Below, piece after piece: positions 1-46,362 of a stretch of DNA of 46,362 bases. Source of the stretch: a virus; the IMG/VR virus record IMGVR_UViG_3300032238_001861, positions 1 to 46,362 of that record; one strand, written 5' to 3'. Numbering within the stretch: position 1 is the first letter of the stretch; the number at the start of each line of letters is the position of its first letter. The translations under genes were made by a program, and so were the position numbers. Below the pieces are notes generated by a model. That model saw nothing but the letters and a program-made list of their open reading frames with translations, searched no databases and was not told where the DNA came from.

Positions 1-3000
1 CCAGGAGTAGTAGTTATATCAGGTGAGATTAAGTTGCCTTCAGGATCCTCAGGTAGCTCGGAGTATCCCCTTACTACGTAATCAAACCTTGATATATTTT
101 CATCTTCTGATGAATTTAATTGATCAGCAGCTTCAAAAAGATCCAAATATGAATTACCGGGGGAGTCACTCTCTGTAAAGACAATACCAGTGGTTTCCTG
201 TGTGATTCTTATTCTATCACCATATTGTAAAGAATATAAATCGAACCCACCTAGCCAATCATTATGATAGTCATACATATCCCAAGTATGAGCATAAGCC
301 TTAGCAAATTCAAAGTCCTCGAAAGTGTCCCAACACAACTTCTTCGTACCCCAATATTTCATTTCAGCTTTAGGAAGAGTTCCAAAATCATATTCAACAT
401 AGTCCTCAGTTTGATTAGATCCTCCTGAAAATGATGTTGAAGTTGGGGTTGCACTAATAGAACCAGACACTTGTATAGTAAGGGACTTTCCGTTCCATAA
501 TGATCCACTGTCATTAGGAGCCTGTATCACAAAAGTTTTATCTCCAGAAGTGATTACCGAATCAGTGAGACTAATAATCTTGTATTTAGGCTCTAAAGCA
601 GAATTATTAATGGTACTGTATATTAAGCTACAAGTGGATTCTATATCTCCTTGAAAATTACAATCTGCTATCTTTTTGGAATCTGCAAATATTTTGATGT
701 TTCCAGGACCATAAACAGAACCACCACTTATAGGGGCTATAACTATTTCAGGAATCTGGAAAGTTGTAGTACTTAGTACTACTATCTCATATTGTCCATA
801 GGGATCTCCAGAGGAATCTAAAATCCATACTGTATCACCAGTTAAAAAACCATGAGATAAGGATGTTGTCACAACTGCTAAATCGTATCCCCCACTTACT
901 AAAGAACTTTGAATTGTAGATACTGCTTTAGATGCTACATTTAATTCAAAAGTAGTTGTTGCTTTTACCTCTGGAATTTTGGACAAAACTTCACAGGATT
1001 GTCCCTCATTAAAATTATTAGAATACTCCGGGAAGTTCTGTATAAAATCAGAAATTAAAGTTGTTTCGTCGGTATTTTCAACTGGCCAAATCCATTGGGA
1101 AGGATAACTTTCCCACTTTAAAGGCATATCATCCCAATCATATTTTTCTGATTGTCTAAACCTAGTAATAGTGTTTAATTCAATTTCTCTCCTATCAACT
1201 GTGATTACACTTCTCTTGATGCCTAGCGAAATAGAATTTAAAGTGTCCCACACCCTGCATTTCACATTATAATTCCCAGTATAAGGTAAGAAATGAACAA
1301 TAGTTTCTAATTCAGGAAGACCCCCTCTAATTTGGAAATAATAAGGTCTATCATCTTCCTTGTAAATTGTCCACTCTATTTCATAAAAATCCAAATACGG
1401 TAACCTAGACCAAGAATAAAACCCTCCAGAGTTAACATAGTTTAGGAAGTATGTGTAGGTATAAGGAGAGAAAGTTATATTAGTAGGACTAACATTCCAA
1501 CTAGAATAACTTCCCGATCCTCTGGTGCTGATTACTTGGATAGTAATCATTCCAGTACCTGTGTTATATCCTCCAGGAATAACATATCCCAAGCACAGAT
1601 TTCCAGGAGAAGTATCTGATTCTACTCTTACAAAAACATTATCAGTTGCAGATTCAAACCAATCATTACCTGAACCTATATTGATTGAAATGGTTTGTGG
1701 GAAAGTACTACTCAAAGTAAAACTTGTAGCACAAGTTACAGTTTGAAAAGGTGTCCCAGGATTATCGCTAACTGTTCCTGTGTAACTTGCAATAGTAAAC
1801 TGATCTGTAGTTATTGTTGGATCTAGAGTTTCCCAACATGCACTAATTTCATCCCAAGCAAGGTCAAAGGTAGAATCCTTAATTATAACCGGACAACCCG
1901 CAGGGAAAACATGTTCCGTTCCTGTCGAGAAAAGTTGATATCCAGGGTAATCGTAATCCCCATCACCTAAAAATTTAGGCATATCTCCATTTTCCACGTC
2001 CTGATAAAATGACTCTATAGCAGTTTTAAATGGAGTGATAGAATCCAGGGGATATTCCTGGAAGAATGAATAAGGATCTACAGTGTTTCCGTAATAGCTT
2101 ATTCCTGGTTCAGTTCCATTAATTGCAGGATAAAGAAGAGATTCCTGATTTGGTTTTGTATAAAAAACTCTTAAATCCTCAACGTATCCCTTTTCAGGAA
2201 AAACTGTGAAATCTACTTTTATACCAGATTTGATTTCACTTATTCCTAATTGATCAATCCAACCCCTCGTTTTGTAGATGTTGAAATAAACACCTTCCCC
2301 TGTAATATCTACTATCCTTGCATTTAGAGGAAGATAATCTCTTTTTAATCTTTCCTTAAGTCCAAAAAGTTTAATTAAAACCTCTTCCGGACTAAATAAA
2401 AAAGCGTCTTCAACTACGGGATATCCAAATTCGTCCTCATCAACAGACTCATTTACACGGTTGATATCATAGAATAGGCCAAAAAGAGAAGTCTTCTTAT
2501 ACGATTTTGAAGGAAAGACTTCTTCAAACTGTTTTTTTAAACCAAACGTACCATCTGATTTTTTACCATAGATTTCAACCTGTTTAAACTTACCTTCGTT
2601 TTCATCTTTCAAAAGACTACTAATTAAAGATAAAGAATCTTGCCCCTGTAAATTTTTAGTAGAAAGCTCTTTTAACATCTTAGAGTTTTGCTGCAAAGGT
2701 GTTAATACAGTTGCGGAATCTTTCTTGATATTTAACCAATATTCCTTGACCCTTAAATCATAATACCCGAAAAATTTAATTGCATTGAATAGGGATTTAT
2801 ACGATCCAAGATAAGGGAAAATACTTTCTCCTGTTAAAAGGAGCTCTTTCCTTTTTTGGTTGATCACCTGGAAATCTGGAAGAGGTTCTTTAATATCTGT
2901 TTCTCTAACTATAAAAGAATCTTCTACTACAAATGATCTTCCAAAATTTTCTAAAATAACACCTAATCTAGAATCCTCCCCTTCTACCTCTCCGTGGAAA

Positions 3001-3536
3001 TTAACACGGAGTATAGTTACTGGGTTGTCTGGATCTGTGTAATCTTCTAAAATAAGAACCCTATCATAAACACCCTCGTTATCAGAATTAAGAGCTATAT
3101 TAATTTGCATCGAGGATGAAGTGATCTCTGAAGTTATCACTATACCCGAAGGTGAATCCAAGGCGTCCCCTGGAACTACCTCGGGAAAAAATTCTACATT
3201 TCCTGCTTTTACTAATATTGGAGCATCGAGGTCTCCATCTACTCCTAGCTCATAAGTATAAATTATCGAAGAAACATCTATTTTTTCATCATAATCAGAT
3301 TCCCATCTTGTCCTCCAGACAGGAGAACCTGGACTAACTCCATAGCTGTGAGGAAATCCATATTTAGTTTCAGAAAGATTATCTAAAAATTTTTCAATAA
3401 TGAAAATATGCTCTATCTCGAAAAGTTTTTCAGAGACAATAGGGAAAAGTACTGAGCCTTCCCAATAATTTCCATTCCACTCGAAATTATATTGCTCTCC
3501 CTGTTTATCGAAAAATAATAGATTTTGATTAACCAT
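1..3536 (-). CDS. Large baseplate/tail structural protein, gp7-like position (3' end outside window)
   Basis: An open minus-strand frame starts at ATG 3536 and runs without a stop off the left edge, giving at least 1178 residues. The N-terminus (MVNQNLLFFDKQGEQYNFEW) leads into a region rich in Trp and Tyr, as in virion proteins. Around residues 680-740 there is an immunoglobulin/PKD-like stretch containing GNYNVKCRVWDTLN, followed by beta-rich Ser/Thr-rich sequence. The start lies one base after the stop of the 82-aa gene. The order gp25, gp6, small gene, giant gene recalls the T4 wedge cluster, where gp7 (about 1030 aa) is the large wedge initiator. The gp7 role is inferred from position and size only. 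It could instead be a fibre-attachment protein. Confidence 0.65.
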   Translation of the reverse strand, partial: MVNQNLLFFDKQGEQYNFEWNGNYWEGSVLFPIVSEKLFEIEHIFIIEKFLDNLSETKYGFPHSYGVSPGSPVWRTRWESDYDEKIDVSSIIYTYELGVDGDLDAPILVKAGNVEFFPEVVPGDALDSPSGIVITSEITSSSMQINIALNSDNEGVYDRVLILEDYTDPDNPVTILRVNFHGEVEGEDSRLGVILENFGRSFVVEDSFIVRETDIKEPLPDFQVINQKRKELLLTGESIFPYLGSYKSLFNAIKFFGYYDLRVKEYWLNIKKDSATVLTPLQQNSKMLKELSTKNLQGQDSLSLISSLLKDENEGKFKQVEIYGKKSDGTFGLKKQFEEVFPSKSYKKTSLFGLFYDINRVNESVDEDEFGYPVVEDAFLFSPEEVLIKLFGLKERLKRDYLPLNARIVDITGEGVYFNIYKTRGWIDQLGISEIKSGIKVDFTVFPEKGYVEDLRVFYTKPNQESLLYPAINGTEPGISYYGNTVDPYSFFQEYPLDSITPFKTAIESFYQDVENGDMPKFLGDGDYDYPGYQLFSTGTEHVFPAGCPVIIKDSTFDLAWDEISACWETLDPTITTDQFTIASYTGTVSDNPGTPFQTVTCATSFTLSSTFPQTISINIGSGNDWFESATDNVFVRVESDTSPGNLCLGYVIPGGYNTGTGMITIQVISTRGSGSYSSWNVSPTNITFSPYTYTYFLNYVNSGGFYSWSRLPYLDFYEIEWTIYKEDDRPYYFQIRGGLPELETIVHFLPYTGNYNVKCRVWDTLNSISLGIKRSVITVDRREIELNTITRFRQSEKYDWDDMPLKWESYPSQWIWPVENTDETTLISDFIQNFPEYSNNFNEGQSCEVLSKIPEVKATTTFELNVASKAVSTIQSSLVSGGYDLAVVTTSLSHGFLTGDTVWILDSSGDPYGQYEIVVLSTTTFQIPEIVIAPISGGSVYGPGNIKIFADSKKIADCNFQGDIESTCSLIYSTINNSALEPKYKIISLTDSVITSGDKTFVIQAPNDSGSLWNGKSLTIQVSGSISATPTSTSFSGGSNQTEDYVEYDFGTLPKAEMKYWGTKKLCWDTFEDFEFAKAYAHTWDMYDYHNDWLGGFDLYSLQYGDRIRITQETTGIVFTESDSPGNSYLDLFEAADQLNSSEDENISRFDYVVRGYSELPEDPEGNLISPDITTTP

Positions 3537-3537
3537 C

Positions 3538-3786
3538 TTATCTCACATACTTATTGTTTTTAGGAACTGTATAATTTATATAGTTCTTTATGTATTTTGT
3601 AGTTTCGAATAATTGATAAACTACTTTTTCAATGCTATTTAAAATCAAAATTCTATTTTCATCACCTTGTAGAACCTGGTTTGATAGGGTCTTTTCAAAT
3701 ATTTTTCCCTCATAATCAAATCCCACATTAGATCTAATATCATTTTGTGATTTTATAAATTCGTACCAGCTAGGTTTATTTGCCAT
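3538..3786 (-). CDS. Small protein between gp6-like and giant baseplate genes
   Basis: This encodes 82 residues and is soluble, with mixed charge and a basic C-terminus. I do not recognise the family. It starts two bases after the stop of the gp6-like gene and stops one base before the next start, so it is clearly translated within the baseplate operon. It carries the phrase KPSWYEFIKSQNDIRSN, and WYEF is a pattern often seen near the start of small wedge proteins. By position it could be a small wedge or accessory component. Its size is far below T4 gp53 (196 aa), so I do not assign that name. Confidence 0.6.
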   Translation of the reverse strand: MANKPSWYEFIKSQNDIRSNVGFDYEGKIFEKTLSNQVLQGDENRILILNSIEKVVYQLFETTKYIKNYINYTVPKNNKYVR

Positions 3787-3788
3787 AA

Positions 3789-5486
3789 TTAATTACCAGT
3801 TTTTAAAGAGTTTTTTAGTATGCTGTTAACCTTAGTGTTATAGGTTACAGGAACTATCGATCTTACATCTACGTTTACTGAAGATAATGTTTGCATGCTT
3901 GCTCCATAATCATAATAAACTCCGTTTCTATCCTCCCATCCCCCAGATATTACTACGATTTGATCTTTACCCATTACGATATCACCAAATTCATCAAAAC
4001 CTATATCCGGAGCATTTGGATTTCCTGCTTTTGCTGCTTCGTTTTCTTGACCAACAAAATAAAGAGAAACTGAATCTATCCCCTCTATGCCTTCGATTGC
4101 AGCAACTAGATCAGATCTTGGTATTTTATCTCTTCTTCTTATATTTAAGAAGTAATCGCTTAAGGTGTTAGTTATCTCAGTTTTAATCGTATCAGGATCA
4201 TTACCTTCAAAGATAGTTATAGCGATATTTACAACATATTTAATTATAATAGGATCCAATATTTTAACCACAGTCGTTACTATCTTTTGCCCGCTCTCAT
4301 CTAATAGCTGATAAATCCTATCAATTTGGGGACCTGTGAGTTTAAATCTAGAAAGCGGAATATCAAAGTATGTTTCGTTACTTTTAAGTGTAAGCTGTAT
4401 ATCTGGGACTAATATCAAATAGATGATATTATCATCGTCTATGTATTGGTCATCGAATGTTGTAAAAGCCTCTATTATAGAGAACTGACCAAATTTTTCA
4501 AAGAATGTAATGTAATTCGTGGGATTAGCAAGAACAAAGCTTCTTGATGTTTTAGGGGCTATTAATCTGGTTAAATCTATAGGTTCCTGATTAGCACCTA
4601 GTTGGGGAGCTATAGTGCAAGTAACCTGCAAATAATCTTGAAGTGTAATATTTCTACCAAAAAGATCCGTCCCGTCTGAATCAAATCTAAAAATAACCTT
4701 AGCAGAATCCTCAACTAAGATGTTACCAAAAGCACCAGTAGATTCTAAATAATCAACCTCTATTATAGCACCAGCAGGAGGTGGAAATCCAAAATCAACA
4801 GTTCCGAAAAATATATCAATACCAGAAACAAGAGAACTCTTAACTAGAAATCCCTTGGCGTTTCTTGGTATATCATAGAGCGAATCATATCTTCTCCATT
4901 CTTCTCCGTTTACCTTAACGGACACCTCAAAATTTTCGATACTAGAAGTTCCCCTCGAAGAAATGTTATAACTCTGCAATCTTGTACCATCTGCAGTGTA
5001 TTGATTCGTATTTATTGTTCCTTCAACTATAGAACAAATTATCTTGGCAGAAGGATCTAAATTTAATCTTAAATACTCCTGGTTTAATTTAATCAAATAC
5101 GTTTTTCCGTTGTTGACGCATCTAATTTCGGAATTGTTTGGAAGTAGTATAGCACCACCGCCAATTTGTTCAAATCCTTTCCCGTTCCAGTTAATTACAA
5201 CCTCACCCTTAGCAGAAATTGCCCTGGTTGGATTATGTCCAGCAAGGGTAGCAAGACCATAAATAGATGATTCCCTGGTTGCTTGATTTATATTTAATTC
5301 TGTTATTGAGTCCTCAATAAAAAACAGAATCATCTGGCTTAAATTTTCTAAAACAAATATTATCTGTCCCCAAACTGAAGCAACAGTAAATAGCTGTTCC
5401 GACATGGAATATCTAGCCTGAATAAGATCAAACGTTTGACTTAATAGATCTGCTATTTTTGCTTTATTTTTTTGTAATAAATCCAT
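3789..5486 (-). CDS. gp6: Baseplate wedge protein, gp6/J-like
   Basis: This 565-residue protein has the profile of a T4 gp6/baseplate J-like wedge subunit, which forms the inner iris ring of the baseplate that changes shape on contraction. The N-terminus is helical (about residues 1-75). The middle is beta-rich. The C-terminal part carries the typical iterated fold with AIEGIEGIDSVSLYFVGQ near residues 460-477, the IEG-GV turn common to J-like proteins. T4 gp6 is 660 aa. The gene starts one base after the gp25-like stop, as in many T4-type and P2-type phages where gp25/W precedes gp6/J. It lacks a Shine-Dalgarno sequence. Confidence 0.82.
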   Translation of the reverse strand: MDLLQKNKAKIADLLSQTFDLIQARYSMSEQLFTVASVWGQIIFVLENLSQMILFFIEDSITELNINQATRESSIYGLATLAGHNPTRAISAKGEVVINWNGKGFEQIGGGAILLPNNSEIRCVNNGKTYLIKLNQEYLRLNLDPSAKIICSIVEGTINTNQYTADGTRLQSYNISSRGTSSIENFEVSVKVNGEEWRRYDSLYDIPRNAKGFLVKSSLVSGIDIFFGTVDFGFPPPAGAIIEVDYLESTGAFGNILVEDSAKVIFRFDSDGTDLFGRNITLQDYLQVTCTIAPQLGANQEPIDLTRLIAPKTSRSFVLANPTNYITFFEKFGQFSIIEAFTTFDDQYIDDDNIIYLILVPDIQLTLKSNETYFDIPLSRFKLTGPQIDRIYQLLDESGQKIVTTVVKILDPIIIKYVVNIAITIFEGNDPDTIKTEITNTLSDYFLNIRRRDKIPRSDLVAAIEGIEGIDSVSLYFVGQENEAAKAGNPNAPDIGFDEFGDIVMGKDQIVVISGGWEDRNGVYYDYGASMQTLSSVNVDVRSIVPVTYNTKVNSILKNSLKTGN

Positions 5487-5487
5487 T

Positions 5488-5859
5488 TTAAATTATTTTA
5501 ATTCCAAGTATCGGATTACCCTTGATAGCAAAATCTATAACGCAGGAATCCCTTGTATCACCTTTGAAAAATCCCACGGTAAAATCAACATCGAATTTAG
5601 TCCCTGCAAGGGGAACATAAGTTAGAAGGTGTATTCTGATAGCTCTTTCCAATGTGCCTTGATCTACACCAAACTCAAATAATAAACTCTCTAAATCTAT
5701 CCCGAAATAGGGATCTCCTAAAACTTCACCAGGAGACGTCATCATACACTGCTTTATCATACCGATAAGGATTTCGACCTCATCGTCGGTGTGTAATTGA
5801 CCGCTTTTGTAATTAGGGTCTCCAGGATTTCTAGGATAGATTTCAGAATACCTTGCCAT
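5488..5859 (-). CDS. gp25: Baseplate wedge protein gp25 (GPW/gp25 family)
   Basis: This 123-residue protein matches the GPW/gp25 family in size and pattern. This wedge protein forms the core bundle with gp6 and nucleates the sheath. The family signature, a Pro-Gly-Glu turn followed by the first helix-strand unit, is visible as MTSPGEVLGDPYFGIDLESL near residues 40-59. It is followed by an amphipathic helix (GTLERAIRIHLLTYVP) and a beta C-terminus. T4 gp25 is 132 aa. It directly precedes the gp6-like gene. An ATATATAG motif lies 7-15 bases upstream of the ATG, so this gene may head the gp25-gp6-gp7-like transcript. Confidence 0.85.
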   Translation of the reverse strand: MARYSEIYPRNPGDPNYKSGQLHTDDEVEILIGMIKQCMMTSPGEVLGDPYFGIDLESLLFEFGVDQGTLERAIRIHLLTYVPLAGTKFDVDFTVGFFKGDTRDSCVIDFAIKGNPILGIKII

Positions 5860-5865
5860 CTTGCT

Positions 5866-5875
5866 CTATATATTC
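5866..5875 (-). promoter_or_regulatory. Candidate late promoter (GAATATATAG) upstream of gp25
   Basis: On the minus strand the sequence reads GAATATATAG, ending six bases before the ATG at 5859. The same ten bases occur upstream of the amidoligase gene at 9748-9757. By analogy with the T4 late -10 element TATAAATA, this would start transcription at or very near the start codon. The promoter role is inferred from its recurrence at unit starts. Confidence 0.45.
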
Positions 5876-5929
5876 AAAGAAATAAAAGGCATTAATTATC
5901 CGGTCCTATCTTAAGAAATCTATTTTGTC

Positions 5930-6055
5930 CTAATTTTTCCCTTGTGCAACATACCAGTCATAATTATACTTTGTAAATCCTTGAGGTTTCCCCTTAAATA
6001 CAAAAACATTAGAACTATTCCAATATACCCAGGGGATATTTTTTTCATTCATCAT
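5930..6055 (-). CDS. 41-aa reading frame; probable second half of a TGA-split gene
   Basis: This frame begins with tandem ATGs at 6055 and ends at TAG 5930-5932, encoding 41 residues (MMNEKNIPWVYWNSSNVFVF...). It starts immediately after, and in the same frame as, the TGA stop of the 64-residue frame upstream. The YWNSS followed by an aromatic VFVFKG strand and a C-terminal Y-WYV looks like the second half of the small DUF1566/Lcl-type phage domain (YWSSS...), whose first half fits the upstream frame. It could be a nonsense-broken gene, a readthrough product or a separately translated peptide. The family match is from pattern only. Confidence 0.4.
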   Translation of the reverse strand: MMNEKNIPWVYWNSSNVFVFKGKPQGFTKYNYDWYVAQGKN

Positions 6056-6250
6056 TCAATACTCACAGTGTGAAAAATTTAAAATCCCAAGTTCTCTAAT
6101 TTCGATATTTAAATAAAGCATTTCAGGGAAAGATAAAAATCTTGCACCTGATCCAAATTCCTTTATTTTATTTTTAGAATCTTTAAAATTTAGAAAAAAT
6201 ACCTCGGAAAATATTTTAAAATTCCCTATGTTGACGAATCTACCCTCCAT
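6056..6250 (-). CDS. 64-aa protein; probable first half of a TGA-split DUF1566-like gene
   Basis: This encodes 64 residues, MEGRFVNIGNFKIFSEVFFL onward. The pattern KNKIKEFGSGARFLSFPEML resembles the 'LG.GWRLPT..EL' core of DUF1566/Lcl-type domains, and LGILNFS resembles the following 'IGGFS' turn. In that family a YWSSS motif should follow. It does, but only after the in-frame TGA at 6056-6058, in the next 41-residue frame. The start is supported by a GATATATAAAAT motif just upstream. Function unknown. The family call is a weak pattern match and the gene may be a nonsense pseudogene. Confidence 0.45.
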   Translation of the reverse strand: MEGRFVNIGNFKIFSEVFFLNFKDSKNKIKEFGSGARFLSFPEMLYLNIEIRELGILNFSHCEY

Positions 6251-6252
6251 AT

Positions 6253-6264
6253 TTTATATATCGG
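6253..6264 (-). promoter_or_regulatory. Candidate late promoter (GATATATAAAA)
   Basis: The minus strand reads CCGATATATAAA, one to three bases before the ATG at 6250. It has the same ATATATA core found before other unit-leading genes. At T4 late geometry the transcript would begin at or inside the start codon, so either the spacing differs or the leader is extremely short. Confidence 0.35.
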
Positions 6265-6272
6265 AAAAAATA

Positions 6273-7478
6273 TCACTTTATAGTTTTTTCTCCTTTTGAA
6301 TCATAGACCCAAAATTCAAAAGAAATCCCCAGATCAAGGCATGCTTGTTTTTTTGCTTTATTTATAGATATATTAGTTTCATATGTGTATTTAGACTTAA
6401 CCTCTATTATTTTGTTATCCCTAATCAAATAAATATCCGGATAATACTTTCTTTTCTTCCTCTCTGAATCTAAATACCATATTGTACCTGTGTGAGATTC
6501 AATCTCTTTACTAGATACAATTATTTCATCTTCGATATATCCCGTATCTAAAAGTTCATTTAAAGCGAATCCCTCGTACCCCTGTATTTTTTCAATCCTA
6601 CCAGAGGGAAAAACAAAAATCTTTTTCTTATATGACGTGTTTAAAGATTTTTCAAATGAAGGAGTGTAGTGCATAACCTGCTCCACCCCATATTTTTTAA
6701 GCATAGATTCTTTAAATTTTTTCTTAAAATCCTCACTTTGTACATACCAATCAGTACCTCTTTTTCTTCTGTTCGTTTCTTTAGATTTATTCTTTATCTC
6801 CTCCGAGCACATACTGGAATTTCCCCCGTATTTTAAATTATTGGTTATTCTAGATTTTTCTTTTACTTCTGAATTATCCAATGCGTGCTCAAATCCATAT
6901 TTTTCTTTGTTTGTTTTTCTTTTCTTATCCTGTGTTTCTTTTAGTTTAGTTGGATGTCCTCCGTATTTTTTATCAAAAGTCTCTTTAATCTTTTCTTTGA
7001 ATTCTTCAGTCTCTGTATAAAAATCTACTCCGTATTTTTTCCTGTTATTTTCCTTAATTTTTTCTAAAGCTCCTGGCACCTCCATAGGATTAGTGGTACC
7101 GTGATTTTCCATCATTTTAGAACGTGTTTTTTCTAAATTGTATTTTTTATTACAGAAATCGGACATACACGTACCATAATAATTAACAGAATTAGTGGGT
7201 TTTATCCCATATCTGTCTATAGAAAACTTGGGTTTTTTTGCAAACACTCTAGGGGATTCGCAGTAAGGGCAAACCTCTATTTCATAGAAGCTATACCAAA
7301 CATGATAAAATCTCTGTTGTATAGAGATTTTATCAGATTCGTAAATTAAGTCAAGGAATGATGTAAGTGATTTTAGTTGAGATATAGAATCTTGATCCTT
7401 AGGAAGATCTCTCATTATAGTTCCGAAAGCTTTACCGGTCTTAGATCTCCACCCTTCGATTTTTTGTAATATACACAT
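6273..7478 (-). CDS. Free-standing homing-type endonuclease with KYG repeats and PD-(D/E)XK core
   Basis: This is a 401-residue protein. Residues 70-109 hold four cysteines (C70, C73, C104, C109) typical of a zinc finger. Residues about 115-300 are a run of roughly 27-residue repeats ending in KYG/KYGG/RKYGV, a charged helical array seen in intron- and phage-borne endonucleases, where it is thought to bind DNA. The C-terminus carries a nuclease core, PD at 347-348 followed by E359-V-K361 within KIIEVKS. This fits a selfish endonuclease inserted between structural genes. A GGATATATAAT motif lies upstream. The nuclease fold is read from the motif, and the exact family is uncertain. Confidence 0.72.
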   Translation of the reverse strand: MCILQKIEGWRSKTGKAFGTIMRDLPKDQDSISQLKSLTSFLDLIYESDKISIQQRFYHVWYSFYEIEVCPYCESPRVFAKKPKFSIDRYGIKPTNSVNYYGTCMSDFCNKKYNLEKTRSKMMENHGTTNPMEVPGALEKIKENNRKKYGVDFYTETEEFKEKIKETFDKKYGGHPTKLKETQDKKRKTNKEKYGFEHALDNSEVKEKSRITNNLKYGGNSSMCSEEIKNKSKETNRRKRGTDWYVQSEDFKKKFKESMLKKYGVEQVMHYTPSFEKSLNTSYKKKIFVFPSGRIEKIQGYEGFALNELLDTGYIEDEIIVSSKEIESHTGTIWYLDSERKKRKYYPDIYLIRDNKIIEVKSKYTYETNISINKAKKQACLDLGISFEFWVYDSKGEKTIK

Positions 7479-7493
7479 TGGACATTTTTAATA

Positions 7494-7503
7494 TTATATA
7501 TCC
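7494..7503 (-). promoter_or_regulatory. Candidate late promoter (GGATATATAA) for the endonuclease gene
   Basis: The minus strand reads GGATATATAA, 15 bases before the chosen ATG at 7478. An ATG at 7485 is out of frame with the endonuclease, so the longer leader is real if the motif is a promoter. The role is inferred from recurrence of the ATATATA core. Confidence 0.38.
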
Positions 7504-7519
7504 AATACCTATTAATATC

Positions 7520-8299
7520 TCAATTCCACTGCAAAAAATATGAAGGCGTGTTCTCATCTTTGATCATCTGAATAATCTCATTTTTTTCAGTTGTACCTAA
7601 AGATTGGATGTTATTATAATTAACACGAACTCCACCAGGAAGATTGTATTCAAATGTTCCTAATAATCTACCTATATTGATCTTGGCTTCAGCTAAGACA
7701 TATCTAACAAACAATTCGTCATCATATAAGCTTTCTTCAGGTATAGCTATATAAGCTCTTACCCCAACATCTATACCAGTGTAAAGCACTTCTGTAGTAC
7801 CTGCTGAAGTTGTATTTGTTCTTGCTGGGTCTCTACCATTAATTGTTAATTTCTTTGTGTTTTTATTGAAATTAAAGGCAAAGCTTTCAAGAAGATATGC
7901 TTTTGCAAGATCGAAGAATGAATATAAAACTGTTCTATAAACAAGATTATCACCAACGAAAGGGGAAAGCATAAGTTCAGATCCTAGTAATTTAGAATCT
8001 CCAAAGTCTTTATCAGGGGTACCTATAAGTCCAGACCCGTTTACTTCTCTAACATCGTAAACAGATACCACACAAGATGGTAGTTGTATCTGTCTTGTTG
8101 CTCTAAATGCAGGAGCAGAAAATAATTCCCTACCAAGAACAAAGATTCTATCCTCTACTGCATATTGATAATTATCATAAAAATAAGCTCTCGCTCTTTT
8201 TATAATCCTTTTTATCTCCTGGTCGTTGAGGTTGTAAGGGAGGGAACAAGAGTGCGATATTTCGTCTCTAACTTCCTGAATAAGATCTGCTTCTGTCAT
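7520..8299 (-). CDS. Virion structural protein, possibly neck/connector-like
   Basis: This 259-residue soluble protein lies among structural genes. The N-terminus (EADLIQEVRDEIS...NDQEIKRIIKRAR) is helical, the centre beta-rich, and the C-terminus has a helix followed by LPGGVRVNYNNIQSLG and then a short helix ending SYFLQWN. A helical N-terminus, and a C-terminal 'GR..G.F...LPGG' phrase, recall small head-tail or neck proteins of large phages. The match is only to general pattern. It starts five bases after the stop of the amidoligase-like gene, so both are co-translated from the transcript starting near 9750. Confidence 0.5.
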   Translation of the reverse strand: MTEADLIQEVRDEISHSCSLPYNLNDQEIKRIIKRARAYFYDNYQYAVEDRIFVLGRELFSAPAFRATRQIQLPSCVVSVYDVREVNGSGLIGTPDKDFGDSKLLGSELMLSPFVGDNLVYRTVLYSFFDLAKAYLLESFAFNFNKNTKKLTINGRDPARTNTTSAGTTEVLYTGIDVGVRAYIAIPEESLYDDELFVRYVLAEAKINIGRLLGTFEYNLPGGVRVNYNNIQSLGTTEKNEIIQMIKDENTPSYFLQWN

Positions 8300-8304
8300 A
8301 GACT

Positions 8305-9744
8305 CTAATTATTTGGTTTAAATTTTATACCAGGGATTCCTGACGGCTTACTATTATTGTTGCTAAACTTAATCGGATTAGTTAGAGCATCAGATTCATT
8401 TCTATTCGGGAATTTCACCTTTCTAGAAGTACCTTTCATTTTTTTATCGTCCTCTGGATCTTTTACTATTTCTGTTTCCGGGGAAATAGTTGATAGCTTA
8501 CCGATGTATCCAGATCTAATTATACCTCCATAAACTTCACAGTTTATTTCTTTATCTCTGTTATCAATATAACTTTCGTGCACTGCATTACTAAACATAA
8601 TATCAGAATGCATGATTTTCGAGTTATAAATTTCATTTCCTGCAATTATGTCACAATCTTCCATGGAAGAATTATTTATTTTACAAGAAAACATCCTACA
8701 GTTAAACAAATTCCCAGTAATTTCAGATTCTAAAATATCATAATCCTTAAGCAAAAAAGCTCTAGTTGTTTTTATATCACGGACCTGAAATTTACCTAAG
8801 TTACTATCGTAATTTAATTGACCTTCTTTAATCCCGTTTTCAACTATAAGATCGTAAAGAACTTCCCTTATATTTAAAAAGAAAGATCTCAATATCTGTG
8901 GATCAGATCTAAGATCTACCATTACTTGTAAATGTGGATAATTCTTTTGGAAAGATTCAGGGCTTACGAAAGTTGAAGCACTTTTATAAACCTCACTAAG
9001 GAATGATTTTAATATCTTAAGATCGTTTTGAGTAAAAAGATCGTTTGATTGTAGTGTTTGAATACAGTACGTAGAAATATAATCTATTACCTCTTTTATC
9101 TGTGAATACTTCCTTTGATAATCTTTACCTCCTAGGTATCTAACTTCAAAATATCCCTCCGGTAACTTTAAAAAATTTATCCCCATATTTTTTTCAATAG
9201 GAACTTCAAAGAGGTTCTTATCAATAAAAGATAATGTTGAAGGATCTACAAATTTATTAGAAGGAATAATTCTTTTTATTGATTTAGCATACAAAGAATT
9301 AGCTCTCTCAGGGAAAGACTTGTAAACAATATTTTCGTCAAATCCAAGTACAAATTTAAGAACGTTTAGCTGAGAAACAGGAGGAACATCGGGATAAACT
9401 GAAGTATCGATACTTATCCCAAATTGGAAAGCACATTTTTTATCAGTATATCCGTATAATTCAATCCATTTCAAAGTTCTGATTAAGACGGGGATAGCTT
9501 CAAAATATGGGAGGGGTCCTGTTATAAGCTCAACCATCTTTGTTCCACCGGAATAATCTGGTTCAAGCTTAAATATGTCCGATGTTGGTTTGAGTTTGGA
9601 ATGATACTTATTAAAAACTATTATTTTTTTTCCTAGCTCTTTACCAAGGTTTGTAGCAATCTCATCCCTGTTCAAGTTACTATAAAACTCAAATTCAAAT
9701 CCAACCTTTACAGAGTAAAAGAAATCCCTACTTTTTAAATCCAT
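8305..9744 (-). CDS. Amidoligase-like enzyme with C-terminal beta-helix-like repeats
   Basis: This 479-residue protein shows the scattered signature of the amidoligase family, ATP-dependent COOH-NH2 ligases of the glutamine-synthetase/GCS fold. VGFEFEF at residues 14-20 gives the acidic metal-binding pair E17/E19. VELITGP at 71-77 supplies E72. FQFGISID lies at 106-113. FEVRYLGG at 199-206 supplies E200 and R202. Residues about 345-400 form short repeats (N-L-x-N-C-R-M-F-S-C...) like a small right-handed beta-helix or pentapeptide tail. Family members are thought to ligate amino acids or peptides to protein or metabolite carboxylates. The substrate here is unknown, but the setting suggests a virion or host protein. 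Confidence 0.68.
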   Translation of the reverse strand: MDLKSRDFFYSVKVGFEFEFYSNLNRDEIATNLGKELGKKIIVFNKYHSKLKPTSDIFKLEPDYSGGTKMVELITGPLPYFEAIPVLIRTLKWIELYGYTDKKCAFQFGISIDTSVYPDVPPVSQLNVLKFVLGFDENIVYKSFPERANSLYAKSIKRIIPSNKFVDPSTLSFIDKNLFEVPIEKNMGINFLKLPEGYFEVRYLGGKDYQRKYSQIKEVIDYISTYCIQTLQSNDLFTQNDLKILKSFLSEVYKSASTFVSPESFQKNYPHLQVMVDLRSDPQILRSFFLNIREVLYDLIVENGIKEGQLNYDSNLGKFQVRDIKTTRAFLLKDYDILESEITGNLFNCRMFSCKINNSSMEDCDIIAGNEIYNSKIMHSDIMFSNAVHESYIDNRDKEINCEVYGGIIRSGYIGKLSTISPETEIVKDPEDDKKMKGTSRKVKFPNRNESDALTNPIKFSNNNSKPSGIPGIKFKPNN

Positions 9745-9747
9745 GAT

Positions 9748-9757
9748 CTATATATTC
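9748..9757 (-). promoter_or_regulatory. Candidate late promoter (GAATATATAG) for the amidoligase gene
   Basis: The minus strand reads GAATATATAG, ending three bases before ATG 9744. It is identical over ten bases to the element upstream of gp25. It lies just after the terminator of the upstream S1-like gene, as expected for a new transcription start. Confidence 0.48.
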
Positions 9758-9777
9758 TTAGAAAGAAAATTACGTAC

Positions 9778-9818
9778 AAAAAAAAAGAGTTTTACTTATG
9801 CTGCACAAGTAAAACTCT
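9778..9818 (-). terminator. Rho-independent terminator after the S1-like gene
   Basis: A perfect 12-bp stem (AGAGTTTTACTT at 9786-9797 and its complement at 9807-9818) encloses a nine-base loop. On the minus strand the stem is followed by a run of nine or more T. It lies 26 bases beyond the stop of the S1-like gene and just before the amidoligase promoter motif. This is the clearest terminator in the window. Confidence 0.88.
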
Positions 9819-9843
9819 AATTATAAATTATCTAAAATAGATG

Positions 9844-10956
9844 TTATTCTACCTCAGCTAACTGAATCTTGAAGGAAGATAAATCAACATTCGAAACTGA
9901 GCAGTTTACTGTTTGACCAACTTCATATTCTTTAATAGACTTCATCAATTTTTCTCTTTCAATAAGTCCGTTTAATCCGTTTTCTAACTTAACAAAAGCA
10001 CCAAATGTTTTTATCTTGGTAATTTCTGCTTTGTATATTTTCAATTGTGTATTTTCCCCAACTACATCAGAAGAAGAATCCTTGAGTTGCTGGATATTTT
10101 TAAGCTTCTCGTTAGGTTCACCAATTGACAGAGTTACTCTTTGTGGATTCTTTATATCAACTACAAAGAAGGAAACGTTATCACCAGCTTTGAGATTTTG
10201 AAGAGATGCTGAATTAGATTCATCGAAAAGAATAATACCTGTGAAAATTTCATCCCATTCAATAAATACACCATTACCAGAAGCTCCTGTAACTATTCCA
10301 TCATATTTTTGGGAGAAGGATAGGTTTCGAACTTCATTGTCTATGATTTTTTTCAAGTATTTCTTGAAAGAAACCACAAAAATATCCCTTTTTTGATCAT
10401 AGATTTCAACCATTACAGTGAGCTCTTTACCAACATAATCTGCAAAATTCATAATGCGATTAGCAGCAGCTAAACTTCCGGGTAAGAAGCATTGTATTCC
10501 TGAAAGATCAACCATAAATCCTCCGTTACATACGGAAGTTACTTTTACTTTGAATGCACAATTATCATCTTTAATTGAATTGTGCAATTCATTTTTCAAA
10601 GCTTTTTCATATCCAGCAGAAACTGATCCATAAAATGCACCAGAAGGATCTTTATGAACCACTACCTCTAGGACTTGACCTTCAGTCATTTCTATAGCTG
10701 GATATCCTAATTTATTAAGGCTTTTTTGTTCCTTTTTAGTATCAATAACAATAGACTGTCCAAATTGGGTTTCTCCTAAAGCAATACCTTTTTCTGTATC
10801 GAATTTGCTAATAACAACCCTAGTAGATGTATTATTTTTTAAGTCCTTACCGTGCACTTCATTAACATCTTGAGGTAAAGATCTATCATATAGTTTTTCT
10901 AGTACGTCTCTTTCGCTTTCTTCGTAATCGAAATACGTGTAATTTTTCTTTTTCAT
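9844..10956 (-). CDS. Ribosomal protein S1-like protein with S1 (OB) RNA-binding domains
   Basis: This 370-residue protein has three clear S1 domains near residues 132-200, 213-280 and 303-370, and a degenerate one near 45-110. Typical S1 turns are visible: GGFMVDLSGIQCFLPGS, GNGVFIEWDEIFTGII and KTFGAFVKLENGLNGLIERE. S1 domains bind single-stranded RNA. Bacterial bS1 (about 550 aa, six domains) recruits mRNA to the 30S subunit. With few Shine-Dalgarno sites in this genome, a phage S1 could steer ribosomes to phage mRNA. That function is inferred. It could instead act in RNA stability or in regulating host translation. The gene ends in a strong terminator and sits inside the structural cluster. 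Confidence 0.85.
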   Translation of the reverse strand: MKKKNYTYFDYEESERDVLEKLYDRSLPQDVNEVHGKDLKNNTSTRVVISKFDTEKGIALGETQFGQSIVIDTKKEQKSLNKLGYPAIEMTEGQVLEVVVHKDPSGAFYGSVSAGYEKALKNELHNSIKDDNCAFKVKVTSVCNGGFMVDLSGIQCFLPGSLAAANRIMNFADYVGKELTVMVEIYDQKRDIFVVSFKKYLKKIIDNEVRNLSFSQKYDGIVTGASGNGVFIEWDEIFTGIILFDESNSASLQNLKAGDNVSFFVVDIKNPQRVTLSIGEPNEKLKNIQQLKDSSSDVVGENTQLKIYKAEITKIKTFGAFVKLENGLNGLIEREKLMKSIKEYEVGQTVNCSVSNVDLSSFKIQLAEVE

Positions 10957-11013
10957 TAATTTTTTGGTTTGATGTTTTTTCTAGTTGAGTTTCGGGTTAA
11001 AATTTCCAATTTT

Positions 11014-14000
11014 TTAATATTTTTTTACATTGAAAGCTTTTTGTAATTCAGATGGAAGTTCTGGGATAGGATAAACAGGATCTGCAGCTCCAAGGAAGAA
11101 TTTAAATAAACCTGAAACATCCGCTGCGCTTCTTAAAAATTCATCCATATACACTACATAATAAGTGTTTTTCAAACTCATCCTCCTCCAAGAAGGATGA
11201 TCGTCGCTCATTATTATAGGATTTATGATGTTTATTACATTTCTTCCTAATAAGACTGTTAAAGGCCAAGGAATCTTTCTTAAAATACTGGAAGATAATT
11301 CAACAGCTGGATTCACTATCCCTCCAAGAAGAGGAGATTTTGGAAGGCCTTTAAAATATTTCCAAAATAAACTATAAACTATTCTAGCAGGAGGTGGAGC
11401 ACCCATCCCAATTAAAGCTTGCTCTATTATATCTGTAGGTCTTGCTTTAGGTATGACAGGAATTTTAGCTATATCCAAAAATTTAGGAATATTAGGTGAT
11501 TCAGGATTTAGGGTTTCTCTTACCATATTTCTAGCTATCTTCTGAATATCCTGCGGATCCAAATTTGTAAACTTTGGAGAATTGATGTCATCTATTTCAG
11601 GAATCAATTGTTCGAGTAGCCCAGAATCTAATGCTGCATCCACAGTTTCAATTATAAAATTTTTAATAACAGCCCCAGGAATAGTTATTTGTACAATACC
11701 TCCTAGTCCTTGAGTTTGTGAAACCTGATCCTGCTTAGGAGGGAAAACCGTTGGTATTTCAAAAGCGGATATAGCATTACCAAAACTTCCGTTCAATGAT
11801 TCTAAACAACAGAAAGGACCTTCAGGATGTGGAAAATCAGAGACTAAAGGTTCCTCAAGATCTAAAGGTCTTTCAGGATCAAAAGGGCCTCTTCTAGAAA
11901 GTCCTAATTTTTTAGATATCAGTTTCTTTAAATCCTTTACACGAATAACGAGTATTGGATTTTCTCCCTCATATCTAACATATCTAGAAAAATCCTCCCT
12001 TGTATAAGGAATTCTAGACATACCCTCCATAATCCTAAGATACATTGCCGTTAGTAAAGGATTCTTTATCTTAGTTATTTTTAAAGGAGCAGGAGCAACG
12101 TTTGTAACTTGAACTGGAGGGAATAAAAGTTGTCCCTGTTTTTCACAATCATCAATAATCGAAAAAGCACCTTTCCTTATCTTCTTTACTACTGAAAATT
12201 TATTACCTTTCAATATAATATGAGTAATAGCAAGAGAAGTACTTCTAATTTCTTTTACTAAATCTTCAAATTCCTCCTCCTCCATAATTCTTGGATCTTT
12301 CTCCAATTTTAGAAATATCTTATTAGAATTAGAAACGGTAATATTTTCAATAATATATTTTGGTGGGGAGGGAATTCTTATTAATTTTAGAACTTCCCTC
12401 ATTTCATCTTTAAAGTTTATATTATCACCGCACCTAATAGGAACAAAGCTAGATTTCATATCCTTTAGGATCCTCAAAGATTTTACTATCCCTGGAATAT
12501 CTATTTTAAGTTTATCTTTATCCTGTGGAAAATATATCGACTTAGGATTAGGTATTCCTGTTTTTAAATAATCTTTAATTACATTCTTTAAAGTGTTCTT
12601 TCTTTGTTGTATTATCAGATCTAATTGCTCCCTTTCTTGTTCAACATTAGGTTCAGGAACATCAAGAAGTGCAAACTTTTTATCATGCTCTTTTCTTTTA
12701 GAAAGTATAGAATTTTTAAGTTCTAACTCTCTTTGTTGAGCTTCCCTTAAACCGTCTATATTTCCTGGTGGGGGAACACTATCAAATATTTTAGTAAGAT
12801 TGCTTTGTAAATCTTGTATAATTCTAGAGGGTGCATCCACGTTATCATTTCCAAATCCAGGTAACGGTATTAATTTATCGGGGATTCCGAAAGATAAAAT
12901 TTGTTTAATTTTTTCTAATGGGTCCTTTAAATCAGGATCGGATTTACGAGGAATAAATCTAGGTCCTCTTATTCCAGTTAAAAACAATGAGCTACCTGTT
13001 ATGAATTCTTTTAAATATACTAAAGGAGTAGGCATAAACCCACCTATAAAAGGGATGAAAATAACTATCATCCCTAGATTAAAAGGCAAGGGAATTATAA
13101 TCGGGTCTACTATGGTCCAAATCATAGGTAAAGGAATCCTTATATAAGGAAGTCCATCTACTGGATTAGGAACTGGTATAGGAATAAAAGCAGGGGGTAA
13201 ATATCCCACTGGCCAATATTTTAATCCAAGTCTGACAGAAGGACCTGGAGATAAGAAAAAACTAGGCTTCTCTATCGGAGGTAATCCATTTGGATAAGGA
13301 AGTAGTCCAACTTTAGTGGCATCCTTACAAAATTGTTTCCACCAACATCTTTGAAATATTGTTGGACAATCAGAACTTGGAGGTGAAGAAGTAAGATAGT
13401 TAGCAAATTTAAAATCGGATCCTGCAGGACCACAACAGGCAGGAGGGCATTGAACAGAATTATTGTTATCAACATTACCACCATCCCCTTCACCGTTTCC
13501 TCCTACACCTAAACCTGCACACTTAAGATCAGAAAATTCTCTAGCTAAGGATTCAGGACTTAAAGATTCCTCGTTCTGAGTTCTTTTTTGTGCAGAAATT
13601 AGTATAAATTCCTCTATTTGTTCTATTCTCCTTTTCATGTTGGAATAGTTTTCAAATATTCTTATTCCAACTGCGTCCAGAAGAGGTAAGGTATTTCCTA
13701 AAGCGTTCCCCGCTTGTCTAGCAAGAGCCTTTATTTCATTTATTTTAGGTATTATGTAAGTCTGCTTGTTTTGCTGATATTTTGCGTCCCATTTTGGTTT
13801 AAAGTTCCCATAAAAGTCAACGAAAACCTCATTAGGTTCACCTTCCGCATTAAAACTACTAGGCCTAAGCTTAGAAGTATCTCTAGCATCGTTATCCCCT
13901 CTTTCAGCAGCACTGAAGAAAAGCCAATTTGATGCGGATTTTTCTATAAGCTCCCCATAAAGGATTCCCCTGTTTGAGTTTATAGTATTGATTATAGCCT

Positions 14001-16191
14001 GTTTAGGGGTATTAGTGTTTAGGACGGTTTCAAAGAAATCGTAGAAATTAGCTACATCAGGAAATCCAGTTTTTATATTTGTAATTTGTAAAAACTGATA
14101 TGTTTTTAAATAGTCCGTCGAATATTCGCTAAGCAATCCACCATTGCCTGCATGTTCGTTTCCGATTTTTATTTTCTCCTGGTCTGGCTCTGGAACTTCC
14201 TGCAAAGGAGTACTAGGTTGGCCATCCATAGAAATTTTACCCGGCTTAGATACCAATTTATAAGGAAGAGGATTTCCAAGATCAGTCATAAAAGAAACTT
14301 TAAACTGAAGCTCCCCTATGCTTCTATTAAAATCAGTCTCAACAAACCTAACAGAAAAATCCTTAAGAGATTCTACAAAATCAAATCCCTGTGAAGCGTA
14401 TTCTCCTATGTTTAGAATAGATTGCGAAGAAAAAACATCCTCGTTTTTTTCCAATTGATCGTAACCCTGTCCATAAAGATCTGAAGATGATGAAGAATAA
14501 GGGTCAGCAAAAATATTTTCTAGATCGTTTATGTTAAAGTCTCTACCTGTTCTTTGTTCTAAAGTGTAAATATTAGCATCTTTTTGGTCAACTATTTCAT
14601 TTTTTTGTTCAATAAGAGAATCTATAAAATTGCTTTCGTTAATAATTTGACCAATAGATAAAACATTTTTTCTAAGTGCTTCTATACCCTCATCGACTCT
14701 CCAATCTTTTTTATTAACATCATAAGAAACCAGAGACCTGCCACCACTTATTTTTAAAAGAAATAAACTTTTTAACTGTGTTTTAGAAAGCTTAAGATCG
14801 TCAACCCTTAAATCGAAAAGATTTTGGGTAAAAACGTTATTATTAGAAAGGAAAAGACTTTTTAGTGCATCAATGTTTGTCTGTTCTTTTTCAATTTGAG
14901 CCGTTATTTCTGTTTCCTGATCAATCAGAGTCAAAATCAAAACTCCTAATTCATAATTAGTGAGATCCCCTCCATTAGATGCTGGAAATCTGTTCTCCCA
15001 AGACTGTAATAAGCTTTTTTGATATTCAAAAATTATTTCATAGTGATATAAAATTTCTTCAAGGTTTCTTTCTATCATTTGCCATCTTGCAGTCTCCCTG
15101 TTTTTAGCATCTATTTTATTTGCTTTTTCTAAAGCTGAATCTATACAAGATTGAATAGCATCAACATCAACTCTGGGAGGTTCAGGATCTTCCTGGTCTG
15201 GATTAATCCCAGAAAAATCATAGGCTGGTGGATCACAAAAATCATCCGCGACATCTTCGAAATCCTGCTTTGTTGATATTATATCCCCCGTAATTGGGTC
15301 TTCAGGAAGGCCAGGATCACAATCATCATTTACAATGGGATCATTTCCATCGGGAAAGAAATTTGCATCATATCCATCTTGTCTATCAGATCTAAATCCA
15401 CCAAGTCCTAAAAAATCACCATTAGAGTCAAAATCTGGAATATCTATGTCCAATAAATCCAAATCTTTGAAATCACATTTCTTAGAATTTTTTAGCTGAT
15501 CTTGTAAAACACGATTTATATCACTTAAAGCTTGATCATTAGTGATTGAAGGTCCCCCTAATTTTACGTGGGCAATTTTTTTACCCGACATAATAAACAC
15601 CAATGGAACCTTATATCCTAAAACATTAAGTTCTCTTTTTTTCCTGGATCCTGAATTAGAAGGTTTACCAAGAATTAATGGATCCACGTTATCAAATAGG
15701 GATTCATTGGTTTTTTCTAGAAAATCGGGATCTTTCTCTTGTAGATATTTAACTATACCCTCTGAAGATATTTTCCTATCATTTTTAAGAGAAGATAAAT
15801 TGGAACTAACTCCTAAATCTTCAGATACAAATGTTTTCTGTTCAAGAACCCCGGAATTTTTTAAATCGTTATAAAGCCTCGAATTTTCTTTTTTTAGAGA
15901 TTCTAAGAGTATTTGGGAGTACAAAGAGTCTCCCTCGTATTTACAAGCAAGACCTTCAATATCTGATAAAGGAATAGGAGGCGGTCCAGGTTCTAAACTT
16001 TGTATTAGTGCCTCTACCTCTTTCTCAGATTTTTCAAGTTCCTTATTAAAACCCTCGTCAGATTGTAGATCTTCGTATGGTATTTCTAGCTTCTCCCCAG
16101 TTATAGTTTGCACTACCTCCTCTGTGGTAAGATTTTGGAAATCTTTACCCAGTAATTCATCTATTCTTGATTCTATACTATTGTCTGCCAT
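11014..16191 (-). CDS. Giant (1725-aa) virion structural protein with hydrophobic proline-rich centre
   Basis: This 1725-residue protein starts two bases after the spike gene's stop, so it belongs to the baseplate operon. I do not recognise its family. Residues 1-60 are acidic and helical (MADNSIESRIDELLGKDF). Residues about 340-560 are helical and charged, possibly coiled coil. Residues about 917-1075 are Cys-rich then strikingly hydrophobic and proline-rich, with phrases such as PPAFIPIPVPNPVDGLPYI and LGMIVIFIPFIGGFMPTP. The remainder is mixed alpha/beta and ends VYPIPELPSELQKAFNVKKY. Its size and place next to the spike and hub suggest a baseplate or tail-tip component. The hydrophobic tract might touch membrane during infection. 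That is speculative. Confidence 0.6.
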   Translation of the reverse strand: MADNSIESRIDELLGKDFQNLTTEEVVQTITGEKLEIPYEDLQSDEGFNKELEKSEKEVEALIQSLEPGPPPIPLSDIEGLACKYEGDSLYSQILLESLKKENSRLYNDLKNSGVLEQKTFVSEDLGVSSNLSSLKNDRKISSEGIVKYLQEKDPDFLEKTNESLFDNVDPLILGKPSNSGSRKKRELNVLGYKVPLVFIMSGKKIAHVKLGGPSITNDQALSDINRVLQDQLKNSKKCDFKDLDLLDIDIPDFDSNGDFLGLGGFRSDRQDGYDANFFPDGNDPIVNDDCDPGLPEDPITGDIISTKQDFEDVADDFCDPPAYDFSGINPDQEDPEPPRVDVDAIQSCIDSALEKANKIDAKNRETARWQMIERNLEEILYHYEIIFEYQKSLLQSWENRFPASNGGDLTNYELGVLILTLIDQETEITAQIEKEQTNIDALKSLFLSNNNVFTQNLFDLRVDDLKLSKTQLKSLFLLKISGGRSLVSYDVNKKDWRVDEGIEALRKNVLSIGQIINESNFIDSLIEQKNEIVDQKDANIYTLEQRTGRDFNINDLENIFADPYSSSSSDLYGQGYDQLEKNEDVFSSQSILNIGEYASQGFDFVESLKDFSVRFVETDFNRSIGELQFKVSFMTDLGNPLPYKLVSKPGKISMDGQPSTPLQEVPEPDQEKIKIGNEHAGNGGLLSEYSTDYLKTYQFLQITNIKTGFPDVANFYDFFETVLNTNTPKQAIINTINSNRGILYGELIEKSASNWLFFSAAERGDNDARDTSKLRPSSFNAEGEPNEVFVDFYGNFKPKWDAKYQQNKQTYIIPKINEIKALARQAGNALGNTLPLLDAVGIRIFENYSNMKRRIEQIEEFILISAQKRTQNEESLSPESLAREFSDLKCAGLGVGGNGEGDGGNVDNNNSVQCPPACCGPAGSDFKFANYLTSSPPSSDCPTIFQRCWWKQFCKDATKVGLLPYPNGLPPIEKPSFFLSPGPSVRLGLKYWPVGYLPPAFIPIPVPNPVDGLPYIRIPLPMIWTIVDPIIIPLPFNLGMIVIFIPFIGGFMPTPLVYLKEFITGSSLFLTGIRGPRFIPRKSDPDLKDPLEKIKQILSFGIPDKLIPLPGFGNDNVDAPSRIIQDLQSNLTKIFDSVPPPGNIDGLREAQQRELELKNSILSKRKEHDKKFALLDVPEPNVEQEREQLDLIIQQRKNTLKNVIKDYLKTGIPNPKSIYFPQDKDKLKIDIPGIVKSLRILKDMKSSFVPIRCGDNINFKDEMREVLKLIRIPSPPKYIIENITVSNSNKIFLKLEKDPRIMEEEEFEDLVKEIRSTSLAITHIILKGNKFSVVKKIRKGAFSIIDDCEKQGQLLFPPVQVTNVAPAPLKITKIKNPLLTAMYLRIMEGMSRIPYTREDFSRYVRYEGENPILVIRVKDLKKLISKKLGLSRRGPFDPERPLDLEEPLVSDFPHPEGPFCCLESLNGSFGNAISAFEIPTVFPPKQDQVSQTQGLGGIVQITIPGAVIKNFIIETVDAALDSGLLEQLIPEIDDINSPKFTNLDPQDIQKIARNMVRETLNPESPNIPKFLDIAKIPVIPKARPTDIIEQALIGMGAPPPARIVYSLFWKYFKGLPKSPLLGGIVNPAVELSSSILRKIPWPLTVLLGRNVINIINPIIMSDDHPSWRRMSLKNTYYVVYMDEFLRSAADVSGLFKFFLGAADPVYPIPELPSELQKAFNVKKY

Positions 16192-16192
16192 A

Positions 16193-17059
16193 TTATCCTC
16201 CAGTACCTCCAGTAGCAGAATTAGGTAAAGAAACCGGCTGACTGTTTTGTGCAGGAACAGTCGGAAGATCAGGAGAGTTCTCCCTAGTTACTCTTACAGT
16301 TTGGCTAGTAGCAAGTTGCTCGAAACTTTGGGCTAATGTTGAATTAACACCAGGAGTAACTGGCAACTTGGCATCAACTGCTATAGCTAATTTTTTAAGA
16401 AAATCCCAAAGAGGCTCTGCACAAATTGCGGAAAAAACAGGAGAGTGCCCAAGATTAGTTGTTTTTCCGTCCATCCATACCTCTTCTGAAGAATGCTTTA
16501 TCCTAGTAACTGCAGTATTCTCTATCTCTTGGTCAGCATACTTAGTTATTTTACCTCCTTTTAGCTCAATAGACGAAGTATCATCAGCATGAGTGATCAA
16601 TATTGAGTTATCGTTTCTAATTATAATTTTAGACTCCTTTAAATCGATTACGAGACCTTTTTCTACCGTGTAGTAAATTTTTAATCTCTCAATACCATCA
16701 TAGATTAAAGAATGAGCTCCATCATAACTTGCTCTAATTTCCTCTATCAAATCAGGAGACAATTCCTGAACTGCTTTGTATTCAGGACTGTAATAATTGC
16801 CGTTGTTGAATTGAACATGCACAACAGATCCAAGTTTAGGTACAGACATTCTTCCTGATCCTCCTCCTAAACCATAACTCATATCAAATCTTTGATGAGA
16901 CCAGGGGAGATCTGCATCTTCTACCCCGTCATAAACACCAAAAACTCTTATTTTAGCTCTACCTTTAAATTCCGGGTCTTTATTATCAATAACAACTCCC
17001 AGAAAGTGAGCTATTTCCATGTTACTGTCTATGAGATGACCTCTAGTTATGTATGTCAT
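16193..17059 (-). CDS. Baseplate central spike protein, gp5-type OB fold without lysozyme
   Basis: This 288-residue protein begins with an OB-fold (about residues 14-95) of the gp5/VgrG type: IAHFLGVVIDNKDPEFKGRA, then SVPKLGSVVHVQFNNGNYYSPEY. A stretch of short beta repeats follows (about 110-185: KGLVIDLKESKIIIRNDNSI) that would build the trimeric needle, then a low-complexity Pro/Ser/Gly tail. T4 gp5 has a lysozyme domain between OB and needle. None is visible here, so peptidoglycan cutting must lie elsewhere. A TATAAAT element sits four bases upstream of the ATG. The next gene downstream begins two bases after its stop. Confidence 0.8.
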   Translation of the reverse strand: MTYITRGHLIDSNMEIAHFLGVVIDNKDPEFKGRAKIRVFGVYDGVEDADLPWSHQRFDMSYGLGGGSGRMSVPKLGSVVHVQFNNGNYYSPEYKAVQELSPDLIEEIRASYDGAHSLIYDGIERLKIYYTVEKGLVIDLKESKIIIRNDNSILITHADDTSSIELKGGKITKYADQEIENTAVTRIKHSSEEVWMDGKTTNLGHSPVFSAICAEPLWDFLKKLAIAVDAKLPVTPGVNSTLAQSFEQLATSQTVRVTRENSPDLPTVPAQNSQPVSLPNSATGGTGG

Positions 17060-17062
17060 ACA

Positions 17063-17071
17063 AATTTATAG
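17063..17071 (-). promoter_or_regulatory. Candidate late promoter (CTATAAATT) for the spike gene
   Basis: The minus strand reads TTCTATAAATTTGT directly before ATG 17059. TATAAAT matches seven of eight bases of the T4 late -10 element. It lies in the 34-base gap after the repeat-protein gene, the largest gap in this part of the cluster. Confidence 0.42.
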
Positions 17072-17093
17072 AATTTTAGAACTACAAGTTTCT

Positions 17094-20036
17094 TTACTCC
17101 TCTGTAGGATATATCTTACCAAGATTTTGATTGCTTATTTGAGAAGGTTTATCATAGACATTAGCTATAACTGTAGGATATCTTCTACCCGGTAATCCTA
17201 GATCCGAACCAGGAACATTATTATAAACATCCCCTATTGAAGACCCCTCTGAAGTGAAATTTCCTTCAGAATTTAAAGAACCATCTATGGAAATAGCATC
17301 AGCATTAGCACCAGCAATATTAGAATAGTTAAAGCTTCTACCCGAAATATTATTTTCATCTACAGGTCTTGAATTAGCAATACTATCCTTTTCATAAACT
17401 TTTCCAAGATCCTGTTCTTTTATTATGGGAAATTCATATTCTTTAGCAACTATTCTAGGGTATTCCCTTCCTCTTGGTCCTAGATCTTTCCCTGGAACAT
17501 CATCATATAAATCTATATCTCCGTCGGGGGTTTTATAGACTCTTAAAAGAGCTCCAAGATCTTCACCAGGAACTCCAAGATATTCATCTTTTGGTGGTGG
17601 GGTTGAATACATTCTTTCAGAACCTCCTAGATCAGGTCCAGGAACAGAAGGATAAACATCACCTTTAGGCTCATCATAAATTCTTCCAAGAGGACCAGAA
17701 TCTTTCCCAGGAACTTCTGGATATTCATCCCCTGGTGGTGGTGTTTTATATTCTCTATCCTGCCCTCCTAAATCAGACCCAGGAACATCTGGATAAACAT
17801 CACCCTTAGGTTCGCTATAAACGCGATCTATGACACCAAGGTCTTTCCCAGGTACATCCTTGTATTCATCACCTGAAGGAGGTGCACTATATTGTCTCAA
17901 GGGTAAACCTAAATCCGACCCAGGAACATCAGGATAAACATCTCCGCTAGGTTTTGAATAAACTCTTTCAGGAACACCCAAGTCTGCTCCAGGGACGTCA
18001 CTATATTCATCGTTATTAGAAACAGAAGGATATTGTCTTTGTGGAACACCTAAATCAGGACCAGGGACTGTGCTATAAATATCATCATTAATTGTTGGAT
18101 AAACCCTCTGTGGTACTCCTAGATCGTTTCCTGGTACGTTATTGTATTCATCAGAATTTAAAGATGGATATTGTCTTTCAGGTACTCCAAGATCGTTTCC
18201 TGGAACTCCTCCGTAAACATCACTATTAATTGTCGGATAAACTCTTTGGGGTACTCCTAAATCAGCTCCTGGTACATTTCCATATTCATCAGTAGAAACA
18301 GTAGGATATTGCCTATCGGGAAGTCCTAAATCAGATCCTGGTACATTATTGTAAACATCGTCCTGTAAATTAGAACCCCCTCCTGAATTAGTGGGTAAAA
18401 CATTACCTAGGTTCTGTCCCGGTTGAGATGAACCATTCGGATAAACATCAGAATTTATTGTGGGATATTGTCTTTCAGTCGGTCCACCTAATCCTCTTGC
18501 TTGTGGAGTATTATCCTCGAAAGGATTAGGAATTCCATTTTGAATTGTATTAATTAAACTCTGTGCACTTGATAAAGCTTGTCCAGCATTAATTCCTCCT
18601 AATCCATAGATGTTACCAAGAAGAGCTCCTTGAACAATCGAAACTCCTTGATTTGTTAAATCTGCTACAGTGTTGTTTATAAAGTTAGATGCTAATTCTG
18701 CAGCGAATTGTCCGGCATTTGGGCCAGATTCTAAGAAAGCATCCCCTATTCCAGCAGAATTTACATAATCTGAGTTTTGGTAAGGAGACGTAGGACTTCC
18801 CCAAACATCAGATATAACCATACTTTTAATATTATCATTTTTCTGTATTACATCTGCTAACTGGTTAAACTGTATCTTATGATCTTTAACCCTTCCAACG
18901 TGAATTTTAAACTTAGAAGAAACTGGTGCACCTCCTTTGTTATCTATTGATGAATAAGAAGGGAAGGTCTCATCGAAATCAAATTCGCAATGATCAAATT
19001 GGTAAATAAAAGCATATGGCCCTAAAGTGTAAGATCCGAATTTATCGTTACCTGGATCCTCAACGTTCGTCGATCTCTGAAGAAGACCGTCTGTATTGTT
19101 TAAAAGTCCCGTTTGGGTATTAAAGCTATCTAAGAAATTGGCTGCTTGTGCAACTGATGGGATTTGAAAAGGATTTAAAATATCATTAATACCATAAGTA
19201 AGCTGGATATTTCTTATCTCTGTTACGATAAGCCACATACGGAATTTTCTTAGATTTTCAGGCAACATTACTCTATGATATGTGTAATCATAGATTGCTT
19301 TCCTGTAAAGCTCAGATAATCCAAAAATTCTCATATCAATAGATTCTAGACAATCTATTGTTAAGGTGCCAGCTCTTTTAGGAGCTCCCCCTTTTTTATG
19401 ATAGTTTTTTATGTCAGTTTTTAAGAGTTGATCTAATCCACTAACAGACTGAAAATAATAAGGACAATTCCTATTAACAAAATCCAATCCTCTTTTAAAT
19501 GCCTCCAACATTTCTTGTCTTTTCACAGATCTTTGAAAAAGAAACTGTTGAGCACCCATATATGCTAAGGGAGGATTAGAAGGAAAGAATCCATAATTGG
19601 CTCTGCTTTGTACTTTCCCTTTTGATCCATAAAAGAAATCCTGACTAGTTCCAAACCCAGAATTGGTAAAATTTTCTATATCGCTACTAATTCCAGGGAC
19701 ATCCGCAGGATTTCTTCCACTTCTTAGAGCATCTAATGTTCTTGCTTCTAAATCTTGAATATCACGATTTATATTACTAGAACCACTTTTAGAATAGGAT
19801 CTAAAAAGAGGTGAGGGAGCTAAAAAAGTTTCTTCGTCGATTAAAGAATTATTTCCAAAATCGAACATAAACTTAAAATAAATGTAAGTTGGGTCCTCTT
19901 TTTTACCATGCTTAGTACTGGATATTCCTTTTAAAAATTTCTCCCTTTGGAAGTCTATTTTTCTATTTAAGATATCCCCAGTTGGTAAAACGTTACCAGC
20001 TAATCCTGAACCAAAATCTGATATAAAATCTGCCAT
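17094..20036 (-). CDS. 980-aa tail/baseplate protein with a C-terminal 24-residue tandem repeat array
   Basis: This protein has an N-terminal structural region (about residues 1-480) rich in aromatic residues, with an Ala/Asn/Gln-rich linker at about 480-555. A tandem array follows with consensus D-[EV]-Y-x-x-VPG-x-DLG-x-x-x-R-x-Y-x-x-P. Thirteen consecutive copies cover about residues 558-860, and one isolated copy lies near the C-terminus. Degenerate caps (QNLGNVLPT, QNLGKIYPTEE) flank the array. It lies between the hub and spike genes, so it is probably a tail-tip or baseplate component. The repeats may form an extended or beta-solenoid arm. The family is not recognised, and the role is inferred from position. 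Confidence 0.72.
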   Translation of the reverse strand: MADFISDFGSGLAGNVLPTGDILNRKIDFQREKFLKGISSTKHGKKEDPTYIYFKFMFDFGNNSLIDEETFLAPSPLFRSYSKSGSSNINRDIQDLEARTLDALRSGRNPADVPGISSDIENFTNSGFGTSQDFFYGSKGKVQSRANYGFFPSNPPLAYMGAQQFLFQRSVKRQEMLEAFKRGLDFVNRNCPYYFQSVSGLDQLLKTDIKNYHKKGGAPKRAGTLTIDCLESIDMRIFGLSELYRKAIYDYTYHRVMLPENLRKFRMWLIVTEIRNIQLTYGINDILNPFQIPSVAQAANFLDSFNTQTGLLNNTDGLLQRSTNVEDPGNDKFGSYTLGPYAFIYQFDHCEFDFDETFPSYSSIDNKGGAPVSSKFKIHVGRVKDHKIQFNQLADVIQKNDNIKSMVISDVWGSPTSPYQNSDYVNSAGIGDAFLESGPNAGQFAAELASNFINNTVADLTNQGVSIVQGALLGNIYGLGGINAGQALSSAQSLINTIQNGIPNPFEDNTPQARGLGGPTERQYPTINSDVYPNGSSQPGQNLGNVLPTNSGGGSNLQDDVYNNVPGSDLGLPDRQYPTVSTDEYGNVPGADLGVPQRVYPTINSDVYGGVPGNDLGVPERQYPSLNSDEYNNVPGNDLGVPQRVYPTINDDIYSTVPGPDLGVPQRQYPSVSNNDEYSDVPGADLGVPERVYSKPSGDVYPDVPGSDLGLPLRQYSAPPSGDEYKDVPGKDLGVIDRVYSEPKGDVYPDVPGSDLGGQDREYKTPPPGDEYPEVPGKDSGPLGRIYDEPKGDVYPSVPGPDLGGSERMYSTPPPKDEYLGVPGEDLGALLRVYKTPDGDIDLYDDVPGKDLGPRGREYPRIVAKEYEFPIIKEQDLGKVYEKDSIANSRPVDENNISGRSFNYSNIAGANADAISIDGSLNSEGNFTSEGSSIGDVYNNVPGSDLGLPGRRYPTVIANVYDKPSQISNQNLGKIYPTEE
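17456..18363 (-). repeat. Coding tandem repeats (~69-75 bp, 13 copies) encoding DxYxxVPGxDLGxxxRxY
   Basis: There are thirteen head-to-tail coding units of 23-25 codons. Units alternate: DVY units end mostly in RQY or REY, and DEY units end in RVY or RIY, so the underlying period is a pair of units (about 46-48 codons). VPG and DLG are almost invariant, with one DSG variant. The third-position bases differ between units, so selection acts at protein level and this is not recent DNA slippage. A fourteenth, isolated unit lies near 17150-17235. Confidence 0.88.
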
Positions 20037-20045
20037 TTTATTTTC

Positions 20046-21671
20046 TTATTTGCCGAAGATATCATTTTTGATACTTCCTATATCTTCCTGTAAAGCTGAA
20101 GATGCGTTTTCTACCAAATCATTAAAGTTAGGATCATCCTCTTTAGGATTAAGCGTTGAAGGATCTGAAGCAAGTCCAGGATTAAGAGTCCATTGTTTTT
20201 TACCTAATAAAAGGGTCTGGTGCATACCATCTTTCTTATTGTATTCAATGGTAAATCCAAGAACTACATAATTTCCAGACAAGAAAGCATTTGGTATTCT
20301 TTTATCTGGAGGTGGAGCCAAGGATGTTCCGTCTCCTCCTGCAGCAGTATATTTAGAATCTCCGGATATTGTGCTACTACCTTCTTGTACTATGTTTACT
20401 GGAAAAGTCTGTCCTCTATAAATAAAAGGTGTCCAAGCTCTATTCTTTACTTTTAATAAAACTTTGTAACTGTCATTTCTATTTAAAATATTTTGAACTT
20501 GAGCTTGATGAAAATTTTCATGAATATTTTCAAAATACAAAGTTCCAGCATAGGTATTTTTAATCTCTTCCCTATAAACGGATTCTCCCATCCTTCCCTT
20601 ATTTAAGGCATCCCTTGCACCTAAGTCTCTGTTAGTTACAGACTCTATTTGATAGCTAACAAACTTATTTTTTGGCTTATCCGAATTCAAATTTGAATCG
20701 TAAAACTGTATATTTTGAAAATATCCTAAATCGTTGTTAATTTGTCCGGCATTATGTTCCAAAGACATAGCAGTAATAAAAAGAGGAGATTTACTATAAC
20801 TTGTTTGGTTTGTCAATAATACAGGAAATTCAACTTCAGCTGTTTCTGCTCCAGGGGCTAGATCAGTCATATAATCTGCACCATAAGCCATCCTGATAGT
20901 TTCTATAGTTGAATTTTGTTCATCGAACTGTTTTTTAAGATTAACAAGATTTAAATTATAATATTGATCGATCCAACAATCAAAATAATCCTGTTCACCC
21001 AGCCAAGATCCATTAACTATAAGTTTTATTGCTTCTTCATATTCAGTGCTAGGAGAAATCCAAGTCATAGAATCATCAGTTTTTGCCTCGTTTGAGGCAT
21101 ATCCTAAATTTAATTCTTCTGCAATTTTTATTAGTGCATCAGAGCTATTTCCTTTATATGCTTTCGATATATGCTTATATAATTTTGGAATTCTAACCTC
21201 GCCTTTTACTGTATATGTTTGGAATCTTCCAGTAGAAGGCTCAAAGTTATTTTCATCATTAACAGTATTAGCTCTAGAAAAAGGGGAAATGACTTCAGTT
21301 ACAATAAAATCCATCCTAATCGGTTTAAACATCTCACCGAAAGCTCTGATATAAACAGAAAATATATCTCCATCTTTAGGAAAAGACGTGAACATAAACC
21401 TCTCATCTATGGTTTGGAATCTAAAAATAGCGGAAGGTTTGAATCCAGTTAAATCTAGTTGAAAATAATTTAGTCCTTTTACTATAACACTGTTTATCCT
21501 AATTAGTGGTTCGGCCATACCAAACCACTTTTTCTGGATATTATTCGATTTTTCGTCGTTTACTTGAGTGTTACCCTCTTGCGAAGATGTGTCTACCACA
21601 GAAAGCTCATCCAGAAATATATCTGGATTTCTGTATTGAAGAATTGCTTTTCTTACATTAAATTCTGCCAT
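20046..21671 (-). CDS. Baseplate hub protein, gp27/late-control-D-like
   Basis: This 541-residue protein fits the contractile-tail hub (T4 gp27, P2 gpD), which makes the barrel between tube and spike. A beta-rich N-terminus (about 55-165) is followed by the family's typical helical-plus-beta element, IAEELNLGYASNEAKTDDSM and then MTWISPSTEYEEAI (about residues 183-216), and SWLGEQDYFDCWIDQYYNLN at about 222-241. The C-terminal half contains tube-like beta sheets and a flexible Gly/Pro loop near residue 450. Its place, two genes upstream of the gp5-type spike and just after the LysM wedge protein, supports the call. T4 gp27 is 391 aa, so this version carries insertions. Confidence 0.75.
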   Translation of the reverse strand: MAEFNVRKAILQYRNPDIFLDELSVVDTSSQEGNTQVNDEKSNNIQKKWFGMAEPLIRINSVIVKGLNYFQLDLTGFKPSAIFRFQTIDERFMFTSFPKDGDIFSVYIRAFGEMFKPIRMDFIVTEVISPFSRANTVNDENNFEPSTGRFQTYTVKGEVRIPKLYKHISKAYKGNSSDALIKIAEELNLGYASNEAKTDDSMTWISPSTEYEEAIKLIVNGSWLGEQDYFDCWIDQYYNLNLVNLKKQFDEQNSTIETIRMAYGADYMTDLAPGAETAEVEFPVLLTNQTSYSKSPLFITAMSLEHNAGQINNDLGYFQNIQFYDSNLNSDKPKNKFVSYQIESVTNRDLGARDALNKGRMGESVYREEIKNTYAGTLYFENIHENFHQAQVQNILNRNDSYKVLLKVKNRAWTPFIYRGQTFPVNIVQEGSSTISGDSKYTAAGGDGTSLAPPPDKRIPNAFLSGNYVVLGFTIEYNKKDGMHQTLLLGKKQWTLNPGLASDPSTLNPKEDDPNFNDLVENASSALQEDIGSIKNDIFGK

Positions 21672-21673
21672 TT

Positions 21674-22279
21674 TTATCTTCTAAAAATATTTTTCTGTGC
21701 AAGTTTAGTTTTAATATCAGTCACTGAAACATTCTTCTTAGCTTTAGTCCTACATTGTCCTATATCTGGACCAAATAAAAGTTTTCCGTCTGCTACCAAT
21801 ATTTGTTGTTGTCCCTCTTGTAAGAGATTAGTAGGAAGAGGTACATCAGCAAGATTAGATATATTCTTAGAGTTAAGATATTCTAATCTTTCCTGGCTAA
21901 CTTGTGATATTTTCTCTTGTAATTCCTTTCTGAACGATTTTGCTTTCTGTTTTTGATTAGTAAGGGATCTTCCACTATTAAATAAATCTCTCACCATCGT
22001 TTCTCCAGGAACAGCAAGAATTTCACCAGTCTTGACACTCAGAGGATTAGAAATATTATTTACTTTCAATAAACTTCCCAATTCTGCAGTATTACCCATA
22101 TAGGTCAAAGCAACCAAATCAGATCTCATTTGGGTTTCCTCAGTTACTATCGCAATAGTCCTGAGAGTATACCTTATATTTTTAGGATCCCAAGAAGGTG
22201 TAAGCAAATCAAGGGATTGTATTTTCGTTTTAGGATTAACGAAAAAAGGTTTAGAGTCTATTATATCAATCGAAAGCAT
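21674..22279 (-). CDS. LysM-like baseplate protein (gp53-type)
   Basis: This is a 201-residue protein. Residues about 52-91 (SDLVALTYMGNTAELGSLLK and on to GEILAVP) have the LysM pattern: helix, 'Y.GN...l..LL..N.I.NP', then 'G..L.VP'. T4 gp53 carries a LysM-like fold and fastens the wedge to the hub. In other phages such small LysM proteins link the hub to surrounding wedge proteins. Residues 105-145 form a charged, coiled-coil-like helix. The gene ends two bases before the hub gene start, which supports a baseplate role. Wedge versus hub assignment is uncertain. Confidence 0.68.
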   Translation of the reverse strand: MLSIDIIDSKPFFVNPKTKIQSLDLLTPSWDPKNIRYTLRTIAIVTEETQMRSDLVALTYMGNTAELGSLLKVNNISNPLSVKTGEILAVPGETMVRDLFNSGRSLTNQKQKAKSFRKELQEKISQVSQERLEYLNSKNISNLADVPLPTNLLQEGQQQILVADGKLLFGPDIGQCRTKAKKNVSVTDIKTKLAQKNIFRR

Positions 22280-22289
22280 ATCCTTTTAT

Positions 22290-24143
22290 TTAATTACTAG
22301 TGTTTCCTAAATTATTATTTGGGGCTCCTTGTAGGATAAGAGAGTCTAAGCTTTGTTCGTTTACTTTCAATCCAGAAGTATTGATATAAGCTTCCGTAGA
22401 TTCTCCGCTTTCTACTAATTGTCCTAAGTATAATCTTCCGTTACCTCTATTAAACATTGATTCCCAATCCCCTCTGTGTCTTTGTCTTCCTGGAGAAAGG
22501 GTAAAATTAGCGGTAAGCTCAGTTGGGAAATCATCAGGTCCTAGGTCTTCGTTAAAACTTATCTTCACATTAGTACAAACTAAATTCCCGATCATTGCTA
22601 TAGGATTTAATGGATTTCCTACCACTAAATGCCATTCACCTACTGGATATCCACTCAACATAATAGGTTGATAGTAAACTTTTCTCAAGAACAGGTCGCT
22701 TAGCATAACTGCAATAGAGTTATAAAATTTACCATCCTTTGGAATTCCTTTACTTGGATCAGCGATGAATTGCTTTATTTCGTTTGTTGCTTGTTCTATA
22801 TCACTTTTTAAGGATCCTTCTGCAGACTGAATATTATTTACATTCTGTTCAGAAAGGATATTTGAAACCTGGTCTTTTATGTAACCTATAGGATCAACTA
22901 TAGATTTAGCATATCCTTTCGCCCCACCGGGGAAACCAAGACCCACGCTAGTTTGCTCTAATCTAAGCTCAGGAGATAAAAATTGGCCATAATCAGTACC
23001 AATAGATAATAGGTTCGTCATTAAATCCAAGAATAACATCTTTGAATTTATCGATCCTACTGAAGTGAGATTATATTCAAATGTTAAAGTGAAAGTTGAT
23101 TGGTCGTCACCACCAGTGAATCCTTGTTTTCTTGTCATCATCTTATTAACAGTGTTGACATTAACAAAGATTTTTTTAGAAAGTGGCCCGTCTCCTGAAG
23201 TAGCTCCATCTAAGAGTTTTCTTCTCAAAACGTTTATATTCTTCTGAGGTGCTGTAAATGTTCCAAGAAGCTTATCTACCGATTCAACATCTATATTACT
23301 ATTACCGCTGGAGATAAAAGATTTAATAAGATCCCCAAAAGGAGAATTCATAAGTCCAGGATCTCCAGTTTGTTCATTCTTTAAAGGCTCCTGTGTGTCA
23401 TAGCTAAAATTAAGTCCAGTTGATATGCCTAATATGCTATTTAAATTATTATTAGTTCCCTCCCCAAAATATGTCACCGCTTGAGCAACAGGGAGAGTAG
23501 TATTTTCACTAGCATTTCTGTCTTCTAACCTCTGTCTTAATCCCCCTACATCTGCAATTTCGTAAGTAACCTTTCCGTTTGCTAATTTTATATTTCCCGG
23601 ATTAGGAGGTAATATTCTTAAAGAATCTAAAGTTGGATAAGGAAACCTTCTAAGAGTTATCATCCTGTTATTAGGGATTATCCCATAATGTTTACAAAAA
23701 ATAAAATCTTTCACGTTGTAAACTTGACCTCGATAAGGACTGTTAGGATCCATAAAAGCAGGGGTTGTACCCGATCCCCACGTTCCAGAAACAGTGTCTA
23801 TTATCATTTTTGCAGTGGGGTTACGAGAAACTCTTGGTGTTATTTCTTGTAGATATTCAGTCGTTTCTGATAAATCATATCTAACTTTTTTGCCTTGAGT
23901 GTTTTTACCTAAAACATAATATGCAAATAATCCAGAATAAACACCGTCTGAAGTGGCAGCATCATAAAATAAACTTTTAGGAAGATCGTTTAGTTCGCTA
24001 AGTTCATACGTAGCAAAAGTTTTATCGGCAGCAGAAACATAAATTCCAGATGCAAACCTTTGTACTGTAGAATCTACTATACTTCCCCCAGAAGATGCTC
24101 CACTAATTCCTGTCCTAATTGAATCTGTAGTAGGTATTCCCAT
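22290..24143 (-). CDS. Tail tube/baseplate junction structural protein
   Basis: This is a 617-residue virion protein. The C-terminal part, about residues 505-580, has the phrase 'GEWHLVVGNPLNPIAMIGNL', then NVKISFNEDLGPDDFPTELT and MFNRGNGRLYLG. That is a tube-like beta sheet of the kind in tube-initiator and tube-terminator proteins (T4 gp48/gp54 share a tube fold). Residues about 440-470 are helical. It is the first gene of the baseplate operon, with a GGGGTATATACA motif ending three bases before the ATG. The tube-initiator role is inferred from order and shape. The N-terminal half is unfamiliar. Confidence 0.6.
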   Translation of the reverse strand: MGIPTTDSIRTGISGASSGGSIVDSTVQRFASGIYVSAADKTFATYELSELNDLPKSLFYDAATSDGVYSGLFAYYVLGKNTQGKKVRYDLSETTEYLQEITPRVSRNPTAKMIIDTVSGTWGSGTTPAFMDPNSPYRGQVYNVKDFIFCKHYGIIPNNRMITLRRFPYPTLDSLRILPPNPGNIKLANGKVTYEIADVGGLRQRLEDRNASENTTLPVAQAVTYFGEGTNNNLNSILGISTGLNFSYDTQEPLKNEQTGDPGLMNSPFGDLIKSFISSGNSNIDVESVDKLLGTFTAPQKNINVLRRKLLDGATSGDGPLSKKIFVNVNTVNKMMTRKQGFTGGDDQSTFTLTFEYNLTSVGSINSKMLFLDLMTNLLSIGTDYGQFLSPELRLEQTSVGLGFPGGAKGYAKSIVDPIGYIKDQVSNILSEQNVNNIQSAEGSLKSDIEQATNEIKQFIADPSKGIPKDGKFYNSIAVMLSDLFLRKVYYQPIMLSGYPVGEWHLVVGNPLNPIAMIGNLVCTNVKISFNEDLGPDDFPTELTANFTLSPGRQRHRGDWESMFNRGNGRLYLGQLVESGESTEAYINTSGLKVNEQSLDSLILQGAPNNNLGNTSN

Positions 24144-24145
24144 AC

Positions 24146-24156
24146 TGTATATACCC
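24146..24156 (-). promoter_or_regulatory. Candidate late promoter (GGGGTATATACA) for the baseplate operon
   Basis: The minus strand reads GGGGTATATACA two bases before ATG 24143. TATATA matches the core seen at other unit starts. It lies between the 3' end of the small-gene block and the first baseplate gene, just below the 14-bp inverted repeat. Confidence 0.4.
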
Positions 24157-24162
24157 CTAAGT

Positions 24163-24486
24163 TTATTCCTTTATTAAAACAACCTCACAGAAATCACATT
24201 CAAAAATTGTTGTGATTTTTTGTTTTAATAAAGAAATAAAAGGATCAGTTGGATCATCATAAATAACAACTAACGAAGTCCCGGAAGAAACTTTGGATTT
24301 GGAGCTTAAAATCTTTTTATAAAGCCATTCCTCGAAAATAAACTGCCTAACTTCATTCATATTTGAAGGGGAAAGATTATTCTGTTTAAACCAAGAATTA
24401 ATATCAATAGAATAAACATCACAATTCTGTGACTGGACAGCTTTGATCTTGTCAGATTTAGTGACTATGAATGATTTAAAAAACAC
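24163..24486 (-). CDS. Small hypothetical protein, 107 aa
   Basis: This is a 107-residue alpha/beta protein of unknown family. The N-terminus MFFKSFIVTKSDKIKAVQSQ is followed by helix-forming sequence (NEVRQFIFEEWLYKKIL), then a beta strand TSLVVIYDDPTDPFISLL, then CDFCEVVLIKE at the end. There is no signal peptide or membrane segment. The last 70 bases of the gene carry a long inverted repeat (24169-24233), so the 3' end is probably folded in mRNA. It is the last gene of the small block and is followed by the baseplate operon. Function unknown. Confidence 0.5.
   Translation of the reverse strand: MFFKSFIVTKSDKIKAVQSQNCDVYSIDINSWFKQNNLSPSNMNEVRQFIFEEWLYKKILSSKSKVSSGTSLVVIYDDPTDPFISLLKQKITTIFECDFCEVVLIKE
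24169..24233 (-). repeat. Nested inverted repeat in the 3' end of the 107-aa gene
   Basis: The outer arms CTTTATTAAAACAA (24169-24182) and its exact complement (24220-24233) give 14 bp. Inner arms AAATCACA (24191-24198) and complement (24211-24218) give 8 bp. There is no T-run after it on the minus strand, so it is not a simple terminator. An mRNA-processing or -stability hairpin between the small-gene block and the baseplate operon is more likely. Confidence 0.6.
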
Positions 24487-24495
24487 CAGAAAAAA

Positions 24496-24660
24496 TTAGT
24501 CGTTTTTTTTGTTAGTATTTCTTTGCTCAGTTAAATTTCTGAGGTGTATTAATTTCCCAAGTGACTTGGAAGAAGCTTCATTTTTTTTGATCTTATCTTT
24601 TTTTAGAAGCCCCATTTCTTTTGCTAACTTTCTTCTTTCTTTTCTATTCGGTAGATTCAT
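24496..24660 (-). CDS. Small basic peptide, 54 aa
   Basis: ATG at 24660 and TAA at 24496-24498 define a 54-residue, very basic, Lys/Arg/Asn-rich protein (MNLPNRKERRKLAKEMGLLK...). The start lies 17 bases inside the end of the Nudix gene, the usual tight overlap in this cluster. There are no hydrophobic segments. Sequence MNLPNRKERRKLAKE resembles the small nucleic-acid-binding peptides common in T4-type phages. I cannot name a function. Length, in-frame start and close packing support it being real. Confidence 0.5.
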   Translation of the reverse strand: MNLPNRKERRKLAKEMGLLKKDKIKKNEASSKSLGKLIHLRNLTEQRNTNKKND

Positions 24661-25207
24661 TTTCTTGAGATTTTTTGTTGAAAAGATCTTTAAATGTTTT
24701 TATAAATAAAGTACTGACTAACGAGTCTTCAAGATCTAAAGCTTCATCAACAGAAATAAGCTCAAATTTTGAATCCTTTTCGGAGGTAGATCCGTCCGTT
24801 GTTTTCTCTTCTGAAACCAAAGAGGTGATGTTAACCGAAAAACAAGGATTAGAGTTTATGACTAATTTGGAAGTATAAAGAGTTCCTAGAAAATTCCATC
24901 TCTTTAAATCCTCAACAATAAATCCTGATTCCTCTTTTAATTCCCTAACTGCGGTTTGGAATATATTTTTATCTTCGTCATCTTGAGAACCTGTGATTAA
25001 AGTTTTGGAAATCCCTCCTGGTCTCTGATCTAATATTTCGCTTAAAACTCCTATCTGTTTTGGATTTCCATCTTTATCCAAAGTGTAAGGCATTATTATA
25101 ACGCCAGGATTAATTTGGCGTATATAAATTTTACCATCTATCTCTACACTTTCGGTGTTTTTAGTCTTCCGAAGAGATATCGTTTCCGCTTTTTCGAATA
25201 TTTGCAT
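24644..25207 (-). CDS. Nudix hydrolase-like protein
   Basis: This is a 187-residue protein. The second half of the Nudix box (REUxEExGU) is intact as RELKEESGF at residues 88-96, preceded by G73 in an unusual, Asp-rich spacing (GSQDDEDKNIFQTAV). Nudix enzymes hydrolyse nucleoside diphosphates linked to another group, including NDP-sugars, ADP-ribose and capped RNA. The conserved glutamates E92 and E93 lie in the catalytic helix. Its place just downstream of the glycan island would suit NDP-sugar or NAD turnover, which is inference. The start overlaps the upstream gene by 47 bases, and no nearer methionine keeps the fold. The first part of the motif is degenerate. Confidence 0.7.
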   Translation of the reverse strand: MQIFEKAETISLRKTKNTESVEIDGKIYIRQINPGVIIMPYTLDKDGNPKQIGVLSEILDQRPGGISKTLITGSQDDEDKNIFQTAVRELKEESGFIVEDLKRWNFLGTLYTSKLVINSNPCFSVNITSLVSEEKTTDGSTSEKDSKFELISVDEALDLEDSLVSTLFIKTFKDLFNKKSQENESTE

Positions 25208-25763
25208 GATTACCTTTATATATCTCTCTGATATTTTGTCTTAAGCTATCTTTAATAATTTCTATATCAAGATCGCTAACTACAAATTCAACAATCTCCT
25301 TATCTGCATCATCGAAAGAGGAGGTTAAAACATTATAGAGATTTTTGGTAGGCAGATTTAATTTTAATTTTATTCCGACCTCTACCCAATTAGGTTTCTG
25401 TTTTTCCAAAAGTGAAGTTATAGGATTAACAGAGCTAACAGCCACTGAAGAGTTATCTACAATCATCACGTTCCTATTTCCTACCTGTTTTGTTTGTCCA
25501 GTAGTTTTAGTTGATTGTGGTAATTGTTTATTATCCGGTAGATCTTTTACCTGATCTATCTGAATCATATAATCGTTCAATAGAGAGTAATTTATCCGTG
25601 AACCGTCTTTAAAATTAACCCAGATAACCCCAGTAGTTGGGTCTTTAAACAAGCTATCATAATCACAAATAATCCCATCGTTATCTCCCTTCATCCATTT
25701 ATACGAAAAAGGACTCAGCTCTTTATCAAGAACCTCTATATCGATTTCTTCTATATTTTCCAT
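25161..25763 (-). CDS. Hypothetical protein, 200 aa
   Basis: This acidic, soluble protein is of unknown family. I start it at ATG 25763 (MENIEEIDIEVLDKELSPFS), because this start leaves one base after the stop of the upstream gene, the spacing used elsewhere here. An ATG at 25814 would add 17 residues and overlap the neighbour by 50 bases. Phrases such as GIICDYDSLFKDPTTGVIW and INYSLLNDYMIQIDQ suggest an alpha/beta fold. Residues about 80-105 look like a Gln/Thr/Lys-rich linker. No membrane segment. Function unknown. Confidence 0.5.
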   Translation of the reverse strand: MENIEEIDIEVLDKELSPFSYKWMKGDNDGIICDYDSLFKDPTTGVIWVNFKDGSRINYSLLNDYMIQIDQVKDLPDNKQLPQSTKTTGQTKQVGNRNVMIVDNSSVAVSSVNPITSLLEKQKPNWVEVGIKLKLNLPTKNLYNVLTSSFDDADKEIVEFVVSDLDIEIIKDSLRQNIREIYKGNHANIRKSGNDISSED

Positions 25764-25764
25764 C

Positions 25765-26031
25765 TTAGGTTTTTTTCTTATTATTTTTTCTAGAAGATTC
25801 CACATCTTCGACAATTTTTATTTCGGTGTATCCAATGTTAGAAAGATAATTTATCCACGAAGGTAAATCTTTTTCTATTATCCAAGAGTTTTCAAATTTT
25901 TTACTTCCAATGCTATTAACTATTAAAATATGATCTAAGTCTTGATCCTTATGTCTAGTTATCTCTATGACTGAGGATGACTTATTTGATTTCTTACTAA
26001 AAACGGCTTTTAATCCTTCATTAATAATCAT
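25765..26031 (-). CDS. Small hypothetical protein, 88 aa
   Basis: This 88-residue protein contains IEKDLPSWINYLSNIGYTEI at residues about 52-71 and a Lys-rich end (SSRKNNKKKT). I do not recognise the family. It looks like a small alpha/beta domain with a charged tail. It heads the small-gene block in this part of the window, after a 50-base gap from the glycan island. The gap has a weak GTATAAT element but no ATATATA motif. No signal or membrane segment. Confidence 0.45.
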   Translation of the reverse strand: MIINEGLKAVFSKKSNKSSSVIEITRHKDQDLDHILIVNSIGSKKFENSWIIEKDLPSWINYLSNIGYTEIKIVEDVESSRKNNKKKT

Positions 26032-26081
26032 AACATGCTTCTTAGATTATACGCATCTTTATTTGGATAATTTCAGAAAAA

Positions 26082-26744
26082 TCACAAGTACGTCTTAAAT
26101 CTGTATTCTCTATCAAAATATGCAATTTCTTCCTCCGTTTGTTTAGTGATAATGATACAATTCTGTCCGTATGAAATAGACGAAATATGCAGAGAGTTTT
26201 TTATCCCGCTAAACTCTTGGTTTATCATGTCTATAAATTTTGAGCTATATTTTATGGCATCAAATAATCCTATTTTATACCCATAGACACTTGAATCTGA
26301 TCTCCAATAATTGGTTTCTATATCTTCAATTATATAAATTCCTCCATAATCCAAAAGATTAGAAAAAAGATATTCAAAGGTTTCTATTTGATGTAAAGGG
26401 TGATGACTTCCATCATCTATTATAAATTTACAGCTTTCAACTATATCCTTTACCTTAGAAAGATCATCAATATTGCTCTGATCTCCTTTTATAACATTAC
26501 ATCCGTCTAGATATCCCTCAACATTTATATCCATACAGTAAACATCTGCATATGGAAAATATTCTTTCCACATTCTAACAGAGCTCCCTGTGTGATATCC
26601 TATCTCCAACATTTTAAACCTCTGGTTTCTTAAGCTTTCTAAATACCTAGGATAAAAAAAGTGATACCCATGATAAGTTACTTTATCAGTCTGGTTTTTT
26701 TCAGAAAGTGTGTAAAAATCTTTCTCTTTTATCGAATTTTCCAT
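26082..26744 (-). CDS. SAM-dependent methyltransferase (TylF/CmcI-like)
   Basis: This is a 220-residue class I methyltransferase. The SAM-binding glycine loop is MLEIGYHTGSS (residues 45-55), and MDIN at 71-74 would hold the ribose. FIIDDGSHHPLHQ near residues 108-118 resembles the metal/substrate-binding DDGSH loop of macrocin O-methyltransferase and cephalosporin hydroxylase relatives. These enzymes commonly O-methylate sugar hydroxyls in glycan or macrolide pathways. The start overlaps the upstream glycosyltransferase by 16 bases. As the last gene of the glycan island it could methylate the finished glycan. The substrate is inferred. Confidence 0.7.
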   Translation of the reverse strand: MENSIKEKDFYTLSEKNQTDKVTYHGYHFFYPRYLESLRNQRFKMLEIGYHTGSSVRMWKEYFPYADVYCMDINVEGYLDGCNVIKGDQSNIDDLSKVKDIVESCKFIIDDGSHHPLHQIETFEYLFSNLLDYGGIYIIEDIETNYWRSDSSVYGYKIGLFDAIKYSSKFIDMINQEFSGIKNSLHISSISYGQNCIIITKQTEEEIAYFDREYRFKTYL

Positions 26745-27433
26745 TTTTCTTGAAATATTGTTTGTGATCCTCCTGTTAGTCTATACATTTCTTCATTAGT
26801 TTCTACTACCCTCTCTGTTGTTTTTCCTATGTTTTTATCGTGGTGTATAACTACTGAATCTGTGACCAATGCATGATTTATTCCCTTATCGTAAAGAGTC
26901 ATAGCATAGTCATTATCACAAAACCAATGATAAAATCTTTCATCAAGATCTCCAATTTTATCATAGATCTCCCTTTTGTGAACTATACACCAGCCAGATA
27001 TTTGCTTTCTGATTTCGTATCCCTTAAGAATCCCGCTATGAATTTCTATCCCATACATAGGTTGTGTTATTGGACATATAGGAGAGAAAGAAATTATCCC
27101 AGGATTTTCCCTATTAGCTTTCAATATTTCAGAAAACCAATTTTTCATAAATTGTAAATCGTTGTTGCATAAAGCAACCCATTCAGATTCTCCTTTTTTT
27201 CTCCCGAAATTTAAAAACTTATGATAACCGTAAGGGAGGGGTGCATTGTAAGTAGCCACATTAGTAGGAAAATACGTTTCCCATTTAATTTCGGGAGATG
27301 ATTCAACTACTATAACATTAAAAATATTAGGATCTTCCTCTGAACGAAAAAGACTTTCGATGCAATTCAACGTTAGATTTTTACAATATTCATCCTTAGC
27401 ATAACTAATTATTACTACGTCTAATTTGTGCAC
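26729..27433 (-). CDS. Glycosyltransferase family 2-like
   Basis: This 234-residue GT-A-type enzyme starts with the beta-alpha entry MHKLDVVIISYAKDEYCKNL. NND at residues 90-92 within ALCNNDLQF would be the metal/nucleotide-sugar site, and CDNDYAM at 172-178 matches the acceptor-side acidic motif of GT2 enzymes. It begins with GTG at 27433, giving GTG CAC AAA. There is no membrane segment, so it acts in the cytosol. It overlaps the next gene by 16 bases. The sugar donor and acceptor cannot be told from sequence. Confidence 0.78.
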   Translation of the reverse strand: MHKLDVVIISYAKDEYCKNLTLNCIESLFRSEEDPNIFNVIVVESSPEIKWETYFPTNVATYNAPLPYGYHKFLNFGRKKGESEWVALCNNDLQFMKNWFSEILKANRENPGIISFSPICPITQPMYGIEIHSGILKGYEIRKQISGWCIVHKREIYDKIGDLDERFYHWFCDNDYAMTLYDKGINHALVTDSVVIHHDKNIGKTTERVVETNEEMYRLTGGSQTIFQEKWKIR

Positions 27434-27525
27434 AGCGGTATAATTTTTTTCTTCTTACCTTTAATACTATTTAAAAAATCAAAAGTTCCAGATTTATTTA
27501 CCTAGAATGTTGATCTAGAAAAAAA
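27434..27525. other. 92-base gap inside the glycan island, nothing recognised
   Basis: This gap lies between the GT2 gene (start 27433) and the stop of the SIS isomerase gene (27526). It is A/T-rich, without a stem-loop or ATATATA motif that I can see. TTATAC occurs about ten bases before the GTG start and might be a weak -10 element. Confidence 0.3.
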
Positions 27526-28107
27526 CTAAATCCCCTTAGCTTTAATGCTTAGATAACCTCCATGATGCCTTTTAGCATAATCGTTTTTATTAAAATTTTT
27601 AGATCTCATAAGATCTACTACAATTAGATCTGATATTACTGACATACATGTGGTAGATGTTGTAGGGGTTAATCCTAAAGGACATATCTCTTCAACCTTA
27701 CCGAACTCAAAAACATCAGAACATTTGAGATTCAAATAAGGATTAGTTTCCCCAGTTATTACAAAAATAGGATTTTGATATTCCAGTTCATGCACTAAAG
27801 AAATTAGTTCATGGATTTCTCGGGTTTTCCCGGAGTTAGTAAAAAGTATAAGGACATCTTTAGGTTGGATGATGCCAAGGTCACCGTGCTGGGCTTCCGA
27901 TGGATGCAGAAAAATAGAAGGGGTTCCTGTAGAAGAAAGGGTTGTTGCTAGAGTGTGTGAAATCTGTCCAGCTTTACCCATACCTGATGTAATAATTTTA
28001 GAGGAGCCGTCTAGACTTCTTTTTATACATCCAATGAATTCTTGAAGTCTATCAAGGGGGATTTGAGCAATAGCTTCAATTTCTTTCGATACAAGATCTT
28101 TATACAT
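27526..28107 (-). CDS. SIS-domain sugar isomerase, arabinose-5-phosphate isomerase (KdsD)-like
   Basis: This 193-residue single SIS domain matches KdsD/GutQ-type isomerases, which convert ribulose-5-phosphate to arabinose-5-phosphate, the first step towards Kdo. Motifs: SGMGKAG (41-47) for phosphate binding, the AQHGDLG active-site loop (72-78), NSGKT (91-95), and LTPTTSTT (146-153). The CBS domains of full-length KdsD (about 320 aa) are absent, as in several capsule-locus isomerases. No KdsA, KdsB or KdsC is visible here, so it must feed host enzymes or make a different sugar. The start overlaps the fcl/gmd remnant stop by 8 bases, showing that translational coupling survived the upstream deletion. 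Confidence 0.82.
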   Translation of the reverse strand: MYKDLVSKEIEAIAQIPLDRLQEFIGCIKRSLDGSSKIITSGMGKAGQISHTLATTLSSTGTPSIFLHPSEAQHGDLGIIQPKDVLILFTNSGKTREIHELISLVHELEYQNPIFVITGETNPYLNLKCSDVFEFGKVEEICPLGLTPTTSTTCMSVISDLIVVDLMRSKNFNKNDYAKRHHGGYLSIKAKGI

Positions 28108-28521
28108 TACAATTCATTTTTTCTTCTACCATCTCTTTTAAAATTTCAGATAATGTTATAGTCGATTTCCATCCGAGATTTTTTTGTGCTTTTGTTGAAT
28201 CTCCTATTAATAAATCGACCTCAGAAGGCCTAAAGTATTTAGGGTCCACATCAACAATAATTTCCCCTGTATTTTTATATTCTCTGTTATAAAATCAGCT
28301 TTAAAATCGCTATTAGCCTTTATTCCTCCAACTTTAGCAGCACATAGAAAAACTATGTCGGGCTTATTAAAATGGAGATATGATAAGGTTTCTTCCCTAT
28401 TAGAAAGATCCACATCAGATCTTTTAGGAGCAAGTATTCTGTAATTCGAATATTTTTCTAAACATTTATTATAAAGATTGCTTCCTACTAATCCAGAGGA
28501 TCCAAAAATACAAAGAATCAT
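28100..28521 (-). pseudogene. Deletion-fused remnant: fcl (GDP-L-fucose synthase) N-terminus joined out of frame to gmd (GDP-mannose 4,6-dehydratase) C-terminus
   Basis: From ATG 28521 the first 85 or so codons give a GDP-fucose synthase N-terminus: MILCIFGSSGLVGSNL, then KRSDVDLSNREET, KPDIVFLCAAKVGGI and FITENIKIQ. After about 28270-28297 that frame turns into nonsense and stops at 28207. The adjacent frame instead gives a Gmd C-terminus: IIVDVDPKYFRPSEVDLLIG, then STKAQKNLGWKSTITLSEIL, ending with TAA at 28100-28102. The fcl catalytic half and most of gmd are missing. The likely history is an in-operon fcl-gmd pair collapsed by one deletion. The surviving gmd stop still overlaps the downstream isomerase start. 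Confidence 0.85.
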
Positions 28522-28526
28522 AACGA

Positions 28527-28534
28527 TATTTATA
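28527..28534 (-). promoter_or_regulatory. TATAAATA, exact T4 late-type -10 element upstream of the fcl remnant
   Basis: The minus strand reads TATAAATA, identical to the T4 late promoter octamer, five bases before ATG 28521. At T4 geometry transcription would start on the A of the ATG. It lies in the 57-base gap after the methyltransferase gene and could still drive the downstream isomerase. Confidence 0.45.
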
Positions 28535-28578
28535 AATTATATAAAATGTATTAAAGATAGTTCCTCCTATAACGTGAA

Positions 28579-29160
28579 TTATTTGTACATATAGACAGTA
28601 AAATCGTTTTTTAGATAGTCGTGTCTAAATGTAAAATTCTTACATAATGATGAAACAATAGGTAAAGCCTCTTCTATTTTGGTATATTTCATTCCGATTT
28701 CTCTATTGCCCTCGCTTAGGTCAGAAAGGAAATTAAAGGCTAATCCTTTTTTGGAAATTTCATACATTTTTTTTATGCAATCATTAGTATTTTTTTCCCA
28801 TTCATAATCAAAACAAAATATTCCCGATGCAAAAACCCAGTCATATTTCTCGTCGATTGAATATATTTCACAATTTTTAAAATCCCTCCCTGGGTATTTA
28901 TTTTTAGCCTTGTCTATTGCAGATGCTCTCAGATCTATACCAGTATAATTTTGAATATATTTACAAAGATCCCCGTATCCACACCCAACATCTAATACCG
29001 TATCGTTTTGGTTGTATCCTCTAATCTGTAGGAGTATTTCAAATCTACTATTTTGAGAATGTATCGATCCCCATCCAAGCTGGTTTACCTCTTTATCTGA
29101 CGTAAACATTGTTAAATACTTTTTATCGATATCAAATTTTAAATTTTGTTTTGATTTCAT
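28579..29160 (-). CDS. SAM-dependent methyltransferase
   Basis: This is a 193-residue class I methyltransferase. SAM motif I is VLDVGCGYGDL (residues 55-65). GIDLRASAIDKAKNKYPGRD carries the acidic ribose-binding position, and YDWVFASGIFCF is the post-II strand. The short, compact form suggests a small-molecule or sugar substrate, but nothing in the sequence fixes it. It starts 29 bases inside the end of the glycosyltransferase gene before it, as is usual in this operon. The gene after it is the fcl/gmd remnant, with a 57-base gap between them. Confidence 0.72.
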   Translation of the reverse strand: MKSKQNLKFDIDKKYLTMFTSDKEVNQLGWGSIHSQNSRFEILLQIRGYNQNDTVLDVGCGYGDLCKYIQNYTGIDLRASAIDKAKNKYPGRDFKNCEIYSIDEKYDWVFASGIFCFDYEWEKNTNDCIKKMYEISKKGLAFNFLSDLSEGNREIGMKYTKIEEALPIVSSLCKNFTFRHDYLKNDFTVYMYK

Positions 29161-30049
29161 TGTTAAATTTATCTTCTAAAATTTGCCACTTACTTCCTAT
29201 TTCAATTTCTGCATTCCAGTTGTTATGCCAATGCCAACTGAATACCCCCTCATACATCAATTTTGAACTCCATTCTGTTTTTTTGAAAGGATAAAGAATA
29301 AAATTAACTAATTCCTTATATTCGGGGTCGTTGTTTTTTTGTTCCTCTGTTAATTTAATTTGCCACTCAGTATTAAAGAACGCACAAGGGAAAACTGTCC
29401 AATCCTTATTATAAGATCTAACTTTTTGATATAAAACTGTTGACCAATTAACAGTTCCAGAATAAACTTCACCTTTTGCTATTTCTTTTAAAAGATCTTT
29501 AGAAAGTTTACTACCTTTAAACATCCTCATCACCGCACCATTTATCATTTCTTCTTGGAAGGACCATTTATACATAAATTCTTGATCAAGAATAGGGGAG
29601 AAATCCCTTAAAAAAACGACATCAAAATCTACGTATAATCCTCCATAATTATGCAAAACCAAAATTCTGAAAAGATCCCCCGCAGAATAGTTTAAGTCGT
29701 CTTTTACTAGAAGAACATCTAACCTCCCTTCCAATTCAGTTCCTCGTGCTTCTTTGATAGGATCCCATATTTTAAAATTTATATAAGGGAGAAAAGGCAA
29801 CAAAAAATGATTCGACCTTAGGTCTACATTTGACCATATGTTTAATCGTGTATTCTTAAGATCTTGAGTACAAAGATATGATTTTATAGATAAAATTTGT
29901 TTTCTCTCGAATGGTAAACCGACATTCCAAAACATGTGATATTCAGTTATTTCCTTGCGAACAGATGTCTTAATTTGTCTACAATACTCCACACATTTTT
30001 CTACATTATAATATAGGTCGTGGTGTGTTTCTTCAGTAATGTGTAACAT
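29132..30049 (-). CDS. GT32-like glycosyltransferase (DXD sugar-binding region)
   Basis: This 305-residue protein matches the GT32/DXD-containing family (OCH1-like, capsular transferases). SAGDLFRILVLHNYGGLYVD (residues 122-141) includes the typical D-x-x-R (D125, R128) and YGG, followed by DFD at 141-143 as the metal-binding DXD. Then comes AVMRMFKGS in the donor-site region, and SWHWHNNWN near the C-terminus. These enzymes add a hexose to glycan or toxin targets. No signal peptide or transmembrane helix is visible, so it should act in the cytosol. It overlaps the epimerase gene by 17 bases. Confidence 0.78.
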   Translation of the reverse strand: MLHITEETHHDLYYNVEKCVEYCRQIKTSVRKEITEYHMFWNVGLPFERKQILSIKSYLCTQDLKNTRLNIWSNVDLRSNHFLLPFLPYINFKIWDPIKEARGTELEGRLDVLLVKDDLNYSAGDLFRILVLHNYGGLYVDFDVVFLRDFSPILDQEFMYKWSFQEEMINGAVMRMFKGSKLSKDLLKEIAKGEVYSGTVNWSTVLYQKVRSYNKDWTVFPCAFFNTEWQIKLTEEQKNNDPEYKELVNFILYPFKKTEWSSKLMYEGVFSWHWHNNWNAEIEIGSKWQILEDKFNNEIKTKFKI

Positions 30050-30704
30050 ATTTAGCTAAAGTTTTTTTAATGTAAAATTCAGTTTTTATTCCCAGAAAGC
30101 TGATTGCTTGTTCAACTTCTTCCGAATTAACAGTAGATTGATCTAAACATTCTTTCTTGATTTTGTTTACTATGGGTTTATTTCCAGTTAAAGATTCTAA
30201 AATGTCAACAATATCATGAACCTTCAAAGCTTGCACCCCGCCAACATTTAAAATTTTATTAGGTTCAAAGTTTTGTATGATATACTCAACAATACTCCTA
30301 GCGTCATCAACGTCCAATATACTTCTTTTTGTGTCATAAATTTGTATTTCATCTCCTGACATTATCTTACCAAGAATAAAATTTATAAGATTTCTTTTGC
30401 ATCCGCCAAAGCCAACAATTTGGGGAAGTCTAAATATCCAATAATTAATCCCTAATCCTTGTATGATTTGTTCCATTTCTTTCTTGTGTAAGATATATGG
30501 TGAAGATTGGGTTAATATTGAAACAGAACTGAAATAAACAAGAGGAACACAAGCGTTCGATTCTATTACCTTTAAAAGGAGTTTTTTTTCTCTTTCAAAT
30601 TCTTTCTGGTCGGTTTCTGAAGAGTCTGAAACTCCGGAAGCAAAAACAATAACATTGTCAATTCCTTGGAACTTTCTTGCCAGTAGACCATTTCCTATAA
30701 CCAT
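30033..30704 (-). CDS. NAD-dependent sugar epimerase/reductase (extended SDR), N-terminally short
   Basis: This 223-residue protein begins MVIGNGLLARKF, with a reduced dinucleotide-binding loop (GNGLLA in place of GxxGxxG). The catalytic Tyr-Lys pair is present as SSPYILHKKE (Y70, K74) after FSSVS at 58-62, and RLPQIVGFGG follows as in nucleotide-sugar SDRs. Typical members are about 300 aa, so the protein has lost part of the first strand-helix and some C-terminal substrate sequence. It may be a dTDP-4-dehydrorhamnose reductase-like or related enzyme. The precise sugar is unknown. It is four bases from the next upstream gene. Confidence 0.68.
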   Translation of the reverse strand: MVIGNGLLARKFQGIDNVIVFASGVSDSSETDQKEFEREKKLLLKVIESNACVPLVYFSSVSILTQSSPYILHKKEMEQIIQGLGINYWIFRLPQIVGFGGCKRNLINFILGKIMSGDEIQIYDTKRSILDVDDARSIVEYIIQNFEPNKILNVGGVQALKVHDIVDILESLTGNKPIVNKIKKECLDQSTVNSEEVEQAISFLGIKTEFYIKKTLAKYVTHY

Positions 30705-30708
30705 AGAT

Positions 30709-31347
30709 CTAATTTTTTTGAACTAAAAGACAATCCCAATAATTAAGTCCCTGTTCTCCTGAAATTCCCTTGTGTTGTTCTATACTGTACTTAACAAAGT
30801 TGTAAAAGCCAAGTTTTATTTTCAATTTATCATGGTATAATTGATTATTTGGAAAATATGGATTCATTCCTCTAAAATCGTGATACTCGATACTTATTTG
30901 TCTAGAAATTGGATAATGTAAAGATTCTAATAGACCGTATTCTGCCCCTTCGATGTCAATTTTAATCAGCTCTATAGAATTAATTGAAAATTCGTCTTTA
31001 AGATCATTGAGGGTCACAGTTTCAATCATGATATTCCCCTGTTTTTCAACGAAGGAAACATCATGCATTGTATTAACTGAACTAAATGCGTCAGAGTCAT
31101 TATATATGGTGAATTTCAAAGGCTCTTTAGATTCTTCTGTGGTTATTGCCTTGTTTACAAAATAGAAATTAGGATGATCGGGAATTTGTGAAATTTTAGG
31201 ATTTGGATCTACTGCTAAAACTTTCATTCCTTTTTCTAGCATGGCTTTTGAAAATAGGAAGTCTACCCCACATCCCAGATCTAAAACCCACCCACCTTTT
31301 TCTAAAATTTCTAAATCAACAGAATGCTCATAAATGGTTGTAATCAT
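30709..31347 (-). CDS. FkbM-family methyltransferase
   Basis: This is a 212-residue protein with the FkbM pattern: SAM motif VLDLGCGVDFL (residues 21-31), AVDPNP as the acidic loop, and the hallmark ELIKIDIEGAEYGLLESL (about 126-143). FkbM enzymes O-methylate sugars or polyketides. It is one of three FkbM-like genes in this island, which implies several methylation sites on the glycan. It lies four bases upstream of the epimerase start and follows the glycosyltransferase stop by two bases. The substrate is inferred from context. Confidence 0.78.
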   Translation of the reverse strand: MITTIYEHSVDLEILEKGGWVLDLGCGVDFLFSKAMLEKGMKVLAVDPNPKISQIPDHPNFYFVNKAITTEESKEPLKFTIYNDSDAFSSVNTMHDVSFVEKQGNIMIETVTLNDLKDEFSINSIELIKIDIEGAEYGLLESLHYPISRQISIEYHDFRGMNPYFPNNQLYHDKLKIKLGFYNFVKYSIEQHKGISGEQGLNYWDCLLVQKN

Positions 31348-31349
31348 TT

Positions 31350-32177
31350 TTAATCTATTAATATTTCGTCTAACCGGATATTTTGAGTGCCGAATATATA
31401 TTCAATTATCGGTTTGCATAGATGAATATTTTCAGCAAAAGGTCTTAAAAAGTTACAGATCACATATTCGTTATTAATTAATTTATTTTTATCTATATTC
31501 CACCAAGATCTGTCTATCCAATTGTCCCGTATATCAACATCCCTTTTTATTTCATTAATTCTATCTTTTGTTGGGGAAAATCTATTCATTAGTACTCTCA
31601 TCAAAGATTCATCAGAGAATCCATCTAATCCAGATAAATCCGGATGGTTATTAACAGATTCTTTGTGGTCATAATATCTAATATTACACCACGTATCAAA
31701 TAGAGATTTGTAGTTTAGATTATCTGGATTTATTAATTCCTTGAAGAGATATGATTCCCCTGTAAGGTTACTCGTAGGAAATTTACCCTCGTCAAGTGTC
31801 CCGTTGTAGATCTCAGAGCCAACCCTGAGCATTTTTCCAAAATCCCTCTGAGATAGGATTCTGTGTACAAATTCAGATTGTAGTGGAATAGTATCTATAT
31901 CCTCTATCATACACACATCATCACCAAATTGTCCAGCTAATATATGTCTGTACATTTTTGCTTGGTTGGGAGTAGGTATATTAGGTTGAACGGGGAATAA
32001 ATAAACCTCACCATATTTTTTAAGCCTTTTTACGATCTCATCATTTTCTTTTCTGTCCGTTACAAATGCTAAACACACCTTTACTTCCGGAAAATATTTA
32101 TTCCAAGACTTAACCACTATAGGCCAGAAATTTTTAAAATCAGAATCGTCTGAGCTAACAATAACTCTATTAAACAT
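31350..32177 (-). CDS. Glycosyltransferase-like protein, paralogue of 41643..42377
   Basis: This is a 275-residue protein with a candidate GT-A DXD, IEDIDTIPL (D93, D95). The N-terminus has FKNFWPIVVKSWNKYFPEVK, then NQAKMYRHI before the DXD. Near the C-terminus it has FLRPFAENIHLCKPII. The gene at 41643 shows the same order (FWPYVSRMW, QAQCIRFW, DMDMLP, LPRPLSSNIDLCRSLF), so the two are diverged copies. No membrane segment. It probably transfers a sugar within the island's glycan, but no named family is certain. The start overlaps the WbqC gene by 8 bases. Confidence 0.65.
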   Translation of the reverse strand: MFNRVIVSSDDSDFKNFWPIVVKSWNKYFPEVKVCLAFVTDRKENDEIVKRLKKYGEVYLFPVQPNIPTPNQAKMYRHILAGQFGDDVCMIEDIDTIPLQSEFVHRILSQRDFGKMLRVGSEIYNGTLDEGKFPTSNLTGESYLFKELINPDNLNYKSLFDTWCNIRYYDHKESVNNHPDLSGLDGFSDESLMRVLMNRFSPTKDRINEIKRDVDIRDNWIDRSWWNIDKNKLINNEYVICNFLRPFAENIHLCKPIIEYIFGTQNIRLDEILID

Positions 32178-32736
32178 ATTTTTTTAGTATTTTTAAAATG
32201 GGTTCCTTGATCATTTCTTCCTCTTTTTGAAAAAATACCTCTATACCATTTTTTTTGAAAATCTCTAGGTCTAAGTATTTTTTTCCAGAAATGCCAGAAA
32301 TATAAGTAGAAGCTTCGAATTTTAAGCATATGTCCAAAATTCTTTCGCTTGCTTTTAATTCAGTAGGGTAATCGGATAATATTTCGGTATCGACTTCAAT
32401 AATATCACATATTTTTTTGATTATATTAGTATTGGTGTCTTTTAAATCATGACCTATGAAAGGATCAAATTTTTCTAAAATCTTTTTGTATTCGGGAAGT
32501 GATTTTTTTATTCTTTCCCAATCATCGGTTGGGGATAAATATTTTTTTGTAAATATTGGATCTAGTCCTCTATTAACAGAAATAGTATACCATTTATCGT
32601 CCATACTAAATCTATTCTGCAGATTGTTCTTCTGAAATTGTGACTGATTCAAAAGAATAAATTTTTGGGATTTTTCGACTTTCTGAAAAAAAGGATACCA
32701 GGGGAAAAAATTAGGCTGGTGTATAGAAATAGTCAT
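32170..32736 (-). CDS. WbqC-like protein
   Basis: This 188-residue protein starts with the WbqC family hallmark MTISIHQPNFFPWYPFF, followed by KFILLNQSQFQKNNLQNRF where relatives have a conserved 'D...f.K.s..NR'. WbqC-like proteins occur in O-antigen and other surface-glycan loci, and their reaction is not established to my knowledge. They have been suggested to act in amino-sugar modification. The fit is strong at the N-terminus; the protein is slightly shorter than usual (about 220-240 aa). Its start and the upstream GSCFA stop share a base (TAATG). Confidence 0.75.
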   Translation of the reverse strand: MTISIHQPNFFPWYPFFQKVEKSQKFILLNQSQFQKNNLQNRFSMDDKWYTISVNRGLDPIFTKKYLSPTDDWERIKKSLPEYKKILEKFDPFIGHDLKDTNTNIIKKICDIIEVDTEILSDYPTELKASERILDICLKFEASTYISGISGKKYLDLEIFKKNGIEVFFQKEEEMIKEPILKILKKYV

Positions 32737-33590
32737 TACTTTATGAAATATTTTTTAAATTCACTCATAATTCCCTCAACAAAATCTCTACGAACATGTC
32801 TCGCATCTTCCATATAAACAGCTTCTCTATTACTATTTGATGAAATCTCAAAGCTATGGAAATAATTGACTATATCTGGATATTCTTCCTGTATTTGTCC
32901 AGCTACGGTTCTTAATATAGATTTACTTTCAGTATTTGCAATTAAATGGTCTAAATCTCTGAAGGTCATTCCTAGGGGAACAGGAGAAACAGTTAAAATT
33001 ATACGACAATTAGGATTTATATTTTTTAGTATTTCAACAATCTTTTTCACATTATCGTAATTTTCATTGAATTTAGTAGGTCGAAATACGCACTCATGTC
33101 CACCTCCTCCAGCATAACCCGGTGTGGAACATATTGCGGAGTTTCCATTAAAGAAAACTTCTGTAAGTCCTAAAGTTATTACTAAACATTCAGAGTTTAA
33201 AATTCCAAATTTTATATCCTCGTTTAATTTATTTATTTTTTTCCAAAGATCCTCTTTCGTATCACCAAATACACACCTTCTGTAAGGGTCTTGCCACCTA
33301 TTACCCAGATCCCAAACATCATCCTCTTTCTGTACAAATTCACCGGTTATTCTTTGAAATTCATATAATATAGTATATGTGTTATACCATATCAATCTTG
33401 GCTCTGGTGTTGAGCTTGTCTCCTCTGGAACCAATACATTATACGAATTTCTCATGAGAAAATCCTTTATCTCAAGTGCAAAACAGCTACCTATAGTGAA
33501 AACTTTTGTGTTTACATCGATGAATTTATTAGATTCCCTTTTAATTGGATTACTTTGTAGATCCTGGGTCAAATCCCTGCATTTTTTCAT
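32736..33590 (-). CDS. GSCFA-domain protein (SGNH-hydrolase-like)
   Basis: This 284-residue protein carries the defining TIGSCFALEI (residues 32-41), then VITLGLTEVF in the middle and VSPVPLGMTF further on. These are the blocks of the GSCFA family, which belongs to the SGNH/GDSL hydrolase-like superfamily. Members occur in Bacteroidota and in glycan loci and may act as O-acyl esterases or transferases. Ser35 in GSCFA would be the nucleophile, and a C-terminal MEDARHVRRD supplies the likely acid-His pair. This would be an O-acetyl-type modification of the glycan, by inference. It overlaps the FkbM gene by 41 bases. Confidence 0.8.
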   Translation of the reverse strand: MKKCRDLTQDLQSNPIKRESNKFIDVNTKVFTIGSCFALEIKDFLMRNSYNVLVPEETSSTPEPRLIWYNTYTILYEFQRITGEFVQKEDDVWDLGNRWQDPYRRCVFGDTKEDLWKKINKLNEDIKFGILNSECLVITLGLTEVFFNGNSAICSTPGYAGGGGHECVFRPTKFNENYDNVKKIVEILKNINPNCRIILTVSPVPLGMTFRDLDHLIANTESKSILRTVAGQIQEEYPDIVNYFHSFEISSNSNREAVYMEDARHVRRDFVEGIMSEFKKYFIK

Positions 33591-34221
33591 ATTCCATTTT
33601 TATTTTATTTTTAAAATCTCGGGTTTCACTAAGTACCCTATCAGATTCGTTTTGTATACCCTGTGCTGAAAATGGTACGAATTCTATTTTGTATTTTTTT
33701 AGCATCGACTCATACTCGGGTATGTAAGGATGTAGCTCTTTAACTTTAGGCATGTCTATTGCTTCCCCGCAAAAAATATGTATATTTTGAATCATTTTTG
33801 AATCTATCAAATCATTAAATAGATGCCATTCAGCGCCTTCGATATTAATTTTAATGATATTAAACCCATTTTCTAGGTCAATATTTTCATTAGTACAAAA
33901 TGAAGAAAATTTTATAGTTTCTATTTCTTCATAATCACTTTCGTATACGTTATTTTTCGAGGAGAAAATAGAGTGACCCACTTCATTTCCTTCAAATGAG
34001 TGATATAATTTGCTCATTCCGTTACTATTAGAAATAGCAGATTTTACAAGTTTAACATTAGGATCATCCTTTAACAGTGAAGATATTTGGTCAAAAGATT
34101 TTTGACACGGTTCAAAAGTGTATATTTTAAAATCTTCAATACCTAATGATCTAAAGATATCCGAAGCTATTTTGGATTCTATCCCATCGAAAGCTCCTAA
34201 ATCGAAAAAATTAATTCTCAA
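33550..34221 (-). CDS. FkbM-family methyltransferase
   Basis: This is a 223-residue protein with SAM motif INFFDLGAFDGIES (residues 3-16), IYTFEPCQKSF for ribose binding, and the FkbM core NIIKINIEGAEWHLFNDL (about 121-138). It likely O-methylates a sugar of the island's glycan. Its 3' end runs 41 bases into the GSCFA gene, the deepest overlap in the island, so one of the two starts is compressed. No alternative GSCFA start exists near the ATG at 33590. Six bases separate it from the PIG-L deacetylase stop. Confidence 0.76.
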   Translation of the reverse strand: MRINFFDLGAFDGIESKIASDIFRSLGIEDFKIYTFEPCQKSFDQISSLLKDDPNVKLVKSAISNSNGMSKLYHSFEGNEVGHSIFSSKNNVYESDYEEIETIKFSSFCTNENIDLENGFNIIKINIEGAEWHLFNDLIDSKMIQNIHIFCGEAIDMPKVKELHPYIPEYESMLKKYKIEFVPFSAQGIQNESDRVLSETRDFKNKIKMEYEKMQGFDPGSTK

Positions 34222-34227
34222 AATATT

Positions 34228-34908
34228 TTATTTTATTTTTCTTATTATGTTGAAAGCTTCTGCATACTTTATCCCGCACTCAAATCCCCTATAATGAGCA
34301 TGTGTTTTTATTCCTTCTTCACCCAATTTATCCCTCTTTGTTTTAGTATACTGTAAAACATAATTTTCTTTAAAAATGTTTATTTTATCTTCTATGGTAT
34401 CCTCGATGTTCTCAAATAAATTAGGCTGAAATCTATTGGATGGATCAGACCACGTTGAGGTTGGTATTTCATAGGATATGATTTCAGGGATTAATCCCAC
34501 CCCGGTAGGTCTAACCGCTGATATACAAGCATTATAAACATCTTTATGTTCTTGGTGGTAAGAAGGCTCTGGAATATAAATAACAGTAGGCCTATAGGAT
34601 CTTATCAATTCGTCTAACCACCTAACAATCTTATATTGCGGAACTTCTTCCAGTCTTATACCGCCAGTATCGAATTTTTCAGGTTCTTCTGTTGATATAA
34701 ACTTTGAAACATTATTAAACTCAGACCATTGCTCTTCCTCTGTTATCTCCCTTCCTAAATGGTGAAGATACCTACTAGAGCAAGACATAACAACAACTTT
34801 TATGTGAGATCCTTCTTTTTTTCTCTTTATCAAAGTTCCACCCACACCAAATAGTTCATCATCAGTATGTGGGGATATAACTAATATTCTTTTTTTAATA
34901 TCCTGCAT
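34228..34908 (-). CDS. PIG-L/LmbE family zinc deacetylase
   Basis: This 226-residue protein has both metal-binding motifs of the PIG-L (LmbE-like) N-acetylglucosaminyl deacetylase family: SPHTDDELF (H14, D16, D17) and YHQEHKDVY (H118, H121, D123). Family members remove the acetyl group from N-acetyl sugars on small molecules, lipids or glycans using Zn. In this island it could free an amino sugar before methylation or acylation. Its start lies 14 bases inside the epimerase gene. No signal peptide, so the reaction is cytosolic. Confidence 0.82.
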   Translation of the reverse strand: MQDIKKRILVISPHTDDELFGVGGTLIKRKKEGSHIKVVVMSCSSRYLHHLGREITEEEQWSEFNNVSKFISTEEPEKFDTGGIRLEEVPQYKIVRWLDELIRSYRPTVIYIPEPSYHQEHKDVYNACISAVRPTGVGLIPEIISYEIPTSTWSDPSNRFQPNLFENIEDTIEDKINIFKENYVLQYTKTKRDKLGEEGIKTHAHYRGFECGIKYAEAFNIIRKIK

Positions 34909-35845
34909 TTTTATTTTTATTTTTAAACCATTCTATGGTCTTCTCTATACCTTCTTCAACATCAATCTTAGGGATATATCCTATATTAATAGAAGCATCT
35001 ATATCAGCTAAAGAATTCAATATATCGCCATTTCTCCTATCAGTATATCTAGGATTTATATCGGATTTCAATTTATTTCTTATCATGCTAAATATCTCAT
35101 TAACAGATGTACTTTTTCCCGCCCCAACATTATAAATATGTGATCCTTTAGTGACCTCCTTTTTTATTAGGTCTACATTAAAATCTACAACATTTTTAAT
35201 ATATGTAAAATCTCTTCTTTGCTCCCCGTCACCATATATTACGGGCTGTTCTTTTTTTATGATAGCATCTATAAATTTAGGGATAACCGCAGAATATTCC
35301 GAATCAAACCTTTGATTTTCTCCAAAGACATTGAAATATCTTAGTCCGTAAAAATTAATACCATACAAACGGTTAAAATTATCAGCTAGCATCTCATCGA
35401 ACCTTTTGCTCAAAGCATAAGGGGAAAGAGGATTTCCTATAATTTTTTCATTCTTCTTATAAAGTTCATTATCTCCATATACAGAAGAAGAAGTAGCATA
35501 AATAATTTTTTTTACCTGATTATCCCTTGCAGCTTGTAATATACAGGTAAATCCATAAACATTGTTATAAATAAAATTTATAGGATCTATTATAGACTTA
35601 GGGACAGATCCCCATGCAGCTTGGTGCGATATAATATCAACATTTTTACATATATCGGAAACTAATTTGTAATCGCAGATATCTCCTTCTATAAAATTTA
35701 TCTTTGGAGAATCTATTAAATTGGAAACACTTCCATTAGATAAATTATCCAGAACAATCACATCTTTAATAATATCATCTTTAGCAAGTTGATTAGCTAT
35801 ATTAGATCCGATAAATCCTGCTCCACCTGTAATTAAAACTCTCAT
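34895..35845 (-). CDS. NAD-dependent nucleotide-sugar epimerase (UDP-glucose/GlcNAc 4-epimerase-like)
   Basis: This is a 316-residue extended SDR. The dinucleotide-binding motif is GGAGFIGSN (residues 7-15), LDNLSNG (31-38) marks NAD use, and ATSSSVYGD (117-125) carries the catalytic Ser. Y143xxxK147 lies in SPYALSKRF, and RYFNVFGE follows in the substrate-binding part. Length and motif order are those of UDP-hexose 4-epimerases of the WbpP/Gne group. It would supply Gal or GalNAc type donors to the island's transferases. It overlaps the PIG-L gene by 14 bases and is one base below the next gene. Substrate choice is inferred. Confidence 0.82.
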   Translation of the reverse strand: MRVLITGGAGFIGSNIANQLAKDDIIKDVIVLDNLSNGSVSNLIDSPKINFIEGDICDYKLVSDICKNVDIISHQAAWGSVPKSIIDPINFIYNNVYGFTCILQAARDNQVKKIIYATSSSVYGDNELYKKNEKIIGNPLSPYALSKRFDEMLADNFNRLYGINFYGLRYFNVFGENQRFDSEYSAVIPKFIDAIIKKEQPVIYGDGEQRRDFTYIKNVVDFNVDLIKKEVTKGSHIYNVGAGKSTSVNEIFSMIRNKLKSDINPRYTDRRNGDILNSLADIDASINIGYIPKIDVEEGIEKTIEWFKNKNKNAGY

Positions 35846-35846
35846 G

Positions 35847-36683
35847 CTAAATTTTTTTCAATAAATCATTAACCCTTACTTTATAGGTATGATTTTTAGA
35901 AAGTCCATATCCAGAATCCCCTATTTTTTCCAAAATATCAGGATTTTGTTTTACCTCCATCAATATTCTTCTAATGTCCCCAATATCATTATATATTAAA
36001 CAATTTTCACCATCGATAAACCCAAGACTTTCATAATTTGGATTATTGCTCGTGAGTAGAACTGTACCTGTACCTATTGTTTCGAAGTTTCTATAGTTTA
36101 TATCGTTTAACATGTTCTTGTTAAAGTGTATTCTATATTCATTGATAGATTTAACCATAGATTCTCCTATTACAAATATGTCCTGCTTCATACCGAATTC
36201 GGAAGTAATTGTATCTATAAGATCTTTTCTGTTAACATAATTACCACAAAACCCTATGAAATGTTTTTTATCAACCTGCATATTTTTAACTAGGTCGTCA
36301 TCAAAACAATTAGGAAACCATATATGATAATTATTTTTGACAAAATCTTTAGTGGAGTGAAGCAAGAAATTATATCTTCCAGAAGAAAAGGTATTTTCGT
36401 ATATCTCTTCTCCCCTACAGTGAGCATCTATACTCCAAAGTAATTTTATGGGTTTATTAAATGAAGATAGATTAGGAACCCATCCGACAGAATCGTAATT
36501 TTCTATATTCATTATAAGATCATAGGAATCCCAATCTGGGATTTGACTATAATTGGAATGACCCAATCCCCAAACGTCGCACTGATGACCGTTATATAGA
36601 AATGCTCTCTGTAAGCTTAAGCACTCTCTAAAATTTCTATTCTCGTCATGCCTTCCTGCTTCTTGTATAATAATAATCCTCAT
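35847..36683 (-). CDS. CgeB-like (GT-B) glycosyltransferase
   Basis: This 278-residue protein resembles CgeB/spore maturation glycosyltransferases. Its C-terminal Rossmann half reads IHFNKNMLNDINYRNFETIG, then TGTVLLTSN and LGFIDGENCLIYNDIGDIRR. The Gly-rich loop plus Glu and the 'G..LIYND...' donor site are typical of GT4-like GT-B enzymes. The N-terminal half (MRIIIIQEAGRHDENRNF) fits the acceptor domain. It probably adds one sugar to the growing glycan in the cytosol. It stops one base before the epimerase start and overlaps the next gene by four bases. Confidence 0.68.
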   Translation of the reverse strand: MRIIIIQEAGRHDENRNFRECLSLQRAFLYNGHQCDVWGLGHSNYSQIPDWDSYDLIMNIENYDSVGWVPNLSSFNKPIKLLWSIDAHCRGEEIYENTFSSGRYNFLLHSTKDFVKNNYHIWFPNCFDDDLVKNMQVDKKHFIGFCGNYVNRKDLIDTITSEFGMKQDIFVIGESMVKSINEYRIHFNKNMLNDINYRNFETIGTGTVLLTSNNPNYESLGFIDGENCLIYNDIGDIRRILMEVKQNPDILEKIGDSGYGLSKNHTYKVRVNDLLKKI

Positions 36684-37351
36684 GATCCTTGCAAGTATTT
36701 TTTAAGAATATTTGAATTTTCCTTTACCGGCTGATCATTATCGTTATATTGCTGACCAACAAAATCGTCAAAATCATACCTTTCCTTAGGAAATTTTAAT
36801 CCACCGAAAAATTCGTCATGTATCATGCAATTATCCTTGACTCTTGGCCATATCTTTTCTCTAAGATATCTTTGGTCCTCTTGGTATTCATCTTTGTAAG
36901 AACTAATGATTTCAAGATTAAGAGGATCTCCTAGATCTATCATTTTATTCTTAACTCCCCACATACCACCAAGTATTTCGGTATTGTGGTATGGATGATC
37001 TCTCATTATATGAAATGCCTTGTCACTTTCGAGCCATTGATTAACCGCTAATAATTCTCTCTCGGAGAGACGTGAATCACAATCTCTTACAATTGTAACA
37101 TCTATCGATTTATCAAAAGCAGGAATAAACCTCCAGAAAAGTCCTCTTTTTTCATCGGGTGATTCTATTTCAATAACTCTAGCATTCGGATAAGCTCTCA
37201 ATTTATCCGTATGCTTTATATTAGAATCAGATCTTACATAAAAAAAGCATGTCCAATCAGGATACCACTGTAAAGCTAACTCGCAATTTCTAAAAGCACC
37301 TATAAAGTATCTCTCGTGTTCTCCCCAAAGTGAGAAAGATATTATTTTCAT
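36680..37351 (-). CDS. Glycosyltransferase-like protein (DXD)
   Basis: This is a 223-residue GT-A-like protein. MKIISFSLWGEHERYFIGAF opens a Rossmann-like half, and VRDCDSRLSERE (D90, D92) supplies the DXD metal site. The phrase MRDHPYHNTEILGGMWG near residues 115-131 is a family-specific block, with GGMWG probably lining the donor site. The group occurs in viral and bacterial glycan clusters. It is uncharacterised, so the sugar is unknown. ATG and the preceding gene's stop are two bases apart, and it overlaps the next gene by four bases. Confidence 0.68.
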   Translation of the reverse strand: MKIISFSLWGEHERYFIGAFRNCELALQWYPDWTCFFYVRSDSNIKHTDKLRAYPNARVIEIESPDEKRGLFWRFIPAFDKSIDVTIVRDCDSRLSERELLAVNQWLESDKAFHIMRDHPYHNTEILGGMWGVKNKMIDLGDPLNLEIISSYKDEYQEDQRYLREKIWPRVKDNCMIHDEFFGGLKFPKERYDFDDFVGQQYNDNDQPVKENSNILKKYLQGS

Positions 37352-37352
37352 T

Positions 37353-38042
37353 TTAATATATTAAAAGCTCTCTCCCTTCTTTTATAGGCCACACTCTCAT
37401 TACTGGTATTTCCTCTAGTTTATATTCGTAAAAATTGGAAGCTAATTCATTCTTACAAAATACTAGGTTTAATCCCTCAGTAAATCCTACTAATTTATAT
37501 CCCTTCTTATCAGCTAATTTCTTATATGCACCAGCTGTGGCGCTATAGTAAGCATCTAACTGATGCCTGTGATCCTTATCATATTTTATAGACAAGCTAT
37601 CAGTAGAAGGATAATTAGAATTATATTCTACCATTATTACCTTAGGAGAATAATTTTTTAAAGATTCCCAGACCCAAAGATCGTTCCCGTCTATATCTAT
37701 TGAAATAAAATCAAAGTCTTTTTTTAATTTCGTAGGTTTTAGAATCTCATCCAATGTACTTCCTGGTTCACAGCTAATAAAGCTATCTAGGATCTCAATA
37801 TTTTTATAGTCCTTAAGGTTTTCTTTTATCCTCTCTGCATATAATGGATCACCTTCGATCAAAACTCCCCCCCATCCTTCCTCTCTCAATTTTCGGGTAT
37901 TACAATATGACATCCCGTCAGATGCACCGAACTCGCAAAATTGCCCATTTTTTATCTCTAAGGTCTGGAATAATTTTTCCAATATCCCATCTTCTCCAGC
38001 TTGAGAGTATTGACTCTTTCTATAATCGTTTAATTTTATCAT
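37353..38042 (-). CDS. FkbM-like methyltransferase
   Basis: This is a 229-residue protein. SQYSQAGEDGILEKLF near the start and FCEFGASDGMSYCNTR (residues 35-50), then WGGVLIEGDP, match a distinct FkbM-like group common in phages and glycan loci. The catalytic-loop equivalent is FISIDIDGNDLWVWESL. It probably O-methylates a sugar. A substrate cannot be read from the sequence. Its C-terminal part is less conserved. The start overlaps the upstream methyltransferase stop by four bases, so two methyltransferases are adjacent. Confidence 0.75.
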   Translation of the reverse strand: MIKLNDYRKSQYSQAGEDGILEKLFQTLEIKNGQFCEFGASDGMSYCNTRKLREEGWGGVLIEGDPLYAERIKENLKDYKNIEILDSFISCEPGSTLDEILKPTKLKKDFDFISIDIDGNDLWVWESLKNYSPKVIMVEYNSNYPSTDSLSIKYDKDHRHQLDAYYSATAGAYKKLADKKGYKLVGFTEGLNLVFCKNELASNFYEYKLEEIPVMRVWPIKEGRELLIY

Positions 38043-38620
38043 AAATTATTTTTTGGTATTATGAAAATGCACCCTCTCATATTTTGTCCTGAGTAAGTGT
38101 TATATTCGATATCAAATCCTTCTTTACCGTATATTGATTCTATTTTTTCTCTTATCCATTCCCACTCATAAACAATACCTTGATTTGCATATTCATCATA
38201 TCCAAGATCAGGTCTTTCTGGGACTTTAAAATCGTGTATAGCAAGTACAGGTTTTAACCCGGATTCTCTAATCCTATCAAGTTCTTTTAAAACTGGATTA
38301 GCATACCAATGAGCATCTAGAAAAATTATTATACTAGAGTCTTTAGACTCTTCCAGAAATTTACCTAGATAATCAGTACTACTTCCTAGATAACTGTGTA
38401 TATTTGAATAATTCGATATTTGATTCTTGGCTATATCAAGATATCTCCGATCATATTCTACAGTATAAACCTTATCAAAATTTTCAGCTAGCCATTTTGT
38501 TGTATCACCATGATAGGTTCCAGTTTCTATTGCAACTTTTATCTCGTACTTCTTTTTGAAATACAAGAATCTTTCCGCCAGCTTTAAGTCAGTATTAAAG
38601 GCTTTGTTTGTTTCTTCCAT
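38039..38620 (-). CDS. SAM-dependent methyltransferase-like protein
   Basis: This is a 193-residue protein. KVAIETGTYHGDTTKWLAEN (residues 28-47) and VYTVEYDRRYLDIAKNQI are the glycine loop and ribose-binding strand of a class I methyltransferase. IIFLDAHWY (about 97-105) replaces the usual post-motif II strand and may bind the substrate. A C-terminal NMRGCIFIIPKNN completes the sheet. It is adjacent to the FkbM-like gene and probably acts on the same glycan. The exact subfamily is uncertain. There is a 29-base gap to the GT2-like gene upstream. Confidence 0.66.
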   Translation of the reverse strand: MEETNKAFNTDLKLAERFLYFKKKYEIKVAIETGTYHGDTTKWLAENFDKVYTVEYDRRYLDIAKNQISNYSNIHSYLGSSTDYLGKFLEESKDSSIIIFLDAHWYANPVLKELDRIRESGLKPVLAIHDFKVPERPDLGYDEYANQGIVYEWEWIREKIESIYGKEGFDIEYNTYSGQNMRGCIFIIPKNNL

Positions 38621-38649
38621 TTTTTTGTTTTATTATTTTACTGGATCAG

Positions 38650-39375
38650 TTAATCCTTTTTATTTACCCAATCAACTATTTCTTTCGGAATTTCACCGTT
38701 AATCAATTCATCCTTTATATCGAAGTTTTTGGCCATTCTTTTTACGAAATTATCCATACCAGTATAAAAAGTAGATTGGTTTTTATCGTCAATTGCATCT
38801 CTATCATGGTGTAATTTGGAATAATGAAGATGACTAAACAAAAAATTAGATCCGTCTATTACACAACCTAACAAATGGGCCACACATGTTAATTCAGTAT
38901 CACAAAACATATGACTATATGATGGGTGATATATGTAATCAAAAGAATCCAAATATTCTTTAGAAAAAATAGGCATTGTTATAAGGATGTCGCCTATTCC
39001 ATCGTCTGCTCTTATTACATATTTTGCATTTAGATCTTTTGTAAAATCAATAAGGTCCCTATCCCAATTTATAAAGCAATCAGTATCATCAGAAAATATC
39101 AGAATTATATCTCCATTTATATGAGGTTTTCCTGAGTTTATTGCTTCAACTGTACATTTATTTTGACTTGAGATTATCAAGAGATCCGTATTGTACTCTT
39201 TTGATATAGGATTAAGCAAAGAGTGATATTGATCTCCAGTAGGGTCATCAGAATCTATACATATAATAGTTCTCATAGAGGATGGATCTCGTGAATTTTC
39301 CATCCATTTTCTATAAACCTTAGCCATTCTTACTGGTCTCTGTCTAGATGCTGCTATTAGATTAATTCTACTCAT
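38650..39375 (-). CDS. Glycosyltransferase family 2-like
   Basis: This 241-residue GT-A protein has the opening INLIAASRQRPVRMAKVYRK (Rossmann strand and nucleotide loop). The acidic FSDDTDCF block (95-99) is its metal-binding DXD equivalent, and the phrase IICIDSDDPTGD sits just before it. A His-rich C-terminal part (FSHLHYSKLHHDRDA) would hold the acceptor or a metal. There is no membrane helix. It fits a cytosolic sugar transferase, but neither sugar nor linkage can be determined. Its start shares four bases with the preceding GT10 stop. Confidence 0.7.
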   Translation of the reverse strand: MSRINLIAASRQRPVRMAKVYRKWMENSRDPSSMRTIICIDSDDPTGDQYHSLLNPISKEYNTDLLIISSQNKCTVEAINSGKPHINGDIILIFSDDTDCFINWDRDLIDFTKDLNAKYVIRADDGIGDILITMPIFSKEYLDSFDYIYHPSYSHMFCDTELTCVAHLLGCVIDGSNFLFSHLHYSKLHHDRDAIDDKNQSTFYTGMDNFVKRMAKNFDIKDELINGEIPKEIVDWVNKKD

Positions 39376-40214
39376 AAATTTTTTATTGAATTAAAGAGCT
39401 GGGAATCGGAGGATCTAAGTTTTTTCACTATTTCTAAATTTTCCTTTACAAATTCAATTTTTGAATTATAAAGGTCTATAGTAAGTGAACTTGGATTAAA
39501 TCCGTCGGTCCATTTAATAATACCTTCTATATTAAAATCCTCCGCTATCTTATCAGTACCCCAATAGATAGGTATAACTCCCAAAGCGAAACAATCGGTT
39601 ATTTTCTCCGTGTAATATTTGTCTATTTTTACGTTCTCGAAAACAACAGAAAACATGTAAGGCGAAAGAGCTTCTTCCTTAGATCTCCACCAATCGCTAT
39701 TAGGTCCTATTCCGCTACCTATTCTAGGACTTCCGTGTGCACCACCAAAAAGATCAACCTTATCCTTAATTTCCCCAGCTACTCTTAATCTAAGCTTATG
39801 ACCAGTTGTCATATCTTTGGGGCTTGATATCATCGAGCATATTTTAGTCTTATTAGGAATATTGTAATTTTCTCTAGGAGTCCAAGGTAGATTTGACCCA
39901 GGATAATTAAAAATGAAAAAAGAAGGATCCAAGGATATTAGCTCATAATCACAAGTAAATATTTTTCTAAATCTTCTTTTCACTGTACTAAGATTATGGG
40001 CTAAAAAATCTTTAAGCCCAGGAAGAACCTCACTAGACTCACAAAACCATCCAAAATTATTTTCTGAATTCCCTTTATGTGACATTATCTGATTATCAAT
40101 CCAGACATTAGCTATTCCCTCAGATCTTGACCATTCGAAGTCCTCAGGTTTAAATTTAGAACAAGAGGAATATTCATGAGGGAATGGTGCCCAATTAGTT
40201 TTTAATTTATTCAT
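39372..40214 (-). CDS. GT10 fucosyltransferase-like glycosyltransferase
   Basis: This 280-residue protein carries the alpha-1,3-fucosyltransferase (GT10) donor-site signature near residues 188-220: MFSVVFENVKIDKYYTEKIT, then DCFALGVIPIYWG, matching the family 'F.i.fENs...dYvTEK...al..g.vPvyWG'. Upstream, TKICSMISS (123-131) corresponds to the family block before it. GT10 enzymes use GDP-fucose, and one part of that pathway is broken at 28100-28521. It is cytosolic, without a membrane anchor. The specific linkage is unknown, and some GT10 relatives use other donors. Overlaps with both neighbours are 4 bases. Confidence 0.78.
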   Translation of the reverse strand: MNKLKTNWAPFPHEYSSCSKFKPEDFEWSRSEGIANVWIDNQIMSHKGNSENNFGWFCESSEVLPGLKDFLAHNLSTVKRRFRKIFTCDYELISLDPSFFIFNYPGSNLPWTPRENYNIPNKTKICSMISSPKDMTTGHKLRLRVAGEIKDKVDLFGGAHGSPRIGSGIGPNSDWWRSKEEALSPYMFSVVFENVKIDKYYTEKITDCFALGVIPIYWGTDKIAEDFNIEGIIKWTDGFNPSSLTIDLYNSKIEFVKENLEIVKKLRSSDSQLFNSIKNL

Positions 40215-41008
40215 ACTATATTATAGTTTGTTACGTTTCCTGGAAACGGTCTATTCATATTAACTGATCTCATTTTTAGAAGAATTTCTCTTTTAAACGG
40301 AACCTCGGAATTAACATTTTCTAATTTTTCTCCCTTGTGCATTTGTGACCCGCAAAGATTTATTTTTACTTGATCTCTGTAATATGGAAGTATAGAATGT
40401 TTAAGTGCATCATGATCTAATTCACATTGACCATTTTCAACACGAGAAGTGCAATGATTCTCCCATCTATCTATAATTAGATTACTAACTTCGGTGTTTA
40501 CGAAATATATCGGTGATGCAACGAAGCAATCCATAGATGAACTATATGATACGAGGCCTAGATCAAAAGATTTACCCTTATTCATTAATTGATCAAGATC
40601 AGATTTAAGAATAGTATCTCCGTCTAGCCATAAAACATTTTTACCAGTCTCCCTTATCATTTTTTGTATGAAGTATGGCTTATAACAGCAATTCTGAAAG
40701 TAATTTCTGTCGCTATCATATTTATAAAAAATATAGTCATACCTTAGAGAATCGACCTTTCTAACGAGATCGTCAAATTTTTGAGTATAAAAATTAGATC
40801 CCACAGGATCGGATATAAAAGATATTACAATATCATCCTTTCCAGTTAATCTTTCTTTCCTCTCTATCTCCTTTCTTTCTCTTGGATTTTTAAAAGGATC
40901 GAATAATTCATTCATGATTGGTTCTTCTTTTTCTTGTTTATTATCTGGAGCATTATAAGAAATATTCCTTCTTAGATCTCCTCCCCTTTTCAATCTGTAA
41001 CCTCCCAT
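40211..41008 (-). CDS. Glycosyltransferase-like protein (DXD), family shared with 41008 and 42379
   Basis: This is a 265-residue protein. Residues 1-55 form a charged, Lys/Arg/Glu-rich extension, and the rest is the transferase. KPYFIQKMIRETGKNVLWLD (110-129) leads to the metal-binding DGD (D129, D131) in WLDGDTIL, followed by the acidic block LDHDALKHSILPYY. The same pattern (K-x-x-F-I-x-K, x-D-x-D, LDHD..K..ILP) occurs in the next gene down, and partly in 42379-43002, so these are an expanded family. Start and upstream stop share a base (TAATG). The donor is unknown. Confidence 0.68.
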   Translation of the reverse strand: MGGYRLKRGGDLRRNISYNAPDNKQEKEEPIMNELFDPFKNPRERKEIERKERLTGKDDIVISFISDPVGSNFYTQKFDDLVRKVDSLRYDYIFYKYDSDRNYFQNCCYKPYFIQKMIRETGKNVLWLDGDTILKSDLDQLMNKGKSFDLGLVSYSSSMDCFVASPIYFVNTEVSNLIIDRWENHCTSRVENGQCELDHDALKHSILPYYRDQVKINLCGSQMHKGEKLENVNSEVPFKREILLKMRSVNMNRPFPGNVTNYNIV

Positions 41009-41649
41009 TAGATTAGAAAATTTTTTAGACTTAGCGAATTAAAAAACGAGTTTCTTTTCTCGTTTTTACCCATAACAATCATAGTCTCTCTTCCTTTATT
41101 AAGTACTCTAGAAACCCCATTTTTAATATATTTTCCATCAGTGTAATCAACCGGGGATCCTTCGCACCCAAGAATTTCGATGCTGATTTTTCCGGAAAAA
41201 TCAGGAAGTATTTCGTACTTCATAACGTCATGATCCAAATCTATCTCGTTTGAGTTTATTTTAGAATTACATATAGATGCAAAATTTTCAAAAAATGAAA
41301 TAGTCCTATCGTTATATTTTATCCCTAGCGGAGAGGCCTTTATACCATGAAGATCCCCAGTATGAGAAGCAAAGAAAATGTCAGATTCCCATGATTTCAT
41401 ACATTGAGGATAGGATAATATCTCAGTATCTGCATCTATCCATATAAGGTCAGCCTTTAACTCTTTTAGTTTTGAAAGTATAAATGAGGGTTTTATTAGA
41501 GTATTTTTCCAATAATACCCAGAGTCACTTAACCTTTCCATTATTATCTCTCCGCCTAAAGATCTTATTCTAGTGGAGAGAGATTCTGCACAAGAAGAGT
41601 AGTATGGATTTCCAGTATGATAAGATATGAATATTGGATTTTCTACCAT
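41008..41649 (-). CDS. Glycosyltransferase-like protein (DXD), same family
   Basis: This is a 213-residue protein with KPSFILSKLKELKADLIWID and IDADTEIL (D72, D74) as the metal site, and LDHDVMKYEILPDFSG near residue 140, aligning with the equivalent block in the 40211 gene. The N-terminus MVENPIFISYHTGNPYYSS is the nucleotide-binding loop. It probably adds one hexose to the same glycan. No family name is certain, though the whole set has the look of nucleotide-diphospho-sugar transferases. Its upstream boundary overlaps the next gene by seven bases. Confidence 0.67.
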   Translation of the reverse strand: MVENPIFISYHTGNPYYSSCAESLSTRIRSLGGEIIMERLSDSGYYWKNTLIKPSFILSKLKELKADLIWIDADTEILSYPQCMKSWESDIFFASHTGDLHGIKASPLGIKYNDRTISFFENFASICNSKINSNEIDLDHDVMKYEILPDFSGKISIEILGCEGSPVDYTDGKYIKNGVSRVLNKGRETMIVMGKNEKRNSFFNSLSLKNFLI

Positions 41650-42377
41650 ATATTAAGTTTAGTAAACAATGATCTACAAAGATCAATATTAGAGGATAGA
41701 GGTCTCGGCAAATGACAGTCTATATATTCATTTGGGTTATAGTCGTTTTTAGGCCAAATTGCCTTATCTAGTCTCTTGAAAGCATATTTTTCTTCTATCC
41801 AACCCCTCTCTAAATGCTTTAGCAAAACATTAGGTTTTCTTAAACTTTGGTTATAGAAAAACTTTTGATCTGTCCCGAATCTCAAGGCCAACCTCATAAG
41901 TCTTTTAAAAAATTGCTTATGATCTACATCACTTAGATCTAAAATCTCCACAAAGGATTGGGGATCTCCTGCCAAGTAACACATAGGGTATTGGGGGTTA
42001 GTCTTGTACCATCTATACTTAATGATATCTGAACTATATGATACTATACCTTTTTCTCCTATTTGTGAAGCACCGTTTTTATAGTAATCACTAGAAATTG
42101 GTAACATATCCATATCAGAAATAATAAAAGGAGCATCCAGCACTTTTGCTGCCCAAAATCTAATACACTGGGCTTGTTGAGCAATATCCCATTCAGCCAA
42201 AGATTCAAAAAAGAATACCTTCCCGAAGGAATGAATATTTTCCGTCGGTGGTTGTTTATCAATATACATCAGGACTGGTTCTAATCCTATTCTTCGCCAC
42301 ATTCTTGACACATAGGGCCAAAAATCTAAATATTCTGGATTAGAGTTGGAGCTGACAACAGCATACTTTAATTGCAT
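41643..42377 (-). CDS. Glycosyltransferase-like protein, paralogue of 31350..32177
   Basis: This is a 244-residue GT-A-like protein. DFWPYVSRMWRRIGLEPV (residues 18-35) and QAQCIRFWAAKVLDAPFIIS lead to the DMDMLP metal site (D88, D90). The C-terminal DCHLPRPLSSNIDLCRSLF matches FLRPFAENIHLCKPII of the 31350 protein, so the two are duplicated transferases at opposite ends of the island. No membrane segment. Function presumably one sugar addition each. Start to upstream stop is one base. Confidence 0.66.
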   Translation of the reverse strand: MQLKYAVVSSNSNPEYLDFWPYVSRMWRRIGLEPVLMYIDKQPPTENIHSFGKVFFFESLAEWDIAQQAQCIRFWAAKVLDAPFIISDMDMLPISSDYYKNGASQIGEKGIVSYSSDIIKYRWYKTNPQYPMCYLAGDPQSFVEILDLSDVDHKQFFKRLMRLALRFGTDQKFFYNQSLRKPNVLLKHLERGWIEEKYAFKRLDKAIWPKNDYNPNEYIDCHLPRPLSSNIDLCRSLFTKLNIW

Positions 42378-42378
42378 C

Positions 42379-43002
42379 CTACCTTTTTCTAATTATACCT
42401 CTAGACTGAAGATTATTTCGGGACGAATTTCTACTCTCCTGATAATGCTCTATTACAGGTGCTAGTCTTGGATACATGTTCCTGGTATGATCGAAAATAA
42501 AAGTATACTCAGGCGGAAGATTAAAATAGACAAGATCTGGAAATTCCCTTTGTGCAACTTGCATATTCTTTTGTTCCCAGGTTTCTGGTCTTGCCCTCTC
42601 TGCAGGAACAGCTTCATTCAATTGGATCCATCGATCAACAAATCTTTTTACTTTCTCATTATTCCTAAGGAAAAGTGTACCAGATAACGCTTCGTCTTTT
42701 CTCCATTTGAAGTCTTCAGTTCTATAAGCTATATCACAATTAAGATCTGGTATTAAACTGGGGTAAGACTTAAACACAGCATCAACATCCACACATAGAA
42801 GATCTTGATTACGATCTTCTAAGCATTTCCTAATAAAATAAGCCTTGTAGTGTGTGTTCTTTTCCCATGATCCCAGATCTTTAATTGGATGTAAATAATA
42901 GGGAAGATTGAATTGTTGGAGTGACGTTTTAAGCTTTTGCGCTAACTCTTCGTATCTCGTTCCTTCCGTGTAATAAGCGATTACTAAAAATTGGGGGCTC
43001 AT
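42379..43002 (-). CDS. Glycosyltransferase-like protein (DXD), first gene of the glycan island
   Basis: This is a 207-residue protein with KAYFIRKCLEDRNQDLLCVD and VDVDAVFKSYPS (D72, D74) as the metal-binding DXD, like its neighbours at 40211 and 41008. The SGTLFLRNNEKVKRFVDRWI block at residues about 109-128 is characteristic of this transferase group (GT77-like/nucleotide-diphospho-sugar transferase). It leads the whole minus-strand island from the 43003-43155 spacer, where a TATAATATTA element lies upstream of the ATG. The donor sugar is unknown. Confidence 0.7.
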   Translation of the reverse strand: MSPQFLVIAYYTEGTRYEELAQKLKTSLQQFNLPYYLHPIKDLGSWEKNTHYKAYFIRKCLEDRNQDLLCVDVDAVFKSYPSLIPDLNCDIAYRTEDFKWRKDEALSGTLFLRNNEKVKRFVDRWIQLNEAVPAERARPETWEQKNMQVAQREFPDLVYFNLPPEYTFIFDHTRNMYPRLAPVIEHYQESRNSSRNNLQSRGIIRKR

Positions 43003-43155
43003 AGGTATCTTAATATTATATGAATCATAGCCCGGGATTTACTTCGTAAAAATTTTAGTCCCTCCCTAGAAAATAGTTTCACGGAAATTAAAAATATTTC
43101 TACATGAAATAATTTGACATCTTTCTATATATAAGTTATTGATATCTTGTTTTTA
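43003..43155. promoter_or_regulatory. Divergent intergenic region with promoter-like elements
   Basis: This spacer separates the glycan island (minus) from the plus-strand gene at 43156. On the minus strand it has TCATATAATATTA about 12-24 bases before ATG 43002. On the plus strand CTATATATAAG (43125-43135) lies 20 bases before ATG 43156, with TTGACA (43114-43119) six bases before it, too close for a sigma-70 -35. The plus element matches the ATATATA(A/G) series. The minus element is weaker. No gene seen. Confidence 0.5.
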
Positions 43156-43872
43156 ATGAAAACGCTTAAACCATATTGGTTTCTAGAAAGTCCGGTTGAT
43201 ACTGAACATAAGTATTATGTTCTGATGGGTTATTTGACTAAAATAAAGAAAAGTTTTGATAAACCTGGATTTGAAAAGGGATTTAAAGAACTTCTTCTTC
43301 TTAAAAAAGATCTAGAAAATTTTGATAGTAACACAGAATTTTCTCAGAAAACTATGGCAAATATGCCAGACAAAGAAAGGGATTTATTTTATACTATTTT
43401 GGACAAAAATTTGGACAAAATTGATGAAATAGAGAAGATAGTACAGAAATCGATAAAAACAATAAACGATTTCCTAGATAGCAACAAAGAAGCTTATGAC
43501 AAATACAACTCATTGGTTGAGATACAGACACACTGTACTAGATACAATCTTTGGGATCAGGGTTTTTTAATTGTGAGAAAAAAAGACGCTGAATTTATGA
43601 AGGTCTTCTCTTGGTTTTTTTCAGTCATTAAAATAGATCAGAAAGAAAACATAGCTTTGTTAATGACAGAAATGCTAGAACCCCCAATCCAAACAACTTT
43701 GGAGTTTGATGTTATTAAAGGATTTTTGAAAAAGAATCTTAAAGATTTTTCTGATATGCACGACTGTGTTCTTGTTGCAGAAGTTTCCCCCGTAATAGAC
43801 CTGGAAATAGGAACGGAAATAAGTAAGGAAAAATCTATAGAGATAATACTAAAAAATTACAAAAACTCCTAA
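43156..43872 (+). CDS. Hypothetical protein, 238 aa, helical
   Basis: This is a charged, largely helical soluble protein of unknown family (MKTLKPYWFLESPVDTEHKY onward). I start it at ATG 43156. A TTG three codons earlier is unnecessary and lies in the leader. Residues about 35-115 are Lys/Glu-rich and could form a coiled coil (SFDKPGFEKGFKELLLLKKD). The remainder is mixed alpha/beta. A CTATATATAAG promoter motif lies upstream. It ends four bases inside the convergent gene's stop, so the two 3' ends overlap. Function unknown. Confidence 0.6.
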   Translation: MKTLKPYWFLESPVDTEHKYYVLMGYLTKIKKSFDKPGFEKGFKELLLLKKDLENFDSNTEFSQKTMANMPDKERDLFYTILDKNLDKIDEIEKIVQKSIKTINDFLDSNKEAYDKYNSLVEIQTHCTRYNLWDQGFLIVRKKDAEFMKVFSWFFSVIKIDQKENIALLMTEMLEPPIQTTLEFDVIKGFLKKNLKDFSDMHDCVLVAEVSPVIDLEIGTEISKEKSIEIILKNYKNS

Positions 43873-43879
43873 AGTTTTT
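43861..43879. terminator. Possible weak bidirectional hairpin between convergent genes
   Basis: AAAAACT (43861-43867) and its complement AGTTTTT (43873-43879) flank a five-base loop that covers both stop codons. Every stem pair but one is A-T, so stability is low. T-runs follow on the plus side and A-runs precede it. It is placed where a shared terminator would be expected. Confidence 0.25.
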
Positions 43880-44423
43880 TTGCCCTTATTAAAGCTTTTA
43901 ATTCATCTGTTTCGCCTTGGGTGAATTCGTATCTACCATAAGGAAATCTATCAACTTCATACATTTCAACTTTTTCTGTACCATCTTTATCATCTGAAAC
44001 CACCTCTATTTTTGTTCCTTTTCTGTTAATGTAGAAATCAGCTCCTTTTCCGTCTTTAAAAGTTTTATTTCTTATAAAAAGAAGAGCTCCACCAGGCATA
44101 GTTAATTCTGGTTCATATTCTCCAGCTTCTATTATTCTTTCTATTTCTTGTATAATCTCTGAAATTAAAGCAAATGGTTTAGTTGCCAAGTCATCGATAT
44201 TAGATATTCCTAGATTTCTAGAGATGAAAGATGTGATTTCACTTTTTAAAAAAGGTTTTTCTAAGAACAAAGATTTTAAATCATCTACAAAGCTCTTGCT
44301 ACTATAACCTTGTTTAGGATCATTAGAGGAATGTTTAAAAGGTAATTCATAAGTTGATTCCCTATTTCCTGCTGCAGAGCTTTCAAAAATACTAAACTCT
44401 TTAAATGTTCTAATTTTCCTCAT
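43869..44423 (-). CDS. Putative internal/prohead-associated protein with capsid-targeting-like N-terminus
   Basis: This is a 184-residue protein. The N-terminus MRKIRTFKEFSIFESSAAGN resembles the T4 capsid-targeting sequence MKTYQEFIAEA. It contains an I-x-E|S site (IFE|S, cut after residue 14) of the type used by the T4 prohead protease gp21 ((L/I)xE|A/G/S). The rest is soluble alpha/beta (ERIIEAGEYEPELTMPGGAL, ADFYINRKGTKIEVVSD). No enzymatic motif seen. If the targeting signal is real, the protein is packed inside the head. Family unknown. It overlaps the 136-aa gene by four bases. Confidence 0.5.
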   Translation of the reverse strand: MRKIRTFKEFSIFESSAAGNRESTYELPFKHSSNDPKQGYSSKSFVDDLKSLFLEKPFLKSEITSFISRNLGISNIDDLATKPFALISEIIQEIERIIEAGEYEPELTMPGGALLFIRNKTFKDGKGADFYINRKGTKIEVVSDDKDGTEKVEMYEVDRFPYGRYEFTQGETDELKALIRAKKL

Positions 44424-44830
44424 ATTGGTCTTGAAAGTGTTATTTTTAATCTGTCTTTAAAAGACATTGGTTTGGATTTAAAAACCCCTTTTCCTATTTT
44501 TATAAGTTTGTCTTTTGTATAAACTGGATCCTGTAAATCTTTATCCTTTAATATTTGTAAGGGTTTACATTCCATATAATCATCCATTCCTTTTGGAATA
44601 ATATACGAAGAGTTTCTATTAACAACTAGAATATCACCAGGTACAGCCTTCATTTTTGTCCAAATTGGTTTTAAAACATCTATACCTGACATTTTCCCTT
44701 CTTTAGCGTAAGACTCTATACATTCTATATAAAAATCTTCCTTTACTTCGAAAAAATAGCCATCAGCATCTAAACCATATTTGGTGGGATTATCTTTTAT
44801 AAACTGATCTATTTTTTCTATTCTCCTCAT
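44420..44830 (-). CDS. Hypothetical protein, 136 aa
   Basis: This is a basic 136-residue protein of unknown family. It begins MRRIEKIDQFIKDNPTKYGL and ends KPMSFKDRLKITLSRPI. DGYFFEVKEDFYIECIES and AVPGDILVVNRNSSYIIP look like small beta-rich folds. IEKIDQFIKDN loosely resembles a targeting peptide, but without the E|S site, so I do not claim it. ATG 44830 lies eight bases beyond a CGATATATAAG motif. It leads the two-gene unit with the 184-aa gene. Confidence 0.5.
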   Translation of the reverse strand: MRRIEKIDQFIKDNPTKYGLDADGYFFEVKEDFYIECIESYAKEGKMSGIDVLKPIWTKMKAVPGDILVVNRNSSYIIPKGMDDYMECKPLQILKDKDLQDPVYTKDKLIKIGKGVFKSKPMSFKDRLKITLSRPI

Positions 44831-44891
44831 TTCTTCTTATATATCGGATTTTATCAAATAAAATGATATATAGAATAAAAGTATACAATCC
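44831..44891. promoter_or_regulatory. Divergent promoter region with two opposed GATATATA motifs
   Basis: The minus-strand motif CGATATATAAG (44836-44846) ends five bases before ATG 44830. The plus-strand motif TGATATATAGA (44864-44874) ends 17 bases before ATG 44892. Both have the same GATATATA(A/G) core, facing opposite directions in a 61-base spacer. This is the strongest single case for the motif being a promoter element. Confidence 0.55.
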
Positions 44892-45599
44892 ATGGTAATA
44901 AGAAAATATTCACAATTTATCTCCGAATCAAAATCTATTGCGGGGAATAAAAACCAAAACATGGCAATCTTAGAAAGTGAATATCTAAGAATGAAATCTG
45001 AAGGTTTATCAGAGAAAGAAATAAACGAAAATATATTTACTTCTCTTTTAGGATCATTAGGTGGAGGTTTTACAGATACTTTTAAAGATTATGTGATAGA
45101 CTGGGCAGCAGAAAAACTCGGAATTGATCCTTTTGATGATCAAGGACAGCCTTCTTTCTTTTACCAGCTTATAAGAAACGTAATTGAGGGTGTAAGTATT
45201 ACAGAATTAGGAAGCTATTTTGGAAAAGGATCTTGTAAAAATTGGGCAAGAGCAATAGTAGAAGGCTTATCCGAAACACTACAAGAAAGAGGAATAGATT
45301 ATTTGTTACCTAAACTTGGATTAAGACTAGATATGAATACCGGATTAGGTGCAACTATTTCTGCAGGATTAAGAGAAGCTCTTACAAACGCTATTAATGA
45401 TACAGGATTTATGAATAACATAGAAAATATGATAAGCGATAAGATCTGTGGATTTAATTTAGGTGATATATTATCCGGTAATATTTCACAAGGAGATAAA
45501 CAAAAATTAGCAGGAGAGATAGAAAAAGCTGAAACAAGAGATCCTGATATATTTACGAAAGCTATGAAAACTGGCTTATCTGATGTTATACAATTTTAA
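44892..45599 (+). CDS. Putative internal head protein with capsid-targeting-like N-terminus
   Basis: This is a 235-residue protein. MVIRKYSQFISESKSIAGNK at the start closely follows the T4 targeting pattern MKTYQEFIAEA, with an I-S-E|S site after residue 12. The rest is helical and Gly/Leu-rich, with a moderately hydrophobic central stretch (FTSLLGSLGGGFTDTFKDYV, LRLDMNTGLGATISAGLREA), without an obvious transmembrane helix. It may be a proteolytically processed prohead core or internal protein. No known domain recognised. Fifteen bases separate it from the next plus-strand gene. Confidence 0.55.
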   Translation: MVIRKYSQFISESKSIAGNKNQNMAILESEYLRMKSEGLSEKEINENIFTSLLGSLGGGFTDTFKDYVIDWAAEKLGIDPFDDQGQPSFFYQLIRNVIEGVSITELGSYFGKGSCKNWARAIVEGLSETLQERGIDYLLPKLGLRLDMNTGLGATISAGLREALTNAINDTGFMNNIENMISDKICGFNLGDILSGNISQGDKQKLAGEIEKAETRDPDIFTKAMKTGLSDVIQF

Positions 45600-45614
45600 A
45601 TTATATTAATTAAA

Positions 45615-45875
45615 ATGAATCAAAAAAACGTAAAAAAAAGGGAGATATTAAGCTACAAGGATTTTTTAAAAGTAATACAAGATCCTTGGAATCCTGAGAA
45701 TTTAAGTAAAGAAGACCGTACAGGATTTCATAAAATAACTCCGGAGGAAGCTTATGCTTATGTTGGATTCCAAGATCCTATATTCAAAGGAAGTTCCAAA
45801 ATTAACTATCCTGGATACGGAGCAACAGAAACCGGAAGTGCACAATCAATAGGTCTAACAGAAAAAAAGAATTAA
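45615..45875 (+). CDS. Small protein with targeting-like N-terminus, 86 aa
   Basis: This is an 86-residue protein. MNQKNVKKREILSYKDFLKV includes ILSYKDF, nearly the same as ILSFQEF at the start of the next protein and related to TFKEF and KYSQF in neighbours. Downstream are PEEAYAYVGFQDPIF and a Gly/Thr/Ser-rich end. No E|S/A/G cleavage site follows the motif, so processing is uncertain. Unknown family, likely head-associated by context. Its stop is one base before the start of the acidic protein. Confidence 0.5.
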   Translation: MNQKNVKKREILSYKDFLKVIQDPWNPENLSKEDRTGFHKITPEEAYAYVGFQDPIFKGSSKINYPGYGATETGSAQSIGLTEKKN

Positions 45876-45876
45876 A

Positions 45877-46362
45877 ATGGATAAAAAAATATTATCTTTT
45901 CAGGAATTTAGTTCCTTAAATCAAACCAACGTTCCTAAAATAAATTTTTGGAGTGATATGGAAATAGAAGAGGAGGAAGAGAAAGAATCAGAAGAAGGAA
46001 CTGAGGAAACAGATGAAGAATCTGACGATTCTGAAAAAACAGAAAAAAAGTCTAAGAAATCTGAAGTAGAAGACTCAGAAGAGGATACTGAAGAAGAAAC
46101 TGAGGAAGATACTGAAGAAGAAACTGAGGAAGATACTGAGGAAGACTCAGAAGAGGACACCGAGGAAGATACTGAAGAAGAAACTGAGGAAGACTCAGAA
46201 GAAGACACCGAGGAAGACTCAGAAGAAGACACCGAGGAAGATACTGAAGAAGAAACTGAGGAAGACTCAGAAGAAGACACCGAGGAAGATACTGAGGAAG
46301 ACTCAGAAGAAGAAACTGAGGAAGACTCAGAAGAAGAAACTGAGGAAGACTCAGAAGAGGAC
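45877..46362 (+). CDS. Extremely acidic repeat protein (3' end outside window)
   Basis: This plus-strand frame from ATG 45877 stays open for 162 codons to the right edge. The N-terminal 30 residues (MDKKILSFQEFSSLNQTNVP) contain the SFQEF targeting-like motif. From about residue 28 it becomes acidic. From about residue 66 it is an almost pure series of four-residue units EEDT, EEET, EEDS. Acidic proteins of this type are known in T4 prohead cores (gp67), and the acidic region may mimic DNA or act as scaffold. That role is inferred. The minus-strand Ser-rich reading opposite is a mirror of the repeat, not a gene. Confidence 0.68.
   Translation, partial: MDKKILSFQEFSSLNQTNVPKINFWSDMEIEEEEEKESEEGTEETDEESDDSEKTEKKSKKSEVEDSEEDTEEETEEDTEEETEEDTEEDSEEDTEEDTEEETEEDSEEDTEEDSEEDTEEDTEEETEEDSEEDTEEDTEEDSEEETEEDSEEETEEDSEED
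46072..46362 (+). repeat. 12-bp coding repeat array (E-E-D/E-T/S units)
   Basis: Near-continuous 12-base units such as GAAGACTCAGAA, GAGGAAGATACT and GAAGAAACTGAG run to the window's edge. Units differ mainly in synonymous or conservative positions, so the array likely expands and contracts by slippage while the acidic protein sequence is kept. Confidence 0.85.

What the first reader, a model, noticed from the sequence alone, without database searches (positions are those of the whole stretch)
17094..20036. Tail-tip protein carrying a paired 24-residue repeat array
Thirteen consecutive units with VPGxDLG cores alternate in two types (DVY with RQY/REY, DEY with RVY/RIY), so the real repeat is a dimer of units. 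Conservation is at protein level. The array sits between hub and spike genes and is flanked by degenerate caps that repeat the phrase LGNVLPT/LGKIYPT. I know no named family with this repeat.
Basis: seen in the sequence. Interest (0 to 1): 0.7.

Follow-up and report, generated by a model that had tools for sequence, protein, structure and literature searches.

The report
Phage baseplate protein with docking-motif tail
A protein predicted to sit where a large bacterial virus's baseplate meets its tail tube carries a long, probably floppy tail made of 13-14 copies of one strictly kept 23-residue phrase, a repeat not found in the family and structure libraries searched, which looks like a string of docking sites for another part of the virus.

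Summary
The repeat is real. The core belongs to a family in jumbo/huge phages, mostly of Bacteroidota. Its predicted fold is tail-tube-like; solved baseplate-tube junction protein gp54 of T4/KP1 is among the best matches. The gene sits in a baseplate operon kept in 20 relatives, including array-less ones. No Pfam, PHROG, NCBIfam or credible PDB match covers the array, and the 80 best array hits in IMG/VR all lie on this core. On the core tree the array arose once; regex-counted units run from 4 to 17. The dimer register is real here but clade-specific: a sister clade has single-type arrays. Between orthologous arrays the ten motif positions changed at 2 of 120 sites, other positions at 56 of 161. 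AlphaFold gives the array no structure. Array-less relatives often end in one LG-x-[VI]-[YN] peptide, related to phrases flanking the array. Best reading: a disordered, multivalent docking arm of a gp54-like tube initiator, binding a conserved phage-made partner. Partner, copy number and path are inferred. New repeat on a known kind of protein.

The parts
17094..20036 (-). Whole ORF, 980 aa: gp54-like core plus C-terminal array
   Evidence: relatives at 77% identity over residues 1-977
18597..20036 (-). Core, residues 1-480: predicted tail-tube fold, gp54-like baseplate/tail-tube junction protein; conserved in PAU, pT24, PTm1, MaF61, MA9V-1 and Lak phages
   Evidence: tblastn; alignment; AlphaFold; Foldseek
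18603..18620 (-). LGNIYG motif closing the core (residues 473-478), shared with array-less relatives
18390..18416 (-). Upstream cap QNLGNVLPT (residues 541-549), degenerate unit
   Evidence: weak match to the repeat profile nearby, E 0.001
17445..18365 (-). Array of 13 tandem units (residues 558-864), consensus [GDE]-D-[VE]-Y-x-x-[VN]-P-G-x-D-L-G-[LV]-P-x-R-x-Y-[PS], alternating DVY...RQY and DEY...RVY types
17394..17408 (-). LGKVY motif (residues 877-881) after the array
17166..17237 (-). Isolated 14th unit (residues 934-957), nearest to unit 1
17097..17123 (-). C-terminal cap LGKIYPTEE (residues 972-980)
16193..17059 (-). Downstream neighbour: central spike, OB domain of T4 gp5 type, no lysozyme domain matched
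   Evidence: PHROGs; PDB profile matches P1 Gp5 E 2e-6, T4 gp5 E 4e-4
20046..21671 (-). Upstream neighbour: 541 aa, presumed hub (position only)
   Evidence: syntenic in the 20 relatives; no credible sequence match to a solved hub

Best explanation
The protein is a gp54-like tube initiator: its core is proposed to form the ring that joins the baseplate hub to the first ring of tail tube. Its C-terminal ~420 residues are an intrinsically disordered, acidic arm carrying 13-14 copies of a short peptide motif (D-x-Y...PG-x-DLG...R-x-Y). Each unit is a docking site for one copy of a conserved phage-encoded partner (baseplate wedge, sheath or tube subunits are the candidates), so the arm tethers or gathers that partner during baseplate/tail assembly. 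The array grew from single LG-x-[VI]-[YN]-type peptides of the kind still found at the end of the core and at the C-terminus of array-less relatives. Shown here: anatomy, single origin on the core tree, purifying selection on motif positions, synteny, absence of the repeat from other genes examined. Supported by prediction only: tail-tube/gp54-like fold, disorder. Inferred: six copies (by analogy with T4), docking function, identity of the partner, origin from the LGxxY peptide.
For: Fold: with the full-length model the top three PDB hits are gp54 of Klebsiella phage KP1 and T4 (E 0.04-0.2); with the core model a phiKZ neck protein is first (E 0.004), then the gp54s (0.01-0.08) and tail-tube proteins; in the viral library the family itself, then 'Baseplate tail tube protein' of Vibrio phage VP-1 (E 9e-4) and many tail tubes (gp54 identities). 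Context: gp5-type spike next door; gp25/gp6-type wedge genes in the same operon; order conserved in the 20 relatives, including array-less ones. Selection: motif positions changed 2/120, others 56/161 between orthologous arrays, Fisher p 1e-13. Disorder: array pLDDT 30-47 with almost no secondary structure, 15% Pro, 13% Gly, 13% Asp, no Trp or Cys, net charge -30 over 307 aa. LG-x-[ILVA]-[YFN] occurs 155 times in C-terminal regions v 8.5 in shuffles, pooled over 81 non-independent proteins. Internal partner: the motif is kept across clades whose cores are only about 30-35% identical, and the array occurs only on this protein (80 of 80 best IMG/VR hits; 17 array genomes of 46-373 kb). Precedent: in phage Mu and other myophages the C-terminal part of the hexameric tube initiator reaches outward or downward to wedge or BH1a proteins (PMC11915804); T4 gp54 is present in 6 copies at the junction (PMC3004832).
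Against: No partner identified. Models are of moderate or low confidence (mean pLDDT 45 and 56), PDB fold E-values are weak, and no sequence-level match to T4 gp54 or gp48 was found (single-sequence templates). Copy number varies at least threefold among relatives whose neighbouring baseplate genes keep their lengths, so no fixed stoichiometry with a neighbour is evident. Disorder was predicted for a monomer only; the array could fold in a hexamer or on a partner. Some array-less homologues (e.g. MaF61, LR745206) show no LGxxY peptide.
Confidence: 0.45

Rival explanations
1. Passive spacer or bristle: the arm is a disordered linker whose length and solvation matter, not its sequence; unit count drifts freely.
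For: Composition and AlphaFold output are those of a disordered chain; unit count varies from 4 to 17 by regex count; unrelated proline-rich arrays sit on homologous cores in L101 and LR756501, as if any disordered tail would do.
Against: Motif residues are almost frozen (2/120 changes) while spacer residues change (56/161); the motif persists across clades with about 30% core identity; the array-type clade keeps one motif rather than drifting.
Confidence: 0.2
2. Host-contact array: the units bind an invariant envelope ligand (for example peptidoglycan or an outer-membrane component of Bacteroidota) after baseplate opening.
For: Multivalent, tyrosine-rich repeats suit weak, avid binding; copy number varies; known relatives were isolated on, or assigned to, mainly Bacteroidota hosts.
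Against: Receptor-contact residues usually diversify, whereas these are the most conserved; the gene sits with central baseplate genes rather than fibres; the gp54-like core would place the arm near the centre of the tail; array-less relatives keep single related peptides.
Confidence: 0.15
3. The array is a folded repeat (solenoid, or a structure formed by several chains together) acting as a rod or collar; the 46-47-residue pair is the structural repeat.
For: Strict Gly/Pro/Asp turn-like positions, regular spacing and a two-unit register.
Against: AlphaFold gives pLDDT 30-47 and almost no secondary structure in the array; the register is absent in a sister clade; very few buried-type hydrophobic residues.
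Confidence: 0.15
4. The conserved tyrosines are modification sites (for example O-glycosylated) served by the sugar-gene island at 26-43 kb.
For: The window has a large nucleotide-sugar/glycosyltransferase island and the units have invariant tyrosines.
Against: The island is not tied to the array: WbqC occurs in only 2 of 17 array-bearing records, and FkbM-type genes also occur in array-less L055's genome and are absent from several array genomes; records may be fragments.
Confidence: 0.04

Closest known systems
T4/KP1 gp54, baseplate-tail tube junction protein (PDB 5iv5, 9mkb, 9f4a/9f4b)
   Same: Among the best solved fold matches of the core in two searches; same gene neighbourhood (gp5-type spike, gp25- and gp6-type wedge genes)
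   Different: 320 aa in T4 and without any repeat array; no detectable sequence similarity
PAU gp255, Tenacibaculum phage PTm1 ORF-235 and pT24 BPT24_163, Flavobacterium phage MaF61 ORF80, Chryseobacterium phage MA9V-1 MA9V1_111
   Same: Homologous core by tblastn or profile alignment; in PTm1, pT24 and metagenomic relatives next to the gp5-type baseplate gene
   Different: 368-435 aa, no array; PTm1 and PAU carry the LGNVY motif, and PTm1 ends in it
Huge-phage homologues LR756501 (1214 aa) and L101 (949 aa)
   Same: Homologous core with long C-terminal proline-containing repeats
   Different: Different 11-12-residue repeats; apparently independent arrays
Mu gp43-type tube initiators
   Same: Hexameric tube-like domain plus a C-terminal part reaching wedge or BH1a proteins (PMC11915804)
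   Different: C-terminal part is a folded helix-rich domain with LysM, not a motif array; relation to this family not tested

Membership tests
gp54-type baseplate/tail-tube junction (tube initiator) | Tail-tube-like fold | tested here: met
   Foldseek: gp54 of KP1/T4 among top PDB hits plus tail tubes; viral library E 9e-4 to 'Baseplate tail tube protein' and many tail tubes; models of moderate confidence, PDB E-values weak
gp54-type baseplate/tail-tube junction (tube initiator) | Gene among central baseplate genes | tested here: met
   gp5-type spike adjacent; gp25- and gp6-type wedge genes; order kept in the 20 relatives
gp54-type baseplate/tail-tube junction (tube initiator) | Sequence homology to gp54 | tested here: not met
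   hhalign of core alignment v T4 gp54 probability 0.3%, v gp48 0.1%; weak test, single-sequence template. So filed as gp54-like by fold and context, not as a member of the sequence family
gp54-type baseplate/tail-tube junction (tube initiator) | Hexamer between hub and tube in the virion | not testable with these tools
   needs cryo-EM
Family of PAU gp255 / PTm1 ORF-235 / pT24 BPT24_163 | Homologous core with the same conserved positions | tested here: met
   tblastn E 3e-8 (PAU), 2e-7 (PTm1); invariant P, G, E, P, N, L columns over 9 sequences; Foldseek E 3e-15 to H9NCD2, 413 aa like PAU gp255, and 8e-15 to pT24
Known repeat families (Pfam, PHROGs, NCBIfam, PDB sequences) | Profile match of the array | tested here: not met
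   no significant match; best PDB E 0.28; no hit in 50,697 phage records

The most novel reading that the evidence does not exclude
A previously undescribed assembly strategy: the tube-initiator ring of large phages carries dozens of near-identical docking peptides (about 80-100 per virion if hexameric) that bind successive tube, sheath or wedge subunits, so that the array acts as a multivalent scaffold running along the proximal tail; the two-unit register would reflect two alternating partner sites, and other huge phages built equivalent arrays from unrelated repeats.
Probability: 0.15. Interest if true: 0.75.

Novelty: new variant of a known kind. Interest (0 to 1): 0.48.

Why it matters
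It adds a repeat absent from the family libraries searched, found in more than 80 distinct proteins on metagenomic phage contigs here, and ties it to a predicted part of the contractile tail (the baseplate/tube junction) in jumbo phages whose tails are poorly described. It gives a name and a test to a 'hypothetical protein' family in PAU-, PTm1- and Lak-like phages. If the motifs are docking sites, it would be a natural multivalent peptide scaffold in a contractile machine, with a sequence-defined, testable partner interface.

Tried and rejected
Recombination or DNA-level repeat artefact: units differ by 23-53% in DNA while protein motifs hold. Link to the gp25-like N-terminus (EIYPRNPGDPNY resembles a unit): a similar N-terminus (MRDLYMRDPATDPNY) occurs in the genome of array-less L055, so not tied to the array. 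Link to the 1725-aa neighbour: length does not follow unit number and no recognisable homologue was found in L222/L230, which have arrays. Ruler for the local baseplate: neighbours keep constant length while unit number varies; tail length itself could not be tested. Glycan island: not tied to the array. Weak PDB hits of the repeat profile (interleukin-1 receptor accessory protein, E 0.28) judged chance. Genome-contig scan with the repeat alignment could not run: no stretch conserved enough. No paper found on PAU gp255, PTm1 ORF-235 or a motif array on a tube initiator.

Full report
Observation. The ORF 17094-20036(-) is 980 aa. Residues 558-864 hold 13 tandem units and residues 934-957 an isolated fourteenth. 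Spacing is 23 or 24 residues, 25 once. Tandem Repeats Finder scores the pair (138 and 141 bp) above the single unit (69 bp). In the pooled set of 476 regex-found units from 62 proteins, the consensus is [GDE]-D-[VEQA]-Y-x-[ND]-[VN]-P-G-x-D-L-G-[VL]-P-x-R-x-Y, most often spaced 23 (D2, G9, R17 and Y19 are partly imposed by the regular expression used). A check that does not depend on that expression uses the collinear alignment of the window with its 77%-identical relative: motif positions changed at 2 of 120 sites, all others at 56 of 161. dN/dS over the array is about 0.12, with dS near saturation.

What carries it. The N-terminal ~480 residues match PAU gp255, PTm1 ORF-235, pT24, MaF61, MA9V-1, Lak and other huge phages by tblastn. 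Two alignment-guided scans of IMG/VR gave about 100 further loci. AlphaFold models are of low to moderate confidence (mean pLDDT 45 full length, 56 core) with well predicted elements at about 50-80, 160-270 and 341-389. For the full-length model the best PDB folds are gp54 of Klebsiella phage KP1 and T4; for the core model a phiKZ neck protein comes first (E 0.004), followed by the gp54s and tail-tube proteins including a jumbo-phage tube (chain identities). In the viral library the family itself comes first, then tail-tube and baseplate tail-tube proteins. Sequence-profile comparison with T4 gp54 or gp48 finds nothing. I therefore call it gp54-like by fold and context only.

Context. In the window and the 20 relatives fetched, the order 617-aa protein, wedge-like 201-aa protein, 541-aa presumed hub, this protein, gp5-type spike, variable large protein, S1-domain protein, amidoligase-like protein, neck adaptor, gp25-type and gp6-type wedge proteins is conserved wherever the fetched stretch covers it, with one exception: in L233 no neighbour beyond the spike was recognised inside the stretch, although its gp25-type gene lies elsewhere in the same genome. 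Array-less members share the order. The spike match to T4 gp5 is significant; gp6- and gp25-type wedge calls rest on PHROGs; the 'hub' call is positional. The 980-aa protein is therefore an inherited baseplate component that acquired an array, not an inserted gene.

Evolution of the array. On a tree of the core, array-bearing proteins form one side of a branch (one change, SH-aLRT 88; distant rows have long branches). Counted by one regular expression, units run from 4 to 17. The two-type alternation is present in the clades around the window and absent in a sister clade of 19 tree rows (L087-L097, L141-L174 and others), where neighbouring units are about as alike as, or more alike than, lag-2 units. 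Window units 1-3, 6-8, 10, 11 and 13 match the same positions in L002 best, so that part of the array is older than that split. The window's C-terminal 115 residues resemble L018 more than its closest relative L002, by eye, suggesting module exchange. All 80 best repeat hits in IMG/VR lie on this core, and in 17 array-bearing records of 46-373 kb the repeat profile finds only this gene region. No cultured phage in the collection carries it.

The LGxxY peptide. LGN[IVA]Y closes the core in most array-bearing members and in PAU and PTm1. Array-less members frequently end in it: LGNVND, LGNIND, DLGNVFK, NLGNVYL, DLGNVYN. L055 and L100 carry proto-units such as DVYPNVPE and DVYPGAPG followed by LGNVF or LGNxY. 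Pooled counts are 155 observed against 8.5 in shuffles, over non-independent proteins. My inference is that the array unit is an elaboration of this older docking peptide; the alignment of DLGxPxRxY with LGNVY needs a short insertion and is not proven.

Mechanism. The array is acidic, Pro/Gly/Asp-rich and predicted disordered, yet its motif residues are almost frozen while the spacer residues change. That pattern suits short linear motifs better than an inert spacer. Because the motif is kept across clades with about 30-35% core identity, and array-less relatives often keep a single related peptide, the partner is more likely a conserved phage protein than a host receptor. In phage Mu and other myophages the C-terminal part of the hexameric tube initiator contacts wedge or BH1a proteins (PMC11915804), and T4 gp54 occurs in six copies at the junction (PMC3004832). 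A multivalent docking arm from the tube-initiator ring to baseplate or proximal-tail subunits is the reading I find most likely (0.45). Spacer, host contact and folded repeat remain open at lower weight.

Novelty. The repeat has no match in the libraries searched. The carrier is a recognisable kind of protein. Homologous cores in LR756501 and L101 carry unrelated proline-rich arrays, so repeat tails on this core appear to have arisen more than once. I file it as a new variant of a known kind.

Limits. Fold assignment rests on shallow-alignment models; counts depend on regular expressions; many IMG/VR records are fragments and near-duplicates; hexamer, partner and location of the arm were not testable here.

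Noticed in passing
26082-43002: A block of about 20 minus-strand genes for sugar/glycan chemistry: SIS, NAD-epimerases, FkbM methyltransferases, WbqC, GSCFA, PIG-L deacetylase, glycosyltransferases including GT10-like. Two groups are paralogous (31350/41643; 40211/41008/42379).
   Followed up: partly
6273-7478: Homing-endonuclease-like gene (phrog_3339, E 2e-21) between the neck adaptor and the gp25-type gene; L221 has a 401-aa ORF at the same place, several relatives list no ORF over 250 aa there.
   Followed up: no
8305-9744: Amidoligase_2-like protein (weak Pfam match, E 7e-4, below cut-off) inside the tail operon, present in nearly all relatives, as is an S1-domain protein at 9844-10956.
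   Followed up: no
11014-16191: 1725-aa protein of unknown family with a long hydrophobic proline-rich middle (IPLPMIWTIVDPIIIPLPFNLGMIVIFIPFIGGF), variable in length and without a recognisable homologue in some relatives.
   Followed up: partly
5488-5859: gp25-type protein starts MARYSEIYPRNPGDPNY, which resembles a unit (DVYPTNPGxDLG); a similar N-terminus occurs also in the genome of array-less L055.
   Followed up: yes
L010:7692-11333; L101:5734-8580: Homologous cores carrying long C-terminal arrays of unrelated proline-containing repeats, e.g. SGTIDTSFKPHPPV and VDLxAPPVxxxxxTN.
   Followed up: partly
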